This document shows, piece after piece, positions 1-64,000 of a stretch of 64,000 nt of DNA. Below the pieces are notes generated by a model, which saw only the letters and a program-made list of their open reading frames with translations, was not told the DNA's origin and made no database searches. The stretch is from Turnera subulata (Eukaryota > Streptophyta > Magnoliopsida > Malpighiales > Passifloraceae): contig JAKUCV010002376.1 of NCBI GenBank assembly GCA_028386065.3, positions 1 to 64,000 of the forward strand, read 5' to 3'. The first letter of the stretch is position 1. Each line of letters begins with the position of its first letter. Position numbers and translations under genes: made by a program.

Positions 1-10
1 GAGTCCATCG

Positions 11-180
11 CGCCTGGACTCGAGGCCACACCTTTTCAAGGGGCCTCAAGTCCAGGCGTGAGTGCCCTGATCGTGGGACTCGAGTCCACAACAGTCCACA
101 TGGACTCACACTGTTTCCGTTCACCAAACGTGGACTCGGGTCCAAGTCCACCCAAGTCCGCGTGGACTTGGTCCGAGTAC
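11..180. repeat. Cluster of inverted repeats (GGACTC/AAGTCC motifs), possibly a transposon end
   Basis: Positions 11-27 pair with 42-58 with 16 of 17 bases complementary around a 14-nt loop. Shorter palindromes follow: the 12-nt ggactcgagtcc near 76-87, and an 8-bp stem (aagtccac / gtggactt) near 142-167. The GC-rich word GGACTC/AAGTCC recurs in both orientations and is unlike the AT-rich DNA downstream. Subterminal repeats in both orientations are typical of some plant DNA transposons, but the window cuts the left side and I cannot identify a family. Function is unknown. Confidence 0.4.
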
Positions 181-366
181 CACGTACCAAACGCTACCTG
201 AGAGCCTGCAATGATACAACAACATGTCATCCTGACTTGAAATATATACTCATGTATTGCGCCAAGCATAGATCTTGCGCATATAGTTGAAAGAGATATG
301 AATTAGAACCATACCTCCAACTCCGTGGCTGAATTGAATTCATTTAAGTCTATTGGCTTATCCAAA

Positions 367-862
367 TCAGCAGTTGTCATACTTGCAACATGTTTCTTCA
401 TTAAGAGTCAGAGACAATATTAGCTTCAACATCCGGGACCTTAGCATTAGCATCCTCACAACGGGTTGGGAAACAGGTCCTGCACCATTCTCCTGCTCAG
501 ACACAACCGGTTCAACACCACAAATCTTTGCAGCACCCACACAACCAACACCGGCACTCTCTGCCACTGCGTTTTCAACAATTGTTGGCTCAACCGCTGA
601 CGTATCCTCAGCAGAAACAACCTCGGTTATGGCTACTTCTTCCATGAGGCTAGCGAATTCACTGTCCTCATTGTGCCAGATTGTTATTACCAAATCCAGT
701 TCCAGCTTCGTGGAAGTTAACCGAGATGAAGGATTCATAAACCAAGTAAACAAGGATCTTCAACTGGCAAGGGATTCTCCTGTTTGCACGTGGAAGGAAT
801 CGTGTGTGGATTTCTTGGAAATGGTAGTCAACAAGTTGTCTGTTTCCTTCCAAAAGAGGCAA
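367..862 (-). other. Unrecognised ORF remnants (two overlapping minus-strand frames)
   Basis: Two minus-strand frames (753-367 and 862-668) and a plus-strand frame (353-898) are open here. The minus frame of 128 aa is rich in Glu, Val and Ala in its middle. None has a motif I recognise. The overlap of open frames suggests composition-driven ORFs or a decayed transposon gene, perhaps linked to the inverted repeats just upstream. No splice structure or promoter is evident. I do not assign a function. Confidence 0.2.
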
Positions 863-899
863 CTCTGCAGGTCCTTGTGGTTTTTTTTATTGGGTTAAA

Positions 900-1684
900 T
901 TTAAGGAGGTAAAATTTGACAAGTTCACGTAATGAACCATCACCTCTTGATTTTTTCTTAAGACAAACCTTTGATGTTATCTCTATATATTACATTTTAT
1001 TTTCAAAATATTTTTTTATTTTTTAAATTCATTTTTTATACTTCTCAATCAATAATTAATTTCATTTCATCCTTACATTAAAAAATATAATTGAAGTTAG
1101 TGTCCTTCTTTTTTTTTTTGAACGGTAAGTTAGTGTCCTTCATCTAACATCCGAACTACCATGTTTTACCATGTTAATTCTACTACTTTGAAAAAAAAAA
1201 ATCATATCATATGTTACACTTATGCTGCTAATTTTATTATTCTTTGCGACTTATTTATTTCAGTAACAAAAATAAATTAAAGTAAAAAATTTAAAGAAAT
1301 TTTATTCTATAGGTAAATTTAATCATCAAGAAATCATATGAAAATATGATATGATATACAAATAATATTTATATCGTGGGGAAAATTGTGTAAAAGTAAA
1401 TGGATTTAAAATTAAGTCATTCCTATGATCCCATCAATTCTTCAATTCTTTCTTTTTAGCTGTTTCCTATCACCCCTTCAAAGATTGCAATTTGAAACGT
1501 TTATTACCAACGGCCTACCGCTTCATGAAGATATCTTCTAAAAAAATAAAATAAAAATTAAAACGGAAAACCCGTTTGTAAATTGTAACCCTTCTTTCTT
1601 CTTCAATTGATTTAGCCGAAAACAAAGAGAACCATAGAAGCGAAGACAAATAGCATAGACAAATAGAGACAAATAGACTTCATC
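900..1684. other. AT-rich intergenic / 5' flanking region of gene A
   Basis: No gene is seen. The stretch is strongly AT-rich with several A and T runs. The last 90 bases before the gene A ATG contain a short stretch (gatttagccga, near 1609) also found upstream of gene B (near 48951), suggesting a shared 5' UTR. Promoter elements cannot be fixed from sequence alone. Confidence 0.45.
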
Positions 1685-4600
1685 ATGGCTCCGAGAGGAA
1701 GACCCACCACCCGTAAAACCTCGATCCGATACATAGGCGTCAGGAAGAGATCGGGTGGCCGGTACGGCGCGGATATCCGCGACCCGGGAAAAAAAACCCG
1801 GGTCTGGCTTGGCACTTTTGACACTGCCGAGGAGGCCGCGCGTGCTTATGATGCGGCTTCTCGCGAGTTCCGCGGAGCCAAGGCCAAGACCAACTTCCCT
1901 GCGGTGACTGAGCGGAATCCTATCGCCAACGCCAAGACCCCACGGTTGAGGAGGAGGAGCAAAGGAAACCGCCGCTGGAAACGCGGGGGTGAGCTGCAGT
2001 GCCGTTTGTTTGAATTTCGCTTTCATAACAAAATCTAATTTTTGTATTAAAATTTGAATTGCCAATGTGCGTTGCTTAACAAGCTCGATAATTAGTTTTT
2101 GACTACGGCTTGTTACGTGCAGGTCGATCCCACAACGACTTGGCTCGGCCGTCGTCTGATATTGGTAAAACCGACCATGGTAGGTGCCTCAAGTCATCTC
2201 ATTAGCGTCCACTTGTTCTACTAGTTTGGTAGGAGGCTGAACTTAGTACGAATCCTTTCCTTGCAGCTATTACACGAGTAAATTGGCTTTTCTTTTTTTT
2301 TGTTTTAATTTGCAGATGATAGTTGCAGAACTGTAAAACGTCAACATCAAGTTGTCCGTGCAGTTAAACTTGGAGATACCCTGAAACGCTGCCAAAAAAG
2401 AGCTAGAAGTGGCGAAGACCACGAGAAACTGCAACTTCATAAAGTAAGGATTGGATTTGAACATGCTCACTCCCAAAGTACTATTTCTTGTTTGTTCTGT
2501 TTAACTGATATATCCGTTTGAATTATTCTCCCAGAAAAGCAAAGGTCTTATTCTACAAGAAAATGTGGAGTTGAAAAGCCTTGGATTTTCCCAAAATGCC
2601 TCATCACATGAAGAACGTTTCCATTCTGCCACTGTGGAAAGTAAGAGAGAGCATCCCAAGAACACTGAACAACGTTGTGTAAGTGTTGTTTTATTTGGGT
2701 TAACGAAATTACTAATTTATAATGATTACCAAGGTAGATGCTTCATATCAAGCGGAATTAAAGTTGGCAATCTGCTGTAACAGAAAATGAAAAGCATGGG
2801 ACCAGATGTGCTATTAACCCTTTTTTTTTTAAAAAATATATTTTTACTTTCTGCGTTTGTGTTTTTCTCCTCTGTTGTATGTGCATTAGCTCAGTCGTGC
2901 TTAGGTTATTGGATGAGGACCTTTTGCTCAAACATTTTCTTTTGTTCTTGCCGCTGGGAATTAATTTCTGTTTGATGCTTTCCTTTTATACCTAGTTATC
3001 TAATGTAAGTTTCTGTCTCATTTAGTTTTTCTATGAAAGTAGGTCAAAGAGATTTCTGCATTTAGCTACTAGCACTAGGTTGTTGCAGATGCCTCTTCCC
3101 TTTTTGGAGCTTTCTGCTTCAGAAAAGCTGGCTCACCCATTCTTTTCTTTCCAAGTAAACATTATGAACTTTAGTGATTCTTCAGTTTTGGTTGGTGATG
3201 TTCCTTTTGACAGAAAATGGTGCTTTATGCGGCTGACCTTGATCGAGATACAACAATACTTCAAAAGCTATTTCCCCACAGAGGTATTGAATTTTAACCT
3301 TTAATAATACTGCTCCTACTATAGAGAAATCTGACAAAATGTTTCATGCAATTTCAACTGGAATAGCTGGAAATGTTGTCTTGGTACTTCGTATGTAGTT
3401 TCTTCTTTCCTCTGATGCATTCCTCAAAATGCATTTCACTGATAACACCGTAGAAAGATATCCCCAGGTGTTTGACTACAATGGGAACCCCTAACTACAC
3501 CTTGTTCATATCTATACTCTGACTTAATGTGGTAGTCAATTGTCCAAAGATAATCACAGGCTCCAAAAGCATCATAGTGACAACACCTTTCTTCCTTCTC
3601 TGTCTCATTTCTTTTTTCTTTTCCTTGACCACACCACCTGGTCTAGATGTAGATGATGAGAGTTTGTGATGACTTGATCTAGATGCAAGATTCAAGGCTG
3701 TAGCCTATAGGTTTTAGGTTACCTTTTTTTTTTCTTTTTAATACTAGAAGAGCATCCTAGCGGGCCGCCAGGCTAATCTCTTCCCATGGCTTGATGCGTC
3801 GCCCTTGTGAGGCGGGACCACTAACAACAACACATTTTCCGTACACCTGCTCCCACATGAACTGAAACCTTAGACCTTGGGGTTCAAGGGAAATGCAGCA
3901 TGTTACCGCTGCACTCAATGCTAGTTAGTTCGGTTTTAGTTTTTTTTGCGTGTTGAAATCAATAACAATCTGGATCTAAAATGATTTTTCATGCATCACA
4001 TTTTTTGTAATATATTGGGTTCGTGTTGATACTTTGTGAAGTAATGTGGAGGATGCATCCTAGTTGATGTTGGAGGCAACTTGATAGCTTTTGTTATTTG
4101 TTTAAATTACAAAATGGAAAGTGTGATTGGAATATAATAAGTCAAGCACATATGCATTTTATTTGTTAGACCAGTGGTATATGCACGAGATTTCTCTGAA
4201 ATTTAGTGTTTGCAGCCTTCGTCACTTTAGCGTATGCAAATGAAAAACAACTCTTTGTGGTCGCGGTGTACGCTTTAAAGATTGTCAGTTGGTTTAAGGG
4301 AGATGCAGGACGCCTTACCACTACACCCAATGCTAGTTGGTTAGGTTTTAGGTTACCTGGCATGTTGAAATCAATAAACAATCCAGATCTAAAATGATTT
4401 TTCACGCATCACACTTTTTCTAACATATTGGGTTCATGTTGATACTTTGTGAAGTAATTTGTAGGATGCAGTGTTATTGATTTTGGAGGTGACTTGATAG
4501 CTTTTTTTTATTTGTTTAAATTACAAAATGGAAAGTGTGATTGGAATATATTAAGTCTGAGTACAGATGCACTTTTTTTGTTGCACCGGTGGTATATGCA

Positions 4601-7600
4601 CGAGATTTCTCTGAAATTTATTTTTTGCAGCCTTTATCACTTTATTGTATACAAGTGAAAATGAACTCTTTGTGGCCCCGGTGTACACTTTAAAGATTAC
4701 TGGGATGGATTGAGTCTTGCAGAGATGACTAATCTTTGGGAATGGAGACCTTGAATGAGCTACGGCCAGCTCCTAGCCTACCAAAAAGCCAATCAAAAGC
4801 TTTTTGTTAAGTATAAGTTTGTCAATAGCCAAAAGCAATTTATGAGTGAGAGCAAGTATATAAACAAAGGAGTCTTCTAGGGGCATTGTTGACTAAAATT
4901 TTTTAGCATGATAAATCAGAATCTTCCTTAGTTTGCTGAATTTGTACTAGTAAAACTTCTAACAGAAACCACTGTAAGGAAACTCCAGAGAGAGCCTAAA
5001 CATGTAATACTATAACAATGTAAGAGGAAACACTTGTCTTGTTTGATTCTGATTAGACCTAGTGAAGTTGGATTTCTATGAGCTTTCAGAAAGCTTCTTT
5101 GTCCGTGTCTATGGCTCATGTCATGAAGAATGTATTCTCTATTGTTGTTCTTTCTTAGACGTCATGCTAATGCACTGTTTTGGTATGCTGACAGTTTCTA
5201 TTTGTTGAATTACCGACTGTATAACTATTACTTCTATGATCTGAATGTCAATTAATTTCTATAACATTTGACTACCATGTTGCGTTCATTATTTTCTGTC
5301 CAGGTCAGCAATGCTCACATTCATTGATTTTGGGAGTAGTCCCTCAGATTTTTTTTTGAGGTGACCACTATTTTTCCCGTTACAGCTTAGTTAAAGCTGT
5401 TATTCATTTTCTTTTTTGGTCGAAACCGAGATAGTGTTATATTAATGTACCTCAAAACATGTACAAAACAGGGTTTAGCCCATGTGTCTCATATGCTCTT
5501 CCAAAACACTTTTAATACTATCAGGAGGTTGAGTAAGAATATTAGACACAAAAGAATTGTTGGGAGCCAATGAAGCCAAAAAGTGAGCCCTTTTGTTGGC
5601 CTCCCTATTTACAAAATTATTGGACCAAAAGTTATGTGCTTCTAACAAAACCCTAATGTCTTCAGCAATCTTCTCATAGTCTCCTTATTCGTATCCTCCA
5701 TGAGCCAGTGCACCAAAGCTTGTGCATCTGACTCCAAAACCAAAAGCTGCATATCTTATTCTGTGGCTAATTGTAAGCCCCTCCAGATAGCTAACAAATC
5801 AGCTGACCCTATTTATTTTCTGGCCAGAAAAAGAAGAAAATTTTGCATAATAGAATGATTTGACAAGAGGTGTATTTTTGTTTCTTTTAGTCTTTGAACA
5901 AGGACGTTCAAATTGGCGTGGGATGTTGGGAGTTACTGGGAGATTTGATCCCCTTGTTTTGTGGGCGGAGGTGAAGGACGCTTACAGCGTGGATTTAGTC
6001 TCATTCAGTGCTTTGCCTGTGAATAAACACATGGAGAAAGATGGATGGCATAGCAATTGTACGAAAAAGAAATTGGAGCGAGCTTTGGTAAACTTTCAAT
6101 GTCAAAATGCTGTATTGGAAGCAGAAATTGACCAAGTTAAATGTAGGCTTGGTAGCAATCAACATGTTTCTCAAGAATGTGTAAGTTTTCTACCTTCCCC
6201 TTTGAACTATGAATCTGAAAAATTATGTTGCAGGTTGATGGCTTGTTGGTTGTCCTGCTTGCTTCTCTTATTATATTTCTATTGTTTAGATGTCTATTGC
6301 GCTTTCTAGTTTCTGACCACTGATTACCAATCAGGATTAGTGTTTCATTATTTTAGCTGGTGGTCATGACCGTTGACTGATGGCTCCAGCAGTGTATGAA
6401 AGATATTAGTTGTTGTGGCTGTTCAAGGTTCATTATGTGTCAATGATCAACTATCATTTGCAAAGCACGATTAGTGTCTTATACTTTCTTTAATTGTATT
6501 AAAAAAATGAAAAGACTTACGTTTTGTGAAGTGTCAAGATAACTTTGTTTTTTTTTAATCACAAACATCCTCTCCTTCCATGCGCTGTATAGTCTGGGGA
6601 TTGGTAAATGTTCTGCAATAATTTTCTGTAGTGCATTTATGTCTTGAATTCGCAGGCGAAATTGGAGCAGAAGCCAGATATTTGTGGGACTCTCCCAGTC
6701 GACTGCATTGCGCACATCATCTCCTTTACATCCCCTCAGGATGTATGTCGATTGTCACTTGTTTGCCATGAATTTTGTGCGGCTGCAGGGATGGATGCTG
6801 TGTGGGAGAGATTTCTGCCATCTGATTATGACGATGACAATATTCTGCATACAAACTCTTTCTCATCGGCAAAGGAAAAGTTTGATAATCTTTGTCACAA
6901 ATCTGTCTTTCTAAATGACGGCTCCATGGTAAGCAATTTTCCTTTGATTCTGTTTGATTTGTTTTTTGTTACTGTTCTGCCCATGAAATCTCAATAAGGG
7001 AGATTATCAATTGTTTATTGTTAGACGGATGCTTCTTTTTTACTCTTGCTTCTCATTTCTGTCTCCTCTATTTTTTTTTGTTTTAAAATGATCTATTTTT
7101 CCACGATGCAGTCTTTTGTTGACAGACAGACCGGGAAAAAATGTTTGCTGATATGGGATTCTGAACTTAATAGATGGTTAGTACTCTAGTGTTCTATATT
7201 ATTTAGTCATGCGCATGATTCCATTTTCTTGATGAAGTTTTTACTTTTTGTTAAGCCATTGTGGTCTTAGTTAACATATTTTGGAAATTAATGGCAATTT
7301 TTTTTTTTTCTCAAGTGTCACGGGTGAACGGCTAAGTTTGGGTGTGAGTATGGTCGGGTTTGAGTGCAAAGTTCTGTCGCCTAAAACTACTTATGTTGCC
7401 TACCTTGTGTATAATTTGCTCGAATCCAGTTATGGTCCTGAGTTTACAGGGATAGAGTTATTTCGTCATGAAGGAACTGGTAGTAGAGGATTGGGCCATG
7501 TATTGCTGGAACCTCCAGAAGATATGGATGAAATGCCTCGGGAGAGACCTGATGGTTGGAAGGAGATGGTGATGGGCGAGTTCTTCAATGATTATGGAGA

Positions 7601-7724
7601 CTCTGGGGCTAGAATTGAGTGGCGTGTTTGGTTAGTTGATGATGAGCATAATATTTCCCCTATGATACATGGCTTTCTTTTGCGTGGAATTGAATTTAGA
7701 CCCAAGGTTGACGATTTTTCCTAA
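1685..7724 (+). CDS. Gene A: AP2/ERF-like domain + F-box + PP2 (Nictaba-like) lectin fusion, nine-exon model
   Basis: Exons by GT-AG inspection: 1685-2003, 2123-2179, 2316-2443, 2535-2678, 3214-3283, 5891-6180, 6656-6928, 7112-7176, 7316-7724. Phases agree throughout, giving 1755 nt and 584 aa. Residues 13-71 form an AP2/ERF-like domain ([30 protein letters not shown]), followed by an Arg/Lys-rich tail that could be a nuclear signal. Residues about 107-336 are novel; exon 6 (about 240-336) ends in a Leu/Gln coiled-coil-like segment. An F-box lies at about 349-395 ([12 protein letters not shown]...VCRLSLVC). The C-terminal PP2 domain (about 455-580) has [26 protein letters not shown] and GIEFRPK. 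By family knowledge an F-box recruits SCF ubiquitin ligase and PP2/Nictaba domains bind glycans; a nuclear role is inference. The 2.6-kb intron between exons 5 and 6 could instead separate two genes. The donor of exon 1 (gtttgt) and the acceptor of exon 9 (caag) are weak, so those edges are less sure. Confidence 0.65.
3708..3940 (-). mobile_element. SINE-like element in the gene A intron
   Basis: On the minus strand the element ends in an A-rich tail (T-rich at 3723-3740 on the plus strand) after about 200 nt. Its left flank is the 15-mer taggttttaggttac (3708-3722); the right flank here is decayed. The orthologous copy in gene B keeps both 15-bp flanks, which supports a target-site duplication. 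A possible degenerate pol III box lies near the right end. Family unknown. Confidence 0.45.
3886..4705 (+). repeat. Tandem duplication inside the long intron of gene A, period about 410 bp
   Basis: The stretch starting aaggg at 3886 recurs at 4296 with the same order of landmarks (the aatgctagtt motif, a poly-T, the aaattacaaaatgg segment, then ctttaaagatt). The first unit begins inside the SINE-like element, so the duplication is younger than the SINE. Gene B carries the same doubled structure (period 413 bp) and gene C has a single unit. Confidence 0.65.
5412..5810 (-). mobile_element. 5'-truncated LINE fragment (RNase H region) in the gene A intron
   Basis: A 399-bp insertion is absent from the equivalent introns of genes B and C, which read straight through. 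It is flanked by near-identical 10-mers attcattttc (5402-5411) and atttattttc (5811-5820), and starts with a T-run on the plus strand, the mark of a minus-strand poly-A tail. The minus strand translates to a decayed RNase H-like end ([14 protein letters not shown]) with several stops. It is a dead insertion specific to gene A. Confidence 0.65.
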
Positions 7725-7828
7725 CCTATAGTTATATTTCTTGATGGAAGATTGCCATCACTGTTGCCTGGAAGTTGGGAGAGACTGCTGTTTCCATCGC
7801 TTTTCCTGCTATATTATTTATCTCTCAT

Positions 7829-7845
7829 CCCGCATAATATGCGGG
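7829..7845. other. Conserved 3' flank palindrome (cccgcataatatgcggg)
   Basis: A perfect 17-nt palindrome with a one-base centre lies about 105 bp after the gene A stop. The same position after other PP2 copies carries closely similar inverted repeats: 54433-54449 (gene B), 16275-16291, 56147-56163 and about 57476-57492. It could form a hairpin in the 3' UTR or mark a 3'-end processing site. Its role is unknown. Confidence 0.5.
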
Positions 7846-8600
7846 TTGCATTTGTTAAAAGTATTTGTAACTCATTTAAATGTTGTGTTTTCATAATAAG
7901 TATTATTATCTTTGTACCAATTGTAACATTTGTTATAGTGTTATAAATTATAGGCTAAATTTTATTTTACACACATTTAATTTTGTAATGGTTTCATTTT
8001 GGCCATTTATATAATTTTGGTATCATTCACCCTATTTAACTTTTGAATTGATTTTTTTTTTTGGTCAAAGTTTTGAATTGATATCAATTTGGAAACCGAG
8101 TTATGACACCGTTAATTGGCGCCTCAGGGCGTGAGACTTGCATAACAAAACCATACTGTTCGTTATATAATCTGATTTTTTTTTTCTTTGGTTTTAATAT
8201 TTTTACAATTAATATAACATTCAGATTCTCAACCGAAAAATCTCTTTCCCCACAATCCTTAACAACCTTAGTCCGAAGTTGAATACACTCATGTACTGAA
8301 TTGTATTTCCAAACGATTTCGCTAAAATAATGAGGATGGCAAGGATAAAATAGTTCTTGTTTCATAATAAAAATAATAAAAGAATAACAGTTGTCGCAAT
8401 TTGGATGGTTGCATTTTCTATATCCTTCTTTCATAGCAATCCCAATACTTTGGTTTTGTTGTTCCGAAGCTTATACTTTGCTCACTTGATTGCTTTCCCC
8501 ACAATCCCTAACAACCTTATGGTTTCAAAAAAAAAATTGCTTGAATATAATCTTATTTCACTCTCAACACTGTAGACTCAACAGATACCAAACCATCCAA
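7846..8600. other. Intergenic AT-rich DNA after gene A
   Basis: No gene seen. Short open frames on both strands have no recognisable motif. The stretch ends at the left target-site duplication of LINE 1. Confidence 0.5.
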
Positions 8601-8689
8601 TGTAAAGACAGTTTTCTTTTTTTGGTCTCAAACCGAACTCATATATTTATAATATATGCAAATACAAACAGAGCTACAAAAGAAAAGTT

Positions 8690-11600
8690 CTATCCACTCT
8701 TATCATCCTCCAGTAGCTTTAAAATACCAGGAGGGGGAGGGTACAAAAAGGTAATACCAGGTTTAAAATTGGCTGCTAACAATGACAGTTGTGTAGCTAC
8801 AGAGTTGGCTTCACTCTGTACAAGGGCAAAAGATATACAAATAAAACGATGAAGCTCAGACAAAAAGGATGTTGCAATGATATCCAAGCAATCATCCTGA
8901 TGTGATATCTCTGAAGCCCATTCAATGCCCTCCTGTGCGCAAGACTCCACTTCCAGGTTAGGGATATTGAATTCCTTTGCAGCATGTAGTACATGTAGAC
9001 ACGCCCATCTACACGCCTGTGAATAAGAACAAGAACCTAAGTTGGCAACAAAGCCACCCATCCAATCCCCATTCCAGTTGCGCAAGACACCACCTATGCA
9101 CATTTGTTGATAAGGAACATCATCACGCACTGCAAAATTACACTTAACTCTACCCACATCCGGTGGTGACCAACATACCAAGCTGGACTGGATTGAGCTT
9201 TTACTCAGGCCACCTGCCTTAATGCCATGACATGCACGACTATAACTGCAAGTGGTGCCAATAATAGTTTGCACTGGATTGCAGACTGGCGCTTCATCAG
9301 GGTCAAAAAGACGTTGATTTCGCCACTTCCACAAAAGCCAACACGCAACCACAAAAATATAGGACCAATTCAAACCTTTAATATAAGCATCAGTTTTGCA
9401 GAGATTTTTTTTGATCCACAGAATGGGCTCAAGTATGAAGAAATCTTGAGGGATATGACTTCCTAGAAGGGCCAACGCAGATATCTTTTGCAAAGACACA
9501 GTCTCGCACCACATGTATAGATGATTCCACCCCCTAAAGGCAAGCATTACATGTAGGATCAGTGGTGATATGTCTCACCACTCGGAGATGGTTAGTCAGT
9601 AATCTATCATGAGCTAAGAGCCATAGAAAGGAACTTAATCTTCGTGGGCCTTTCCACTTTCATATTGCCTTCCACACCGCATCAGTGTTCTGCCCTGTAT
9701 CTTCCTCTAAGACATCATAAGCTGACTTTGTAGAGAAACATCCCTGAGAATCAGCTCTCCAAAGTGCAACATCCGAACCTTCCATTCCAGTTGGTGGAGA
9801 CATCAAGTCCAATGCCCCAATAGTCGCAGCCATCATAAAGGGATTTATGGTTTCCCAACGCCAATTGCCATCTGGAGTCACCATTTGCGCTACAGTCAAG
9901 TTCAGCATGGAGTCCGGAATGGGTGTGGTAGTTTGTTGTACCAGGGGTTCAAATCCATTGAGCCACCGGTCTCTCCAAAACAAAACAGAATTGCCATCCT
10001 TGATTTCCCATTCTAGACAATCCTTGAAACTAGGCCAAACAGCCCTTAAAGCACGCCATGTCCCTGACCCATCTTTGTGAACCCATTTGTTAGCCCACGC
10101 ATCAAGGGAGTTTAGATATTTCTTCCTAAAAATTCTGACCCACAATACTTCAGGCTGAGTGAGAATTTTCCAAATCAATTTCATCAAGCACGCATCGTTA
10201 CAATACCGTATTTTACGCAAACCAATACCACTACAATCTGTTGGTTCACACAATTTCTCCCAATTAATAAGGTGGATCCTGCGCTGTTAGTCGCAAGAGC
10301 CCCATACAAACTTGCGACAGATACTGTCCAATCTATCACATACCGAGCGAGGCAGTCGGACAGTTTGCATTGCGTAAACTGGGAGAGCAGCAATAACTGT
10401 CTTGGTAAGAATGATCCTGCCTGCCAAAGAGAGATGATTAGCTTTCCATCCATTCAATCTCTGTTGCGCACGGTCAATGATGAATGAATACGTTCCCTTC
10501 GTCACCCTTGAGTGAATAAGGGGCATGCCAAGATGTCTGCCCAGGTCACTAGTAAGCTTAAAACCAAACTCACCACTCAAAGTTGTCGCGGTCTCTTTTG
10601 ACATGTTATTTGAGAAACAGATAAGAGACTTCTCCTTGCTTACTTTCTGTCCAGATAGGAGGCAAAAATTGTCTAGGCAATCTGATACAATTCTCGCTTG
10701 TGATAAACTCTCCTCTGCAAAAAGTAATAAATCATCGGCGAAGAATAAGTGGGATACCTTCGGGCCACTCTTGCTCATTTTCATTGGGATCTAGTCTCGC
10801 CTTCTCACAGCTTGGTTAATAAGGTGACCCAATCTCTCCATGCACAAGACAAAGAGGTATGGAGATATTGGGTCGCCTTGTCTAATACCACGAGATGGAC
10901 GAAACGATGTATCTGCTGCTCTATTCCAGCACACTTGTAACCGGGATGTCGTGATGCATCTCATAATGATATCAATGAGTTTAGAATCAAAGCCCGCTAC
11001 CACCAAAGTATCCTGAATAAAGGACCAACGAAGTCGGTCGTAAGCCTTCTCCAGGTCTATTTTGATAGCCATCCAACCCGATTTCCCTTTCTTCTTCCTC
11101 ATCACATGCATAGCCTCCTGGGCTACAATTATATTATCTGAAATTAACCTGCCCGGAACGAAGCTACTTTGATTCGGTGCCACCAGTTCATGCAACAGAG
11201 GCTTCATTCGATTTACAATGATCTTTGTAATGACTTTATAAATTACATTACAAAGACCTATCGGATGGAATTGGGTTATTCTTTTGGGCTTCTCCAATTT
11301 GGGCAGTAGGACTATTAAGGTAGAATTTAGCCTTTCATCCCAAAACCCGGTTTCAAAAATCTGCTTGACTAGATCAAAAACTTTCGGGCCTACTGTCTCC
11401 CATTGAGACTGGTAAAATAAGGCATGAAGGCCATCTGGCCCTGGTGCCTTTAATGGGCCTAATTGAAACATACAACCCTTGACTTTCTCCATTGAAATCC
11501 GGCTATTCAAGATGTCCAGCCTCTCTTGACTTATTACGGGGAAATCATTCTGAATTGGAATAATAACACAAGAAGGCCCTTCCTCCATGAACAGTTTCTG

Positions 11601-12776
11601 GAAATATGCCGAAGCCAAATTCCTCAACTCGTTCTCCTCGGTGCACCAAGTTCCAGTATCACTTCTTAAGGCTTCAATGTGATTCTGCTTGCGGTGGATA
11701 ATAGTGGAGGTGTGGAAGAAGGCAGTATTCCGGTCCCCTTCTTGTATCCACTGGTTGCGAGATTTTTGCATCCAGAAAATTTCTTCCTGGAGCAAAACCC
11801 CATCTAATTCAGCCCTCAGTTCAATTTCAAGATTTGAAAGATAACGGGATGGTCTCCTCTCAAGGTAACGTTGGATCCCATCAATTCTAGCAAGGAGTCT
11901 TTTCTTTTTCATGTGGATATTTCTGAAAACCTCCTGGTTCCATTTTCTGGCCCGTGTTGTAAACTCTTGCACAGAATCGTAGAGATCCATAGAATTGTTC
12001 CAATTTTCAGAAACAAATTGGGGAAAATCTTGGTGTGTGAGCCAGGCCGCCTGGAATCTAAACGGGCGGTTAGCAATTGGTGGTGGTGATGAGCCATTAC
12101 GGATCAGGATCGGGCAATGATCTGATCCCACTCGTGGAAGATGGAGGACAGATGCCTCAGGGAACTGGGTGCACCAGACACTGTTGCAGAGGAATCTATC
12201 CAGTCGAGCTCTTTGAATACCGCTTTTCCAAGTAAATTTGCATCCCGCAAATCCCACATCCAATAGATTAGTTTTTAAGAGACAGTCAACAAAGAGAGAA
12301 TTCGCTTGCCCTGGTCTTCCTGAACGAGTTCTCCTTTCAGCCCCTTCCAGTACTGCATTAAAGTCCCCAGCCACTAACCAAGGTTCCTTGATTGTCTCAG
12401 CTAGTGCTTCCAAATTTCTCCAGAGGTAACGTCTCCAACTTTCTTTTGGACATCCATACACAACTGTGAACAGGAAGGAAGAACTATTTTCGTCCACTTT
12501 AATGTGCATGAATTGTGGGTGATTGAATAAAATTGAAACCTTGACTCTTGACTCATCCCAAAGGATCCAAATTCCCTCCGCAAATCCCCTTGCCTCAATA
12601 CGGTGAGAATTCGGAAATTGCAATTTGTGAATAATCTGATCAGCTTTCTTGCCACTAATTCGAGGTTCCAAGATAGCCAGAACTTCCGGTCGATGATCTC
12701 TTCTAAGTTGCTTGCATAGACGAGTAAATTTTCGTTTGCCAGCTCCCTGGCAATTCCAAGTGATTATAGGAATCAT
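8690..12776 (-). pseudogene. LINE 1 ORF2: endonuclease-reverse transcriptase-RNase H, interrupted
   Basis: From 12776 leftward the frame encodes an APE-type endonuclease (WNCQGAG, the LEPR glutamate, GDFNA, SDHCP), then reverse transcriptase (KAPGPDG, PIGLCNVIYK, KIDLEKAYDR, RGIRQGDPISPYLF). A TAG at 10791-10793 falls just before the FADDLLLF catalytic box (10784-10287). A TAA at 10287-10289, a TGA at 9660-9662 and a TAG at 9534-9536 follow in the same frame. The last part (9547-8690) is in another frame, so there is also a frameshift near 9500. The terminal RNase H-like domain is eroded: the usual first catalytic aspartate motif reads VKCNFAV. Endonuclease and most of RT are well kept. Confidence 0.88.
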
Positions 12777-12894
12777 AAAACTAATATGATCGTATGGATG
12801 CCAATACCTGGCTAAGAATCAATAACTCGAAAAAGTGGGAGCTCCCTCCATAGGAGCTACTTCCACTTCCATAGCCGATGCAGCTGGAAAAGCC

Positions 12895-14667
12895 TCAATG
12901 GCCTGTAACAACCAACGAGACAGGAAGCTTGCTTGAAACTCTTGCCTCTTGCCGTTCAATCACATGGGAATCCGGGTCGGGTGGTTTGGTACGATGGGGG
13001 GGGGGGGGGGGGGGGGGGAGGATGGTGGTGATTGAGGTAGAGGTGATAGACGAGGTGGAGGGGAATGAGATCCTTGAGGGGGCTTGATACGGAACTGGGG
13101 CATCAGACATGGCTTGGTCTTTAGGGAAAATTATTTTGTGGCAAGTCTCATCTAATGCAATCGCAGAATGATCTTTTCTCATTGGAAGGTCAGTGTTTGT
13201 TTTGCTGCGAAGGAGGATCTTGGGTTGGGCTGTTGTAGTGTTTGGTAATGGCGAAATTTTGGGAAATTGTTTTGCATCAGATATGGTTAACTGGGTTGTC
13301 TGGTTCGAGATCTCCTTGAGTGGATTCCTCTTGGGGTATGGTTTTAAGGGGTTCCGGGCCTGTTTAGAAGGTTGGGCCTTCCTATTGGTTGACATGGGTT
13401 TAACTGGTGTTTGGGCAGGTTTGGACTTGGGTTGGGCTTTTGAAGATGATGCTTGGGCTACAGGTGTCATAGGCACAGATCGTGAAGGAGATGATTCCCA
13501 CAGACAATTATCAGGCACAGTGACCAAAGATTGAAACCTATTACCTGATATTCCGGTGGAGGCAGAACGGGCAACCGGAGTTGCAGATTCAGTTGATCTC
13601 TTGGTCGGCTTTCGAGGACGCTTCGCGACAATCATCCATTCACCTACATCCTGCTCTTTTCCTATGCTTAGGCCATGGGATGGTGTAGGTGTAGTAAGTA
13701 AACTCCCAGATCCTATTGAGGTTGAAATAGGCAGAGCGGATACTGCGTCCCCTGAGGACTGAGCATTCCTGGAGTGGTTATGGGAAGAACAGAGGGCCGC
13801 TGAATGACCATATCTACCACAGGAGAAGCAGATCTGAGATATGCCTTCATACACCACTTTGAAGGATTCCCCATCCAATTTTACTCTCCCCTTTAGTGGT
13901 TTAGAAAGGTCAACTGAGACGGCAACCTTGGCAAATTTTGCTCGTGTTTGGCTTTCTGTCTTGATATCAATTCGAATTGTATTTCCAACCCTATTCCCCA
14001 ATGTTCGCAGTACCTGGGTGTGATATCTGTCCACTGGGACTCCTGGGAAACGAACCCACACAACGGCTTTATCCACCGACCCAGATTCAGCCCTGAAATT
14101 CTTGCACCATGGCTGGACACATAAAGCATGCCCATAAATTGCCCAAGGACCACCTGTCAAAGCATGAAGAAAATCACTGTTTTCCCAAAATCGGATAATG
14201 AAGAAGTTACTCTCAAGGTCTATAATGCGGAACGGTCCGGTTGGTTTCCACATCATCTGGATCTTCGATTGGAGAGACTTGTACCCAATTTCCCTTCCCA
14301 GGAGCTTAACAATTACTGCTTTTTCCCATGGTTTTTCCAGCCTCCTCTTGAAGCACTCAGACAAGACCACATTTTCCCCATCCTCATCCTCAATCACGGT
14401 GATGTCACCCTCCTCACATATGGGTTCTTCGTCTAGCACCCAAGGGTCATCATCGTTCAGATGGTAGGTGCCACCTGCAAGCTTGTCTTTATAGGAGATT
14501 CTAGAATCCTCCACTAAAACATCCCGGATCTGGGGTCCAGGGTCCTCCACTTCTTCATTCTCCTTCAGTCTCACTTTTTTCCCACTGTTTTCCTCTTCAG
14601 CTTGAGGAAGTTCTTTGTCATCAGTTGCAGATACTGGAGATAGACTTGATTGAGCACTGTTTGTCAT
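12895..14667 (-). CDS. LINE 1 ORF1: DUF4283 / CCHC zinc-knuckle protein
   Basis: An uninterrupted 590-aa frame reads leftward from 14667. The first 80 residues are acidic. A DUF4283-type domain follows (KLLGREIGYKSL..., FFIIRF, GGPWAI, VWVRFPGVPV), then a CCHC knuckle (CFSCGRYGHSAALC, about residues 284-297), then a low-complexity Pro/Ser/Lys tail. By family knowledge such proteins bind RNA in the LINE ribonucleoprotein. A run of 23 G (12996-13018) encodes a proline tract near the C-terminus; the frame there depends on its exact length. ORF2 starts about 120 bp further on. Confidence 0.85.
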   Translation of the reverse strand: MTNSAQSSLSPVSATDDKELPQAEEENSGKKVRLKENEEVEDPGPQIRDVLVEDSRISYKDKLAGGTYHLNDDDPWVLDEEPICEEGDITVIEDEDGENVVLSECFKRRLEKPWEKAVIVKLLGREIGYKSLQSKIQMMWKPTGPFRIIDLESNFFIIRFWENSDFLHALTGGPWAIYGHALCVQPWCKNFRAESGSVDKAVVWVRFPGVPVDRYHTQVLRTLGNRVGNTIRIDIKTESQTRAKFAKVAVSVDLSKPLKGRVKLDGESFKVVYEGISQICFSCGRYGHSAALCSSHNHSRNAQSSGDAVSALPISTSIGSGSLLTTPTPSHGLSIGKEQDVGEWMIVAKRPRKPTKRSTESATPVARSASTGISGNRFQSLVTVPDNCLWESSPSRSVPMTPVAQASSSKAQPKSKPAQTPVKPMSTNRKAQPSKQARNPLKPYPKRNPLKEISNQTTQLTISDAKQFPKISPLPNTTTAQPKILLRSKTNTDLPMRKDHSAIALDETCHKIIFPKDQAMSDAPVPYQAPSRISFPSTSSITSTSITTILPPPPPPPHRTKPPDPDSHVIERQEARVSSKLPVSLVVTGH

Positions 14668-14869
14668 GTGAGGCAGAGAGCGTTTGCTTTGTCTTTTTTT
14701 TTTTTCGGTTGTTTGCTTTGTAAATGTCTTTGTAAAGACAGTTTTCGGTGCTTGTTATCCAGTTACTTAAACGACCCTATAGGCTTTCGCTTTCACGTCT
14801 TTCTAAAATTGCAGTCATGGGAAAATCTTGGTTTATTTAATCATTAGGGACTCCCAAGTACAGGAATTC

Positions 14870-15622
14870 TCAAAAAGGAAAATAGAGGATGCTGATTGAA
14901 TGAGCAATAAGAGATCTTAGATCGAGCAGCTTGGGCGGAGGGGCATAAACCCAGTGCAGTGGGCATTGCCTACGCCTGGCTGCCTTAGATACCCAATCAG
15001 CTACACGATTGGCAGACCTGTTACAGTGGCTAAATACGAATTCTTTGTAGCAAGGCAAGTTTGGATATCAAAGATCAAGGCTCTCAGGCACAAGGTTCCT
15101 AATAGCTTTAACAGCAAGAATAGAATCTGTCTCAAAATGGACTTTCTGAAAGCCCCTAACAATGGCTAGTAGGACAGCTTTTCTGATAGCCACTGTCTCG
15201 GCTATTGCAGCAAAGGAGCATCTGATCACGAGCTCCAAGCCTTCAATCAACCTTCCGCTTGTATCCACAAAAGAGGCATCACAATTCATCTTAACTTCAT
15301 CAATGTCAGATGGTTCCCATCCATCATTCCCGGAGCTAGCTCTGTCCTCCGGAGGGAGCAGTTGCTCCATGAATGGCAACCTGTGACTTTGCCGATCCAG
15401 CAGATAATAATTCGCTCCAGCCAAGGTAGTTTGAGGAATGGGGATAGAGCTCCTGAGCACAAAAGAGTTTCGGGCTTCCCATATCTGCCAACATAATACT
15501 GAAGTCATGTAAAGAAAGAGTCGACAAGTGGTCATAGGCAGTACTTCCACCCAGTTCGCCCACCACTTTGCAAAACTGGGGAAGCCTATCTTTGAAGGTT
15601 TATAACGAAGTGATGAGTCCAA
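14870..15622 (-). pseudogene. LINE RNase H-like (RVT_3) relic
   Basis: Minus-strand reading from 15622 gives a LINE C-terminal segment (CWQIWEARNSF) and an RNase H-like domain with candidate acidic residues: Asp in MNCDASF, Glu in AETVAIRKA, Asp in FETDS, Asp in NRVADWV. One in-frame stop at about 15068 separates the last part (15058-14870). No poly-A tail or TSD is visible. The right edge is fused at about 15614-15625 to the intron sequence that follows exon 6 in genes A, B and C, so this piece truncated another PP2 family copy. Confidence 0.7.
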
Positions 15623-16330
15623 AAAATTATGTTGCAGGTTGATGGCCGTTGGTTGCCCCGCTTGCTTCTCTTATTATATTTCTCTTGTTTAGATATGTCT
15701 ATTGTGCTTTTCTAGTTTCTACCCACTGATTACCAATCAGTATTAGTGTTTCCTTATTTTAGCTGGTGAGCATGACCATTGACTGATGGTTTCCAGCAGT
15801 GTATGAAAGATATTAGTTGTTGTAGTTGTCCAATGTTCATTATGTGTCAATGATCTACTTTCATTTGCGAATCACGATTAGTGTCTCATACTTTCTTTAA
15901 TTGTATGAAAAACTTACATTTTTTTGAAGTGTCAAGATATGGATGTAATGCCTTGTGAGAGACCGGATGGTTGGAAGGAGATGGTGATGGGTGAGTACTT
16001 CAATGATTTTGGAGAGGATGGAGGAGCTAAAAGAATTGAATGGCGTGTTTGGTTAGGTGAGAATATACGTCGTGCTTCCGCGATCTTATATGGCTTCCTC
16101 TTACGTGGATTTGAATTTAGACCCAAGGTTGTCGATTTTTCCTTGCCTCTATGGTTACGTTTCTGGATGGAAGATTGCGTTCGGTTGTTGCCTAGTAGGA
16201 AGAGGTTGGTGCTTTCGTCGCTTTCTCCTGTTGTATTATTTCTCCTGTTGTATTATTTATCACTAGTCTCTCATCCCGCGTATTATGCGGGTTGCATTTG
16301 TTTAAATATAAGTATTTGTACCTCATTTAA
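15614..16330 (+). pseudogene. PP2 family pseudogene fragment 1 (intron + last exon, internal deletion)
   Basis: From about 15614 the sequence follows the intron after exon 6 of genes A-C. At 15929-15935 it jumps to the last PP2 exon ([20 protein letters not shown], then WRVWLGE and GFEFRPK). In gene B the two joined points lie near 53065 and 54116, and both carry aagata, so the deletion joined at about 6 bp of microhomology. The F-box exon and the start of PP2 are gone. The stop codon found in other copies is altered, so the frame runs on to 16334. Non-functional by inference. Confidence 0.8.
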
Positions 16331-16733
16331 ATAATTTTAAGTTTTTCACAATAAATATTATTATCTTTGTACCAATTGTAACATTTGTTATAGTGTTATA
16401 AATTATATTTTTTTCTTTTCACTATTGTTTTGGGCTTCCAATAATATGTTTTTCTTTTCACTATTGATTTGGGCTTCCAATAATATGTGAGCTGGTGACA
16501 TGCAACGACACTCAAGATGAATAAAAAGAGCTGACAGTAACAAGTAAAGGATTAAAGTATTTTTGATCACTGTACTTTTAAAAAACTCGAACCGATGAAC
16601 TAAAGCTTGGATTAGGATGTTTTTACCACCTGTCTAAGTAACAAATAAGATCTAAAATGTTATTTTATCGTTGGACAGTTAGCAAGACTTCGAGTCCTTA
16701 TTTTACCTTTTTGTTTATTCTTTCTTCTTTCAG

Positions 16734-17697
16734 TATGGCAGAAGTTGGAAGAGGCGAATGCTGATTTCTTCAGGGCATATTACATAAGGCTGAAACTGAA
16801 GAAACAAATTCTTTTGTTTAATCATTTACTTGAACATCAGTATCATGTCATGAATTATCCCGTCCCTCCTAAAGTACCCTTAGCACCAATACAGAATGGG
16901 ATTCATCCCATGTCTGGTGAGTTCCATCTTTCTAATATTCGTGATATTTGATTTATGAGTTCCATCTTCCTAATATGCAGGTCAAGAATTCACAAAGTAC
17001 ATCTTTATTTTAGCAGAGAGAATGTAATGGATTTTTTTAGAAATTTTTCTCATTCCTTCAATGTTTTAAAGGATCTGCTGGTCAGTATAAGTCATATGTG
17101 GAACTAAATGTACTTGACGATGTTTGAGGCTCCCTTTTTAGTTAATTTGTACTGATGTTAAGTAGCTTTTTCACACACATCTCCGAAGATCATCATACTA
17201 GCTAGTTTTCTGAGTTTCCACCTGTGTCGGGACATTTAGTAAGATGCCATTGTCATTGTTGAAAGTGTAATAGAGTAGTTTCTAGTGAGAATGTTACAAC
17301 AGTAAGAGTCATGCTGACTTTTGGATTCCCCCAAACTTCTGATAGCTTATGGTTTCTGTCATGTTTGGTAAATGAACTGAAATCCCGTTTTCCAGTAATG
17401 TGGCAAAATGAAATATTATTAATGATGTTTTCCCTCGCCTGAAGTTGTAAAGGCAGTCCTGATGGTCATAAAATGACACTTCAACTGTTGTTTCTATTAT
17501 TCAATGTTGCTTGTTTGCAGTGCAGTTAATAATTTACCTATGGGATATCCTGTCCTCCAACAACCTCCAATGCCAGCTCCTGGTCAACCCCATATGGACT
17601 CAATGGGCGGTGGAATATCAAGCTGCCATGTGGGTTAATGGAGTGCCTGCACCTGGAAATTATCATCCCATGCGGATGAATTCAGGAAATGAGTAAG
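16734..17697 (+). pseudogene. Fragment of a plant-specific TIGR01589-type gene, frameshifted
   Basis: Two exons are visible. The first, about 16734-16916, follows a ttctttcag acceptor and encodes VWQKLEEANADFFRAYYIRL plus LKKQILLFNHLLEHQ and ends at a gtgagt donor. The second begins after gcagtgcag (acceptor at 17526) and encodes VNNLPMGYPVLQQPPMPAPG and GGGISSCHV. An extra G near 17631-17634 then shifts the frame to a TAA; the expected continuation (NGVPAPGNYHPMRMNSGNE) is present in the next frame. I recognise the pattern of the uncharacterised plant TIGR01589 domain family, function unknown. The 5' exons are absent and the neighbours are unrelated, so it is a captured fragment. Confidence 0.7.
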
Positions 17698-17699
17698 AA

Positions 17700-18440
17700 C
17701 TTTCTGTCCATAAGTGCAATTAATTTGAGTTTTTCCTGATTGATGAAAATTTTTGCAACTTGGATCCATGATCAGTCGATGTCAACTTGCAAAAGTATCC
17801 TGTGGAAGTTTCTTTTTGTGTGAATTTACTTCATTGCAGTGTTGAATTTGGAAACTTTTTTGCTTTAGGAGTATATGTTCTTAATTTTTTTTTTATACTA
17901 GTCAATAAAGTACTTTTATGGCACTTCAATGGCATTGCCTTGCCATGGTCAATTTAATTTAGTCATCGTAATGATGGCTTCCTTCATTGCATGACATCTT
18001 TATCAATTATGAATAACGAGACTTCCAAGAATGAAAAAAAGAAAGATTACAAATCCCATGTGTGTATCTTTTTGTTGTAATGTTCAAATCAAATTAATTA
18101 TTCGACAAAAAAAAATCAAATTAATTAATTGCATTCGTTTACAACCCTTATAGTTTATAATGTGTTGCTGAAACGATCACAAACGGACTATTTTAGAGAT
18201 CTCCCATATAATTCAAGGGCTAGTTAATTAAACGTATCATCAATCCGCCGGGTCCAGCTGACAGCTGCGATGAATCTCAAGTAACGCTCATCTAATTCTA
18301 AACCTTGAAACCATCAGTCGAGCCATTTGATTCATTGATATCTCGATCAAAATTTAACTAACAACCAACCAACAATCGTCACGCGTCTTTCAATAGTGAG
18401 CAGGGTACTATACTAACCCAACCTCTCGCACTTACCGAGC
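17700..18440. other. Intergenic DNA, no gene seen
   Basis: AT-rich with several homopolymer runs. No exon-like open frame or repeat boundary is obvious. The duplicated unit carrying gene D1 starts at 18441. Confidence 0.45.
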
Positions 18441-18536
18441 CACCTTCCCCTAAACCCCCCTTTGGGCTGTGCGATATATAGACGTTCTTATCCCTTTTTT
18501 TTTTTGGTAAAAGAAACGGCCGTAGGGCTCTTTACA

Positions 18537-21500
18537 TTACAGAGGTCTAATACATCTATTTTGGGCTATTCCCCTAATATCATAATTTAACCCCTCAAGG
18601 ATACACGAAGGGGGAAACAGAAAGGTTTCAGAGCTAAATAAATTACTGCATCCCAAATTAGCTAAAATATCAGCACACTTATTTGCTTCTCGATAAATAT
18701 GGCTAATAGCAACAGCCCAATTCCTACTAAGGAGAAGATGGATCCGACTCACAAGAGCAAGATTACCATTTCTCGGGGGTTCCGAACCCGAAATCAATTG
18801 TGTCACACTTTGGGAGTCCACCTCAAGTTCTATCTGTTTAAATCCCAATTCCCATGCCAACTCCAGCCTTAGTTTCACTGCCCAAAGCTCAGCCCTCAAA
18901 GCCGAACAGGTCCCAAGATTACGAGCAAAGCCACCCATAAACTTCCCACGGTCATCCCTTAACAATCCCCCAGCCCCAGCGATCCCGGGGTTACCCTTGG
19001 ATGCTCCATCCGTATTTAACTTCACAAGCCCCGCTTGAGGAGGCTTCCAAAACACCGGTATCTCCAATCTCCCAGCAAAGCCCAAGAGCTTCTCATTCAA
19101 GGTACGGGCAAATTGGATTTCCTCAACATAAGAGTGCACCATCGGCATCCGCAAGGCAATGTTTAAATCACCCTTAGCCCATCTATCATTTCTAGCCTTC
19201 CACAAAAGCCAGCAAGTCACACCAAATATCAACTCCCAATCCCGCATCGAATCAGCACTCCATTTATTTATTAAGTTCAGCTTGATCCAAGATGACAAAT
19301 CACAATTAAAGAATGAAAGAAAGGCTGACCTGTCCAGCAAAGCCTCCCATATCACACGAGCCTTGGGGCAGTCCCTCATGACATGTAAAGATGACTCTCG
19401 CAGATGGCAAGTAGTACAGCTAGAATCGGCTGCCAGGTGTCTACGGCATCTCTCATCATTAGTTAGAAGTTTATCATGGACCAAAAGCCATAAGAATGAT
19501 CGGATCCGTTGAGGACCTTTCCATTTCCACACAAGATTCCATAGGTCACAATCGTCAGCATTAGCATTATCAACAAGATCTTGATAAGCTGAATTAATAG
19601 TAAACATACCAGAGGGGGATGATTTCCATATCATTGTATCAAGGCCGGCTTCCGGATGAGGAGGGGAACAAGCCCGAATTTTCAATAAGATTTCTTCCGG
19701 CAGGAATTGTCTGAGGGACGTCCAATCCCAATCCCCATCAGCAGTAACATAGTCGCAGACTCTCTTGTTGAGTTCAGAGCTTCCGAGAAGAATCATAGAA
19801 TGGTTCAGAAGAGAGGATTCACCCTCTAACCAGCAATCAATCCAAAACTTTACAGAGAATCCGTTGCCAATAACCCATTGGATGCCCTCCAAGACTTGAC
19901 CCCATATTTTCTCGATTCCTTTCCAGAGATACGACTTTCTCCCTGATGGCTTAATGAACCAATCATCCCCGTTCTTCATAACATATTTTGCCACCAGAAC
20001 CTGAGACCAAAGGCTTTGTGATTGATTAATCATACCCCATGCAAGCTTCATGAGAAAGGCGTCATTTAGACTATCCATCTTACGTAGGCCTAGCCCACCA
20101 GCATTACGCGGACAACAAATGGCATCCCAACTCAACAAATGTATTTTTCGCTTTTCAGCGCAGCTCCCCCAAATGAAATCCCTACAACATTTCTCAATTT
20201 CTTTGCATATACCCAAAGGCAATCTAGACGACTGCATAGTGTAGATAGGGATGGATGAAAGGACAGATTTACATAAGGTAATGCGGCCGGCCAAGGAAAG
20301 ATTATTGGCCTTCCACGAGGATAATCTAGCTCTGATTTTGTCAACCGTACCCCAATATGTAGCCTTCATCACCCTTCCATGAACAATCGGCACACCAAGA
20401 TATCTACCCAGATTCTTAGTAAGAGAAATCCCACCAATTTCGACCAACCTCTCCCTCGTAACACTTCTGCCCTGATGCTTCACAAAAAGACTGCAAACAT
20501 CGCATCATTAATCTCATTTGGGATTCAGAGGCCTCCCCAAAAAGAAGAAGATCATCCGCAAACATCAAATGAGATAAGGTCGGCCCTCGTAAACTAAACC
20601 TGAATGGCTTCCATTTCCCCTCTTCAACTTCTTGCTGAATTAAATGAGATAATCGCTCCATGCAAATAACAAAGAGATAGGGTGATAATGGGTCTCCCTG
20701 TCTAACTCCCCGAGATGGTGAAAATTGGGAGGTAACAGCTCCATTCCAAAGTACTTGCATGGTAGATGAAGTAACACAATGCATGATAAGGTTGGTGATT
20801 TGGGCAGGAAATCCAACAAGGCATAAAGATGCAGCAAGAAAAGCCCAGCTAATACGATCATATGCCTTTTCTAAGTCAACCTTAATTGCCATATAATGTT
20901 TGCCAAGTTTATTCCCCTGCATGGAATGGATGGCTTCTTGGGCCACCACAATGTTGTCGACAATATGGCGGCCTGGCACAAAGCTACTTTGTTGAGGACT
21001 AATCAGAGTAGGGAGCAGTGATTTAATCTTGTTCACAAGTAGTTTAGCAATTACCTTATATACCACATTGCATAGTCCAATTGGCCGAAACTGTTCTATT
21101 CTCTCCGGTGTCTCCACTTTAGGAATAAGTACAAGATAAGTTGGGTTGTGTCCTTCGAGGGATTCAGACCCCTCAAATACCCTTCTCACAAAGCGGCAAA
21201 CATTTTGTCCCACAAGTTTCCACTGATTCTGAAAAAAGACTGCCTGAAACCCATCCGGGCCGGGGACTTTTAAAGGGCCAATGTCGAAGATAGCTCGTCG
21301 AATGTCTTCATCGGTAATCTCCTGACACATCTGCATTTTATCCCTCTCCCCAATCTGCGGAAATTGCATAATAGAGGTTCACTTGGGTCTAATGGCTACA
21401 TCTTCAGAGAACAAGCCTTGGTAATAACATGCCGCCATATTTTGCAGTTCCGCTTCCTCCCATACCCATTCGCCACTGCTGTTGCGTAAGCCCTCAATTT

Positions 21501-22620
21501 TGTTCTTTCTCCTTCGTATAACAGTAGTAAGATGGAAGAAGTGGGTATTTCGGTCACCTTGATTAATCCATTTAGACCGGGATTTTTGAAACCACAGTAC
21601 CTCTTCTTGTTGGAGGATGATATTATACTCTTTAATAACCTCTTGTTCCCTCTTTTCAAGGTTCGGACATCTCCCATTTGCTAGCATATGTTGAATACCT
21701 TGCAAGCGGGCCAAGCATTCCTTCTTCCTCTCAAAGATGTTGCCAAAAACCGTTTTGTTCCATTTGATCAAAATCGGCTGTAAGTTCTCCAGGGCCTTAT
21801 CGATCTGGTCTTCCGTATTCCACTTATCCTGCATCATGTCTTGAAAGTTCTGATGGCTTAGCTATGTGGCCTCAAATCTGAAGGGGCGTCTCACATGAGA
21901 AGAAGGAGAGTTCCCGTCAAGCATCAAGAAAATGGGATGGTGATCAGATTTAATACGTGGAAGATTTCTGAGGGACGCATCAAGAAATTTCAATCTCCAT
22001 GACTCATTTGTAACAGCTCTGTCTAATCTCTCATAAATCCGTTTGTAACCGGCCTTTTTTGGTCCTCTCCATGTGAACTTGGGCCCTGTAGCATCCATAT
22101 TCAGTAAGTTGCATTCGTCCAATTGTTGCTGGAAATGTACACATCTTTGCATATTGGTAGCTCTTCCACCGATTTTTTCGTGCCAGAATAGAAAGTCATT
22201 GAAGTCACTTACCACTGCCCAAGGTTGGATGATACCATAACTAAGTGTCTTAAGGTCCCGCCAAAAAAGATCCTTTAGAGCTTGAGCAGGGTTCACATAC
22301 ACCACAGTCAACAGCCACAAACCCCTTCGTTGATCCCTCCCTTCCATATGTACAAATTGTGGATTATCAAGCAAAATACGAACCCCCGGGATAAATCCAG
22401 TTGCCAGAACCCAAATGCCCCCGGAGAATCCTTGAGCCTCTACTTTGTGAATAAAAAATAGACCCATACTTCTAGCAACACGATCAGCCGAGATTCCACT
22501 GACCCGAACCTCAGTGAGAATAATTAACTCCGGGTGATTCACTCGAATAATATCCTTTAAGATGCTATGGAGTCTTCTACTCCCAGCACCTCTACAATTC
22601 CAATAAATAATCTTAATCAT
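18537..22620 (-). pseudogene. LINE 2 ORF2: endonuclease-RT-RNase H, interrupted
   Basis: Endonuclease motifs in 22620-21862: WNCRGAGSRR, LTEVRVSG, SDFNDF, SDHHPIF. A TAG near 21862 and a TGA near 21379 break the frame without shifting it. RT follows (PGPDGFQAVFFQ, PIGLCNVVYK, KVDLEKAYDR, RGVRQGDPLSPYLF, FADDLLLF). Near 20480-20416 a frameshift moves the rest to another frame (20483-18537), which is 648 aa long and open to its end: RT C-terminus, zf-RVT region (CTTCHLRESSLHVMRDC) and an RNase H domain with catalytic positions kept (NTDGASKGNPG, RAELWA, EVDSQS). The C-terminal half is better preserved than in LINE 1. Confidence 0.87.
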
Positions 22621-22764
22621 AAAAAGTTGTATGGAGAAAGGTACTACACGTACAGAGTTTCAACGAGGGCAAACATGAGGAGCATCCTCCCCCCCGGTCT
22701 GAAGCATCTCGGCATTGGTTCCCTGCGAATCATTATCGCGGTCCCTGAAGCATTGGATAGCCTC

Positions 22765-24624
22765 TTAAGGATCGCATTTGTTGACCAACAAACTTCCACC
22801 AGAATCAGTGACAGTTTCTGTGCCCGCTTCTATATTTGGTGCTCTGTGTTTGCACTGGATAGCAGCAGCACTATTCAGAGAATTAATAGGACCCGAGCCC
22901 TCTACTCCGTTGATGTTATTGCTCCCCCCAATTCCACGCATCACAGCAAATGCCTCCTTGTTACTCCTAGTAGAAGATCGACTACGACTCCTATGCCTCC
23001 CAGAAACCACCTCCTTATTCTTTCCTTTACCAACGTTGGTAATGTCTTTTAATGGTAGCTTTCTAGCGGGAACCCGCCCCTCCCTTATACTCACACCCGA
23101 ACCATGTAGGTCTTGAACCGAAGGCCTCCCATTTATATCATCTAAGTCCAGGTTCATTTGTTGCTCAAACTCAGTAGGATCAATTTCCATCACAGGAACC
23201 TCCTTTTGTACTGGGAGATCAATCTCCATACCTTTCTTTGAGTTAACCCTTTGTACTGCGTCCCCCTTAGTCCCCACAGCCTATTGTTTCCTCACCCCAC
23301 TCCCTGCAACCTTCTCTAGAACAGGTTGCTTCTGATTAGAGACATTCACATCCTCCTCCATAACCTGCAAGACGTCAAAACACGAACTGGTTGCGACCCC
23401 CTGTTTGTTGGTTGTAGTTCTCTTTTCACGCCCTCTCTTTTGAACCAACATCCATTGTCCACGTGACTCGTACACCTCTGGTCTTGCGTGCGGGATTGCA
23501 GCACCCGGCCTGAATGTTGGAGGCACAGGAGCCCCTGTCATGGTCTCTTTAGGGTCTAAGGCTTTTGAGGGACAGACCTCCTCTTTATGCCCATATAAAC
23601 CACAGTTGAAGCATACCAAATGCAGACCATCATACTCAGCTCGCCATATGCGTCTTCCCATACGAAACTTAGCCAATAGAGGTTTGGTTAAGTCTACCTC
23701 CACGCACACTTTTGCAAACTGACCTCTCTCAGCATTCAAAGTATTTCGGTCCACCTTGATAGTGCGTCCAATCTTGTTACCCAGTCTCTGTAGGAAGGTT
23801 GTTTCATAGAATTCCATTGGCAAGTTCGGAAAGTGAACCCACACCGCCACACTGTCAATTGAAGCTTTGTAAGGATCAAAGTATGGTCTCCATGGCCTCA
23901 TAGTTAGATAGTGATCAGCTACTGTCCATGGGCCACCCTTCAACACATTATGGTAGTCCTGTGGGCAACCAAATCTCACAATGAAGAAATCATTACCAAG
24001 GTCGGCTAGAGAGAAGGCACAACTCGTAGCCCACACTGTGTTCAGACGGTTCAGTAGGAAACGATATCCTACCTTTTTTCCCAGCACCTTCACAATCAAG
24101 GCATATTTCCAGTTCCCTTAAAGTCTTCTTTTCTCATCTGCAGACAGTCGGATGGTAGGGCAGTCTGGGTCCTCACCATCTGAATCAGAATCCGAGTACA
24201 CATCGAAATCCTCTGCTTCTGTTGGCTCTTCATTCATCTCAGAATCCGCTATATCAGCGCCCATTAGGAGATCCTTATAGGATGTCTTCCTTCTAGTTCC
24301 TTCTGGCCCGTTTGACACCGGAGTACCCGCTGTAGCAAGTCCCGCTTCACCCAGCTTAGGACCACCATGCTTCATTCGGGGTTTCTTGCTTACATGTGTA
24401 CGAGTGTCCTCATCACCGGTGGGACTTGATTCGCTTACATCTTGAAAGGAGGAAGAATCCTCAGCAGCAGTTAGAACAGACATACCAGCCTTGGAACCAG
24501 ACTCAGCCCCGCCTTGAGGAGCAGGAACCAACCCAGAGGAACTTGAAGCTGGCATACCAGCTGTTAGATGAAACGCCAAAGAGAAAAAAGACTTGAAAAC
24601 AAGAGCTGTTTGAGAGAAAAACAC
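22765..24624 (-). pseudogene. LINE 2 ORF1: DUF4283 / CCHC protein with two nonsense codons
   Basis: Three consecutive open stretches in one frame (24624-24118, 24099-23281, 23277-22765) are split by single stop codons. The first part is an acidic Ser/Glu-rich N-terminus. The middle has the DUF4283-type domain (VKVLGKKVGYRFLL, FFIVRF, GGPWTV, VWVHFPNLPM) and a CCHC knuckle (CFNCGLYGHKEEVC). The last part is basic and Ser/Arg-rich. It should package LINE RNA if intact; the stops make that unlikely for this copy. Confidence 0.82.
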
Positions 24625-24851
24625 GCGCTAAGCCACGCGCTCTACTTTAAAGCAATTCAACCCGGATGTTCCAAACTTACGTTACTCAAAAAAAAAAAAT
24701 AATACAAATTTTATCCCATTTTCTCAGATCTATTTCCTTTTTCTTCTTTTTTCTACTCTCCTTTCACTTCACTCCTCTCTTATTCTTCTTCGATTCTATT
24801 TTTCCACTACAGAAAAACCTGGTTTCTTCTCTCCCTCTACCGCTCCTAAGC

Positions 24852-26074
24852 ATGGCGGATGACGATTTTTCTGATTCATCTCTTCTTTCCGCTCCTGGTC
24901 GACGCGTGACCAGAGCCTCCGCCGGCAAGCTTAAGGCGGAGGCGGAGGCTGGCGCCAGGCGAGGATCGAAGAAGAAAGACGCTCCAGCTGCAAGGCACGC
25001 CGTCAAGCAGCCGAATCCGTTAGTCATCAGATTGAAGTTGCGTGGAGAGTCTGAGGCTCGTGCAGAAGCGGAGAAGGCTCGTGCAGAAGCGGAGACGGCT
25101 CGTGCAGAAGCGGAAGAGAAAGAGGCCCGTGCACTAGCGGCAGAAAAGAAGGCGCGTGAGGCGGCAGAGAAGGAGGCGGCGCGTGTGGCTGCAGAGAAGG
25201 AGGAGGCGCGTGTGGCTGCAGAGAAGGAGGAGGCGCGTGTGGCTGCTGAGAAGGAGCCTGAATCCCCTCAATCAGGTCGTCGCCGGATCGAGAGAAAGTT
25301 GGACACGATTGTGAATAATTTGGGAATGGTTGGCCAGGACGTGAAGCATCTGTTTGAAGTTCTCAAGGTAAAACAATTTGAGGTTTTAATATCGTTAAGT
25401 TTTCACGGATCAATTTTTTATTGAATTGCCTTTGGTTTGCCGATTAATTAAATTGTTTATTATATTGGCATCCTGTTTGTTTTATAATGCCAAAATAATT
25501 ATTGTTTGGTTTCGATTTGATCAATCGTACTTGGGTGCAAATTAAGGTGTCAATTGTTTGTTTGTTAAGTGTCGGCGTTTCTCTGCATAGTTTGTGAACT
25601 GTGAATTGCAAATACATGAATAGAGTATTTGTCGCATCTGGTTGAAACCGAAAATCACATACGGTGCAAGTGATTTTCGTGCGGCAATTTTCTTTCAAAT
25701 ATAAATATATTTTATGATTTGGTTTGTGGTTTGAGGAATAACGCCACATCTGGATTGATAATAATCCAAGCCAGAATAGGAGCAACTTAGTTTAACTATT
25801 TTGGAATGGAAATGAGATATCGGATTTGCAGTGTAACAAAAAATATGTTTTGCTAATTGCTGCTGATATATATTTTTTTTAGATACACAAGTTCTATTAC
25901 CAATTTGATGATCCACTCTTGGGAGGGAGGGCTCTGAGTCGATTGGAGAAGGAGGGATATGGTGTCACTCTTAGTGACCTTGATCCTCGTTGCATCCTCC
26001 TGAGGGGGGATGTGGACAAGAAGGTCGTACACAGGATTGCAACGGAGAATAAAGGGGTTGCGGTCCGTCCTTAG
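24852..26074 (+). CDS. Gene D1: Ala/Glu-rich coiled-coil protein, two exons, function unknown
   Basis: Exon 1 24852-25367 ends at ctcaag|gtaaaa and exon 2 25883-26074 starts after ttttttttag; both edges are phase 0, giving 235 aa. The ATG at 24852 matches the start in D2; open frame upstream is only pyrimidine-rich leader. The N-terminus is Ser/Asp-rich (MADDDFSDSSLLSAPGRRVT), then basic. Residues about 70-140 are Ala/Glu/Arg/Lys repeats (units like EARVAAEK), likely a long charged helix or coiled coil. A conserved tail follows (RRIERKLDTIVNNLGMVGQD; exon 2 IHKFYYQFDDPLLGGRALS). I do not recognise the family. LINE 2 lies about 160 bp upstream of the ATG and has displaced the TATA-like region, so expression may be altered or lost. 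Confidence 0.7.
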
Positions 26075-26689
26075 CTGCCAGTGGATTGATAGAGACTTCC
26101 CGACGCTGACCTACTGCAGGATTGATCATCACCGCATGCACATAAGAGTTAGCCCAAGTAGACATACAGCCATAGTACTTTGTTATCACTGTTTCGCAAA
26201 CTTTTGTAATCTCATCGAGAGGGACTCCCCTCCTTTCATCGTGATGTGGTTTTGATAAAAAAAAATAGTTTTGTTAGCCATATTAAAAAATTGAGTTTAT
26301 TTTTTCTGACCAGCAGATGGTTATTTTAAAATGACACTAAAAATGTTTCCAGCCCCAGTTCTAGTATCCGAATGACCTTTATGTTATTCAAAAAAAGAAA
26401 ATGTTTTATAGCCACCAAGACACACAACTGCCAAACCCATTTAGTGGCCCAGCTCATACTTGTTACCCTCCCCGTTTATCCCATTTTCCAGGTAAGCATA
26501 TAACGGCCAGGTAAGCTAAAAATAGACGGAAATTTGGACGGGGACTGGATTGGCGTCGTTTTAAAACGTTACAGGACTTGAATGAGTCGTTTTTCGCGAT
26601 TAGGACTCAAATGAAATTTAGTAAAAAGTTATAGGACTCGCGGTGCAATTATCCCCACCTTCCCCTAAACCCCCCTTTGGGCTGTGCGA

Positions 26690-26695
26690 TATATA
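26690..26695 (+). promoter_or_regulatory. Candidate TATA box of gene D2
   Basis: TATATA within gcgatatatagacg, about 185 bp upstream of the D2 ATG. The same motif in copy 1 (18475-18480) is now about 6.4 kb from the D1 ATG because of LINE 2. The call rests on sequence and position only. Confidence 0.4.
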
Positions 26696-26879
26696 GACGT
26701 TCTTATCCCTTTTGAAGGTGATAATATAAAAAAAAATAATACAAATTTTATCCCATTTTCTCAGATCTATTTCCTTTTTATTCTTTTTTCTACTCTCCTT
26801 TCACTTCACTCCTCTCTTATTCGAAATTTTTCCACTACAGAAAAACCTGGTTTCTTCTCTCCCTCTACCGCTCCTAAGC

Positions 26880-28099
26880 ATGGCGGATGACGATTTTTCT
26901 GATTCATCTCTTCTTTCCGCTCCTGGTCGACGCGTGACCAGAGCCTCCGCCGGCAAGCTTAAGGCGGAGGCGGAGGCTGGCGCCAGGCGAGGATTGAAGA
27001 AGAAAGACGCTCCAGTTGCAAGGCACGCCGTCAAGCAGCCGAATCCGTTAGTCATCAGATTGAAGTTGCGTGGAGAGTCTGACGCTCGTGCAGAAGCGGA
27101 GAAGGCTCGTGCAGAAGCGGAGACGGCTCGTGCAGAAGCAGAAGAGAAAGAGGCCCGTGCACTAGCGGCAGAAAAGAAGGCGCGTGAGGCGGCAGAAAAG
27201 AAGGCGCGTGTGGCTGCAGAGAAGGAGGAGGCGCGTGTGGCTGCCGAGAAGGAGGAGGCGCGTGTGGCTGCCGAAAAGGAGCCTGAATCCCCTCAATCAG
27301 GTCGTCGCCGGATCGAGAGAAAGTTGGACACGATTGTGAATAATTTGGGAATGGTTGGCCAGGACGTGAAGCATCTGTTTGAAGTTCTCAAGGTAAAACA
27401 ATTTGAGGTTTTAATATCGTTAAGTTTTCACGGATCAATTTTTTATTGAATTGCCTTTGGTTTGCCGATTAATTAAATTGTTTATTATATTGGCATCCTG
27501 TTTGTTTTATAATGCCAAAATAATTATAGTTTGGTTTCGATTTGATCAATCGTACTTGGGTGCAAATCAAGGTGTCAATTGTTTGTTTGTTAAGTGTCGG
27601 CGTTTCTCTGCATAATTTGTGAACTGTGAATTGCAAATACATGAATAGAGTATTTGTCGCATCTGGTTGAAACCGAAAATCACATACAGTGCAAGTGATT
27701 TTCGTGCGGCAATTTTCTTTCAAATATAAATATATTTTATGATTTGGTTTGTGGTTTGAGGAATAACGCCACATCTGGATTGATAATAATCCAAGCCAGA
27801 ATAGTAGCAACTTAGTTTAACTATTTTGGAATGGAAATGAGATATCGGATTTGCAGTGTAACAAAAAATATGTTTTGCTAATTGCTGCTGATATATATTT
27901 TTTTTAGATACACAAGTTCTATTACCAATTTGATGATCCACTCTTGGGAGGGAGGGCTCTGAGTCGATTGGAGAAGGAGGGATATGGTGTCACTCTTAGT
28001 GACCTTGATCCTCGTTGCATCCTCCTGAGGGGGGATGTGGACAAGAAGGTCGTACACAGGATTGCAACGGAGAATAAAGGGGTTGCGGTCCGTCCTTAG
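26880..28099 (+). CDS. Gene D2: Ala/Glu-rich coiled-coil protein, duplicate of D1
   Basis: Exons 26880-27392 and 27908-28099, both phase 0, give 234 aa, one codon shorter than D1. Differences are few: a Ser-to-Leu and an Ala-to-Val change near the basic N-terminal region, Glu-to-Asp at the start of the repeats, and loss of one residue in the EARVAAEK repeats. The exon 2 product and stop are the same as in D1. The 5' region is intact, so D2 is the likelier expressed copy. It is unrecognised, as for D1. The intron is about 515 bp and ends in a T-rich tract. Confidence 0.75.
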
Positions 28100-28511
28100 C
28101 TGCCAGTGGATTGATAGAGACTTCCCGGCGCTGACCTACTGCAGGATTGATCATCACCGCATGCACATAAGAGTTAGCCCAAGTAGACATACAGCCATAT
28201 GACTCGGTTCTTAGCTTAAGTACTTTGTTATCACTGTTTCGCAAACTTTTGCAAACTTTTGTATTCTCATCGAGAGGGACTCCCCTCCTTTCATCGTGAT
28301 GTGGTTTTGATAAAAAAAAAATAGTTTTGTTAGCCATATTAAAAAATTGAGTTTATTTTTTCTGACCAGCAGATGGTTATTTTAAAATGACACTAAAAAT
28401 GTTTCCAGCCCCAGTTCTAGTATCCGAATGACCTTTATGTTATTCAAAAAAAGAAAATGTTTTATAGCCACCAAGACACACAACTGCCAAACCCATTTAG
28501 TGGCCCAGCTC

Positions 28512-29661
28512 TTTAAAGTGGAACTAGGCAACTACGGATTCTCATAGTTAATACAATATGCAATTGTTCTTTTTTATTCCCCATATTTTGGACTTTAATA
28601 GATATTTCTTGTTATTAGATTTGTATCATTTTTATGTTTGCTTTATTTTCTTTGAAATTTTGCATCAATTTGGAACTACATCGTTTTGAATTAATGAAGC
28701 ATAAAACATAAAACTTTTTTAATTGTTACAAACGGATTTGGACGTTGAACGATTTATTCCTTGCTATACGGATTTTGGTTTATTTTTGTAAAGTATTATT
28801 AATTCATATCATACAGGTAATATTAAGGAGGAGTAGAACCTCACTTACCAGATAACATCAGCCGCCGCAACATAGTAAGGAAGTTACATATAAGTGATAA
28901 CACAATAGCAATATAATGCTAAAGTGCGCTTATCAACAAAGGTTACCTTTCACAGGGAGGAGTTACAATAGAATCAAATTCTTAGAAGAGAAAATGATCA
29001 AATAATGAAAAATATAGAATTGAGAGAAAAGAAAAAGAAGGGAGAAAGTTTTATTTTTTCTTGCTTCATTGAGAAGAGAAGGAACTTCTCCATTGGGTTG
29101 AAAAAGAATACTCAATCTTTTCACCCAAAAAAGAGAATACTAAAAAAACATTCCATAATGAGGAATGAAAATTTCAAGCCTGGCAAGATCATCTCCGAAG
29201 CACAGTCTACATGCATGAGTATATAAATGTGGACAATCATGAATCACCCTTCTATGCACAAACCAATCTACAATTAATACACTAATTGAAGCAAAGCAAT
29301 TTCTCATCCACATTGCAACTTTAGAGTAAAGAGAGAAAAAACGAAGAAAAAAGAGAAAATTGAGTGTGAAAGTAGAGAGTATGAAGGCAATTAAGCCAGT
29401 GTATGGAAGAGATCCTCCCTACCACCATCAGTCTCTTTGATAAGTGCACTTACAATTGCCATTTAGCTGTCATTTATGCATATCGTGCACCAACATTATC
29501 AAATGAAGTCCTTGTAATCCATATGATAAGTGGGAATTCATAAATATATGATAAGGAAGAAGAAATATTCAATTTTTCTTACGTTTTTGTAGTTTTTTTG
29601 TGGCAAAACAAAATGAACAAATGCAAATTAATCCACTTACATCCCTAATTGAATTCGTAGG
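28512..29661. other. AT-rich intergenic DNA, no gene seen
   Basis: A 73-codon frame at 29005-29226 is Lys/Arg-rich because of local A-richness and has no domain. Nothing else is supported before the solo LTR. Confidence 0.5.
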
Positions 29662-32600
29662 GATTTTGAGACGCCCCGACCCGTGTTTACCAGTTTCAGT
29701 AAACACGTGCCGGAACTGTACAACAGTAAATATAACACAAAACACAGCCCAATGGCCCAAAGATATTATCAATGATTAAATCAAAGAAACCGGCCCAACG
29801 GCCCAATGTCACGTCATAAACATAAAAAATCTGGCCCATCGGCCCAACATCAAAACATGTCACCCAAACCCGGGGACCCAAAATATAGCACAGCGGAAGC
29901 ATTTAAACTCAATATCATCATATGCAAAACCTGATGCAAACTAATGGATCCGAGTCATGTCCGAGGGATAACGCCGCAGCCTGTCTGGAATACATCATAC
30001 CTGAACCACAAATAACTCAACCTATGGGATGAAAGCCCGCAGGTGAGGGGTGAGTCTGAAGTGCTCACCGGGTAAAACCCATAAGCAAATATACATATAC
30101 AAGCAACCGTAAATTTCCAAGTCACATCACCAACAATTAACTAAGGTTCTCACGAACCTTAAATACACACTTGTGAGTCTAGACACGCTATTTCAATTTT
30201 ATTATCAGGGCCCCTATCACTAGTTAAATGGTGGTCGTCGCCTGGTAGTCAAGCTAGCTAGCCCATGGACCCCGCCCTGGTACCTCCATGTATAACTGGC
30301 ACAGACAGGGAGCAGACCCCAAGCGCACTCTCCCCCAGCGCCTAAAATAATAATTGGTACAGACAAGGAGCAGACCCGAAGCACACTCTCCCCCAGCACC
30401 ATAAAATAAAAGACTACCATCTGGCTGTTCCAACATTTAACCGTGACTTACTAGATGTCTAAGTGTTTCTATTTTATTTTTATTACTATTTCAGTCTTGA
30501 TACCACCATACTGTTAACCAACCATCAACTCATTATCCCGAGCAAGCTCGGAGCCTCTCCGCTCGTCTGGATAATAATCAACACCACTTAACCATCATAT
30601 TCTACATAATAATGTTCCGGTACTCAAATCATGTCAATCTCATAGACAACAACAGCAACGGTGAATTTATCATCACTAACATCATCAACATCAACAACAA
30701 TCAACACTTATCACAACAACCATTCACAACCACAAGTATAGTATCATATCAGCAAACATCACACGCAGTGAACAAACAGCAACTTGATATCACGGGCAAT
30801 ATATAAATATTTACTTATCCTCACCTGGTATGTCTCTGAAACTGACACGTAATCCATATGGCTTTGTCTGTCCCTATATCATGTCAACACATACAATCAC
30901 TTATAATGCACATCGAAGAATGCAATGCATGAGATTAATTTATTATTCGGCTTATCCATAATTAACATCGTTATCATCGTTTCCAAAACTATTTCCGTTA
31001 AATGTTGCTTTTACGGCTGTAAAATAATTATAACCCATAAAGTACTCGTAGTCTATAATTTGAAGTAGTATTCTTAAATTAATTACCCCCGTTAAAATAA
31101 CAATAATAAATACATATACATTTGGTAAACAATGGTTTTAGTTTAATGTAAGCAATGAATACGTCAAAATGAGCATGTAAATAATATACTTGGTAATGAG
31201 ATCGTTCAATAGAAATAATACCGCCAGTAATAAATTAACATAGTTGATATATGGTATAAAAATAATTATATTGCAGAAATGATTTTCATAAATACATACA
31301 TAGTTATATAATCGATAACCATACATTCGGCGAGGGTAATAATAATACTATAACTCATTTAATAATATAATAGGGTAAAACTCATATATAATTAGTATAG
31401 CTTATAATGATTAAATAGATAAATATAATCGGTATAATGTAACGAATGTATAATATTTAATCAACACAGTAATACAATTATTACGTTAACAATTACCTGT
31501 ATATAATAATATTTATAATGTTAAGTACTAGACCCATCAGAAGGTATAGTAGATTAGCCAAATGTGAAAGGATCATAAAATAAATTATGCGGGTTATATA
31601 TATTGGATTTATAGTGTACATAGGTAAATCCAAAGATAATTATCGTTTTTAATCCGTAGTTTAAATCATTATCCGTTTAATTATATATTACGTCCTCATA
31701 TTTAACTTATCCATCGGTTTCGTTATTAGGTCCGCCACACGCATATATGTCACGGGAACATGGGCCTCTGCACGTCGGCCCGTTTCCGAGCCCATTTGTG
31801 CACCGAGCCCAAACCCGAGCTCATAGGAGTTAAACGAGTCCAAGGAATTACCGAAGCACCCGTCCATCGAGTTCTGTTTGCTGAAGAACGCACTGTTCAC
31901 GCCAGCAGACACCCGAGACCTCGCCGGAAAATACTCAGGCCTTGTCGGAAGCTGGCCGGATTTCAGCGGTTACTGTACACAAAGCAGAACACCCCCCAAA
32001 ACTCCAGACTGCGATCCATCATCAACACAAGAGTCCTAAGAGCAGTATCTTCACTGCCCTTTGAACCTCGTCGTCAACAACATCACAGAAATCCACCACG
32101 CATCCACCATCTATGGCCAACACCACCACGGAAAACACCCACTGCCCACAATCATCAGCACACCATCGTCAAGATCGTCGATTCATCACACAACCACAGC
32201 AACAATCAAAACCCCGATTAGTTCAAAGATCCGGGTTAAAGAACAGAGAAGAGAAAGCGAAAGGGAGAGAAAAGGAGTTGATGTCACGTCTTACCCACAC
32301 AGCCACGAGATCGGCGATGGCGGGTGACGGATCGGTGGCGGTTTAGTCGCGCTCACGTCCTCCTGGGTCTCGGCTTGTTGCTCCGCCGACGGCAAGCTCT
32401 GCCCCCTCTTCTCGGTGGTGTCGTGCCCGGATCGACTGGCGGCGGTCCTCTGCAACGGCGGCGCTGACCTCGCTCTCGTTGCAGCGATTGAGGCTAAGGT
32501 GGGCGCGACGAAGACCTGACAGCGTGACGCGGAGGAGGCAGAGGCGGGGCTCGTCGCGGCGACTGCAGGGAAGAAGGAGGAAGAGGCGGCGGCGCCTTGC

Positions 32601-33433
32601 TGCAGGGAGGACGGCGAGGCGAAGGAGGAACGACGAGGAGGCGGCGATGTCGCTCCTCTGCTCGATGGTGGCCTCAACGGTGGTGAGGTGGAGGAGAGCA
32701 GGAGCGAAGGCATATAGGAGGGGAGAGGAAGGAGATCAGTTAAAGAAAAGAAGAAAAGGAGATGGTGGAAGGTGGGTGGCCGGTTGGTGGAGGAGAAGAA
32801 GGTGGAGAAGAGATAATGAAAAAAAAAAGAAAAAAGGAGGAGAAAAAGAAAAGAAAAAGGGAAAGAGAAAAGGGGAAAAGAAAAATAAGGAAAAGATAAG
32901 GAAAAGAAAAAGAAAGAAAAAGAAAGGGAGTAGGAAAATGAGAAAAGAAAAAGAAAAGGGAGAGAGGATGAGTTAGCCCGGGAGGGAGAAACGCGTCTCG
33001 AGTGTCGGCCAATTCGTTTGTTCATCGATGTCCTCCGTTCCAGCTTTAGTCTGCTCAAAGCATAGGGGCATATCCGTCTTTCCGACAAATTCCGTCTCGT
33101 GTTCGAAAATACAACTTAGGCTCGGAAAATCCGATAAAATCTCCTGAGCGTTGTCCAAGTCCCGGTTTTGAAAACCGAGGCTCGGTAAGCCGTGTAGAAT
33201 TCTCAAGAGTTCTGAGTAACTTCTAGTTTCGATTTTCGAAGCTCGATAAACTCGGGGTACCTTTCAGAAGCATCGGTGGCTTTAGGGTTTAGGTTCCAAA
33301 GATCGATTACTCTCGGTAAAACTCTCGGAATGGTAGAATGCTCGATTAACCGTGATGAAAATTTATTCACCATAGTAAGAGTTAAAACAACTCAGTAAAA
33401 TCACGAAAATTTTACCCGGGTCGTTACAGATTT
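29662..33433 (-). mobile_element. Solo LTR (3.76 kb) of a Ty3/Gypsy element, with 5-bp TSD
   Basis: The sequence 29667-33428 starts TGAGACGCCCCGACCC and ends CGTTACA. It is bordered by identical gattt at 29662-29666 and 33429-33433. The start matches the LTRs of the chromovirus at 33948-44208, allowing relative orientation (coding sense would be minus). No internal coding region is present, so it is a solo LTR made by LTR-LTR recombination. A near-terminal inverted repeat (cgtgtttac ... gtaaacacg, 29681-29706) could form a hairpin. It contains two about 65-bp repeats near 30290-30420 and a purine-rich tract at 32700-32970. Open frames inside are composition artefacts. Confidence 0.88.
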
Positions 33434-33947
33434 GGATAGATTTCTGGGTGGAACTGAACACTCCTGAACCAAGCCAGAACTTTCCAGCCTTTTAGAACGA
33501 TAAAACCTGAGACATGCAAAATAAGCACAACAAAGTCTGAATATACATATGTATTAAAGAGTCAAGAAATAATCTTGGGATCATGGGAAATCAAGTACTG
33601 CTCCTTATTCTCGCAGCCACCCCTAATTAATTAACCATGCCTTTCCAACAAAATAAAATGGGGTTGGTTTAGTGAGTCATCAACTAACCATTTAAATGTA
33701 TAATTATGATCTCTAAAAAATTTTCATTATCTGATAGATAAAGGCCAAGACATGCTAATTGAAGAATTGCATCAATTAGATTGAAAAGAAAGGCTTACTT
33801 AAAGCATTGTCCTATTAATACTTGAGTTTGTTGCTCATGTTACACAAAGCTTTGTATAATGAGTGGGTTAGCATGATATTAAACTTTTGTTTTGCCTTGA
33901 ATATTCTTGTTACATTATTTAAATTTTTGAAAAAATATTATATTATT
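33434..33947. other. Spacer between solo LTR and chromovirus, no gene seen
   Basis: AT-rich, with no recognisable ORF. It does not resemble the coding DNA found beyond the right LTR of the chromovirus, so the two flanks of that element do not match. Confidence 0.5.
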
Positions 33948-36668
33948 TGAAGCGCCCCGACCCGTATTTACCGAACACAGTAAACACGTACCGAAACTAT
34001 TCTTATTGATAGGGAATACCGTACAACAACTCGTATATACAGCTGGAAAACAAATACAACAATCGTCACCCAACACGGGGACCATTATTCAGCAGTTCAC
34101 AGCTCACAATATATAACAACAACAGAGAAAAGAGCAAGCAATAGAGGCAGAGTGACAAACAGCCTCAAAGTCATATGTACAAGCAATCACAGCAGCGGAA
34201 TTATAATACAGCATCATATGCAACAGAACAACAGCGGAAGACTCTATGCACATACAGCGGGGTATAGATCCAGGGTCAGGTGGAGAAGAAAGCAGCAGCC
34301 ATCGAACGTCGTACCTGAACTACGAAACAACTTAACCTACGGGATGAAACCCCGCAGGCGAGGGGTGAGTCCGAAGTGCTCACTGACCAAGGATAAACAG
34401 AGATATGCAGGCAACCATAATACTTTCAAAGTAATTACAGGTACACACTACACAAGAATCTACCAAAATACAACTGAGCCAAGACCAAAAGAATATTTAT
34501 TATTATTACCAAATTTTTATCTTCCGGGCCCCTGTCACTGGACAAGCTAGGGTCGTACCTGGTTATTAACTAATTCCGGATGCCAGGCCAAAACACAATC
34601 CGGGATCAACATCCCAATAACAACCAATCCGGGATCAACATCCCAATATCCAAATCATCCGGGATCAACATCCCCAATATCCAAACCAAACCGGCCACGA
34701 CACCACAAAACTAGCCTCTAACCATCTAGTCGTACCACTACTTTCCACGTGACAATTAAATCATCATCTCAAATTCAGTTCCAATTCCAATACTCTATCC
34801 TCAATTATCCAATTTCCTAATATCTCAGGTTATTCCACAGACTCAACCAATCAACAATCTCATATCACTAATTATTCACAATTAACAGTTCAACAATTAC
34901 CCACAGTATCCACAAGACCAACAACATAGTCCAACAACAGCATCAACTGTAACCATAGCAATCAAATAACTAACAATGTTCATCACATTAGTTCAAGCAT
35001 ACAACAAAAACACACACAGTATTACGGGCATATATCCAAGGTTATCCATCCTCACCTTAGCCGATTATCAATTTTGGAAATGCCCCACAGACTCCAAGTC
35101 CAGTTCCTCAGGTATCTGCTCGTTATCAACTCCTATATCAAATGAATAATATGCACATATAAGATGATATGCAAATGCCATGCTAATACTGTGTACCGAA
35201 AAATAAATACTGACTCGTCTTGGTTACTGCCTCGGGTTATTTTTTTCCATTATCATCATAATTCACCATTTATTTCCAGTGTCAAAATAATACCATACTT
35301 TGATAATACCATTTTCAAAATTATTCCATAAGTATGTACTTTCCAAAATATTTCCTTTACTTATATTTTTCCCAAAAAAATTATTTCCATATAGTATACC
35401 ATATATTTCCAAAATATAATTACCATTAAAATTCCATTTTTCCAGAATTATTATTTTTTTCTTCCAGATTTTATTATTTTTTTTTAATTAAAACGGATTG
35501 GCCAACAGTACCAGCCCAACCTCATGGTCGGTCAAACACCCAGCCCAGGTCAACCCAGGAAAACCAACCCAGGTCCAAGCCCAGACCAACCAACAGGCCC
35601 GAGCCAAGCTTGGCCCAGCACCCGCGCAGCCCAGAACTCAGACCCATAAGGCATCCGGGTCAACGGGTCGACCCGCCCGTTACTCCCTTGTGAAAACGGG
35701 TCGCTCACTTTGGTGAGCTTCGACAGCGGCAACACGGGACAACGCGGCGACGAAGACAGAGGCACGGAACAGCGAGGCGACGGCAGAGGAGACGCGAGGG
35801 AAGAGGCGCCCGACTGCTGGTGCTGCAAGAGGCGGTCGTCGTTGGTGTTGTGGCAAACCCCGCGGCTTGCTTGGGCTTGTCTCCACTGATCGGCAATGGC
35901 GAGCAAGGGTGACACGAAAACGGCGAGCTGACGAGGTGGTGACTCGACTGTGGAAGGAGGCAGGGGAATGATAAGAGGGCGACGGCGACTGGTGGTTGAG
36001 TGGTGGCGGTTGTAGGTGGTCACGGTGGAGGTAGAAAAGAAAAAGAAAAGAAAGAAAAGGAAAAGGAGTTGGGGTTGCTGGTCAAAACGACGCAGCTTGG
36101 TGTTGGTGTGTGTGTTTTTTTTTTTTTGCACTGGTTTTGTGTGAGGAGTTGTACTGAGTGAGTTTTGGTTGCAGGAGTGAAGGATATACTGGGTTTGGGC
36201 GTGGAGTTTGCAGGGCAGAAAAATGAAGTTGAGGGTGGTGTACTGAAAACAAAAGAAAAAGCACAGGTTTAAAGCATGCAAGACTGGTGAAGCACGGGCA
36301 GAACACTGGTAAGACACGGGCGACACAGTCTGCTCACAGGCTACATAGGAAAAAGGCGGCGGCTGCCTCATTGCTGTGCAGCATGTGAAGCGTGTCCCGT
36401 CCGGACCAGAAAATAACTATAATAACCCCTTACCTTTATTTCTGGTCTGTTATCTCGAGGTTAAACCCGACTTTTCTGAAGATTCCTGGACCCGAAAAAT
36501 TCCAACTTTGGTCCGTAAAATCCGCAGAAAAATTCCGAACGTGGGACAGGGCTCGGTTTCGGAATCCGACGTACAAGTTACCATAAATTAATTACCCAAG
36601 ATTAATTTTAATGGTAAAAAAACTTTTACGGTACCGGTAAAAACGTAAAAATTACCCGGGCTGTTACA
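33948..36668 (-). repeat. Gypsy I left LTR (3' LTR)
   Basis: 2,721 bp, TG...CA. It includes three tandem copies of a motif ccgggatcaacatccc at about 34605-34675, each containing a small GGGAT/ATCCC hairpin. The outer parts match the right LTR well; the portion about 35500-36300 matches much less. Confidence 0.85.
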
Positions 36669-36703
36669 GCCTACCCACCTTAAAAGAATTTCGTCCCCGA
36701 AAT

Positions 36704-39700
36704 TCACTCGAAAGCTGAAAACAGGTGCGGATACTGAGAACGCATGTGCACTTCAACTTCCCACGTAGACTCGTTCACAGAGTGCTTGCTCCACTTAACC
36801 TTTACCATCGGTATGACTCGGTTTCTCAATTGTCTGACCTCTCGTGCAAGAATCTGTTCTGGCAACTCTATATACGTAAGATCCTCTGACACCTCAACAT
36901 CTGCTATACTAACCACATGGCTCGGATCTGATCTGTACCTCATCAACATGGAAACATGGAACACATCATGAATCCGTGACAACTCCTCTGGTAAGGACAA
37001 TCTGTACGCCAAGGGTCCAACCCTTTCCATGGTCTCGTACGGGCCGATGTACCTGGGACTCAACTTCCCTCTTTTCCTGAATCTGATATCACCCTTCCAA
37101 GGCGCAACTCGGAGGAAAACTCTTTCTCCCACCTGGTACTCCATCTCACGACGATGTTTGTCAGCATAACTCTTCTGTCGGTCCTGTGCTGCTCTCATAC
37201 TCTGCTTAACTACCTGAATCTTATCAACTATCTGCTTAACTAAATCTGGACCTACAATCAAATGGAGACCTTCTTCATCCCAACATACTGGACTTCGGCA
37301 CTTCCTTCCGTAAAGAGCTTCAAACGGTGGCATGCCAATACTGGAATGGAAACTGTTGTTGTAGGCGAACTCCGCTAAAGACAAATACTGATCGCAACTC
37401 CCACTGAAATTAAGAGCACAAGCCCTTAACATGTCCTCCAGTGTCTGAATAGTCCTCTCTAACTATCTGTCTGTCTGAGGATGAAATGCGGTACTGAAAC
37501 TCAGCTTCGTTCCCAAAGCTGCTTGCAGACTCTTCCAAAACCGCGATGTGAATCTCGGATCTCTGTCTGAGACTATAGACTTAGAGATTCCATGCAGTCT
37601 CACAATCTCTGCAACATATAGTCTCGCCAACTTGTCTAGGGTGTCTGTCTGTCGAATGGGAAGAAAATGAGCTGATTTTATAAGTCAGTCAACAATAACC
37701 CAGATGGCATCATGCTGTCTCCGAGTCAACGGTAGTCCGACCACAAAATCTATAGTGATCATCTCCCATTTCCACTCTGGCACAGTCATAGATCTCAACT
37801 TTCCCGCTGGAGCCTAATGCTCGGCTTTCACTTGCTGGCAGGTGATACATTTAGCAACATACTCGGCTACATCTTTCTTCATGTGCGGCCTCCAGAAATG
37901 ACTCCTCAAATTCTGATACATCTTGGTGCTTCCAGAGTGCATAGTATACGTCATCATATGCCCTTCCTCCAAGATCTGACTGCATAGGTCACCAACACTA
38001 GGTACACATAGGCGTTTCCCCAGCATCAATGCACTATCCTCAGCTTTGTGAAACTTGTCTTCTTTTCCACTGCGGACTGCTTCCTTCAGCTTGATCAAGT
38101 CGGGATCTCCATCTTGTAGTTCCACAATCCAGCCTCTCAGGTTAGACTTGACTTCAATATGGGTCAACAGGGCTCCTGTCTCATCCACTGACAAATCAAC
38201 TCCCATCTTCCTTAACTCAATAAGAGAGGATATCGAGTAGGTCGTGGAAGCATCTTCTGGTTGTCTCCGGCTCAAAGCATCTGCTACAACATTAGCTTTT
38301 CCAGGGTGATACTCAATAGTACAATCATAATCATTCAGCAACTCAACCCAACGTCTTTGTCGCAGGTTAAGTTCCTTCTGAGTCATGATGTACTTGAGAC
38401 TCTTATGATCTGTGAAAATCCGGCATCTCTCTCCGAACAGGTAATGTCGCCAAATCTTCAAAGCAAGCATCACTACGGCCATCTGTAGATCGTGTGTCGG
38501 ATATTTCTTCTCATGTGACCTCAACTGTCTCGAAGCATAAACAATCACTCGGCCCTCTTGCATCAGAACTGCTCCCAGACCAAGACCTGAAGCATCACAA
38601 AACAGCACATACTCCACTCTTGGCTTAGGTACTGTCAAGACTGGTGATGATGTCAACTTCTTCTTCAGTTCATCAAAACTCTTCTGGCAGGCATCACTCC
38701 ATACAAAGGCTTGATCTTTCCTCAATAGCTTGGTCATAGGACTGGCTTTCAAGGAAAAAGCCTCGATGAATCTTCGGTAATATCTTGCAAGGCCAAGAAA
38801 ACTTCTGACTTCGGGTACCGTCTTGGGTGGCTCCCATTCTAGAACAGTTTTCACTTTGGCAGGGTCAACCTTAATCCCATCCCCGGATACAACATGTACA
38901 AGGAATGCAACTTCCTTAAGCCAGAACTCACACTTACTGAACTTGGCATACAACTGTTTCTCTCGCAGCCTCTATAGTACTACCCTCAGGTGCTCTTCAT
39001 GTTCTTCCCTTCTCTTGGAGTATATCAGAATATCGTCGATGAAGACTACCACAAACTTGTCCAAGAACTCGTTCAGGACCAAGTGCATCAAGCACATGAA
39101 AACTGCAGGTGCATTGGTCAAGCCGAAAGGAACCACTGTGAACTCAAAATGACCATACCGAGTACGGAAGGCTGTCTTTGGTATGTCTTTCTCTGCAATC
39201 TTGACCTGATGGTAGCCAGACCGAAGATTAATCCTGGAAAATACAGTAGCTCCTTGTAACTGATCAAAGAGGTCATCAATCTTGGGAAGCGGGTACTTGT
39301 TCTTCACTGTCACTTTGTTCAGCTGTCGGTAGTCCACACACATTCGCAAACTGCCATCTTTATTCTTCACAATCAGCACTGGTGATCCCCAAGGTGATGT
39401 ACTAGGCCTAATGAATCCCTTCTAAAGCAGCTCATCTAACTGTTTCTTCAACTCTTGGAGTTTTGTCGGTGCCATCCGGTACGGTGCCATCAAGATAGGG
39501 GTCACTCCCAGCATCAGATCGATGGTGTACTCAACCTCCCTGTTAGGTGGCAATCCTGGCAGATCCTCTGGAAACATATCTGGAAACTCCCTCACAACTG
39601 TGATGTCCCCCAAGACTCGTGTCTGAACTTCTTCACCCTTGACATGAGTCAACAAAGCATCTGGACCATGCGGCTTCATCCCAAAATCTTGATTAGCAGA

Positions 39701-41338
39701 GATACTACATGTAGCAGCAACTCTCCCAATACCTATCAATAAAATCTATCGCCCACCATCGGATGTCAACAGCACTTCCTTGGTTCGACAGTTTACCATA
39801 GCACTGTACCTTGACAGCCAATCCATCCCCAGAATAATATCGAAACCTCCCATGTTCATCACAACCAACCGTACAAGAAAAACCTCGTTATCGTACGAAA
39901 GAGAAACGTCTCTGCACATATGGGTTAACCTGACCACTATACTCGCAGGTAACCTAACCCTCATCGGACAAGTTAAACTCTCTTCCATACAGCTATGTTG
40001 TGTTGCAAAACTTTGAGCGACAAATGAATGCGTAGCACCAGGATCAATCAAAGTATATGCAATACTACCAAAGACTGCAAAAGTACCTGCTATAACATCG
40101 GCATTCTCTAGATCCTCATCAGCAGTGATCAAAAATGCTCTCGGCACTGCTGCACTCTGGTTCATGGCTGACTGAGTTCTAGCAGGAATAGCTCCACGTC
40201 CTCGGCCTCAGCCAACTCCAGAACCACTAGGAACACTGGCAACTGAAGCTTGCACTGTCTGAGCAGGTGCCGTACCTCCAGATCTTCCCAACTTGGGACA
40301 AGAATATCAGTAGTGCCTAACTTCGTTACACTCATAGCACCTCACCTGAGACAGAGGAGGTCTCGGGCGAGCATTCCAAGATGAAGTCCCTCCAGACTGA
40401 GTCCAAGAACTGCCTCGGTTGTTGTAGGTATTGTTGTTCCATCCACGTCCCTAGCTCACTGGCATGAATCGGCTCTGTCCATATCCTCACTGGTTCGCTG
40501 GTGTCTGGAACCTCTTGTTCTGTCCTACAGAACTCTGTGCAGCTTGCCTCTTACAGATCTCCTATTGCTCTCTCTCATTGCCCAACCAGATAATCTCGGC
40601 TCTCAAGGCATCTGTTAGCATGTCCTGGTAAGTCTCGTAAACCTTGCACCCCATGAATGTCTGGATACCAGATCGAAGACCGTCTCAGAAACGTTTACAT
40701 CTGGCCTCCGGAGTAGATACAAACTCACTAACATAGATGGACAGGCGGTTGAACTTGATCTCATACTCATGGACCGTCTGTTCTGCCCCCTGTTGCAGTC
40801 CCAAAAACTCTTGTCTCAGCTGGTCCTGGCACGCCTCGGAAACAAACTTCCTTCGGAACATCTCCATGAACTGATTCCACGGCATAGTGATAGGTGTCGG
40901 CAGGTCCTTGGTTGTAGACTCCCACCAATCAACGGCATCTCCTCTAAACATAGCAGCGACATATCTGGCCCACTTGTCATTCTTGCACGTCAGCTTCAGC
41001 ATAACCCTGTTCTTCTGTTTGAGCCACTGATCAGCATCCTGTGGTGTAGTAACACCGGTAAAAATCTCTGCCCCAAGCTTCTCCAGCTTCATATACACTG
41101 GATCTTCAACAGGTCCCTGATTTTCCTATTCCCGAGCTTCCACAGCATCAATACGAGCATCCCTGGCATCTTGCCTTTGCAGAATCTGAGTTACCACGTT
41201 TAACATCTGCGTAGGGTCTCCTAAAGGAACAATCGGAGGATGTTCTAGACCTTCCGCAACTTAGTGCGATTGATTCATCGATACCTGATCGCCATCTAGG
41301 TGACCTCCAGCATACTGATTCCCTCCAACCGGATCCAT
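36704..41338 (-). pseudogene. Gypsy I gag-pol, one frame with many nonsense codons
   Basis: Starting at ATG 41338 and ending at 36704, a single frame of 1,545 codons holds gag (FRGDAVDWWESTTKDLP, 41098-40685), a CCHC knuckle near 40300-40345, protease (LIDPGATHSF, about 40065), reverse transcriptase ([20 protein letters not shown]), RNase H ([15 protein letters not shown]), integrase (ITIDFV; SDRDPRF) and a chromodomain-like end (WSKHSVNESTWE). I count about 14 in-frame stops, for example at 41261-41263, 41126-41128, 40685-40687, 39746, 39422, 38972 and 37814, and no frameshift. Nearly all stops fit C-to-T change on one or other strand. By knowledge such elements move by a virus-like particle; this copy cannot make full gag-pol. 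Confidence 0.87.
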
Positions 41339-41447
41339 TCGTACCTATATGAGAATGTATATGCATGCCTATTATATCATGTCATGACAGATCTTATGCA
41401 CAGATAAACAATCATGCAATCACAGTTATGTCCCTAATGACCTACTG

Positions 41448-41462
41448 CCTGCTCCGCTACCA
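41448..41462 (-). other. Candidate primer-binding site of Gypsy I
   Basis: On the minus strand, three bases inside the 5' LTR, the sequence tggtagcggagcagg resembles the plant initiator-Met PBS (tggtatcagagc, 10 of 12). It supports the chosen LTR edge and element orientation. Confidence 0.6.
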
Positions 41463-41465
41463 AAA

Positions 41466-44208
41466 TGAAGCGCCCCGACCCGTCTTTACCGAACACAGTA
41501 AACACGTGCCGAAACTATTCTTATTGATAGGGAATATAGTACAACAACCCGTATTTACAACTGGAAAACAAATACAACAACTGTCACCCAACACGGGGAC
41601 CATTATTCTGTAGTTCACAGCTCACAGTATATAACAACAACAGAGAAAAGAGCAAGCAACAGAGGCAGAGTGACAAACAGCCTCAAAGTCATATGAACAA
41701 GCAATCACAGCAGCGGAATTATAATACAGCATCATATGCAACAGAACAACAGCGGAAGACTCTATGCACATGCAGCGGGGTATGGATCCGGAGTCAGGTG
41801 GAGAAGAAAGCAGCAACCATCGAACGTCGTACCTGAACTACGAAACAACTTAACCTACGGGATGAAACCCCACAGGTGAGGGGTGAGTCCGAAGTGCTCA
41901 CCGACCAAGGATAAACAGAGATATGCAGGCATCCATAATACTTTCGAAGTAATTACAGGCAAACACAACACAAAGAATCTACCAAATTACAACTGAGCCA
42001 AGACCAAAAGAATATTTATTATTATCATCAATTTTATCTTCCGGGCCCCTGTCACTGGACAAGCTAGGGTCGTACCTGGTTATTAACTAATTTCGGATGC
42101 CAGGCCAAAACACAATCCGGGATCAACATCCCAATAACAACCAATCTGGGATCAACATCCCAATATCCAAATCATTCGGGATCAACATCCCAATATCTAA
42201 ACCAAACCGGCCATGACACCACAGAACTAGCCTCTAACCATCTAGTCGTACCACTACTTTCCACGTGACAATTAAATCATCATCTCAAATTTAGTTCCAA
42301 TTCCAATACTTTATCCTCAATTATCCAATTTCTAATATCTCAGGTTATTCCACAGACTCAACCAATCAACAATCTGATATCACCAATTATTCACAATTAA
42401 CAGTTCAACAATTACTCACAGTATCCACAAGACCAACAACACAGTCCAAAAACAGCAACAACTGTAACCATAGCAATCAAATAACTAACAACGTTCATCA
42501 CAGCAGTTAAAGCAAACAACAAAAACACACACAGTATTACGGGCACATATCCAAGGTTATCCATCCTCACCTTAGCTGATATCAATTATGGAAGTTTCCA
42601 ACGGACTCCAAGTCCGGTTCCTCAGGTATCTGCTCGTTATCAACTCCTATATTAAACAAATAATATGCACATATAAGATGATATGCAAATGCCATGCTAA
42701 TATTGTGTACCGAAAAATAAATACTAACTCGTCTCGGTTACTTCCCTGGGTTATTCCCATTATAATCATAATTCATCATTTATTTTCAAGTGTCAAAATA
42801 CCATACTATGCTTATATCCGGATATTATTCTGGCATTTTATTATCTTGATAATACCCTTTCCAATTATTTTCTTAAGTATATACTCTTCCAAAAATATTT
42901 CCCACAAATTTATAGTTTCCAAAATGTATTTTCCAAATTATATATTTTCCTAAATATTATTTTCAGAATTATATTCTTTTCAGAATTTCTTTTTCTTCTC
43001 TTTTTTTTTTTAACTGGACTGGGCCAGATAGTGCTAGCCCAACCTACTGCATGGGCCCAACCAAACCCAGAACAGGAGCCTGGTTACAGGCCCACACGAT
43101 AGGCCCAGCTGCACATCTGCCCACTCAAGTCAGCCCAAAGAATACCAGCCCAAAAAGGTTAGCCCACACTCCTCAAGCTCTTTAACACACCCAACCCACG
43201 TAGGCATCCGGGTCAACCCGACCCAGTGCCATGACCCGGCGGCGTGAGCTGGTTAATCGGGCAGGGGGGGTTGCCTTCAACCCGTCATTCACCTATGTGA
43301 GCTCGACGACGGCGCGATGATCGGCACGGGAAGGAGGCGAAGGCGGCACGAGCACGAGGAGATGAGACGTGAGGGGGGAGACACGACGGCTACTGGGCGG
43401 CGGCTGGCGGCGGATATTTGTCGGCTGCAGTTGCAGCGAAGAGGAAAAGAGAGGGAGGACGGCGCGGCCGGTTCGAGGAAGGGAGAAGGAAGGTGGCTGG
43501 TAGACTGGTGGCGGCTCGGGTGGCTGTTGCAGGTGGGTCTGCCGGTGGTGGTGGTATTTCACGACAATGAGGAAGAAGAGAGGGGGTGGGGTTGTGTGTG
43601 GTTGTTGCCAAAACGACAACGTTTAGGTGGGTGTGTGTTGTTTTATTTTTTTTTCTTTCTGGTTGGCTTCCTTTCACATGTGGTTGCACTGAACTGGTGT
43701 TTGAGTTTGCAGGGGAAAGAGGTACTGGGTTGGGGTGTGGAGTTTGCAGGGCAGAAAGAAGAGGTTGAGGGTGGTGTATACTGGGTAGCAAAAAGTTTAC
43801 AAGTTAAAAGCATGCAAACACAGATGAGGCACGGGCAAGGCACTGGCAACGCACGGGTAACACAGGCAGCTCACAAGCTTCACAGTGGGAGGCGGCTGCA
43901 AAACTCAACACTGTGCAGCATGTGAGGCGGGTTCTGTCTGGAACTATAATACCCCCCTTACCTTTATTTTTGGTCCGTTATCTCGAGGTTAAACCCGACT
44001 TTTCTGAAGATTCGTGGACCCGAAAAATTCCAACTTTGGTCCGTAAAATCCGTAGAAAAAATCCCGAACGTGGGACAGGGCTCGGTTTCGGAATCCGATG
44101 CACGAATTACCATAAATTAATTACCCAAGATTAATTTTAATGTTAAATAACTGTATAAAAACTTTTACGGTACCGGTAAAAATACGAAAAATTACCCAGG
44201 CTGTTACA
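41466..44208 (-). repeat. Gypsy I right LTR (5' LTR)
   Basis: 2,743 bp, TG...CA, with the same triple ggatcaacatccc repeat near 42118-42192. The Gly/Arg-rich open frames near 43300-43900 are not conserved in the left LTR and are rejected as genes. Confidence 0.85.
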
Positions 44209-46692
44209 AGCTGCTTTTATTAATTTAAAACAACCTTTAAGTACCACCCCTGTACTTCGATTACCTGACTTTTCTAAACCGTTTGAGCTGGAGACTGATG
44301 CCTCAGGTATTGAGACTGTTTGCTATTACTCAGGCCGTGGCAAAATGGCGGCAGTACCTTCTAGGGCGCAAGTTTACCATTATCACCGACCAGCACTCCT
44401 AAAGAATCTTACTGACCAAGTGATCCAGACACCGGAGCAGCAAAAATGGCTTAGTAAACTTTTGGGGTATGATTTCGCGATTGTTTATCGCCCAGGGGCA
44501 CAAAATACTGCTGCTGACACATTGTCTCATATCCCAACAATTTTTATGGCAATAACACAAGCAACAGTTTCAGTGATTCCCCAACTAAGGGAAGCAAATC
44601 AGCAGCACCAGGAACTATTGGCATATCAGCGTCAGCTCTAATTAGACCCATCTACTCTACCTGGATCTCAGTTCAAAGATGGATTAATGTTGTTTCGGGA
44701 TAGGTTAGTCGTTCCTGCTGATTCTCTTCTCCAGTCGCAATTAATTACTGAATTTCATGCTACACATATTGGGGGACATGCTGGAATTACACGAACATTT
44801 CATAGGCTGTCTTCGAACTTCTATTGGAAGGGCATGCGCAAGGATGTCCAGCAAATGGTCTCTAACTACGCTATTTGCCAACAGATGAAGGACTCATTTC
44901 TTAGTCCAGCTGGGTTGTTGCAACCATTACCTATCCCTGAATTGGTATTTGAGAGTATGTCCATGGATTTCATCACTGGTTTACCTTCCTCTCAAGGCAA
45001 GACAGCAATTTGGGTGGTGGTAGATAGGCTCTCTAAGTATGCACATTTTGTGGGTTACCTACAAATTTCTCGATGTGGCCAGATTGTTTGTCAAAGAGAT
45101 CGTTCGACTCTATGGAATTCCTATCTCCATTATTTCTGACCGTGACCCTCGTTTTCTTAATGCATTCTGGAAGGAAGTCCATCGCCTTCATGGCACTACT
45201 CTCTCTCCTAGCAGTGCATACCAACCCCAAACAGATGGTCAAACCGAGGTCCTGAACAAGTGTTTAGAGATGTACCTCTGCTATTTTGTGGCTGAAACTC
45301 CGAATAACTGGATGACCATGTTACCGTGGGCGGAGTATTGGTATAATACTGCTTTTCAGACCTCGACTAAAATGCCTCCTTTTCAGATTTTGTATGGTCA
45401 GTCACCTCCCACAGTAGTTCATTATGTCAAAGGGTCAGCCGGGAACTCCTTGGTGGAAGCTCAAATGTTGCAGCGAGATGAGCTATTGCATTCTCTGAAA
45501 CTAAACTTGCAGTAGTCTCAGGCTCGAATGAAAAACTTTGCAGACCAGCACAGGAGGGAATTGGAATTTGTTGTTGGTGACTGGGTGTATGTTAAGCTCC
45601 AGCCTTATAGGCAGAACTCTGTGAGGTTGCGAAGGCATAGCAAGCTTGGTCATCGGTATTTTGGACCTTTTCAGGTTATTCAGTGTATTTGTAACGTCCC
45701 GGCTTGTCGACTGTCACTACAGACCAACACGGGACCTTTCCAACATGCTTTGTCCTCACTCGCACGTTTCCGGGGAAAACTTCCCAGGAGGTCACCCATC
45801 CGAGAATTGCTCCAAGTCAAGCACGTTTAACTTTGGAGTTTTTCTAGAATGAGCACCGAAAAGGTAGGTGCACCTTGTTGATATAGTTAGTGCCCATCAA
45901 ACCGTTTAAGCTACTCTCAATTGTACAGTCCCATACCTGTACAACCTCGAAATCACTTCATTTGAGCTATTCTTAATTATACAGTCCCATACCCGTATAA
46001 TTATGAAATCGCCCCAACTGTGCAGCCCCATCCCTACACAGTCTCAGGATCTCTCCTATTCCGGTGTGGATCGGTTCATTCCCGTGCCCCTCCTTCTAGA
46101 AGCCTGCCAGAAGCCGCTCCTTGTCCATGCTCATCCCGGCACCGGCGTACACTTCCCGCCCTCATAGACCCCGGGGTGTCACAGTATTGGAGTAGTTGCC
46201 TACAAGCTTAACTTATCGGAGGCTGCACGCATTCACCCTGTATTCCATGTATCTCTCTTGAAGAAATGTAATGGCATTCCAGAACATCAGATCACTCCTC
46301 TTCATCTGGTGGATTCTACGGCTACTCTGATTCTTCAACCTGTAGAGATCCTCCAGCGGCGTTTTATCCATGAATCAGGCCAGCAATGTGAGCAATGGCT
46401 GGTTCGCTGGGAGGGCTTAGCTCCGGAAGAGGCTACTTGGGAGAATAAAGATCAGCTATGCCGTAGCTTTCCTTCTTTGAACCTTGAGGACAAGGTTCAT
46501 TTTCAGGCTGAGAGTAATGTTGTGATTGAGGGCCTAACTATGGAGCAGACTGAGGAGCCTATTAGCAATGAAGCCCAAATAAAGGAGTTGGACGTTGAGG
46601 TTGGAGCTGTCGAGGCCCATTCTGCAGAAGGCCCTGGAAGAAGCAGGCGTGAAAGGTTCCCCTCTAGAAGGTTGGAAGGATTTGTGCGCTAA
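44209..46692 (+). pseudogene. Gypsy II: decayed chromovirus pol fragment (RNase H, integrase, chromodomain)
   Basis: Plus-strand pieces read: RT/RNase H edge (LRLPDFSKPFELETDASG), then an HHCC integrase zinc finger (HIGGHAGITRTFHRLSSNFY, with second Cys-X2-Cys changed near NYAICQQM), core motifs (MSMDFITGLPS, a frameshift near 45055, then SDRDPRF and QPQTDGQTEVLNKCLEMY), and a chromodomain (QWLVRWEGLAPEEATWEN, about 46396-46449) ending at 46692. Between RNase H and integrase parts several stops and deletions occur. A solo LTR with 5S-like sequence splits the integrase C-terminal part. The left part of the element, gag to RT, is missing: it is cut at the Gypsy I LTR. Downstream to about 46930 may be 3' LTR remnants. 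Confidence 0.83.
45685..46188 (-). mobile_element. TRIM solo LTR with 5S rRNA-like sequence (Cassandra-like)
   Basis: A 494-bp insertion (45690-46183) runs TGTAACGTCCC...GGGGTGTCACA and has identical gtatt on both sides (45685-45689 and 46184-46188). It interrupts the Gypsy II integrase. On the minus strand about 45768-45832 contains taaacgtgcttg, then ggatgggtgacctcctggga, matching the 3' promoter half of plant 5S rRNA. Cassandra-type TRIMs are known to carry such 5S sequence in their LTRs. Only one LTR is seen, so it is a solo LTR. It is not a real 5S gene. Confidence 0.75.
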
Positions 46693-48140
46693 AAACCATG
46701 ATGGCAGACATGTAACGGATTGAGCGTAAAACTCGGGGAGCGTTGGTTAAATAGCTAGTGGGTATTCTTCTTGGGTAAGGAGTTTTGTTAGCATAAAAGT
46801 TATCTTTATCTCATCCCCTTCTTAGTTACTTCTCCAGAATTGTATTTCTTTTGCTTGTATTCCAATACTAGTGGCAGTCATGGAATAAAAGAACCATCCC
46901 TCTTTGGTTTCCTATTTTTCTCTGTTCTAGCTTTCACTTCACTCTATATATTCCTAGGCCATTTTTTTTATAGAAAAGATAAACGAAAACTTTGCTTTTT
47001 TTTTTGGGAAAAATAAACGGAAACTGGATTGTTAAGTGTTTTGGGTGGGAAGAATTAATATGAATGAAAAATATCGGTTCATGAATCCAGTCTTTAATTT
47101 TCTCTTGTGTCGTTTTAACAAATATCTTCTGTTATTCACACACAAACAATTAATTTAGAAGTAAATATAAAATATTAAATATTAAATTAAATTTATTAAA
47201 TAATATATTAATTATTTTTTTAAAAAAAATAGTTGTCACATATCAATTCTAAAAAAATAGTTGTCACATACAAACACCACTTTCTTGACTTCAGTTGCTG
47301 CTTTTTTTACGTATTTGGTTTTTAAAATTTTCATTTACGAGCCAGTATAATATGCCAACATAAGATAAAAACCGGTTAACATAACTGTTGGGGCAAAAAA
47401 CACAGGTAAATGCGAAATTTTTAGTGTCAAACCAGGGGGCCAAAACACTGATTAAACCTTAAAATTTTAAAATGTATCAAATTAGCAACACTGATATAAT
47501 CTAATGTGGGAAAATGACATGGTTTTGCTACAATTACCTGTTTTTTTACTTTTTTTATCTCTTTTTTTTAATTTTTCTCTTATTCTTCTTCTCCAGTTCA
47601 AATAATCAAAACCCAGTTGTGGACAATAAAAATTCTGAAGATATAAAATGAGGAAGGACTGCCATTGTTTTTTTTTTGAGAGAAGAGATTGTTTGACATA
47701 GTGATTTGCTTCCTAGTTAAGGGGAAAAAGGCAGTATTATAGTCAAATATAATTTTTGAATTCAATGATGGGAGAGGATGAGTAGTATAACACCACCCCC
47801 GGATATGGATGACGACTCAAAAATCAAATGATGAAGTTTTCAAGCAAAGAGATAAACCATGAATACACAATTAGAAACAAACTGGTTACAGATTGGGAAA
47901 GAAGGAGGGGGAAAAAGCAAAAAAATAAAAAAGGGAAGAAAGGAATTGTAGCAGGACGACATCATTTCTGTCAGATTAGAGTAACGACGTTATAACTAAG
48001 TTACCAATTTGATGTGTAAATTGGAATTTAATTTTTAATTTTTTAATTTTTTTGTCGAGTAATTTAATTTTTTATCGGACGTCCCCAAGGGACGTGTAAA
48101 TTGAGAAAAAGACAACAAAAAAAGAAAAAAAACGGAAATA
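46693..48140. other. AT-rich DNA, no gene seen; start may be Gypsy II 3' LTR remnant
   Basis: The stop at 46692 is followed by a purine-rich stretch (aaaactcggggagcg, about 46729-46743) that may be a polypurine tract, then sequence that could be a 3' LTR remnant. No matching 5' LTR is in the window. From about 46960 to 48140 the DNA is highly AT-rich with no supported ORF. Confidence 0.35.
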
Positions 48141-48145
48141 CCGTT

Positions 48146-48895
48146 CGGGACAGTGGCTTACCATTGCTTGGGCAATCTGGTATGACCGAAACTGTGAGAG
48201 ATTGGGAGATACACGAAGGGAACCTGGCGCTTCTTTGGCCTTCGCAACCTCTTACTGGGAGCAGTATCTCAAGGCAATGGAAACGAAGAAGGAGGATCAC
48301 AGTCAGCGTGCTGAGACTCTCTCGTGCAACAAGCAGCAGCCTGTGGATTCTGTCCTGCTGCGAGTTGATGGGGCACTGTTTAGGACCCTTGGCCATGGAG
48401 GCGCTGGTGGAGTAGTACTGACAAGCGATGGCCAGTTCCTTGCTGCTTTCTCAAAGCGCATCCCTGGTGTGCGAGACCCACTTCTTGCAGAAGCTGTTGC
48501 GATGCGGGAATGCCTCAAGTTAGCAAGAGACTGTGGCTTTAACCATCTGTGGGTGGAGACTGATTCCCAGCTACTAGTGCAACAGTTGAACAGAACTAGC
48601 TGGATAGACTTGTCGTACTTAGGGTCTGTCATAGCTGATATCAGGGCATTGCATGAACTGGGCCTGGTCTCTTGTTTTAAGCACATTCCCAGATTGCAGA
48701 ATAGCATGGCTCATGACCTTGCTCGGCGGGCGCAACACACCAATGACCAATGCGTCTGGCTGGGGGACCCGCCACCTTTTCTTTAATTCTCTGCTACCCG
48801 TTGTATGATTCTTTTAAATGTTTTGTATGGGCGTTTAATCGCCAGACTTTTGGATTAAATAAAATGCATGGCATCTTCTCTTCAAAAAAAAGAAG
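48146..48895 (+). pseudogene. 5'-truncated LINE 3' end with intact RNase H-like domain
   Basis: One open frame from about 48150 to the TAA at 48784-48786 encodes a LINE C-terminus (AWAIWYDRNCERLGDTRR) and an RNase H-like domain: LRVDGALFRTLGHGGAGGV, AEAVAMRECL, WVETDSQLL, NSMAHDLARR. Catalytic-type Asp, Glu, Asp and Asp are all present. A 3' UTR of about 100 bp and an A-run (48886-48893) follow. No ATG fits a normal gene start, and the domain edge corresponds to the RT-RNase H linker of LINEs, so I read it as a truncated insertion rather than a cellular RNase H gene. It lies 180 bp upstream of gene B. Confidence 0.7.
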
Positions 48896-49074
48896 AGAGG
48901 AAGGTTCAACTTGGAGTAAAAAAAAACAAAAAGTTTTTCTTTCGTCAATAGATTTAGCCGACTTCATAAAAAAAAAAAAAAAATTAGCCGACGTCAACGT
49001 GTATAAAAAAAAAATAGATTTAGAAAGACAAACAACCCAAAAGCGAAGACGGCCAGTGGATGAGAGACTATATA

Positions 49075-52000
49075 ATGGCTCCCCGAAAAACCTCCACCAA
49101 AGAGATTCGATACATAGGCGTCAGAAAGAGACCGGGGGGCCGGTACGGCGCGGATATCCGCGACCTGGGAAAGAAAGTCCGGGTATGGCTTGGCACTTTT
49201 GACACTGCCGAGGAGGCCGCGCGTGCTTATGACGCGGCTTCTCGCGAGTTCCGCGGTGCTAAGGCCAAGACCAATTTCCCCACGGCTTCTGTCGCCAAGA
49301 CCTCTCGGTCGAGGAGGAGGAGCAAAGGAAACAGCCGCAGGAAACGCGGCGGTGAGCTGCAGTGCGGTTAGTTTGAATTTTGCTTTCTTTACAAAATCCT
49401 TTTCTGTATTAAATTTGAATTTACTAAGCTTGATAATGAGTTTTTGGCTACGGCTTGTTACGTGCAGATAGATCTCCCAATGAGTTAGCTCAGTCGGCGT
49501 CTGATATTGGTAAAACAGACTGTGGTAAGTGTTTCAAGTCAATGCCTTAATAGCGTCTAGTTTGGTATTAGGCTGCACTTAATACGACCTCAATCCTTGC
49601 TGCTATTACACAAGTAATGGGCCTTTTGCTTTTTCTAATTTGCAGGTGATAGTTGCAGAATTGTTCAACGTCAATGTCAAGTTGTCCGTGAAGTTAAACT
49701 TGGAGGTACCCTGAAACGCTGCCAAAAAAGAGCTAGAAGTGGTGACGGGCACGAGAAACTGCAACTTCATAAAGTAAGGATTGAATTTGAACATGTTCAG
49801 TCCCACTGTAATGTTTCTTCTTTTTTTTTCTTTTTTTTTTTTTTCTGCTCATCTGATATATCCGTTTGAATTGTTTTCCTAGAAACGCAAAGGTGTTATG
49901 GTACAAGAAAATGTGGAGTTGAAAAATCTTGGATTTTCCCAAAATGCCTCATCACATGAAGAACGTTTCCAATCTTCCACGGTCGAAAGTAAGAGAGAGC
50001 ATCCCATGAACACTGAACAACGTTGTGTAGGTGTTGGTTTCCAATCTCCCACGGTCAAAAGCAAGAGAGAGCATCCCAAGAACACTGAACAACGTTGTGT
50101 AAGTTGTTGTTTTATTTGCGTTAACGACATTATTAATTTATGAATTTTAGTGATTCTTAAGTTGGTTGGTGATGTTCCTTTTGACAGAAAATGGTGATTT
50201 TCTCGCCTGACTTTGATGGAGACGACGAAATGCTTGAAAAACTATTTCCCCACAGAGGTATTGAATTTTAACCTTTAATAATGCTGCTCCTGTTGGAGAC
50301 GAATCTGAGAAAATATTTCATGCAATTTCAACTGGAATAGCTAGAAATGATGTTTTTACAGTTTCTTCTTTAATCTGATGCATTCCTCAAAATGCGTTTC
50401 ATTGATAACACTGAAGAAAGATATGTTTCAGGTGTTTGGCTTCAATGGGAACCCCTAACTGCACTTCCCTTGTTTATATCTATACTCTGACTTATGTGCT
50501 AGTCAATTGTCCAAAAATAATCTCTGACAGAATCACGCACTTCAAAAGCATCACAGTGACAACACCTTTCTTCTCTGTCTCATTTTCTTTTTTTGCCCTT
50601 TGCCACACCACCTGGTCTTTGTGATATCTTGGTCCAGATGCAAGATTCAAGGCTGTAGTCTATAGGTTTTAGGTTACTCTTTTTTACTTTTTAATACTAG
50701 AAGAGCATCCCAGCCGATCGCCGGGCTAATCTCTTCCCATGGCTTGACGGGTCACCCGTATGTGGCAGGGCCGCTAACAACAGCACATCTCCCGTACACT
50801 TGCTCCCACTAGAACTCAAAACTTAGACCTTGGGTTTTAAGGGAAATGCGGCACGTTACCACTATACCGAATGCTAGTTGGTTAGGTTTTAGGTTACTTG
50901 CCATGTTGAATCAATAAACAATTGGGATCTAAATTGATTTTTCATGCATCACACTTTTTCTAACATATCGGGTTCATTTTGATACTTTGTGAACTAATTT
51001 GGAGGATGCAACGTAGTTGATTTTGGAGGTGACTGGATAGCTTTTGTTATTTGTTTAAATTACAAAATGGGAAGTGTGATTAGAATATAATAAGTCAAGT
51101 ACACATGCTTTTTATTTGTTGCACCAGTGGTATATTATCCACTAGATTTCTCTGAAATTTAGTGTTTTCGGCCTTTTCCAGTTTGGTGTAAGCAAATGAA
51201 AAAGAACTCTTTGTGGTCGCGGTGTATACTTTAAAGGTTGCTAGTCGGTTTAAGAGAAATGCAGGACGACTTACCACTACACCCAATGCTAGTTGGTTAG
51301 GTTTTAGGTTACCTAGGGTTGAAATCCATTAACAATCCACTTTTATAATGATTTTTCATGCATCATTGGGTTCATGGTGATACTTTGTGAACTAATTTGG
51401 AGGATGCAGCGATATTTTGGAGGCGACTTGATAGCTTTTTTTAATTGTTTAAATTACAAAATGGAAAGTGTGATTGAAATATAGCAACTCGAGTACGAAT
51501 GCATTTTATTTGTCGCACCAGTGGTATATGCACTAGATTTCTCTGAAATTTAGTGTTTGCAGCCTTTATCACTTTAGTGTATGCAAATGAAACACAACTC
51601 TTTGTGGTTTCTATGTACACTTTAAAGGTTGCTGTGATGGATTGAGTCTTGCAGAGATGACTAATCTTTGTGAATGGAGACCTCGAATGAGCCGTGGCCA
51701 GCTCCTAACCTACTAAAAGGCCAATCAAAAGCTTTTTGTTGAAGTATAAGTTTGTCAATAGCCAAATGAAATATATGAGTGAGAGCAAGTATATAGACAA
51801 AGTAGTCATTTGGGGGCTTTGTTGACTAAAATATTACAGCACAATAAATCAGAATCTTCCTTAGTTTGCTGAATTTGTACTAGTAAAACTTCTAACAGAA
51901 ACCACTGTTAGGAAACACCACAGAGAGCCTAAACATGCAATACTATAAGAAGGTAAGAGGAGGAAACACTTGTCTTGTTTGATTCTGATTAGACCAAGTC

Positions 52001-54322
52001 AAATTGGATTTCTATAAGCTCTCGGAAAGCTTCTTTATGTCCGTGTCTGTGGCTCATGTCATGAAGAAAGTGTTCTCTGTTGTTGTTCTTTCTTACACAT
52101 CAGGCTATTGCACAGCTTTGGTAAACTGACAGGTTTCTGTTTATTGAATTACCGACTGTATAATTATTACTACTAGGATCTGGATGTCAATTAATTGCCA
52201 TAAAATTTGACTACCATGTTGCATTCATTATTTGCTGTCCAAGTCAGCAATGCTCACCTCCATTGATGTTGGGAGTGGTCCCTAAGATTCTTTAGAGGTG
52301 ACCACTATTTTTCCCGTTACAGCTTAGTTAAAGCTGTTTTTCATTTTCTGGCCAAAAAAAGAAGGAAATTTTGCATATTAGAATGATTTGACAAGAGGTG
52401 TATTTTTGTTTCTTTTAGACTTCGAAGATAGAGTTTCAAATTGGAGCGGGATGTCAGGTGTTAAAGGGAGATTTGATCCCCTTGTTTTGTGGGAGGAGGT
52501 GAAGGACACTTACAGGGTGGATTTAGTCTCATTCAGTGCTTTGCCTGTGAATAAACACATGGAGAAGGATGGATGGCATAGCTATTGTACTAAAAAGAAA
52601 TTGGAGAGAGTCTTGGTAAACCTTCAATGTCAAAATGCTCTATTGGAAGCAGAAATTGACCAAGTTAAATGTAGGCTTGGTAGCGATCATCATGTTTCTC
52701 AGGAGTGTGTAAGTTTTCTACCTTCTCCTTTTGAACTATGAATCCAAAAATGTATGTTGCAGGTTGATGGCTATTGGTTGTATCGCTTGCTTCTCTTATT
52801 ACATTTCTCTTGTTTACATGTCTATTGTGCTTTCTATTTTCTGACCACTGATTACCGATCAGGATTAGTGCTTCCTTATTTTAGCTGGTGGTCATGACCG
52901 TTGACTAATGTTTCCAGCAGTGTATGACAGATATTTGTTGTTGTGGCTGTCCATTGTTCATTATGTGTCAATGATCTACTATCATTTGCGAATCACGATT
53001 AGTGTCTTATACTTTCTTTAATTGTATGAAACCATGAAAAGACTTACATTTTATGAAGTGTCAAGATAACTTCGTTTAATCACAGACATCTTCTCCTTCC
53101 ATGTACTATTGTCAGGGGGTTGGTATGTGTTCTGCAATAATTTTTTCTAGTATATTTATGCATTTATGTCTTGAATTTGCAGGGGAAATTGAATCAGAAA
53201 CCAGATATTTGTGGGACTCTCCCATTCGACTGCATTGCAAACATCATCTCCTTTACATCCCCTCGGGATGCATGTCGATTGTCACTTGTTTGTCGTGAAT
53301 TTTGTGCTGCTGCAAGGATGGATGCTGTGTGGGAGAGATTTCTGCCGTCTGATTTTGATGACTATTTTATGCCATCTGATTTTGATTACAATTTTCTGCC
53401 ATCTGATTTTGAAGACTATTTTCTGCCATCTGATTTTGATGACAATTTTCTGCATACAAACTCTTCCTCGACGGCAAAGGAAAAGTTTGATACTCTTTGT
53501 CGCAAATCTGTCTTTCTAGATGACGGCTCCATGGTAAGCAATCTTCCTTTGACTCTGTTCGAATCTTCCCTGAAATCTCAGTGAGGGAGATTAATTATTG
53601 TTTATTGTTGGACAGATGCATCGTTTTCACTCTCGCTTCTCATTTCTTTCTCTTCCTTTTTTGTTTTGAAATGATCTATTTTTCCACGACGCAGTCTTTT
53701 GTTGACAGACGGACTGGGAAAAAATGCTTGCTGATATGGGATTCTAGACTTAATAGATGGTTGGTACTCTACTATTCTATATTTATTAAGTCATGCGCAT
53801 GCCTCCATTTTCTCGATGAAGTTTTTACTTCTTGTTAAGCCATTGTGGTCTCGGTTAACATATTTTGGAAACTAATGGCATTTTTTTTTCCCCCTCTCCA
53901 GTAGCAGGGGTGATCGGCTACGTTTTGGTATGAGTCAGGTCGGGTTTGAGTGCAAACTTTTGTCGCCTAAAACTACTTATGTTGCCTACCTTGTGTATAA
54001 GTTGTGCAAAACCTGCCATAATGCTGAGGGAACATGGTTGGAGTTATTTCGTCATCACGAAGGAACTGATAGAAGAGGATTGGGCCAGGGCCATGTATTG
54101 CTGGATCCTCCAGAAGATATGGATGTAATGCCTCGTGAGAGACCGGATGGTTGGAAGGAGATGGTGATGGGTGAGTACTTCAATGATTTTGGAGACGATG
54201 GGGCTAAAAAAATTGAATGGCGTGTTGGGTTAGCTGAGGATGTACGTCATATTTCTGTGATGCTACATGGCTTCATCTTTCGTGGATTTGAATTTAGACC
54301 CAAGGTTGTCAATTCTTCCTAA
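49075..54322 (+). CDS. Gene B: AP2/ERF-like + F-box + PP2 lectin fusion, nine-exon model
   Basis: Exons: 49075-49366, 49468-49524, 49646-49773, 49883-50098, 50188-50257, 52419-52708, 53183-53533, 53695-53759, 53902-54322; all phases match, giving 629 aa. The ATG at 49075 aligns with the start of gene A; an upstream in-frame ATG at 49060 would add five residues. AP2-like domain about 11-69, basic tail, novel middle, F-box about 364-410, PP2 about 500-625. Exon 4 holds an in-frame 72-bp duplication absent in A. Exon 7 holds 78 extra bp, a run of four PSDF-type repeats after the F-box ([18 protein letters not shown]...). Exon 9 has two possible acceptors (53901 or 53907), both in frame. No stop interrupts the frame, so this is the best intact member with gene A. 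It could still be two genes if the 2.2-kb intron hides a promoter. Confidence 0.68.
50663..50897 (-). mobile_element. SINE-like element with 15-bp TSD in the gene B intron
   Basis: The body, 50678-50882, is flanked by identical taggttttaggttac at 50663-50677 and 50883-50897. A T-rich left edge is its minus-strand A-tail. It is the orthologue of the element at 3708-3940, so insertion predates the split of genes A and B. Family unknown. Confidence 0.55.
50839..51660 (+). repeat. Tandem intron duplication in gene B, period about 413 bp
   Basis: aagggaaatgcggc at 50839 and aagagaaatgcagg at 51252 open two units of the same landmarks as in gene A. Shared structure in A and B shows the duplication is ancestral to both. 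Gene C has one unit (about 60560-60870). Confidence 0.6.
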
Positions 54323-55460
54323 CCTATGGTTACGGTTCTGGATGGAAGATTGCGTTCGGTTGTTGCCCAGTAGGAAGAGGCTGCTGTTTTCGTCGCTTTC
54401 TCCTGTTGTATTATTTATCAATAGTCTCTCATCCCGCATATTATGCGGGTTGCATTTGTTAAAATAAAAGTATTTGTACCTCATTTAAATAATTTTGAAG
54501 TTTTTCACAATAAATATTATTATCTGTGTACCAATTGTAACATTTGTTATAGTGTTATAAATTATATTTTTTTCTTTTCACTATTGTTTTGGGCTTCCAA
54601 TAATATGTGAGCTGGTGACATGCAACAGCACTTAAGATGAATAAAAAGAGCTGACAGTAACAAGTAAAGGATTAAATTTTTTTTTGATCACTGTATTACT
54701 TTTAAATTTTCTTTTTGTCGAATATTACTGTTAAAAAAGTGGAAGTTGTCCTCATATAACATTAGATAGAAAAATATTATTGGTTAATTATTAGATTTGT
54801 GTAATAGACACTAGATATGACACTTGAAGGCAACATGATTGAATCAGGGGGAATACAGGAAATTTAGTTAGCGGTTAAAGGCAGCCCAAAAAAATTGCTC
54901 TAAACTGCTGAAGCTTGGACACTGATTGGAAATAATGAGAGCCAAACCGATGAATTAAGGCTTGGATTATGATGATTTTACCACCGGTCTAAATAAGAAA
55001 TAAATCTAGGGGGGAGGGGGGGATTGTTCATATTATTTATCTAACATCCTGTGTTAGAATTTGGTTAGATTTTATCTAACAACTAATGTTAATCTCGATA
55101 ACTATTAACACATACAAATAATTCATAGCAGACAACTGAATTAAGGAATATGATCAACAATCTTAATAACTCTTGAATAGTCCAACAGGGGCAGGCCTCA
55201 TTGAACTTCCCATACAGGTCATGTCCCAGTGCTTCATAACTACAAAAAAAATCAGATATTTTGTAAACTTACCGGCAAGTCCAATCAGTAAAAGAGCACT
55301 GAAATGGACAAGAAAGCCAATATCTTATATACAATTTCACGTAATTTTCAAATTACTACAATAAGTGCTTACCGAATGATTGATTAAGCGTGCCATATTT
55401 CCCTTGTTTGTGGCGTCAATTACTACTTCCCATCACCATCTGACATAGCGCTCTTCATTT
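54145..55460 (+). repeat. 1.3-kb duplicated segment, copy 1 (PP2 3' end and flank)
   Basis: From the last part of the gene B PP2 exon to ctcttcattt at 55460, this segment is repeated at 55861-57160 with few changes. It carries the PP2 C-terminus, the 3' palindrome and an AT-rich flank. No independent gene is seen in the flank 54323-55460. Confidence 0.82.
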
Positions 55461-55860
55461 TGTTGGAATAGTGTTGCCCATTCCAATCCCACATCTTGGA
55501 GAAAGTGCTTGTGGGGAGTTTTATTTTGCTATAAATAGAACTCCCCCTTGCCTTAGAAATCCATCCCAAATTAGAGTAAATTGTATCCTAACAATTGTAC
55601 TAAATATTCTTCCTCTCCTATTAAAAGAGCAGTGCTCCGGAGACGTAGGCATAATTGGCTGAACTCCGTTAACAATTTTTTTGAGTGTGTTCTTTCTTTA
55701 TTTTTCCGCCTTTATATTTTCCGCATTTGTTTATTTGTTTAGTATTCAACATTGGTCGGCTAAGCCGCCTTATCTCTTTGTTGGCTGGCAAAGCCGCCTT
55801 GTTTCATTTGTTGGCCGGCTAAGCCGCCTTTGTCGGGTATAGGTTGTGAATTATAACACA
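55461..55860 (+). mobile_element. LTR plus internal stub of a small LTR element
   Basis: The candidate LTR 55461-55751 starts TGTTGGAATAGTG and ends TATTCAACA, with inverted ends, and contains a TATA-like ataaatag (near 55530). After it, three imperfect 30-bp repeats with ggctaagccgcctt (55753-55832) form an internal stub. No second LTR is found. The element sits at the junction between the two 1.3-kb duplicated copies, where the target sequence cattt continues in the second copy (57155-57160) without the insertion. Confidence 0.6.
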
Positions 55861-56036
55861 ATGGTTGGAAGGAGATGGTGATGGGTGAGTACTTCAATGA
55901 TTTTGGAGACGATGGGGCTAAAAAAATTGAATGGCGTGTTGGGTTAGCTGAGGATGTACGTCATATTTCTGTGATGCTACATGGCTTCATCTTTCGTGGA
56001 TTTGAATTTAGACCCAAGGTTGTCAATTCTTCCTAA
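55861..56036 (+). pseudogene. PP2 family pseudogene fragment 2 (C-terminal end only)
   Basis: The last about 57 codons of the PP2 domain ([17 protein letters not shown] ... [12 protein letters not shown]) end at TAA 56034-56036. It has no F-box, no upstream exon and no acceptor; the left edge is the duplication junction. It is nearly identical to the gene B end. Confidence 0.85.
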
Positions 56037-57160
56037 CCTATGGTTACGGTTCTGGATGGGAGATTGCTTTCGGTTGTTGCCCAGTAGGAAGAGGCTGCTG
56101 CTTTCGTCGCTTTCTCCTGTTGTATTATTTATCAATAGTCTCTCATCCCGCGTATTATGCGGGTTGCATTTGTTAAAATAAAAGTATTTGTACCTCATTT
56201 AAATAATTTTGAAGTTTTTCACAATAAATATTATTATCTTTGTACCAATTGTAACATTTGTTATAGTGTTATAAATTATATTTTTTTCTTTTCACTATTG
56301 TTTTGGGCTTCCAATAATATGTGAGCTGGTGACATGCAACAGCACTTAAGATGAATAAAAAGAGCTGACAGTAACAAGTAAAGGATTAAATTTTTTTTGA
56401 TCACTGTATTACTTTTAATTTTTTTTTGTCGAATATTACTGTTAAAAAACTGGAAGTTATCCTCATGTAACATTAGATAGAAAAATATTATTGGTCAATT
56501 ATTAGATTTGTGTAATAGACACTAGATATGACACTTGAAGGCAACATGATTGAATCAGGGGGAATACAGGAAATTTAGTTAGCGGTTAAAGGCAGCCCAA
56601 AAAAATTGCTCTAAACTGCTGAAGCTTGGACACTGATTGGAAATAATGAGAGCCAAACCGATGAATTAAGGCTTGGATTATGATGATTTTACCACCGGTC
56701 TAAATAAGAAATAAATCTAGGGGGGAGGGGGGGACTGTTCATATTATTTATCTAACATCCTGTGTTAGAATTTGGTCTAACAACTAATGTTAATCTTGAA
56801 AACTATTAACACATACAAATAATTCATAGCAGACAACTGAATTAAGGAATATGATCAACAATCTTAATAACTCTTGAGTAGTCCAACAGGGGCAGGCCTC
56901 ATTGAACTTCCCACACAGGTCATGTCCCAGTGCTTCAGAACTACAAAAAAAATCAGATATTTTGTAAACTTACCAGCAAGTCCAATCAGTGAAAGAGCAC
57001 TGAAATGGACAAGAAAGCCAATATCTTATATACAATTTCAGGTAATTTTCAAACTACTACAATAAGTGCTTACCGAATGATTGATTAAGCGTGCCATATT
57101 TCCCTTGTTTGTGGCGTCAATTACTACTTCCCATCACCATCTCACATAGCGCTCTTCATT
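55861..57160 (+). repeat. 1.3-kb duplicated segment, copy 2
   Basis: A direct duplicate of 54145-55460. It begins abruptly inside the PP2 exon, at atggttggaagg. A short deletion near 56775 and scattered substitutions separate the copies. Confidence 0.82.
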
Positions 57161-57207
57161 TCTCATATAGAGCTCTTTTGATGCTAATCTTGCCGATGTT
57201 ACACAGA

Positions 57208-57366
57208 ATAGAGAGACCAGATGGTTGGAAGGAGATGGTGATGGGTGAGTACTTCAATGATTTTGGAGACGATGGGGCTAAAAGAATTGAATGGCATGTT
57301 TGGTTAGGTGAGGATGTACGTCGTGCTTCCGCGATGCTATATGGCTTCATCTTACGTGGATTTTGA
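57208..57366 (+). pseudogene. PP2 family pseudogene fragment 3 (C-terminal, frameshifted)
   Basis: The piece starts at about [16 protein letters not shown] and runs to LYGFILRGF, where one extra T (ggattttgaa for ggatttgaa) makes a TGA at 57364-57366. Substitutions resemble gene C and fragment 1 (WLGEDVRRASAM) more than gene B, so it derives from a different family member. Its 3' flank keeps a decayed palindrome. Confidence 0.8.
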
Positions 57367-57959
57367 ATTTAGACCCAAGGTTGTCGATTCTTCCTAACCT
57401 CTATGGCTACGTTTCTGGATGGAAGATTGCGTTAGATTGTTTCTTCTGCTGTATTATTCATCATTAGTCTCTCATCCCGCGTATTATGTGGGTTGCGGGT
57501 TGCATTTGTTTAAAGGATTTGTAACTCATTTAAATGTTCATTATTATCCTTATACCAATTGTAACATTTGTTATAGTGTTATAAATTATATGTTCTTTTT
57601 ACGCTACTGTTTTGGGCTTCCAATAATATGTGTGTTGGTAACATGAATAACACTTAAGATGAATAGAAGAGTTGACAGTAACAATTAAAGAGGATTAAAA
57701 TTTTTTTGGTCATTATTTTGCTTCTTAAAATTGATTGGATTTTTGTGTTAGAATTTGGTTGGATTTTATTTATCCTTTTGCGTTATTTTGCCTATTTATT
57801 TATGTCTAACCGATTTACTGATACATCACATTGGCAACCATTGCTTTGGAGAGTAATTATAAAGGGACACAAGCACCGTGGAATTGGTGCTGACTGCTGA
57901 CATCCTCCCCAACGGCTAGTGGGATTTTGAGATAATTAATTTAAGATGTTTTATCCGCG

Positions 57960-58700
57960 TCTTAGGCTGATTGCATTTGTTCCCCCACCTGCTCCATTTG
58001 GGGATGACGGCATAGCTATTTAGGAGAACACCCCTTTGGCGAGAGTGTAGTACAAAATCGGCATATAATCTTATGTCACAAGCTCAACACGACCCAAAAG
58101 ATGCTTGGAAATTGGTGTGGAAGTGGAAAGGCATCCTACAAATTTGTATGTGGCAAGAATGTGTATATGTCGCACTCTTCACCAACTCCAATCACTTCAC
58201 CAACTCCAATCAAGTTTGTCATCACGTAGCTTCATGCAACCTCTGCCACCGTTGCAATATGCAAAACGAATCATCCCTACACGCACTCCTCTCCATTGTG
58301 ATTTTGGACAAAAGGTTTGGCTTTAATTTATTAAACTCTAGTTTGTAGCCTGGTCTACAGATCTAAGATATACCATTGTAGCTATCTAATCCTTTAAGGG
58401 CAGTGCACTAGTGTAACTCGCAAAGCCTCTATAACCTAATCTTTGGCTTATGGCAACTTTGGAAGGTACGAATGTTTAAGCCCCAACACTTGAGGAGATT
58501 TCACATAATATCCACCTAGCATTAGCTAATCTGTAAAGAGAATACATTGCTCACCAAGGCGCGGCACAACGTTCAACCAGAGTAGCGGTATTACTTGGCT
58601 ATAGTCCCCTTGTGCCTCTATAACTGCCTAAACGCGAATGTTGATGGAATTGTGTGTATCAAGCATCTATGAGCGAGCAAGTATCGGGGAAGTTTTGCAG
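57960..58700 (+). pseudogene. LINE relic (zf-RVT region and RNase H start)
   Basis: A plus-strand frame at about 58073-58348 contains DAWKLVWKWKGI and a CNLCHRCNMQNESSLHALL segment, as in the zf-RVT linker of LINEs. At about 58630 a short RNase H-like start (NANVDGIV) follows. Several stops occur between. No poly-A or TSD seen. It lies immediately upstream of gene C and may have replaced its original 5' flank. Confidence 0.6.
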
Positions 58701-58721
58701 GACACCAATAACATTGGGATT

Positions 58722-58722
58722 N
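58722..58722. other. Ambiguous base (n)
   Basis: The only undetermined base in the window, about 50 bp upstream of the gene C ATG. It may mark a low-quality join, so the exact flank of gene C should be treated with care. Confidence 0.95.
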
Positions 58723-58770
58723 TTACAAACCCCTACCAACTGAAAACCCCAAGACAGATAATACTTTATT

Positions 58771-61700
58771 ATGGCTCCCGGGAAAATGCCCGCCACCCCG
58801 AAAACCTCCACGAAAGAGATTCGTTACATAGGCGTCAGGAAGAGACCGGGTGGCCGGTGCGGCGCCGATATTCGCGACCCGGGAAAGAAAGCCCGGGTCT
58901 GGCTTGGAACTTTTGACACTGCCGAGGAGGCCGCGCGTGCTTATGATGCGGCTTCTCGCGAATTCCGCGGAGCCAAGGCCAAGACCAACTTCCCCGCGGT
59001 CACGGAACGGAGTCCTATCCCCAACGCCAAGACCCCACGGTTGAGGAGGAGGAGGAGCAAAGGAAACCGCCGCAGGAAACGCGGCGGCGAGCTGCAGTGC
59101 GGTTTGTTTGAATTTCGCTTTTCGTAACAAAATCTAATTTTTGTATTAAAATTTGAATTGCTGGTGTGTGTTGATTAAGAAGCTCGATAATGAGTTTTTG
59201 ACTACGGCTTGCTACGTGCAGATCGATCTCGCAACGAGTTAGCTCAGTCGTCGTCTGATATTGGTAAAGCCAACTCATTAGCATCCACTTGGTCTACTAG
59301 TTTGGTAGTGGGCTGAAGTTAGTACGACTTGGGTCCTTGTAGCTATTGCACAAGTAACTGGCTTTTCTTTTCTTTAATTTGCAGATGATAGTTGCAGAAC
59401 TGTAAAACGTCAATATCAAGTTGTCCGTGACGTTAAGCTTGGAGGTACCCTGAAACGCTGCCAAAAAAGAGCTAGAGGTGGTGAAGGGCACGAGAAACTG
59501 CAACTTCATAAGGTAAGGATTGAATTTGAACATGTTCACTCCCACCGTAATGTTTGTTTCTTGTTCTGTTTAACTGATATATCCGTTTGAATTATTTTCC
59601 TAGAAAAGCAAAGGTGTTATTCTACCAGAAAATGTGGAGTTGAAAAGCCTTGGATTTTCCGAAAATGCTTCATCACAGAAAGAAGGTTTACAATCCACCT
59701 TAGTAGAAACTAAGAGAGAGCATCCCAAGAACACTGAACAACGTTGTGGAGGTGTTGGTTTCCAATCTTCCACGGTCAAAAGTAAGAGAGAGCATCCCAA
59801 GAACACTGAACAACGTTGTGTAAGTGTTGTTTTATTTGTGTTAATGACATTATTAATTTATAATGATTACCAAGGTAGATGCTTCATATCAAGTGGAATT
59901 AAAGTTGGCAGTCTGCTCTAACAGAAAATCAAAAGCATGGGACCAGATGTGCTATTAACCCTTTTTTTTAAAATGTTTTTTTTACTTTCTGCGTTTGTGT
60001 TTTTCTCCTCTGTTGTATGTGCCTTAGCTCGGCCGTGCTTAGGTTAATGGATGAGGACCTTTTGCTCACACATTTTCTTTTTGTTCTTGCTGCCGGGAAT
60101 TAGTGATTCTTAAAATTAGTGGTTGGTGATGTTCCTTTTGAAGAAAATGGTGATTTTCTCGCCTGACTTTGATCAAGATACAAGAATGCTTGAAAAACTA
60201 TTTCCCCACAGGGGTATTGAATTTCAACCTTTAATAATGCTGATCCTACTAGAGAGGAATCTGACAAAATGTTTCATAACAGTTCAACTGGAATAGCTGG
60301 AAACGGTGTCTTGGTACTTTGTATGCAGTTTCTTCTTTAATCTGATGCATTCCGCAATGCATTTCATTGATAACACCGAAGAAAGATATCCCCAGGTGTT
60401 TGACTACAGTGGGAACCCCTAACTACACTTCCCTTGTTCATATCTATATTCCGACTTAATGTGGTAGTCAATTGTCCAAAAATAATCTCTGACAGAATCA
60501 CACTCCAAAAGCATCACAGTGACGACACCTTTCTTCCTTCTCATTTCGTTATAAGCAATCCGGATCTAAAATGATTTTTCCCGCATCACACTTTTTCTAT
60601 TATATTGGGTTCATCTTGATACTTTGTGACTAATACGGAGGATGCATTGTAGTTGATTTTGGTGTCGACTTGATAGCTTTTGTTATTTGTTTAAATTACA
60701 AAATGGAAGGTGTGGTTGGAATATAACAAGTCGAGTATGAATTCATTGCATTTGTCGTATCAGTGGTATATGCATCAGATTTCTCTGAAATTTAGTGTTT
60801 GCAGCCTTTATCACTTTAGTGTATGCAAATGAAACACAACTCTTTGTGGTCGCTGTGTACACTTTAAAGGTTGCTGTGATGGATTGAGTTTTGCAGAGAT
60901 GACTAATCTTTGAGAATGAAGACCTCGAATAAGCCGTGGCCTGTACCTAACCTACTAAAAGGCCAATCAAAAGCTTTTTGTTGAAGTATAAGTTTGTCAA
61001 TAGCCAAAAGAAATATATGAAGTGAGAGCAATGATATAAACAAAGGAGTCATTTAGGGGTTTTGTTGGCTAAAATATTACAGCACAACAAATCAAGATCT
61101 TCCTTAGTTTGCAGAATATGTACTAGTAAAACTTCTAACAGAAACCACTGTTAGGAAACACTACAGAGAGCCTAAACATGCAATACTATAAGATGGTAAG
61201 AGGAGGAAACACTTGTCTTGTTTGATTCTGATTAGACCAAGTCAAATTGGATTTCTATAAGCTTTCGGAAAGCTTCTTTATGTCTGTGTCTATGGCTCAT
61301 GTCATGAAGAAAGTATTCTCTTTTGTTGTTCTTTCTTAGACATCATGCTATTTTTCTGCTTTGGTAAACTGTCAGGTTTCTGTTAATTGAATTACGCGCT
61401 GTATAATTATTACAGCTAAGATCTGGATGTCAACTAATTACCATAAAATTTGACTACCATGTTGCATTCATTATTTGCTGTCCGAGTCAGCAATGGTCAC
61501 CTCCATTGATGTTGGGAGTGGTCCCTAAGATTCTTTAGAGGTGACCACTCTTTTTCCCATTACAGCTTAGTTAAAGCTGTTTTTCATTTTCTGGCCAAAA
61601 AAAGAAGGAAACTTTGCATAATAGAATGATTTGACAAAAGGCGTATTTTTGTTTCTTTTAGACTTCGAAAAAAGAGTTTCAAATTTGTGCACGTTGGCAG

Positions 61701-63202
61701 GAGTTATGGGGAGATTTGATCCCCTTGTTTTGTGGGAGGAGGTGAAGGACACTTACAGGGTGGATTTATTCTCATTCAGTGCTTTGCCTGTGAATAAACA
61801 CATGGATAAGGATGGATGGCATAGCAATTGTACTAAAAAGAAATTGGAGCAAGGCTTGGTAAACCTTCAATGTCAAAATGCTGTATTGGAAGCAGAAATT
61901 GACCAAGTTAAATGTAGGCTTGGTAGCAATCAACATGTTTCTCTAGAGTGTGTAAGTTTTCTACCTTCTCCTTTTGAACTATGAATCCCAAAAACTATGT
62001 TGCAGGTTGATAGCCATTGGTTGTCCCGTTTGCTTCTCTTATTATATTTCTCTTGTTTAGATGGTCTATTGTGCTTTTCTAGTTTCTGACCACTGATTAC
62101 CAATCAGGATTATTGTTTCCTTATTTTTGCTGGTGGGCATGACCACTGACCGATGGTTCCAGCGGTGCATGAAAGATATTAGTTGCCGTGGTTGTCCAAT
62201 GTTCATAATGTGTCAGTGATCTAAAATGAAAAGACTTAAATTTTGTGAAATGTCAAGATAACTTGTTTTTTCTTTTTTAATCACAGACATCCTCTCCTTC
62301 CATGCACTATATGGTCAGGGGATCGGTATATGTTTTGCAATAATTTTCTGTAGTACATTTATGCATTTATGTCTTGAATTTGCAGGGGAAATTGCAGCAG
62401 AAGCCAGATATTTGTGGGACTCTCCCAGTCGACTGCATTGCACACATCATCTCCTTTACATCCCCTCGGGATGCATGTCGATTGTCACTTGTTTGTCGTG
62501 AATTTTGTGCTGCTGCAAGGATGGATGCTGTGTGGGAGAGATTTCTGCCATCTGATTTTGATGACAATTTTCTGCATACAAACTCTTCCTCGTCGGCAAA
62601 GGAAAAGTTTGATAATCTTTGTCACAAATCTGTCTTTCTAGATGACGGCTCCATGGTAAGCAATCTTCCTTTGATTCTGTTCGAATCTTCCCTGAAATCT
62701 CAGTGAGGGAGATTAATTATTGTTCTCTCGCTTCTCATTTCTTTCTCTTCCTTTTTTGTTTTGAAATGATGTATTTTTCCACGACGCAGTCTTTTGTTGA
62801 CAGACGGACTGGGAAAAAATGTTTGCTGATATGGGATTCTAGACTTAATAGATGGTTGGTACTCTACTATTCTATATTTATTAAGTCATGCGCATGCCTC
62901 CATTTTCTGGATGAAGTTTTTACTTGTTGTTAAGCCATTGTGGTCTTAGTTAACATATTTTGGAAATTAATGGCATTTTTTTTTCCCTCTCCAGGGGTGA
63001 TCGGCTAAGTTTTGGTGTGAGTCAGGTCGGGTTTGAGTGCAGACTTCTGTCGCCTAAAACTACTTATGTTGCCTACCTTGTGTATAAGTTGGACGAAACC
63101 TGCCATGATGCTGAGGTAACATGGATAGAGTTATTTTGTCACGAAGGAACTGGTGGAAGAGGATTGGGCCAGGGCCATGTATTGCTGGATCCTCCTGGAT
63201 AA
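58771..63202 (+). pseudogene. Gene C: AP2/ERF-like + F-box + truncated PP2, likely pseudogene
   Basis: Exons: 58771-59101, 59222-59263, 59385-59512, 59604-59819, 60144-60213, 61662-61951, 62386-62655, 62790-62854, 62995-63202; phases match and give 539 aa. AP2-like domain about 17-75 with Tyr changed to Cys in the [10 protein letters not shown] segment. The exon 2 donor used in A and B is deleted; gtaaag 15 bp upstream could replace it in frame. Exon 5 has a decayed acceptor (ttttgaag). Exon 4 keeps the 72-bp duplication seen in B. The F-box is intact. In the last exon an 8-bp deletion compared with A and B gives a TAA at 63200-63202, and the rest of PP2 (63203-63400) lies in another frame. 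The PP2 domain is therefore cut in its middle. A truncated F-box protein may still be made. Confidence 0.7.
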
Positions 63203-63419
63203 AATGCCTCGGGAGAGACCGGATGGTTGGAAGGAGATGGTGATGGGTGAGTACTTCAATGATTTTGGAGACGATGGAGGAGCTAAAAAAATTGAATGGC
63301 GTGTTTGGTTAGGTGAGGCTGTACGTCGTGCTTCCGCGATGCTATATGGCTTCATCTTACGTGGATTTGAATTTAGACCCAAGGCTGTCAATTCTTCCTC
63401 ACCTATGGCTACGTTTCTG

Positions 63420-64000
63420 TACTTGTTAAAAATATTTATAACCCATTTCAAGATTGTTAAGTTTTTTTTTTAATAATAAATATTACCATCTTTATGCCAA
63501 CATTTATTATAGTGTGTTATAAACTATGTTTCTTTCCACTATTGTGTTTGGGCTTGTATATGCTCCTATTATATATGAGTTGGTGACATACAATTACGCG
63601 TAGATGAATAAAAGCGTTGATAGTAACAATTAAACGACTAAAGTCATTGTATTACTCTCCAAAATTAATATTACTCTCTAAAATTAATTAAAATTCATTC
63701 TTGTGTTAGAATTTAGTAAGTATCATCTACAACCGATGTTTCTAGTGCAAATTGTAGGAAAATAAATAAAACAAAAATAAAATAAAATGTGTTTTGCTGA
63801 CTTATGATTTTATGAAATGTATAAAGAAAATTCTTATAGGGTGTATATCGACGCGACCCTGCCACCCTGGTCAGATATGAATTAGTTGAGGCAAATCTAC
63901 CACACCGGATGGAAACAAAAAAAAAAATGCAGATCAATATTGGACTTTCTATTACCAGATCTCGCTGTTGGACTTGGGCCGACTGCATCATCGCACTTGG
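63420..64000. other. AT-rich flank after gene C, no gene seen
   Basis: Short frames only. The 3' palindrome found after the other copies is missing here; the sequence rejoins the common 3' flank near 63425 (ttgttaaaaatatttataacc). The last about 150 bp are more GC-rich but show nothing recognisable. Confidence 0.45.

Follow-up and report, generated by a model that had tools for sequence, protein, structure and literature searches.

A predicted AP2/ERF–F-box–PP2 fusion gene and its amplified family in the genome of Turnera subulata

The window, i.e., the whole 64,000-nucleotide stretch of Turnera subulata DNA analysed here, carries three related genes on the plus strand, referred to as A, B and C. 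Gene A is composed of the following parts, all on the plus strand:

1685–1988, plus strand: exon 1, with the start codon, the AP2/ERF domain and a basic tail
2123–2179, plus strand: exon 2, linker
2316–2443, plus strand: exon 3, basic linker
2535–2678, plus strand: exon 4, linker; its counterparts in B and C are longer by 72 nt and stay in phase
3214–3283, plus strand: exon 5, ending in the donor AGAG|gtattg
3284–5890, plus strand: intron 5, 2607 nt
5891–6180, plus strand: exon 6, a conserved region with no Pfam match
6656–6928, plus strand: exon 7, F-box
7112–7176, plus strand: exon 8, in which the PP2-like part begins
7316–7724, plus strand: exon 9, PP2 (profile positions 50–148) and stop codon

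These nine exons join in phase into an open frame of 579 amino acids plus stop, and all eight introns are GT-AG. The in-phase join proposed in a preliminary description of this DNA thus stands, with its length corrected from 584 amino acids. The order of domains claimed there was borne out by three Pfam matches above the curated cut-offs, namely AP2 at residues 15–64 (2.4e-10), F-box-like at residues 343–384 (1.7e-8) and PP2 at residues 459–573 (4.6e-10), the latter covering only profile positions 50–148. The basic tail that follows the AP2 domain looks like a putative nuclear localisation signal. When predicted alone, the structure of exon 6 is a long helix of low confidence (mean pLDDT 51.1), and that of exon 9 is also of low confidence (mean pLDDT 52.7). 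Intron 5 contains a weak RNase H-like match on the minus strand (5475–5684), below the Pfam cut-off and located within approximately 400 nt that are absent from B and C, and its T-richness relative to intergenic DNA is not decisive. No Rfam match was obtained for the 64-kb window at the gathering thresholds, and no relatives were found in the viral and prokaryote contigs scanned.

The other two genes of the window and the partial copies associated with them are:

49075–54322, plus strand: gene B, nine exons, 624 amino acids, no internal stop, intact
49075–49351, 49468–49524, 49646–49773, 49883–50098 and 50188–50257, plus strand: exons 1 to 5 of gene B
52419–52708, 53183–53533, 53695–53759 and 53902–54322, plus strand: exons 6 to 9 of gene B
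58771–63402, plus strand: gene C, exon order as in A, exon 9 broken
15613–16574, plus strand: remnant, a piece of intron 6 adjoining the 3' part of exon 9 and the 3' flank
55861–56413, plus strand: duplicated 3' part of exon 9 and 3' flank
57211–57707, plus strand: duplicated 3' part of exon 9 and 3' flank

The exon order, phases and domains of gene A had been said to hold in both B and C. This applies to B in full and to exons 1–8 of C (58771–62854), in which order and phase are kept, but not to exon 9 of C, which has a frameshift or premature stop near 63196. Because of this lesion, of a GC donor at exon 1 and of the in-phase alternative donor, 15 nt upstream, that its exon 2 needs, gene C is probably broken. 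Gene C is also a mosaic, with a 5' half mostly closer to A and a 3' half mostly closer to B; the switch lies in intron 5, near position 4747 of A, and there are exceptions on both sides. The longer exon 4 of B and C (in B, 49883–50098) contains in-phase internal repeats, and exon 7 of B (53183–53533) contains 78 nt of in-phase PSDFD-type repeats. A retrotransposon RNase H-like open reading frame at 48100–48783 ends about 290 nt upstream of the gene B start codon, and the promoter of gene B may therefore be displaced.

The coding frame of exons 1–8 is free of stops in all three copies. Comparison of exons 2–8 between A, B and C (exons 1 and 9 left out, C taken with its shortened exon 2) revealed no indel that is not a multiple of three in 1027 (AB), 1009 (AC) and 1081 (BC) aligned bases. 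In the introns there are 32 such indels in 3315 aligned bases for AB, 24 in 2776 for AC and 21 in 2545 for BC, a rate at which 9.9, 8.7 and 8.9 would be expected in exons 2–8 (Poisson P of 4.9e-5, 1.6e-4 and 1.3e-4, respectively, for pairs that are not independent). Exon 1 has no frame-breaking indel, and exon 9 has none between A and B; AC and BC show two apiece there, owing to the damage in C. Among A, B and C, dN/dS is 0.09–0.15 for AP2, 0.64–0.65 for exons 2–5 pooled, 0.67–1.2 for exons 6–9 pooled and 0.3–1.5 for exons 3–9 taken singly, which indicates clear constraint on AP2 and no more than weak constraint on the remainder of the gene among copies this young. Pooled over the wider family described below by pairwise Nei-Gojobori comparison, dN/dS is 0.33 for AP2 (16 intact sequences), 0.65 for exon 4 (22), 0.55 for exons 6 and 7 (20) and 0.78 for exon 9 (15), values that are biased low because copies with stops or a truncated AP2 were left out; L024 was also omitted. 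Among the parts measured, AP2 is under the strongest constraint.

A search of the window's own genome assembly (518.7 Mb, 7125 contigs) with the exon 6–7 peptide of gene A gave at least 155 scored matches. At least 80 exon-6 places were defined from the matches listed, including A, B, C and two intron-free copies, and at least 38 of these 80 are preceded within 8 kb by a listed AP2 of the same orientation, where 0.09 would be expected by chance (80 x 8000 x 150 / (2 x 518.7 million)); the count uses 150 listed Pfam AP2 places and is a lower bound. Among the matches listed, AP2 lies downstream of exon 6 at nine of the 80 places, where it may belong to the next tandem copy, and on the opposite strand within 8 kb at none. 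Tblastn added AP2 at eight places (gene C, L015, L016, L020, L023, L028, L029 and L031), which brings the AP2-bearing total to at least 46 of 80, a figure that counts broken copies too. The 42 places with no AP2 among the matches listed are made up of these eight, L017, 27 without an AP2 call, and six that were read, i.e., both intron-free copies, L034, L035, L037 and L038, in which the stretches read show no AP2.

The 20 loci most similar to gene A, window genes and intron-free copies aside, were examined individually. An AP2 exon was found by tblastn upstream, in the same order and on the same strand, in 19 of them, as in the three window genes; the only one missing it, L017, lacks exons 1 and 2 and part of exon 3. 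The AP2 exon is truncated or broken in L016, L020, L024, L028, L029 and L031. A simple model, which asked for all nine exons with their splice sites and a frame free of internal stops, was passed by four of the 20, L014 (585 amino acids), L019 (583), L022 (579) and L023 (609). In L014 the donors chosen for exons 1 and 2 were displaced downstream or upstream, and in L023 a longer exon 4 was chosen; L015 and L018 are cut by a contig end. Together with A and B there are thus six complete open genes among those modelled. Matches above the Pfam cut-offs were obtained for AP2 (PF00847) in A, B, C, L014, L022 and L039, for the F-box (PF12937 and PF00646) in A, B, C, L014 and L022, and for PP2 (PF14299) in A, B, L014 and L022, in each case over profile positions 50–148. 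PP2 falls below the cut-off in the first piece of gene C exon 9 and in the intron-free copy.

Evidence on how these exons are spliced comes from the intron-free copies, which occur at two places with uninterrupted frames of 485 and 516 amino acids:

2780–4234, plus strand (coordinates of locus L009): intron-free copy L009, F-box–PP2 with open frame; its duplicate, L010, lies on the minus strand

L009 and L010 share their flanks and therefore go back to one event followed by duplication; the intron-free copy is possibly a working retrogene. Aligned with its multi-exon sister gene L034, L009 matches in blocks of about 80–98% nucleotide identity that cover the tail of exon 1 and exons 2–8, with the introns absent, among them the 1.66-kb counterpart of intron 5 and a 5'-UTR intron read in L034. 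At the exon 4–5 and exon 5–6 joints the donor runs straight into the acceptor, at the splice sites. Loss of introns with exons joined at splice sites is the signature of a spliced message. Exons 3 and 4 of L034 have extra stretches (approximately 80 and 50 nt) that are not in the intron-free copy and could represent insertions or additional introns. No exon 9 was recovered from the L034 stretch, and the intron-free copy has an exon-9 homologue after exon 8 in the same frame. Gene C contains an in-phase GT 15 nt past its lost donor, and the exon 1–2 joint of the intron-free copy suggests that its source gene used a donor corresponding to this GT. The direct evidence of splicing thus extends from the tail of exon 1 to exon 9 and concerns a relative devoid of AP2, as no AP2 was found in the 2.2 kb upstream of exon 1 in L034 and L036 or in the 2.0 kb upstream in L035. 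Because the intron-free copy belongs to this AP2-less clade, a splice between the AP2 exon and exon 2 is argued from homology: gene A aligns with L034 through the exon-1 tail, intron 1 and exon 2, and in gene A the AP2 domain and the exon-1 tail are located within one uninterrupted exon.

The AP2 domains were then compared with the DNA-contact residues of AtERF1, a list that reportedly goes back to Allen and colleagues in 1998. The numbering of R152, R162 and R170 follows PMC7593309. Of the 38 sequences compared, 22 belong to the window genes and the 20 loci examined individually; the other 16 come from 20 further stretches, four of which gave no motif. All nine contacts are kept in six of the 38 (L039, L040, L041, L045, L046 and L047). 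In A, B and C, the positions of R147, W154 and E160 are occupied by I, G and D, so that gene A keeps six of nine, and of the 35 sequences having a residue at W154, 29 carry a different one. L039 has homologues of exons 3–9 downstream of its AP2, and the other five full-contact sequences are linked to an exon 6 by position only. The DNA-binding label given in the preliminary description is hence plausible, judging from the residues, for the six sequences with nine contacts, and uncertain for A, B and C, with three of nine changed.

The carbohydrate site of Nictaba is formed by W15, A40, W41, D148, K149 and W151 (PMC12355970). The PP2 part of the fusion matches Nictaba 8AD2 only from chain residue 49, in a chain numbering that looks one above that of the paper; this alignment retains the D, has E in place of the K and puts the W beside a gap. 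The part of the site with W15 and A40–W41 has no counterpart in the shortened PP2. The missing first third of PP2, which holds the main sugar-binding tryptophans, contradicts the glycan-binding label of the preliminary description, and a protein-binding rather than a sugar-binding role is expected.

The explanation that best accounts for these observations, and which is considered likely, is an amplified nine-exon family read as one transcript that encodes AP2, a basic tail, a linker, a helical segment, an F-box and a shortened PP2. As a gene model, the fusion is strongly supported on comparative grounds by the intron-free sister copy, by the shared order, splice sites and phase, and by the co-inheritance of AP2 and F-box; that it yields a fused transcript and protein is highly probable. 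The same locus could be read as two adjacent genes that were duplicated together, an ERF gene made of exons 1–5 or just of exon 1, followed by an F-box–PP2 gene with exons 6–9. In A and B the frame of exon 5 indeed continues to a stop that follows RGIEF, read-through of exon 1 into intron 1 also reaches a stop, ATG codons occur early in exon 6, and the 2607 nt of intron 5 in A follow a donor whose fit to the consensus is no better than fair. However, exons 4, 5 and 6 are joined in the intron-free copy, and homologues of earlier exons precede exon 6 even where AP2 was not detected (exons 2–5 in L034 and L035, exon 4 in L037 and L038). Moreover, the gap between exons 5 and 6 ranges from 634 to 3566 nt over the 17 AP2-bearing loci in which both exons were found and is only 634–656 nt in four of them, L016 (AP2 truncated), L018, L020 (AP2 frameshifted) and L021, which leaves little room for the end of one gene and the promoter of another. 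The phase-1 donor of exon 5 is present in 17 of these 17 loci and the exon-6 acceptor in 16 (the match in L025 sets in further inside exon 6), and phase is kept in L028, L030, L031 and L033 despite a changed end of exon 5. Distances between loci in AP2 and in exons 6–7 are correlated (r=0.89, 13 loci with L024 left out, 0 of 5000 permutations), largely because of two clades. An origin of the pattern in two separate genes is considered very improbable.

Another reading is that of a decaying and mostly non-functional family, amplified by tandem and transposon-assisted copying, whose fusion is transcribed at most as noise. Many copies are damaged, gene C is broken, fragments lie at 15.6, 55.9 and 57.2 kb in retrotransposon-rich surroundings and exon 9 is near-neutral, all of which fit with decay. 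The low dN/dS of AP2, both among A, B and C and in the pooled intact sequences, the lack of frame-breaking indels in exons 2–8 of the window genes and the six complete open genes make this reading unlikely. A third reading accepts the fused protein as an F-box adaptor in which AP2 is a protein-interaction module with no DNA binding, which also appears to be the case for the helix-turn-helix (HTH) of the nematode F-box A2 proteins. The changed contacts of A, B and C, the frequent replacement of W154 and the precedent of the nematode F-box–HTH family speak for it, the strong constraint on AP2 and the six sequences with all nine contacts speak against it, and it is regarded as a possibility short of an even chance.

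The history of the family was approached with a tree built from 31 exon 6(+7) sequences, in which L037 and L038, the most divergent of them, served as the root. All AP2-bearing loci fall in one clade (support 0.865, in a tree whose deep supports are low, 0.118 and 0.299, and which includes L012 without an AP2 call). This clade also takes in L017, whose AP2 exon is missing, and L013, which has no AP2 call, and the AP2-less group of L034 and L035 lies outside it. No AP2 was found within approximately 5.7 kb upstream of exon 6 in L037 and L038, an absence that is not final since AP2 is located up to 7.3 kb from exon 6 in some loci. Because the intron-free copy derives from the AP2-less sister clade, a single addition of AP2 to a pre-existing long F-box–PP2 gene is probable, and one gain would also be simpler than two losses. 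In this scenario AP2 would have been placed upstream of the first coding exon of the older gene, and the combined gene would then have spread by tandem and dispersed duplication. The family would thus represent a case of domain gain at the level of an exon, followed by expansion to dozens of loci.

Like AP2/ERF factors, the fused proteins contain an ERF-type domain, which we take to be close to ERF group VIII. Unlike in these factors, AP2 is here one exon of nine with an F-box downstream, whereas introns are absent from most AP2/ERF genes (PMC5318435). As in F-box–Nictaba proteins (F-box–PP2, PP2-B), the F-box is followed by a PP2/Nictaba-type domain, and exons 7–9 would match the three-exon layout reported for 19 of 26 citrus PP2 genes in PMC12966013. 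The fusion differs from F-box–Nictaba proteins in its six extra upstream exons and N-terminal AP2, and in a PP2 that lacks profile positions 1–49 and the W15/A40/W41 region of Nictaba. A further parallel is the Caenorhabditis F-box A2 family with its Mos1-type HTH, in which an F-box gene also captured a domain of DNA-binding type and underwent lineage-specific amplification, although fold, organism and C-terminal part are different. DNA binding by these F-box–HTH proteins was tested and not detected, and neither was nuclear localisation (PMC12062965). As the nearest precedent, this family calls for caution about a DNA-targeted role of the plant fusion. In agreement with the preliminary description, no protein combining AP2, F-box and PP2/Nictaba is described in the available text of the papers searched, lectin and F-box surveys included; such a protein may already be present, unremarked, in annotation.

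The mechanism predicted from this architecture, that of a DNA-targeted ligase, is put forward tentatively. The fused protein would act as a nuclear SCF ubiquitin-ligase adaptor in which the F-box would recruit SKP1/Cullin, the helical segment and the PP2-like part, no longer a Nictaba-type lectin, would bind substrates, and the ERF module would guide the ligase towards promoter DNA or other factors. A DNA-binding domain and an SCF adaptor in one protein could place protein destruction at chosen promoters. The broader proposal, by which one ERF capture into an F-box–PP2 gene, in a single plant lineage, gave rise to dozens of promoter-targeted SCF ligases, some keeping GCC-box contacts and others, such as gene A, acquiring new specificities, with loss of the lectin function, is speculative and rather doubtful. 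The AP2-less relatives and the AP2 domains with full or altered contacts form a natural series, which makes the effect of the fusion directly testable.

The rest of the window contains transposable elements and a tandem duplication. The Ala/Glu-rich open reading frame of this duplication has no Pfam match in its first copy (24651–25424).

8690–14754 and 18537–21378, minus strand: non-LTR retrotransposon open reading frames, matching endonuclease, reverse transcriptase, RNase H-like, zf-RVT and DUF4283
36704–38971, minus strand, and 44642–45139, plus strand: LTR-retrotransposon pieces, matching RNase H, integrase zinc domain, Tf2-1 SH3 and chromodomain
24651–25424 and 26730–27449: tandem duplication of approximately 2 kb with blocks 99% identical, containing the Ala/Glu-rich open reading frame
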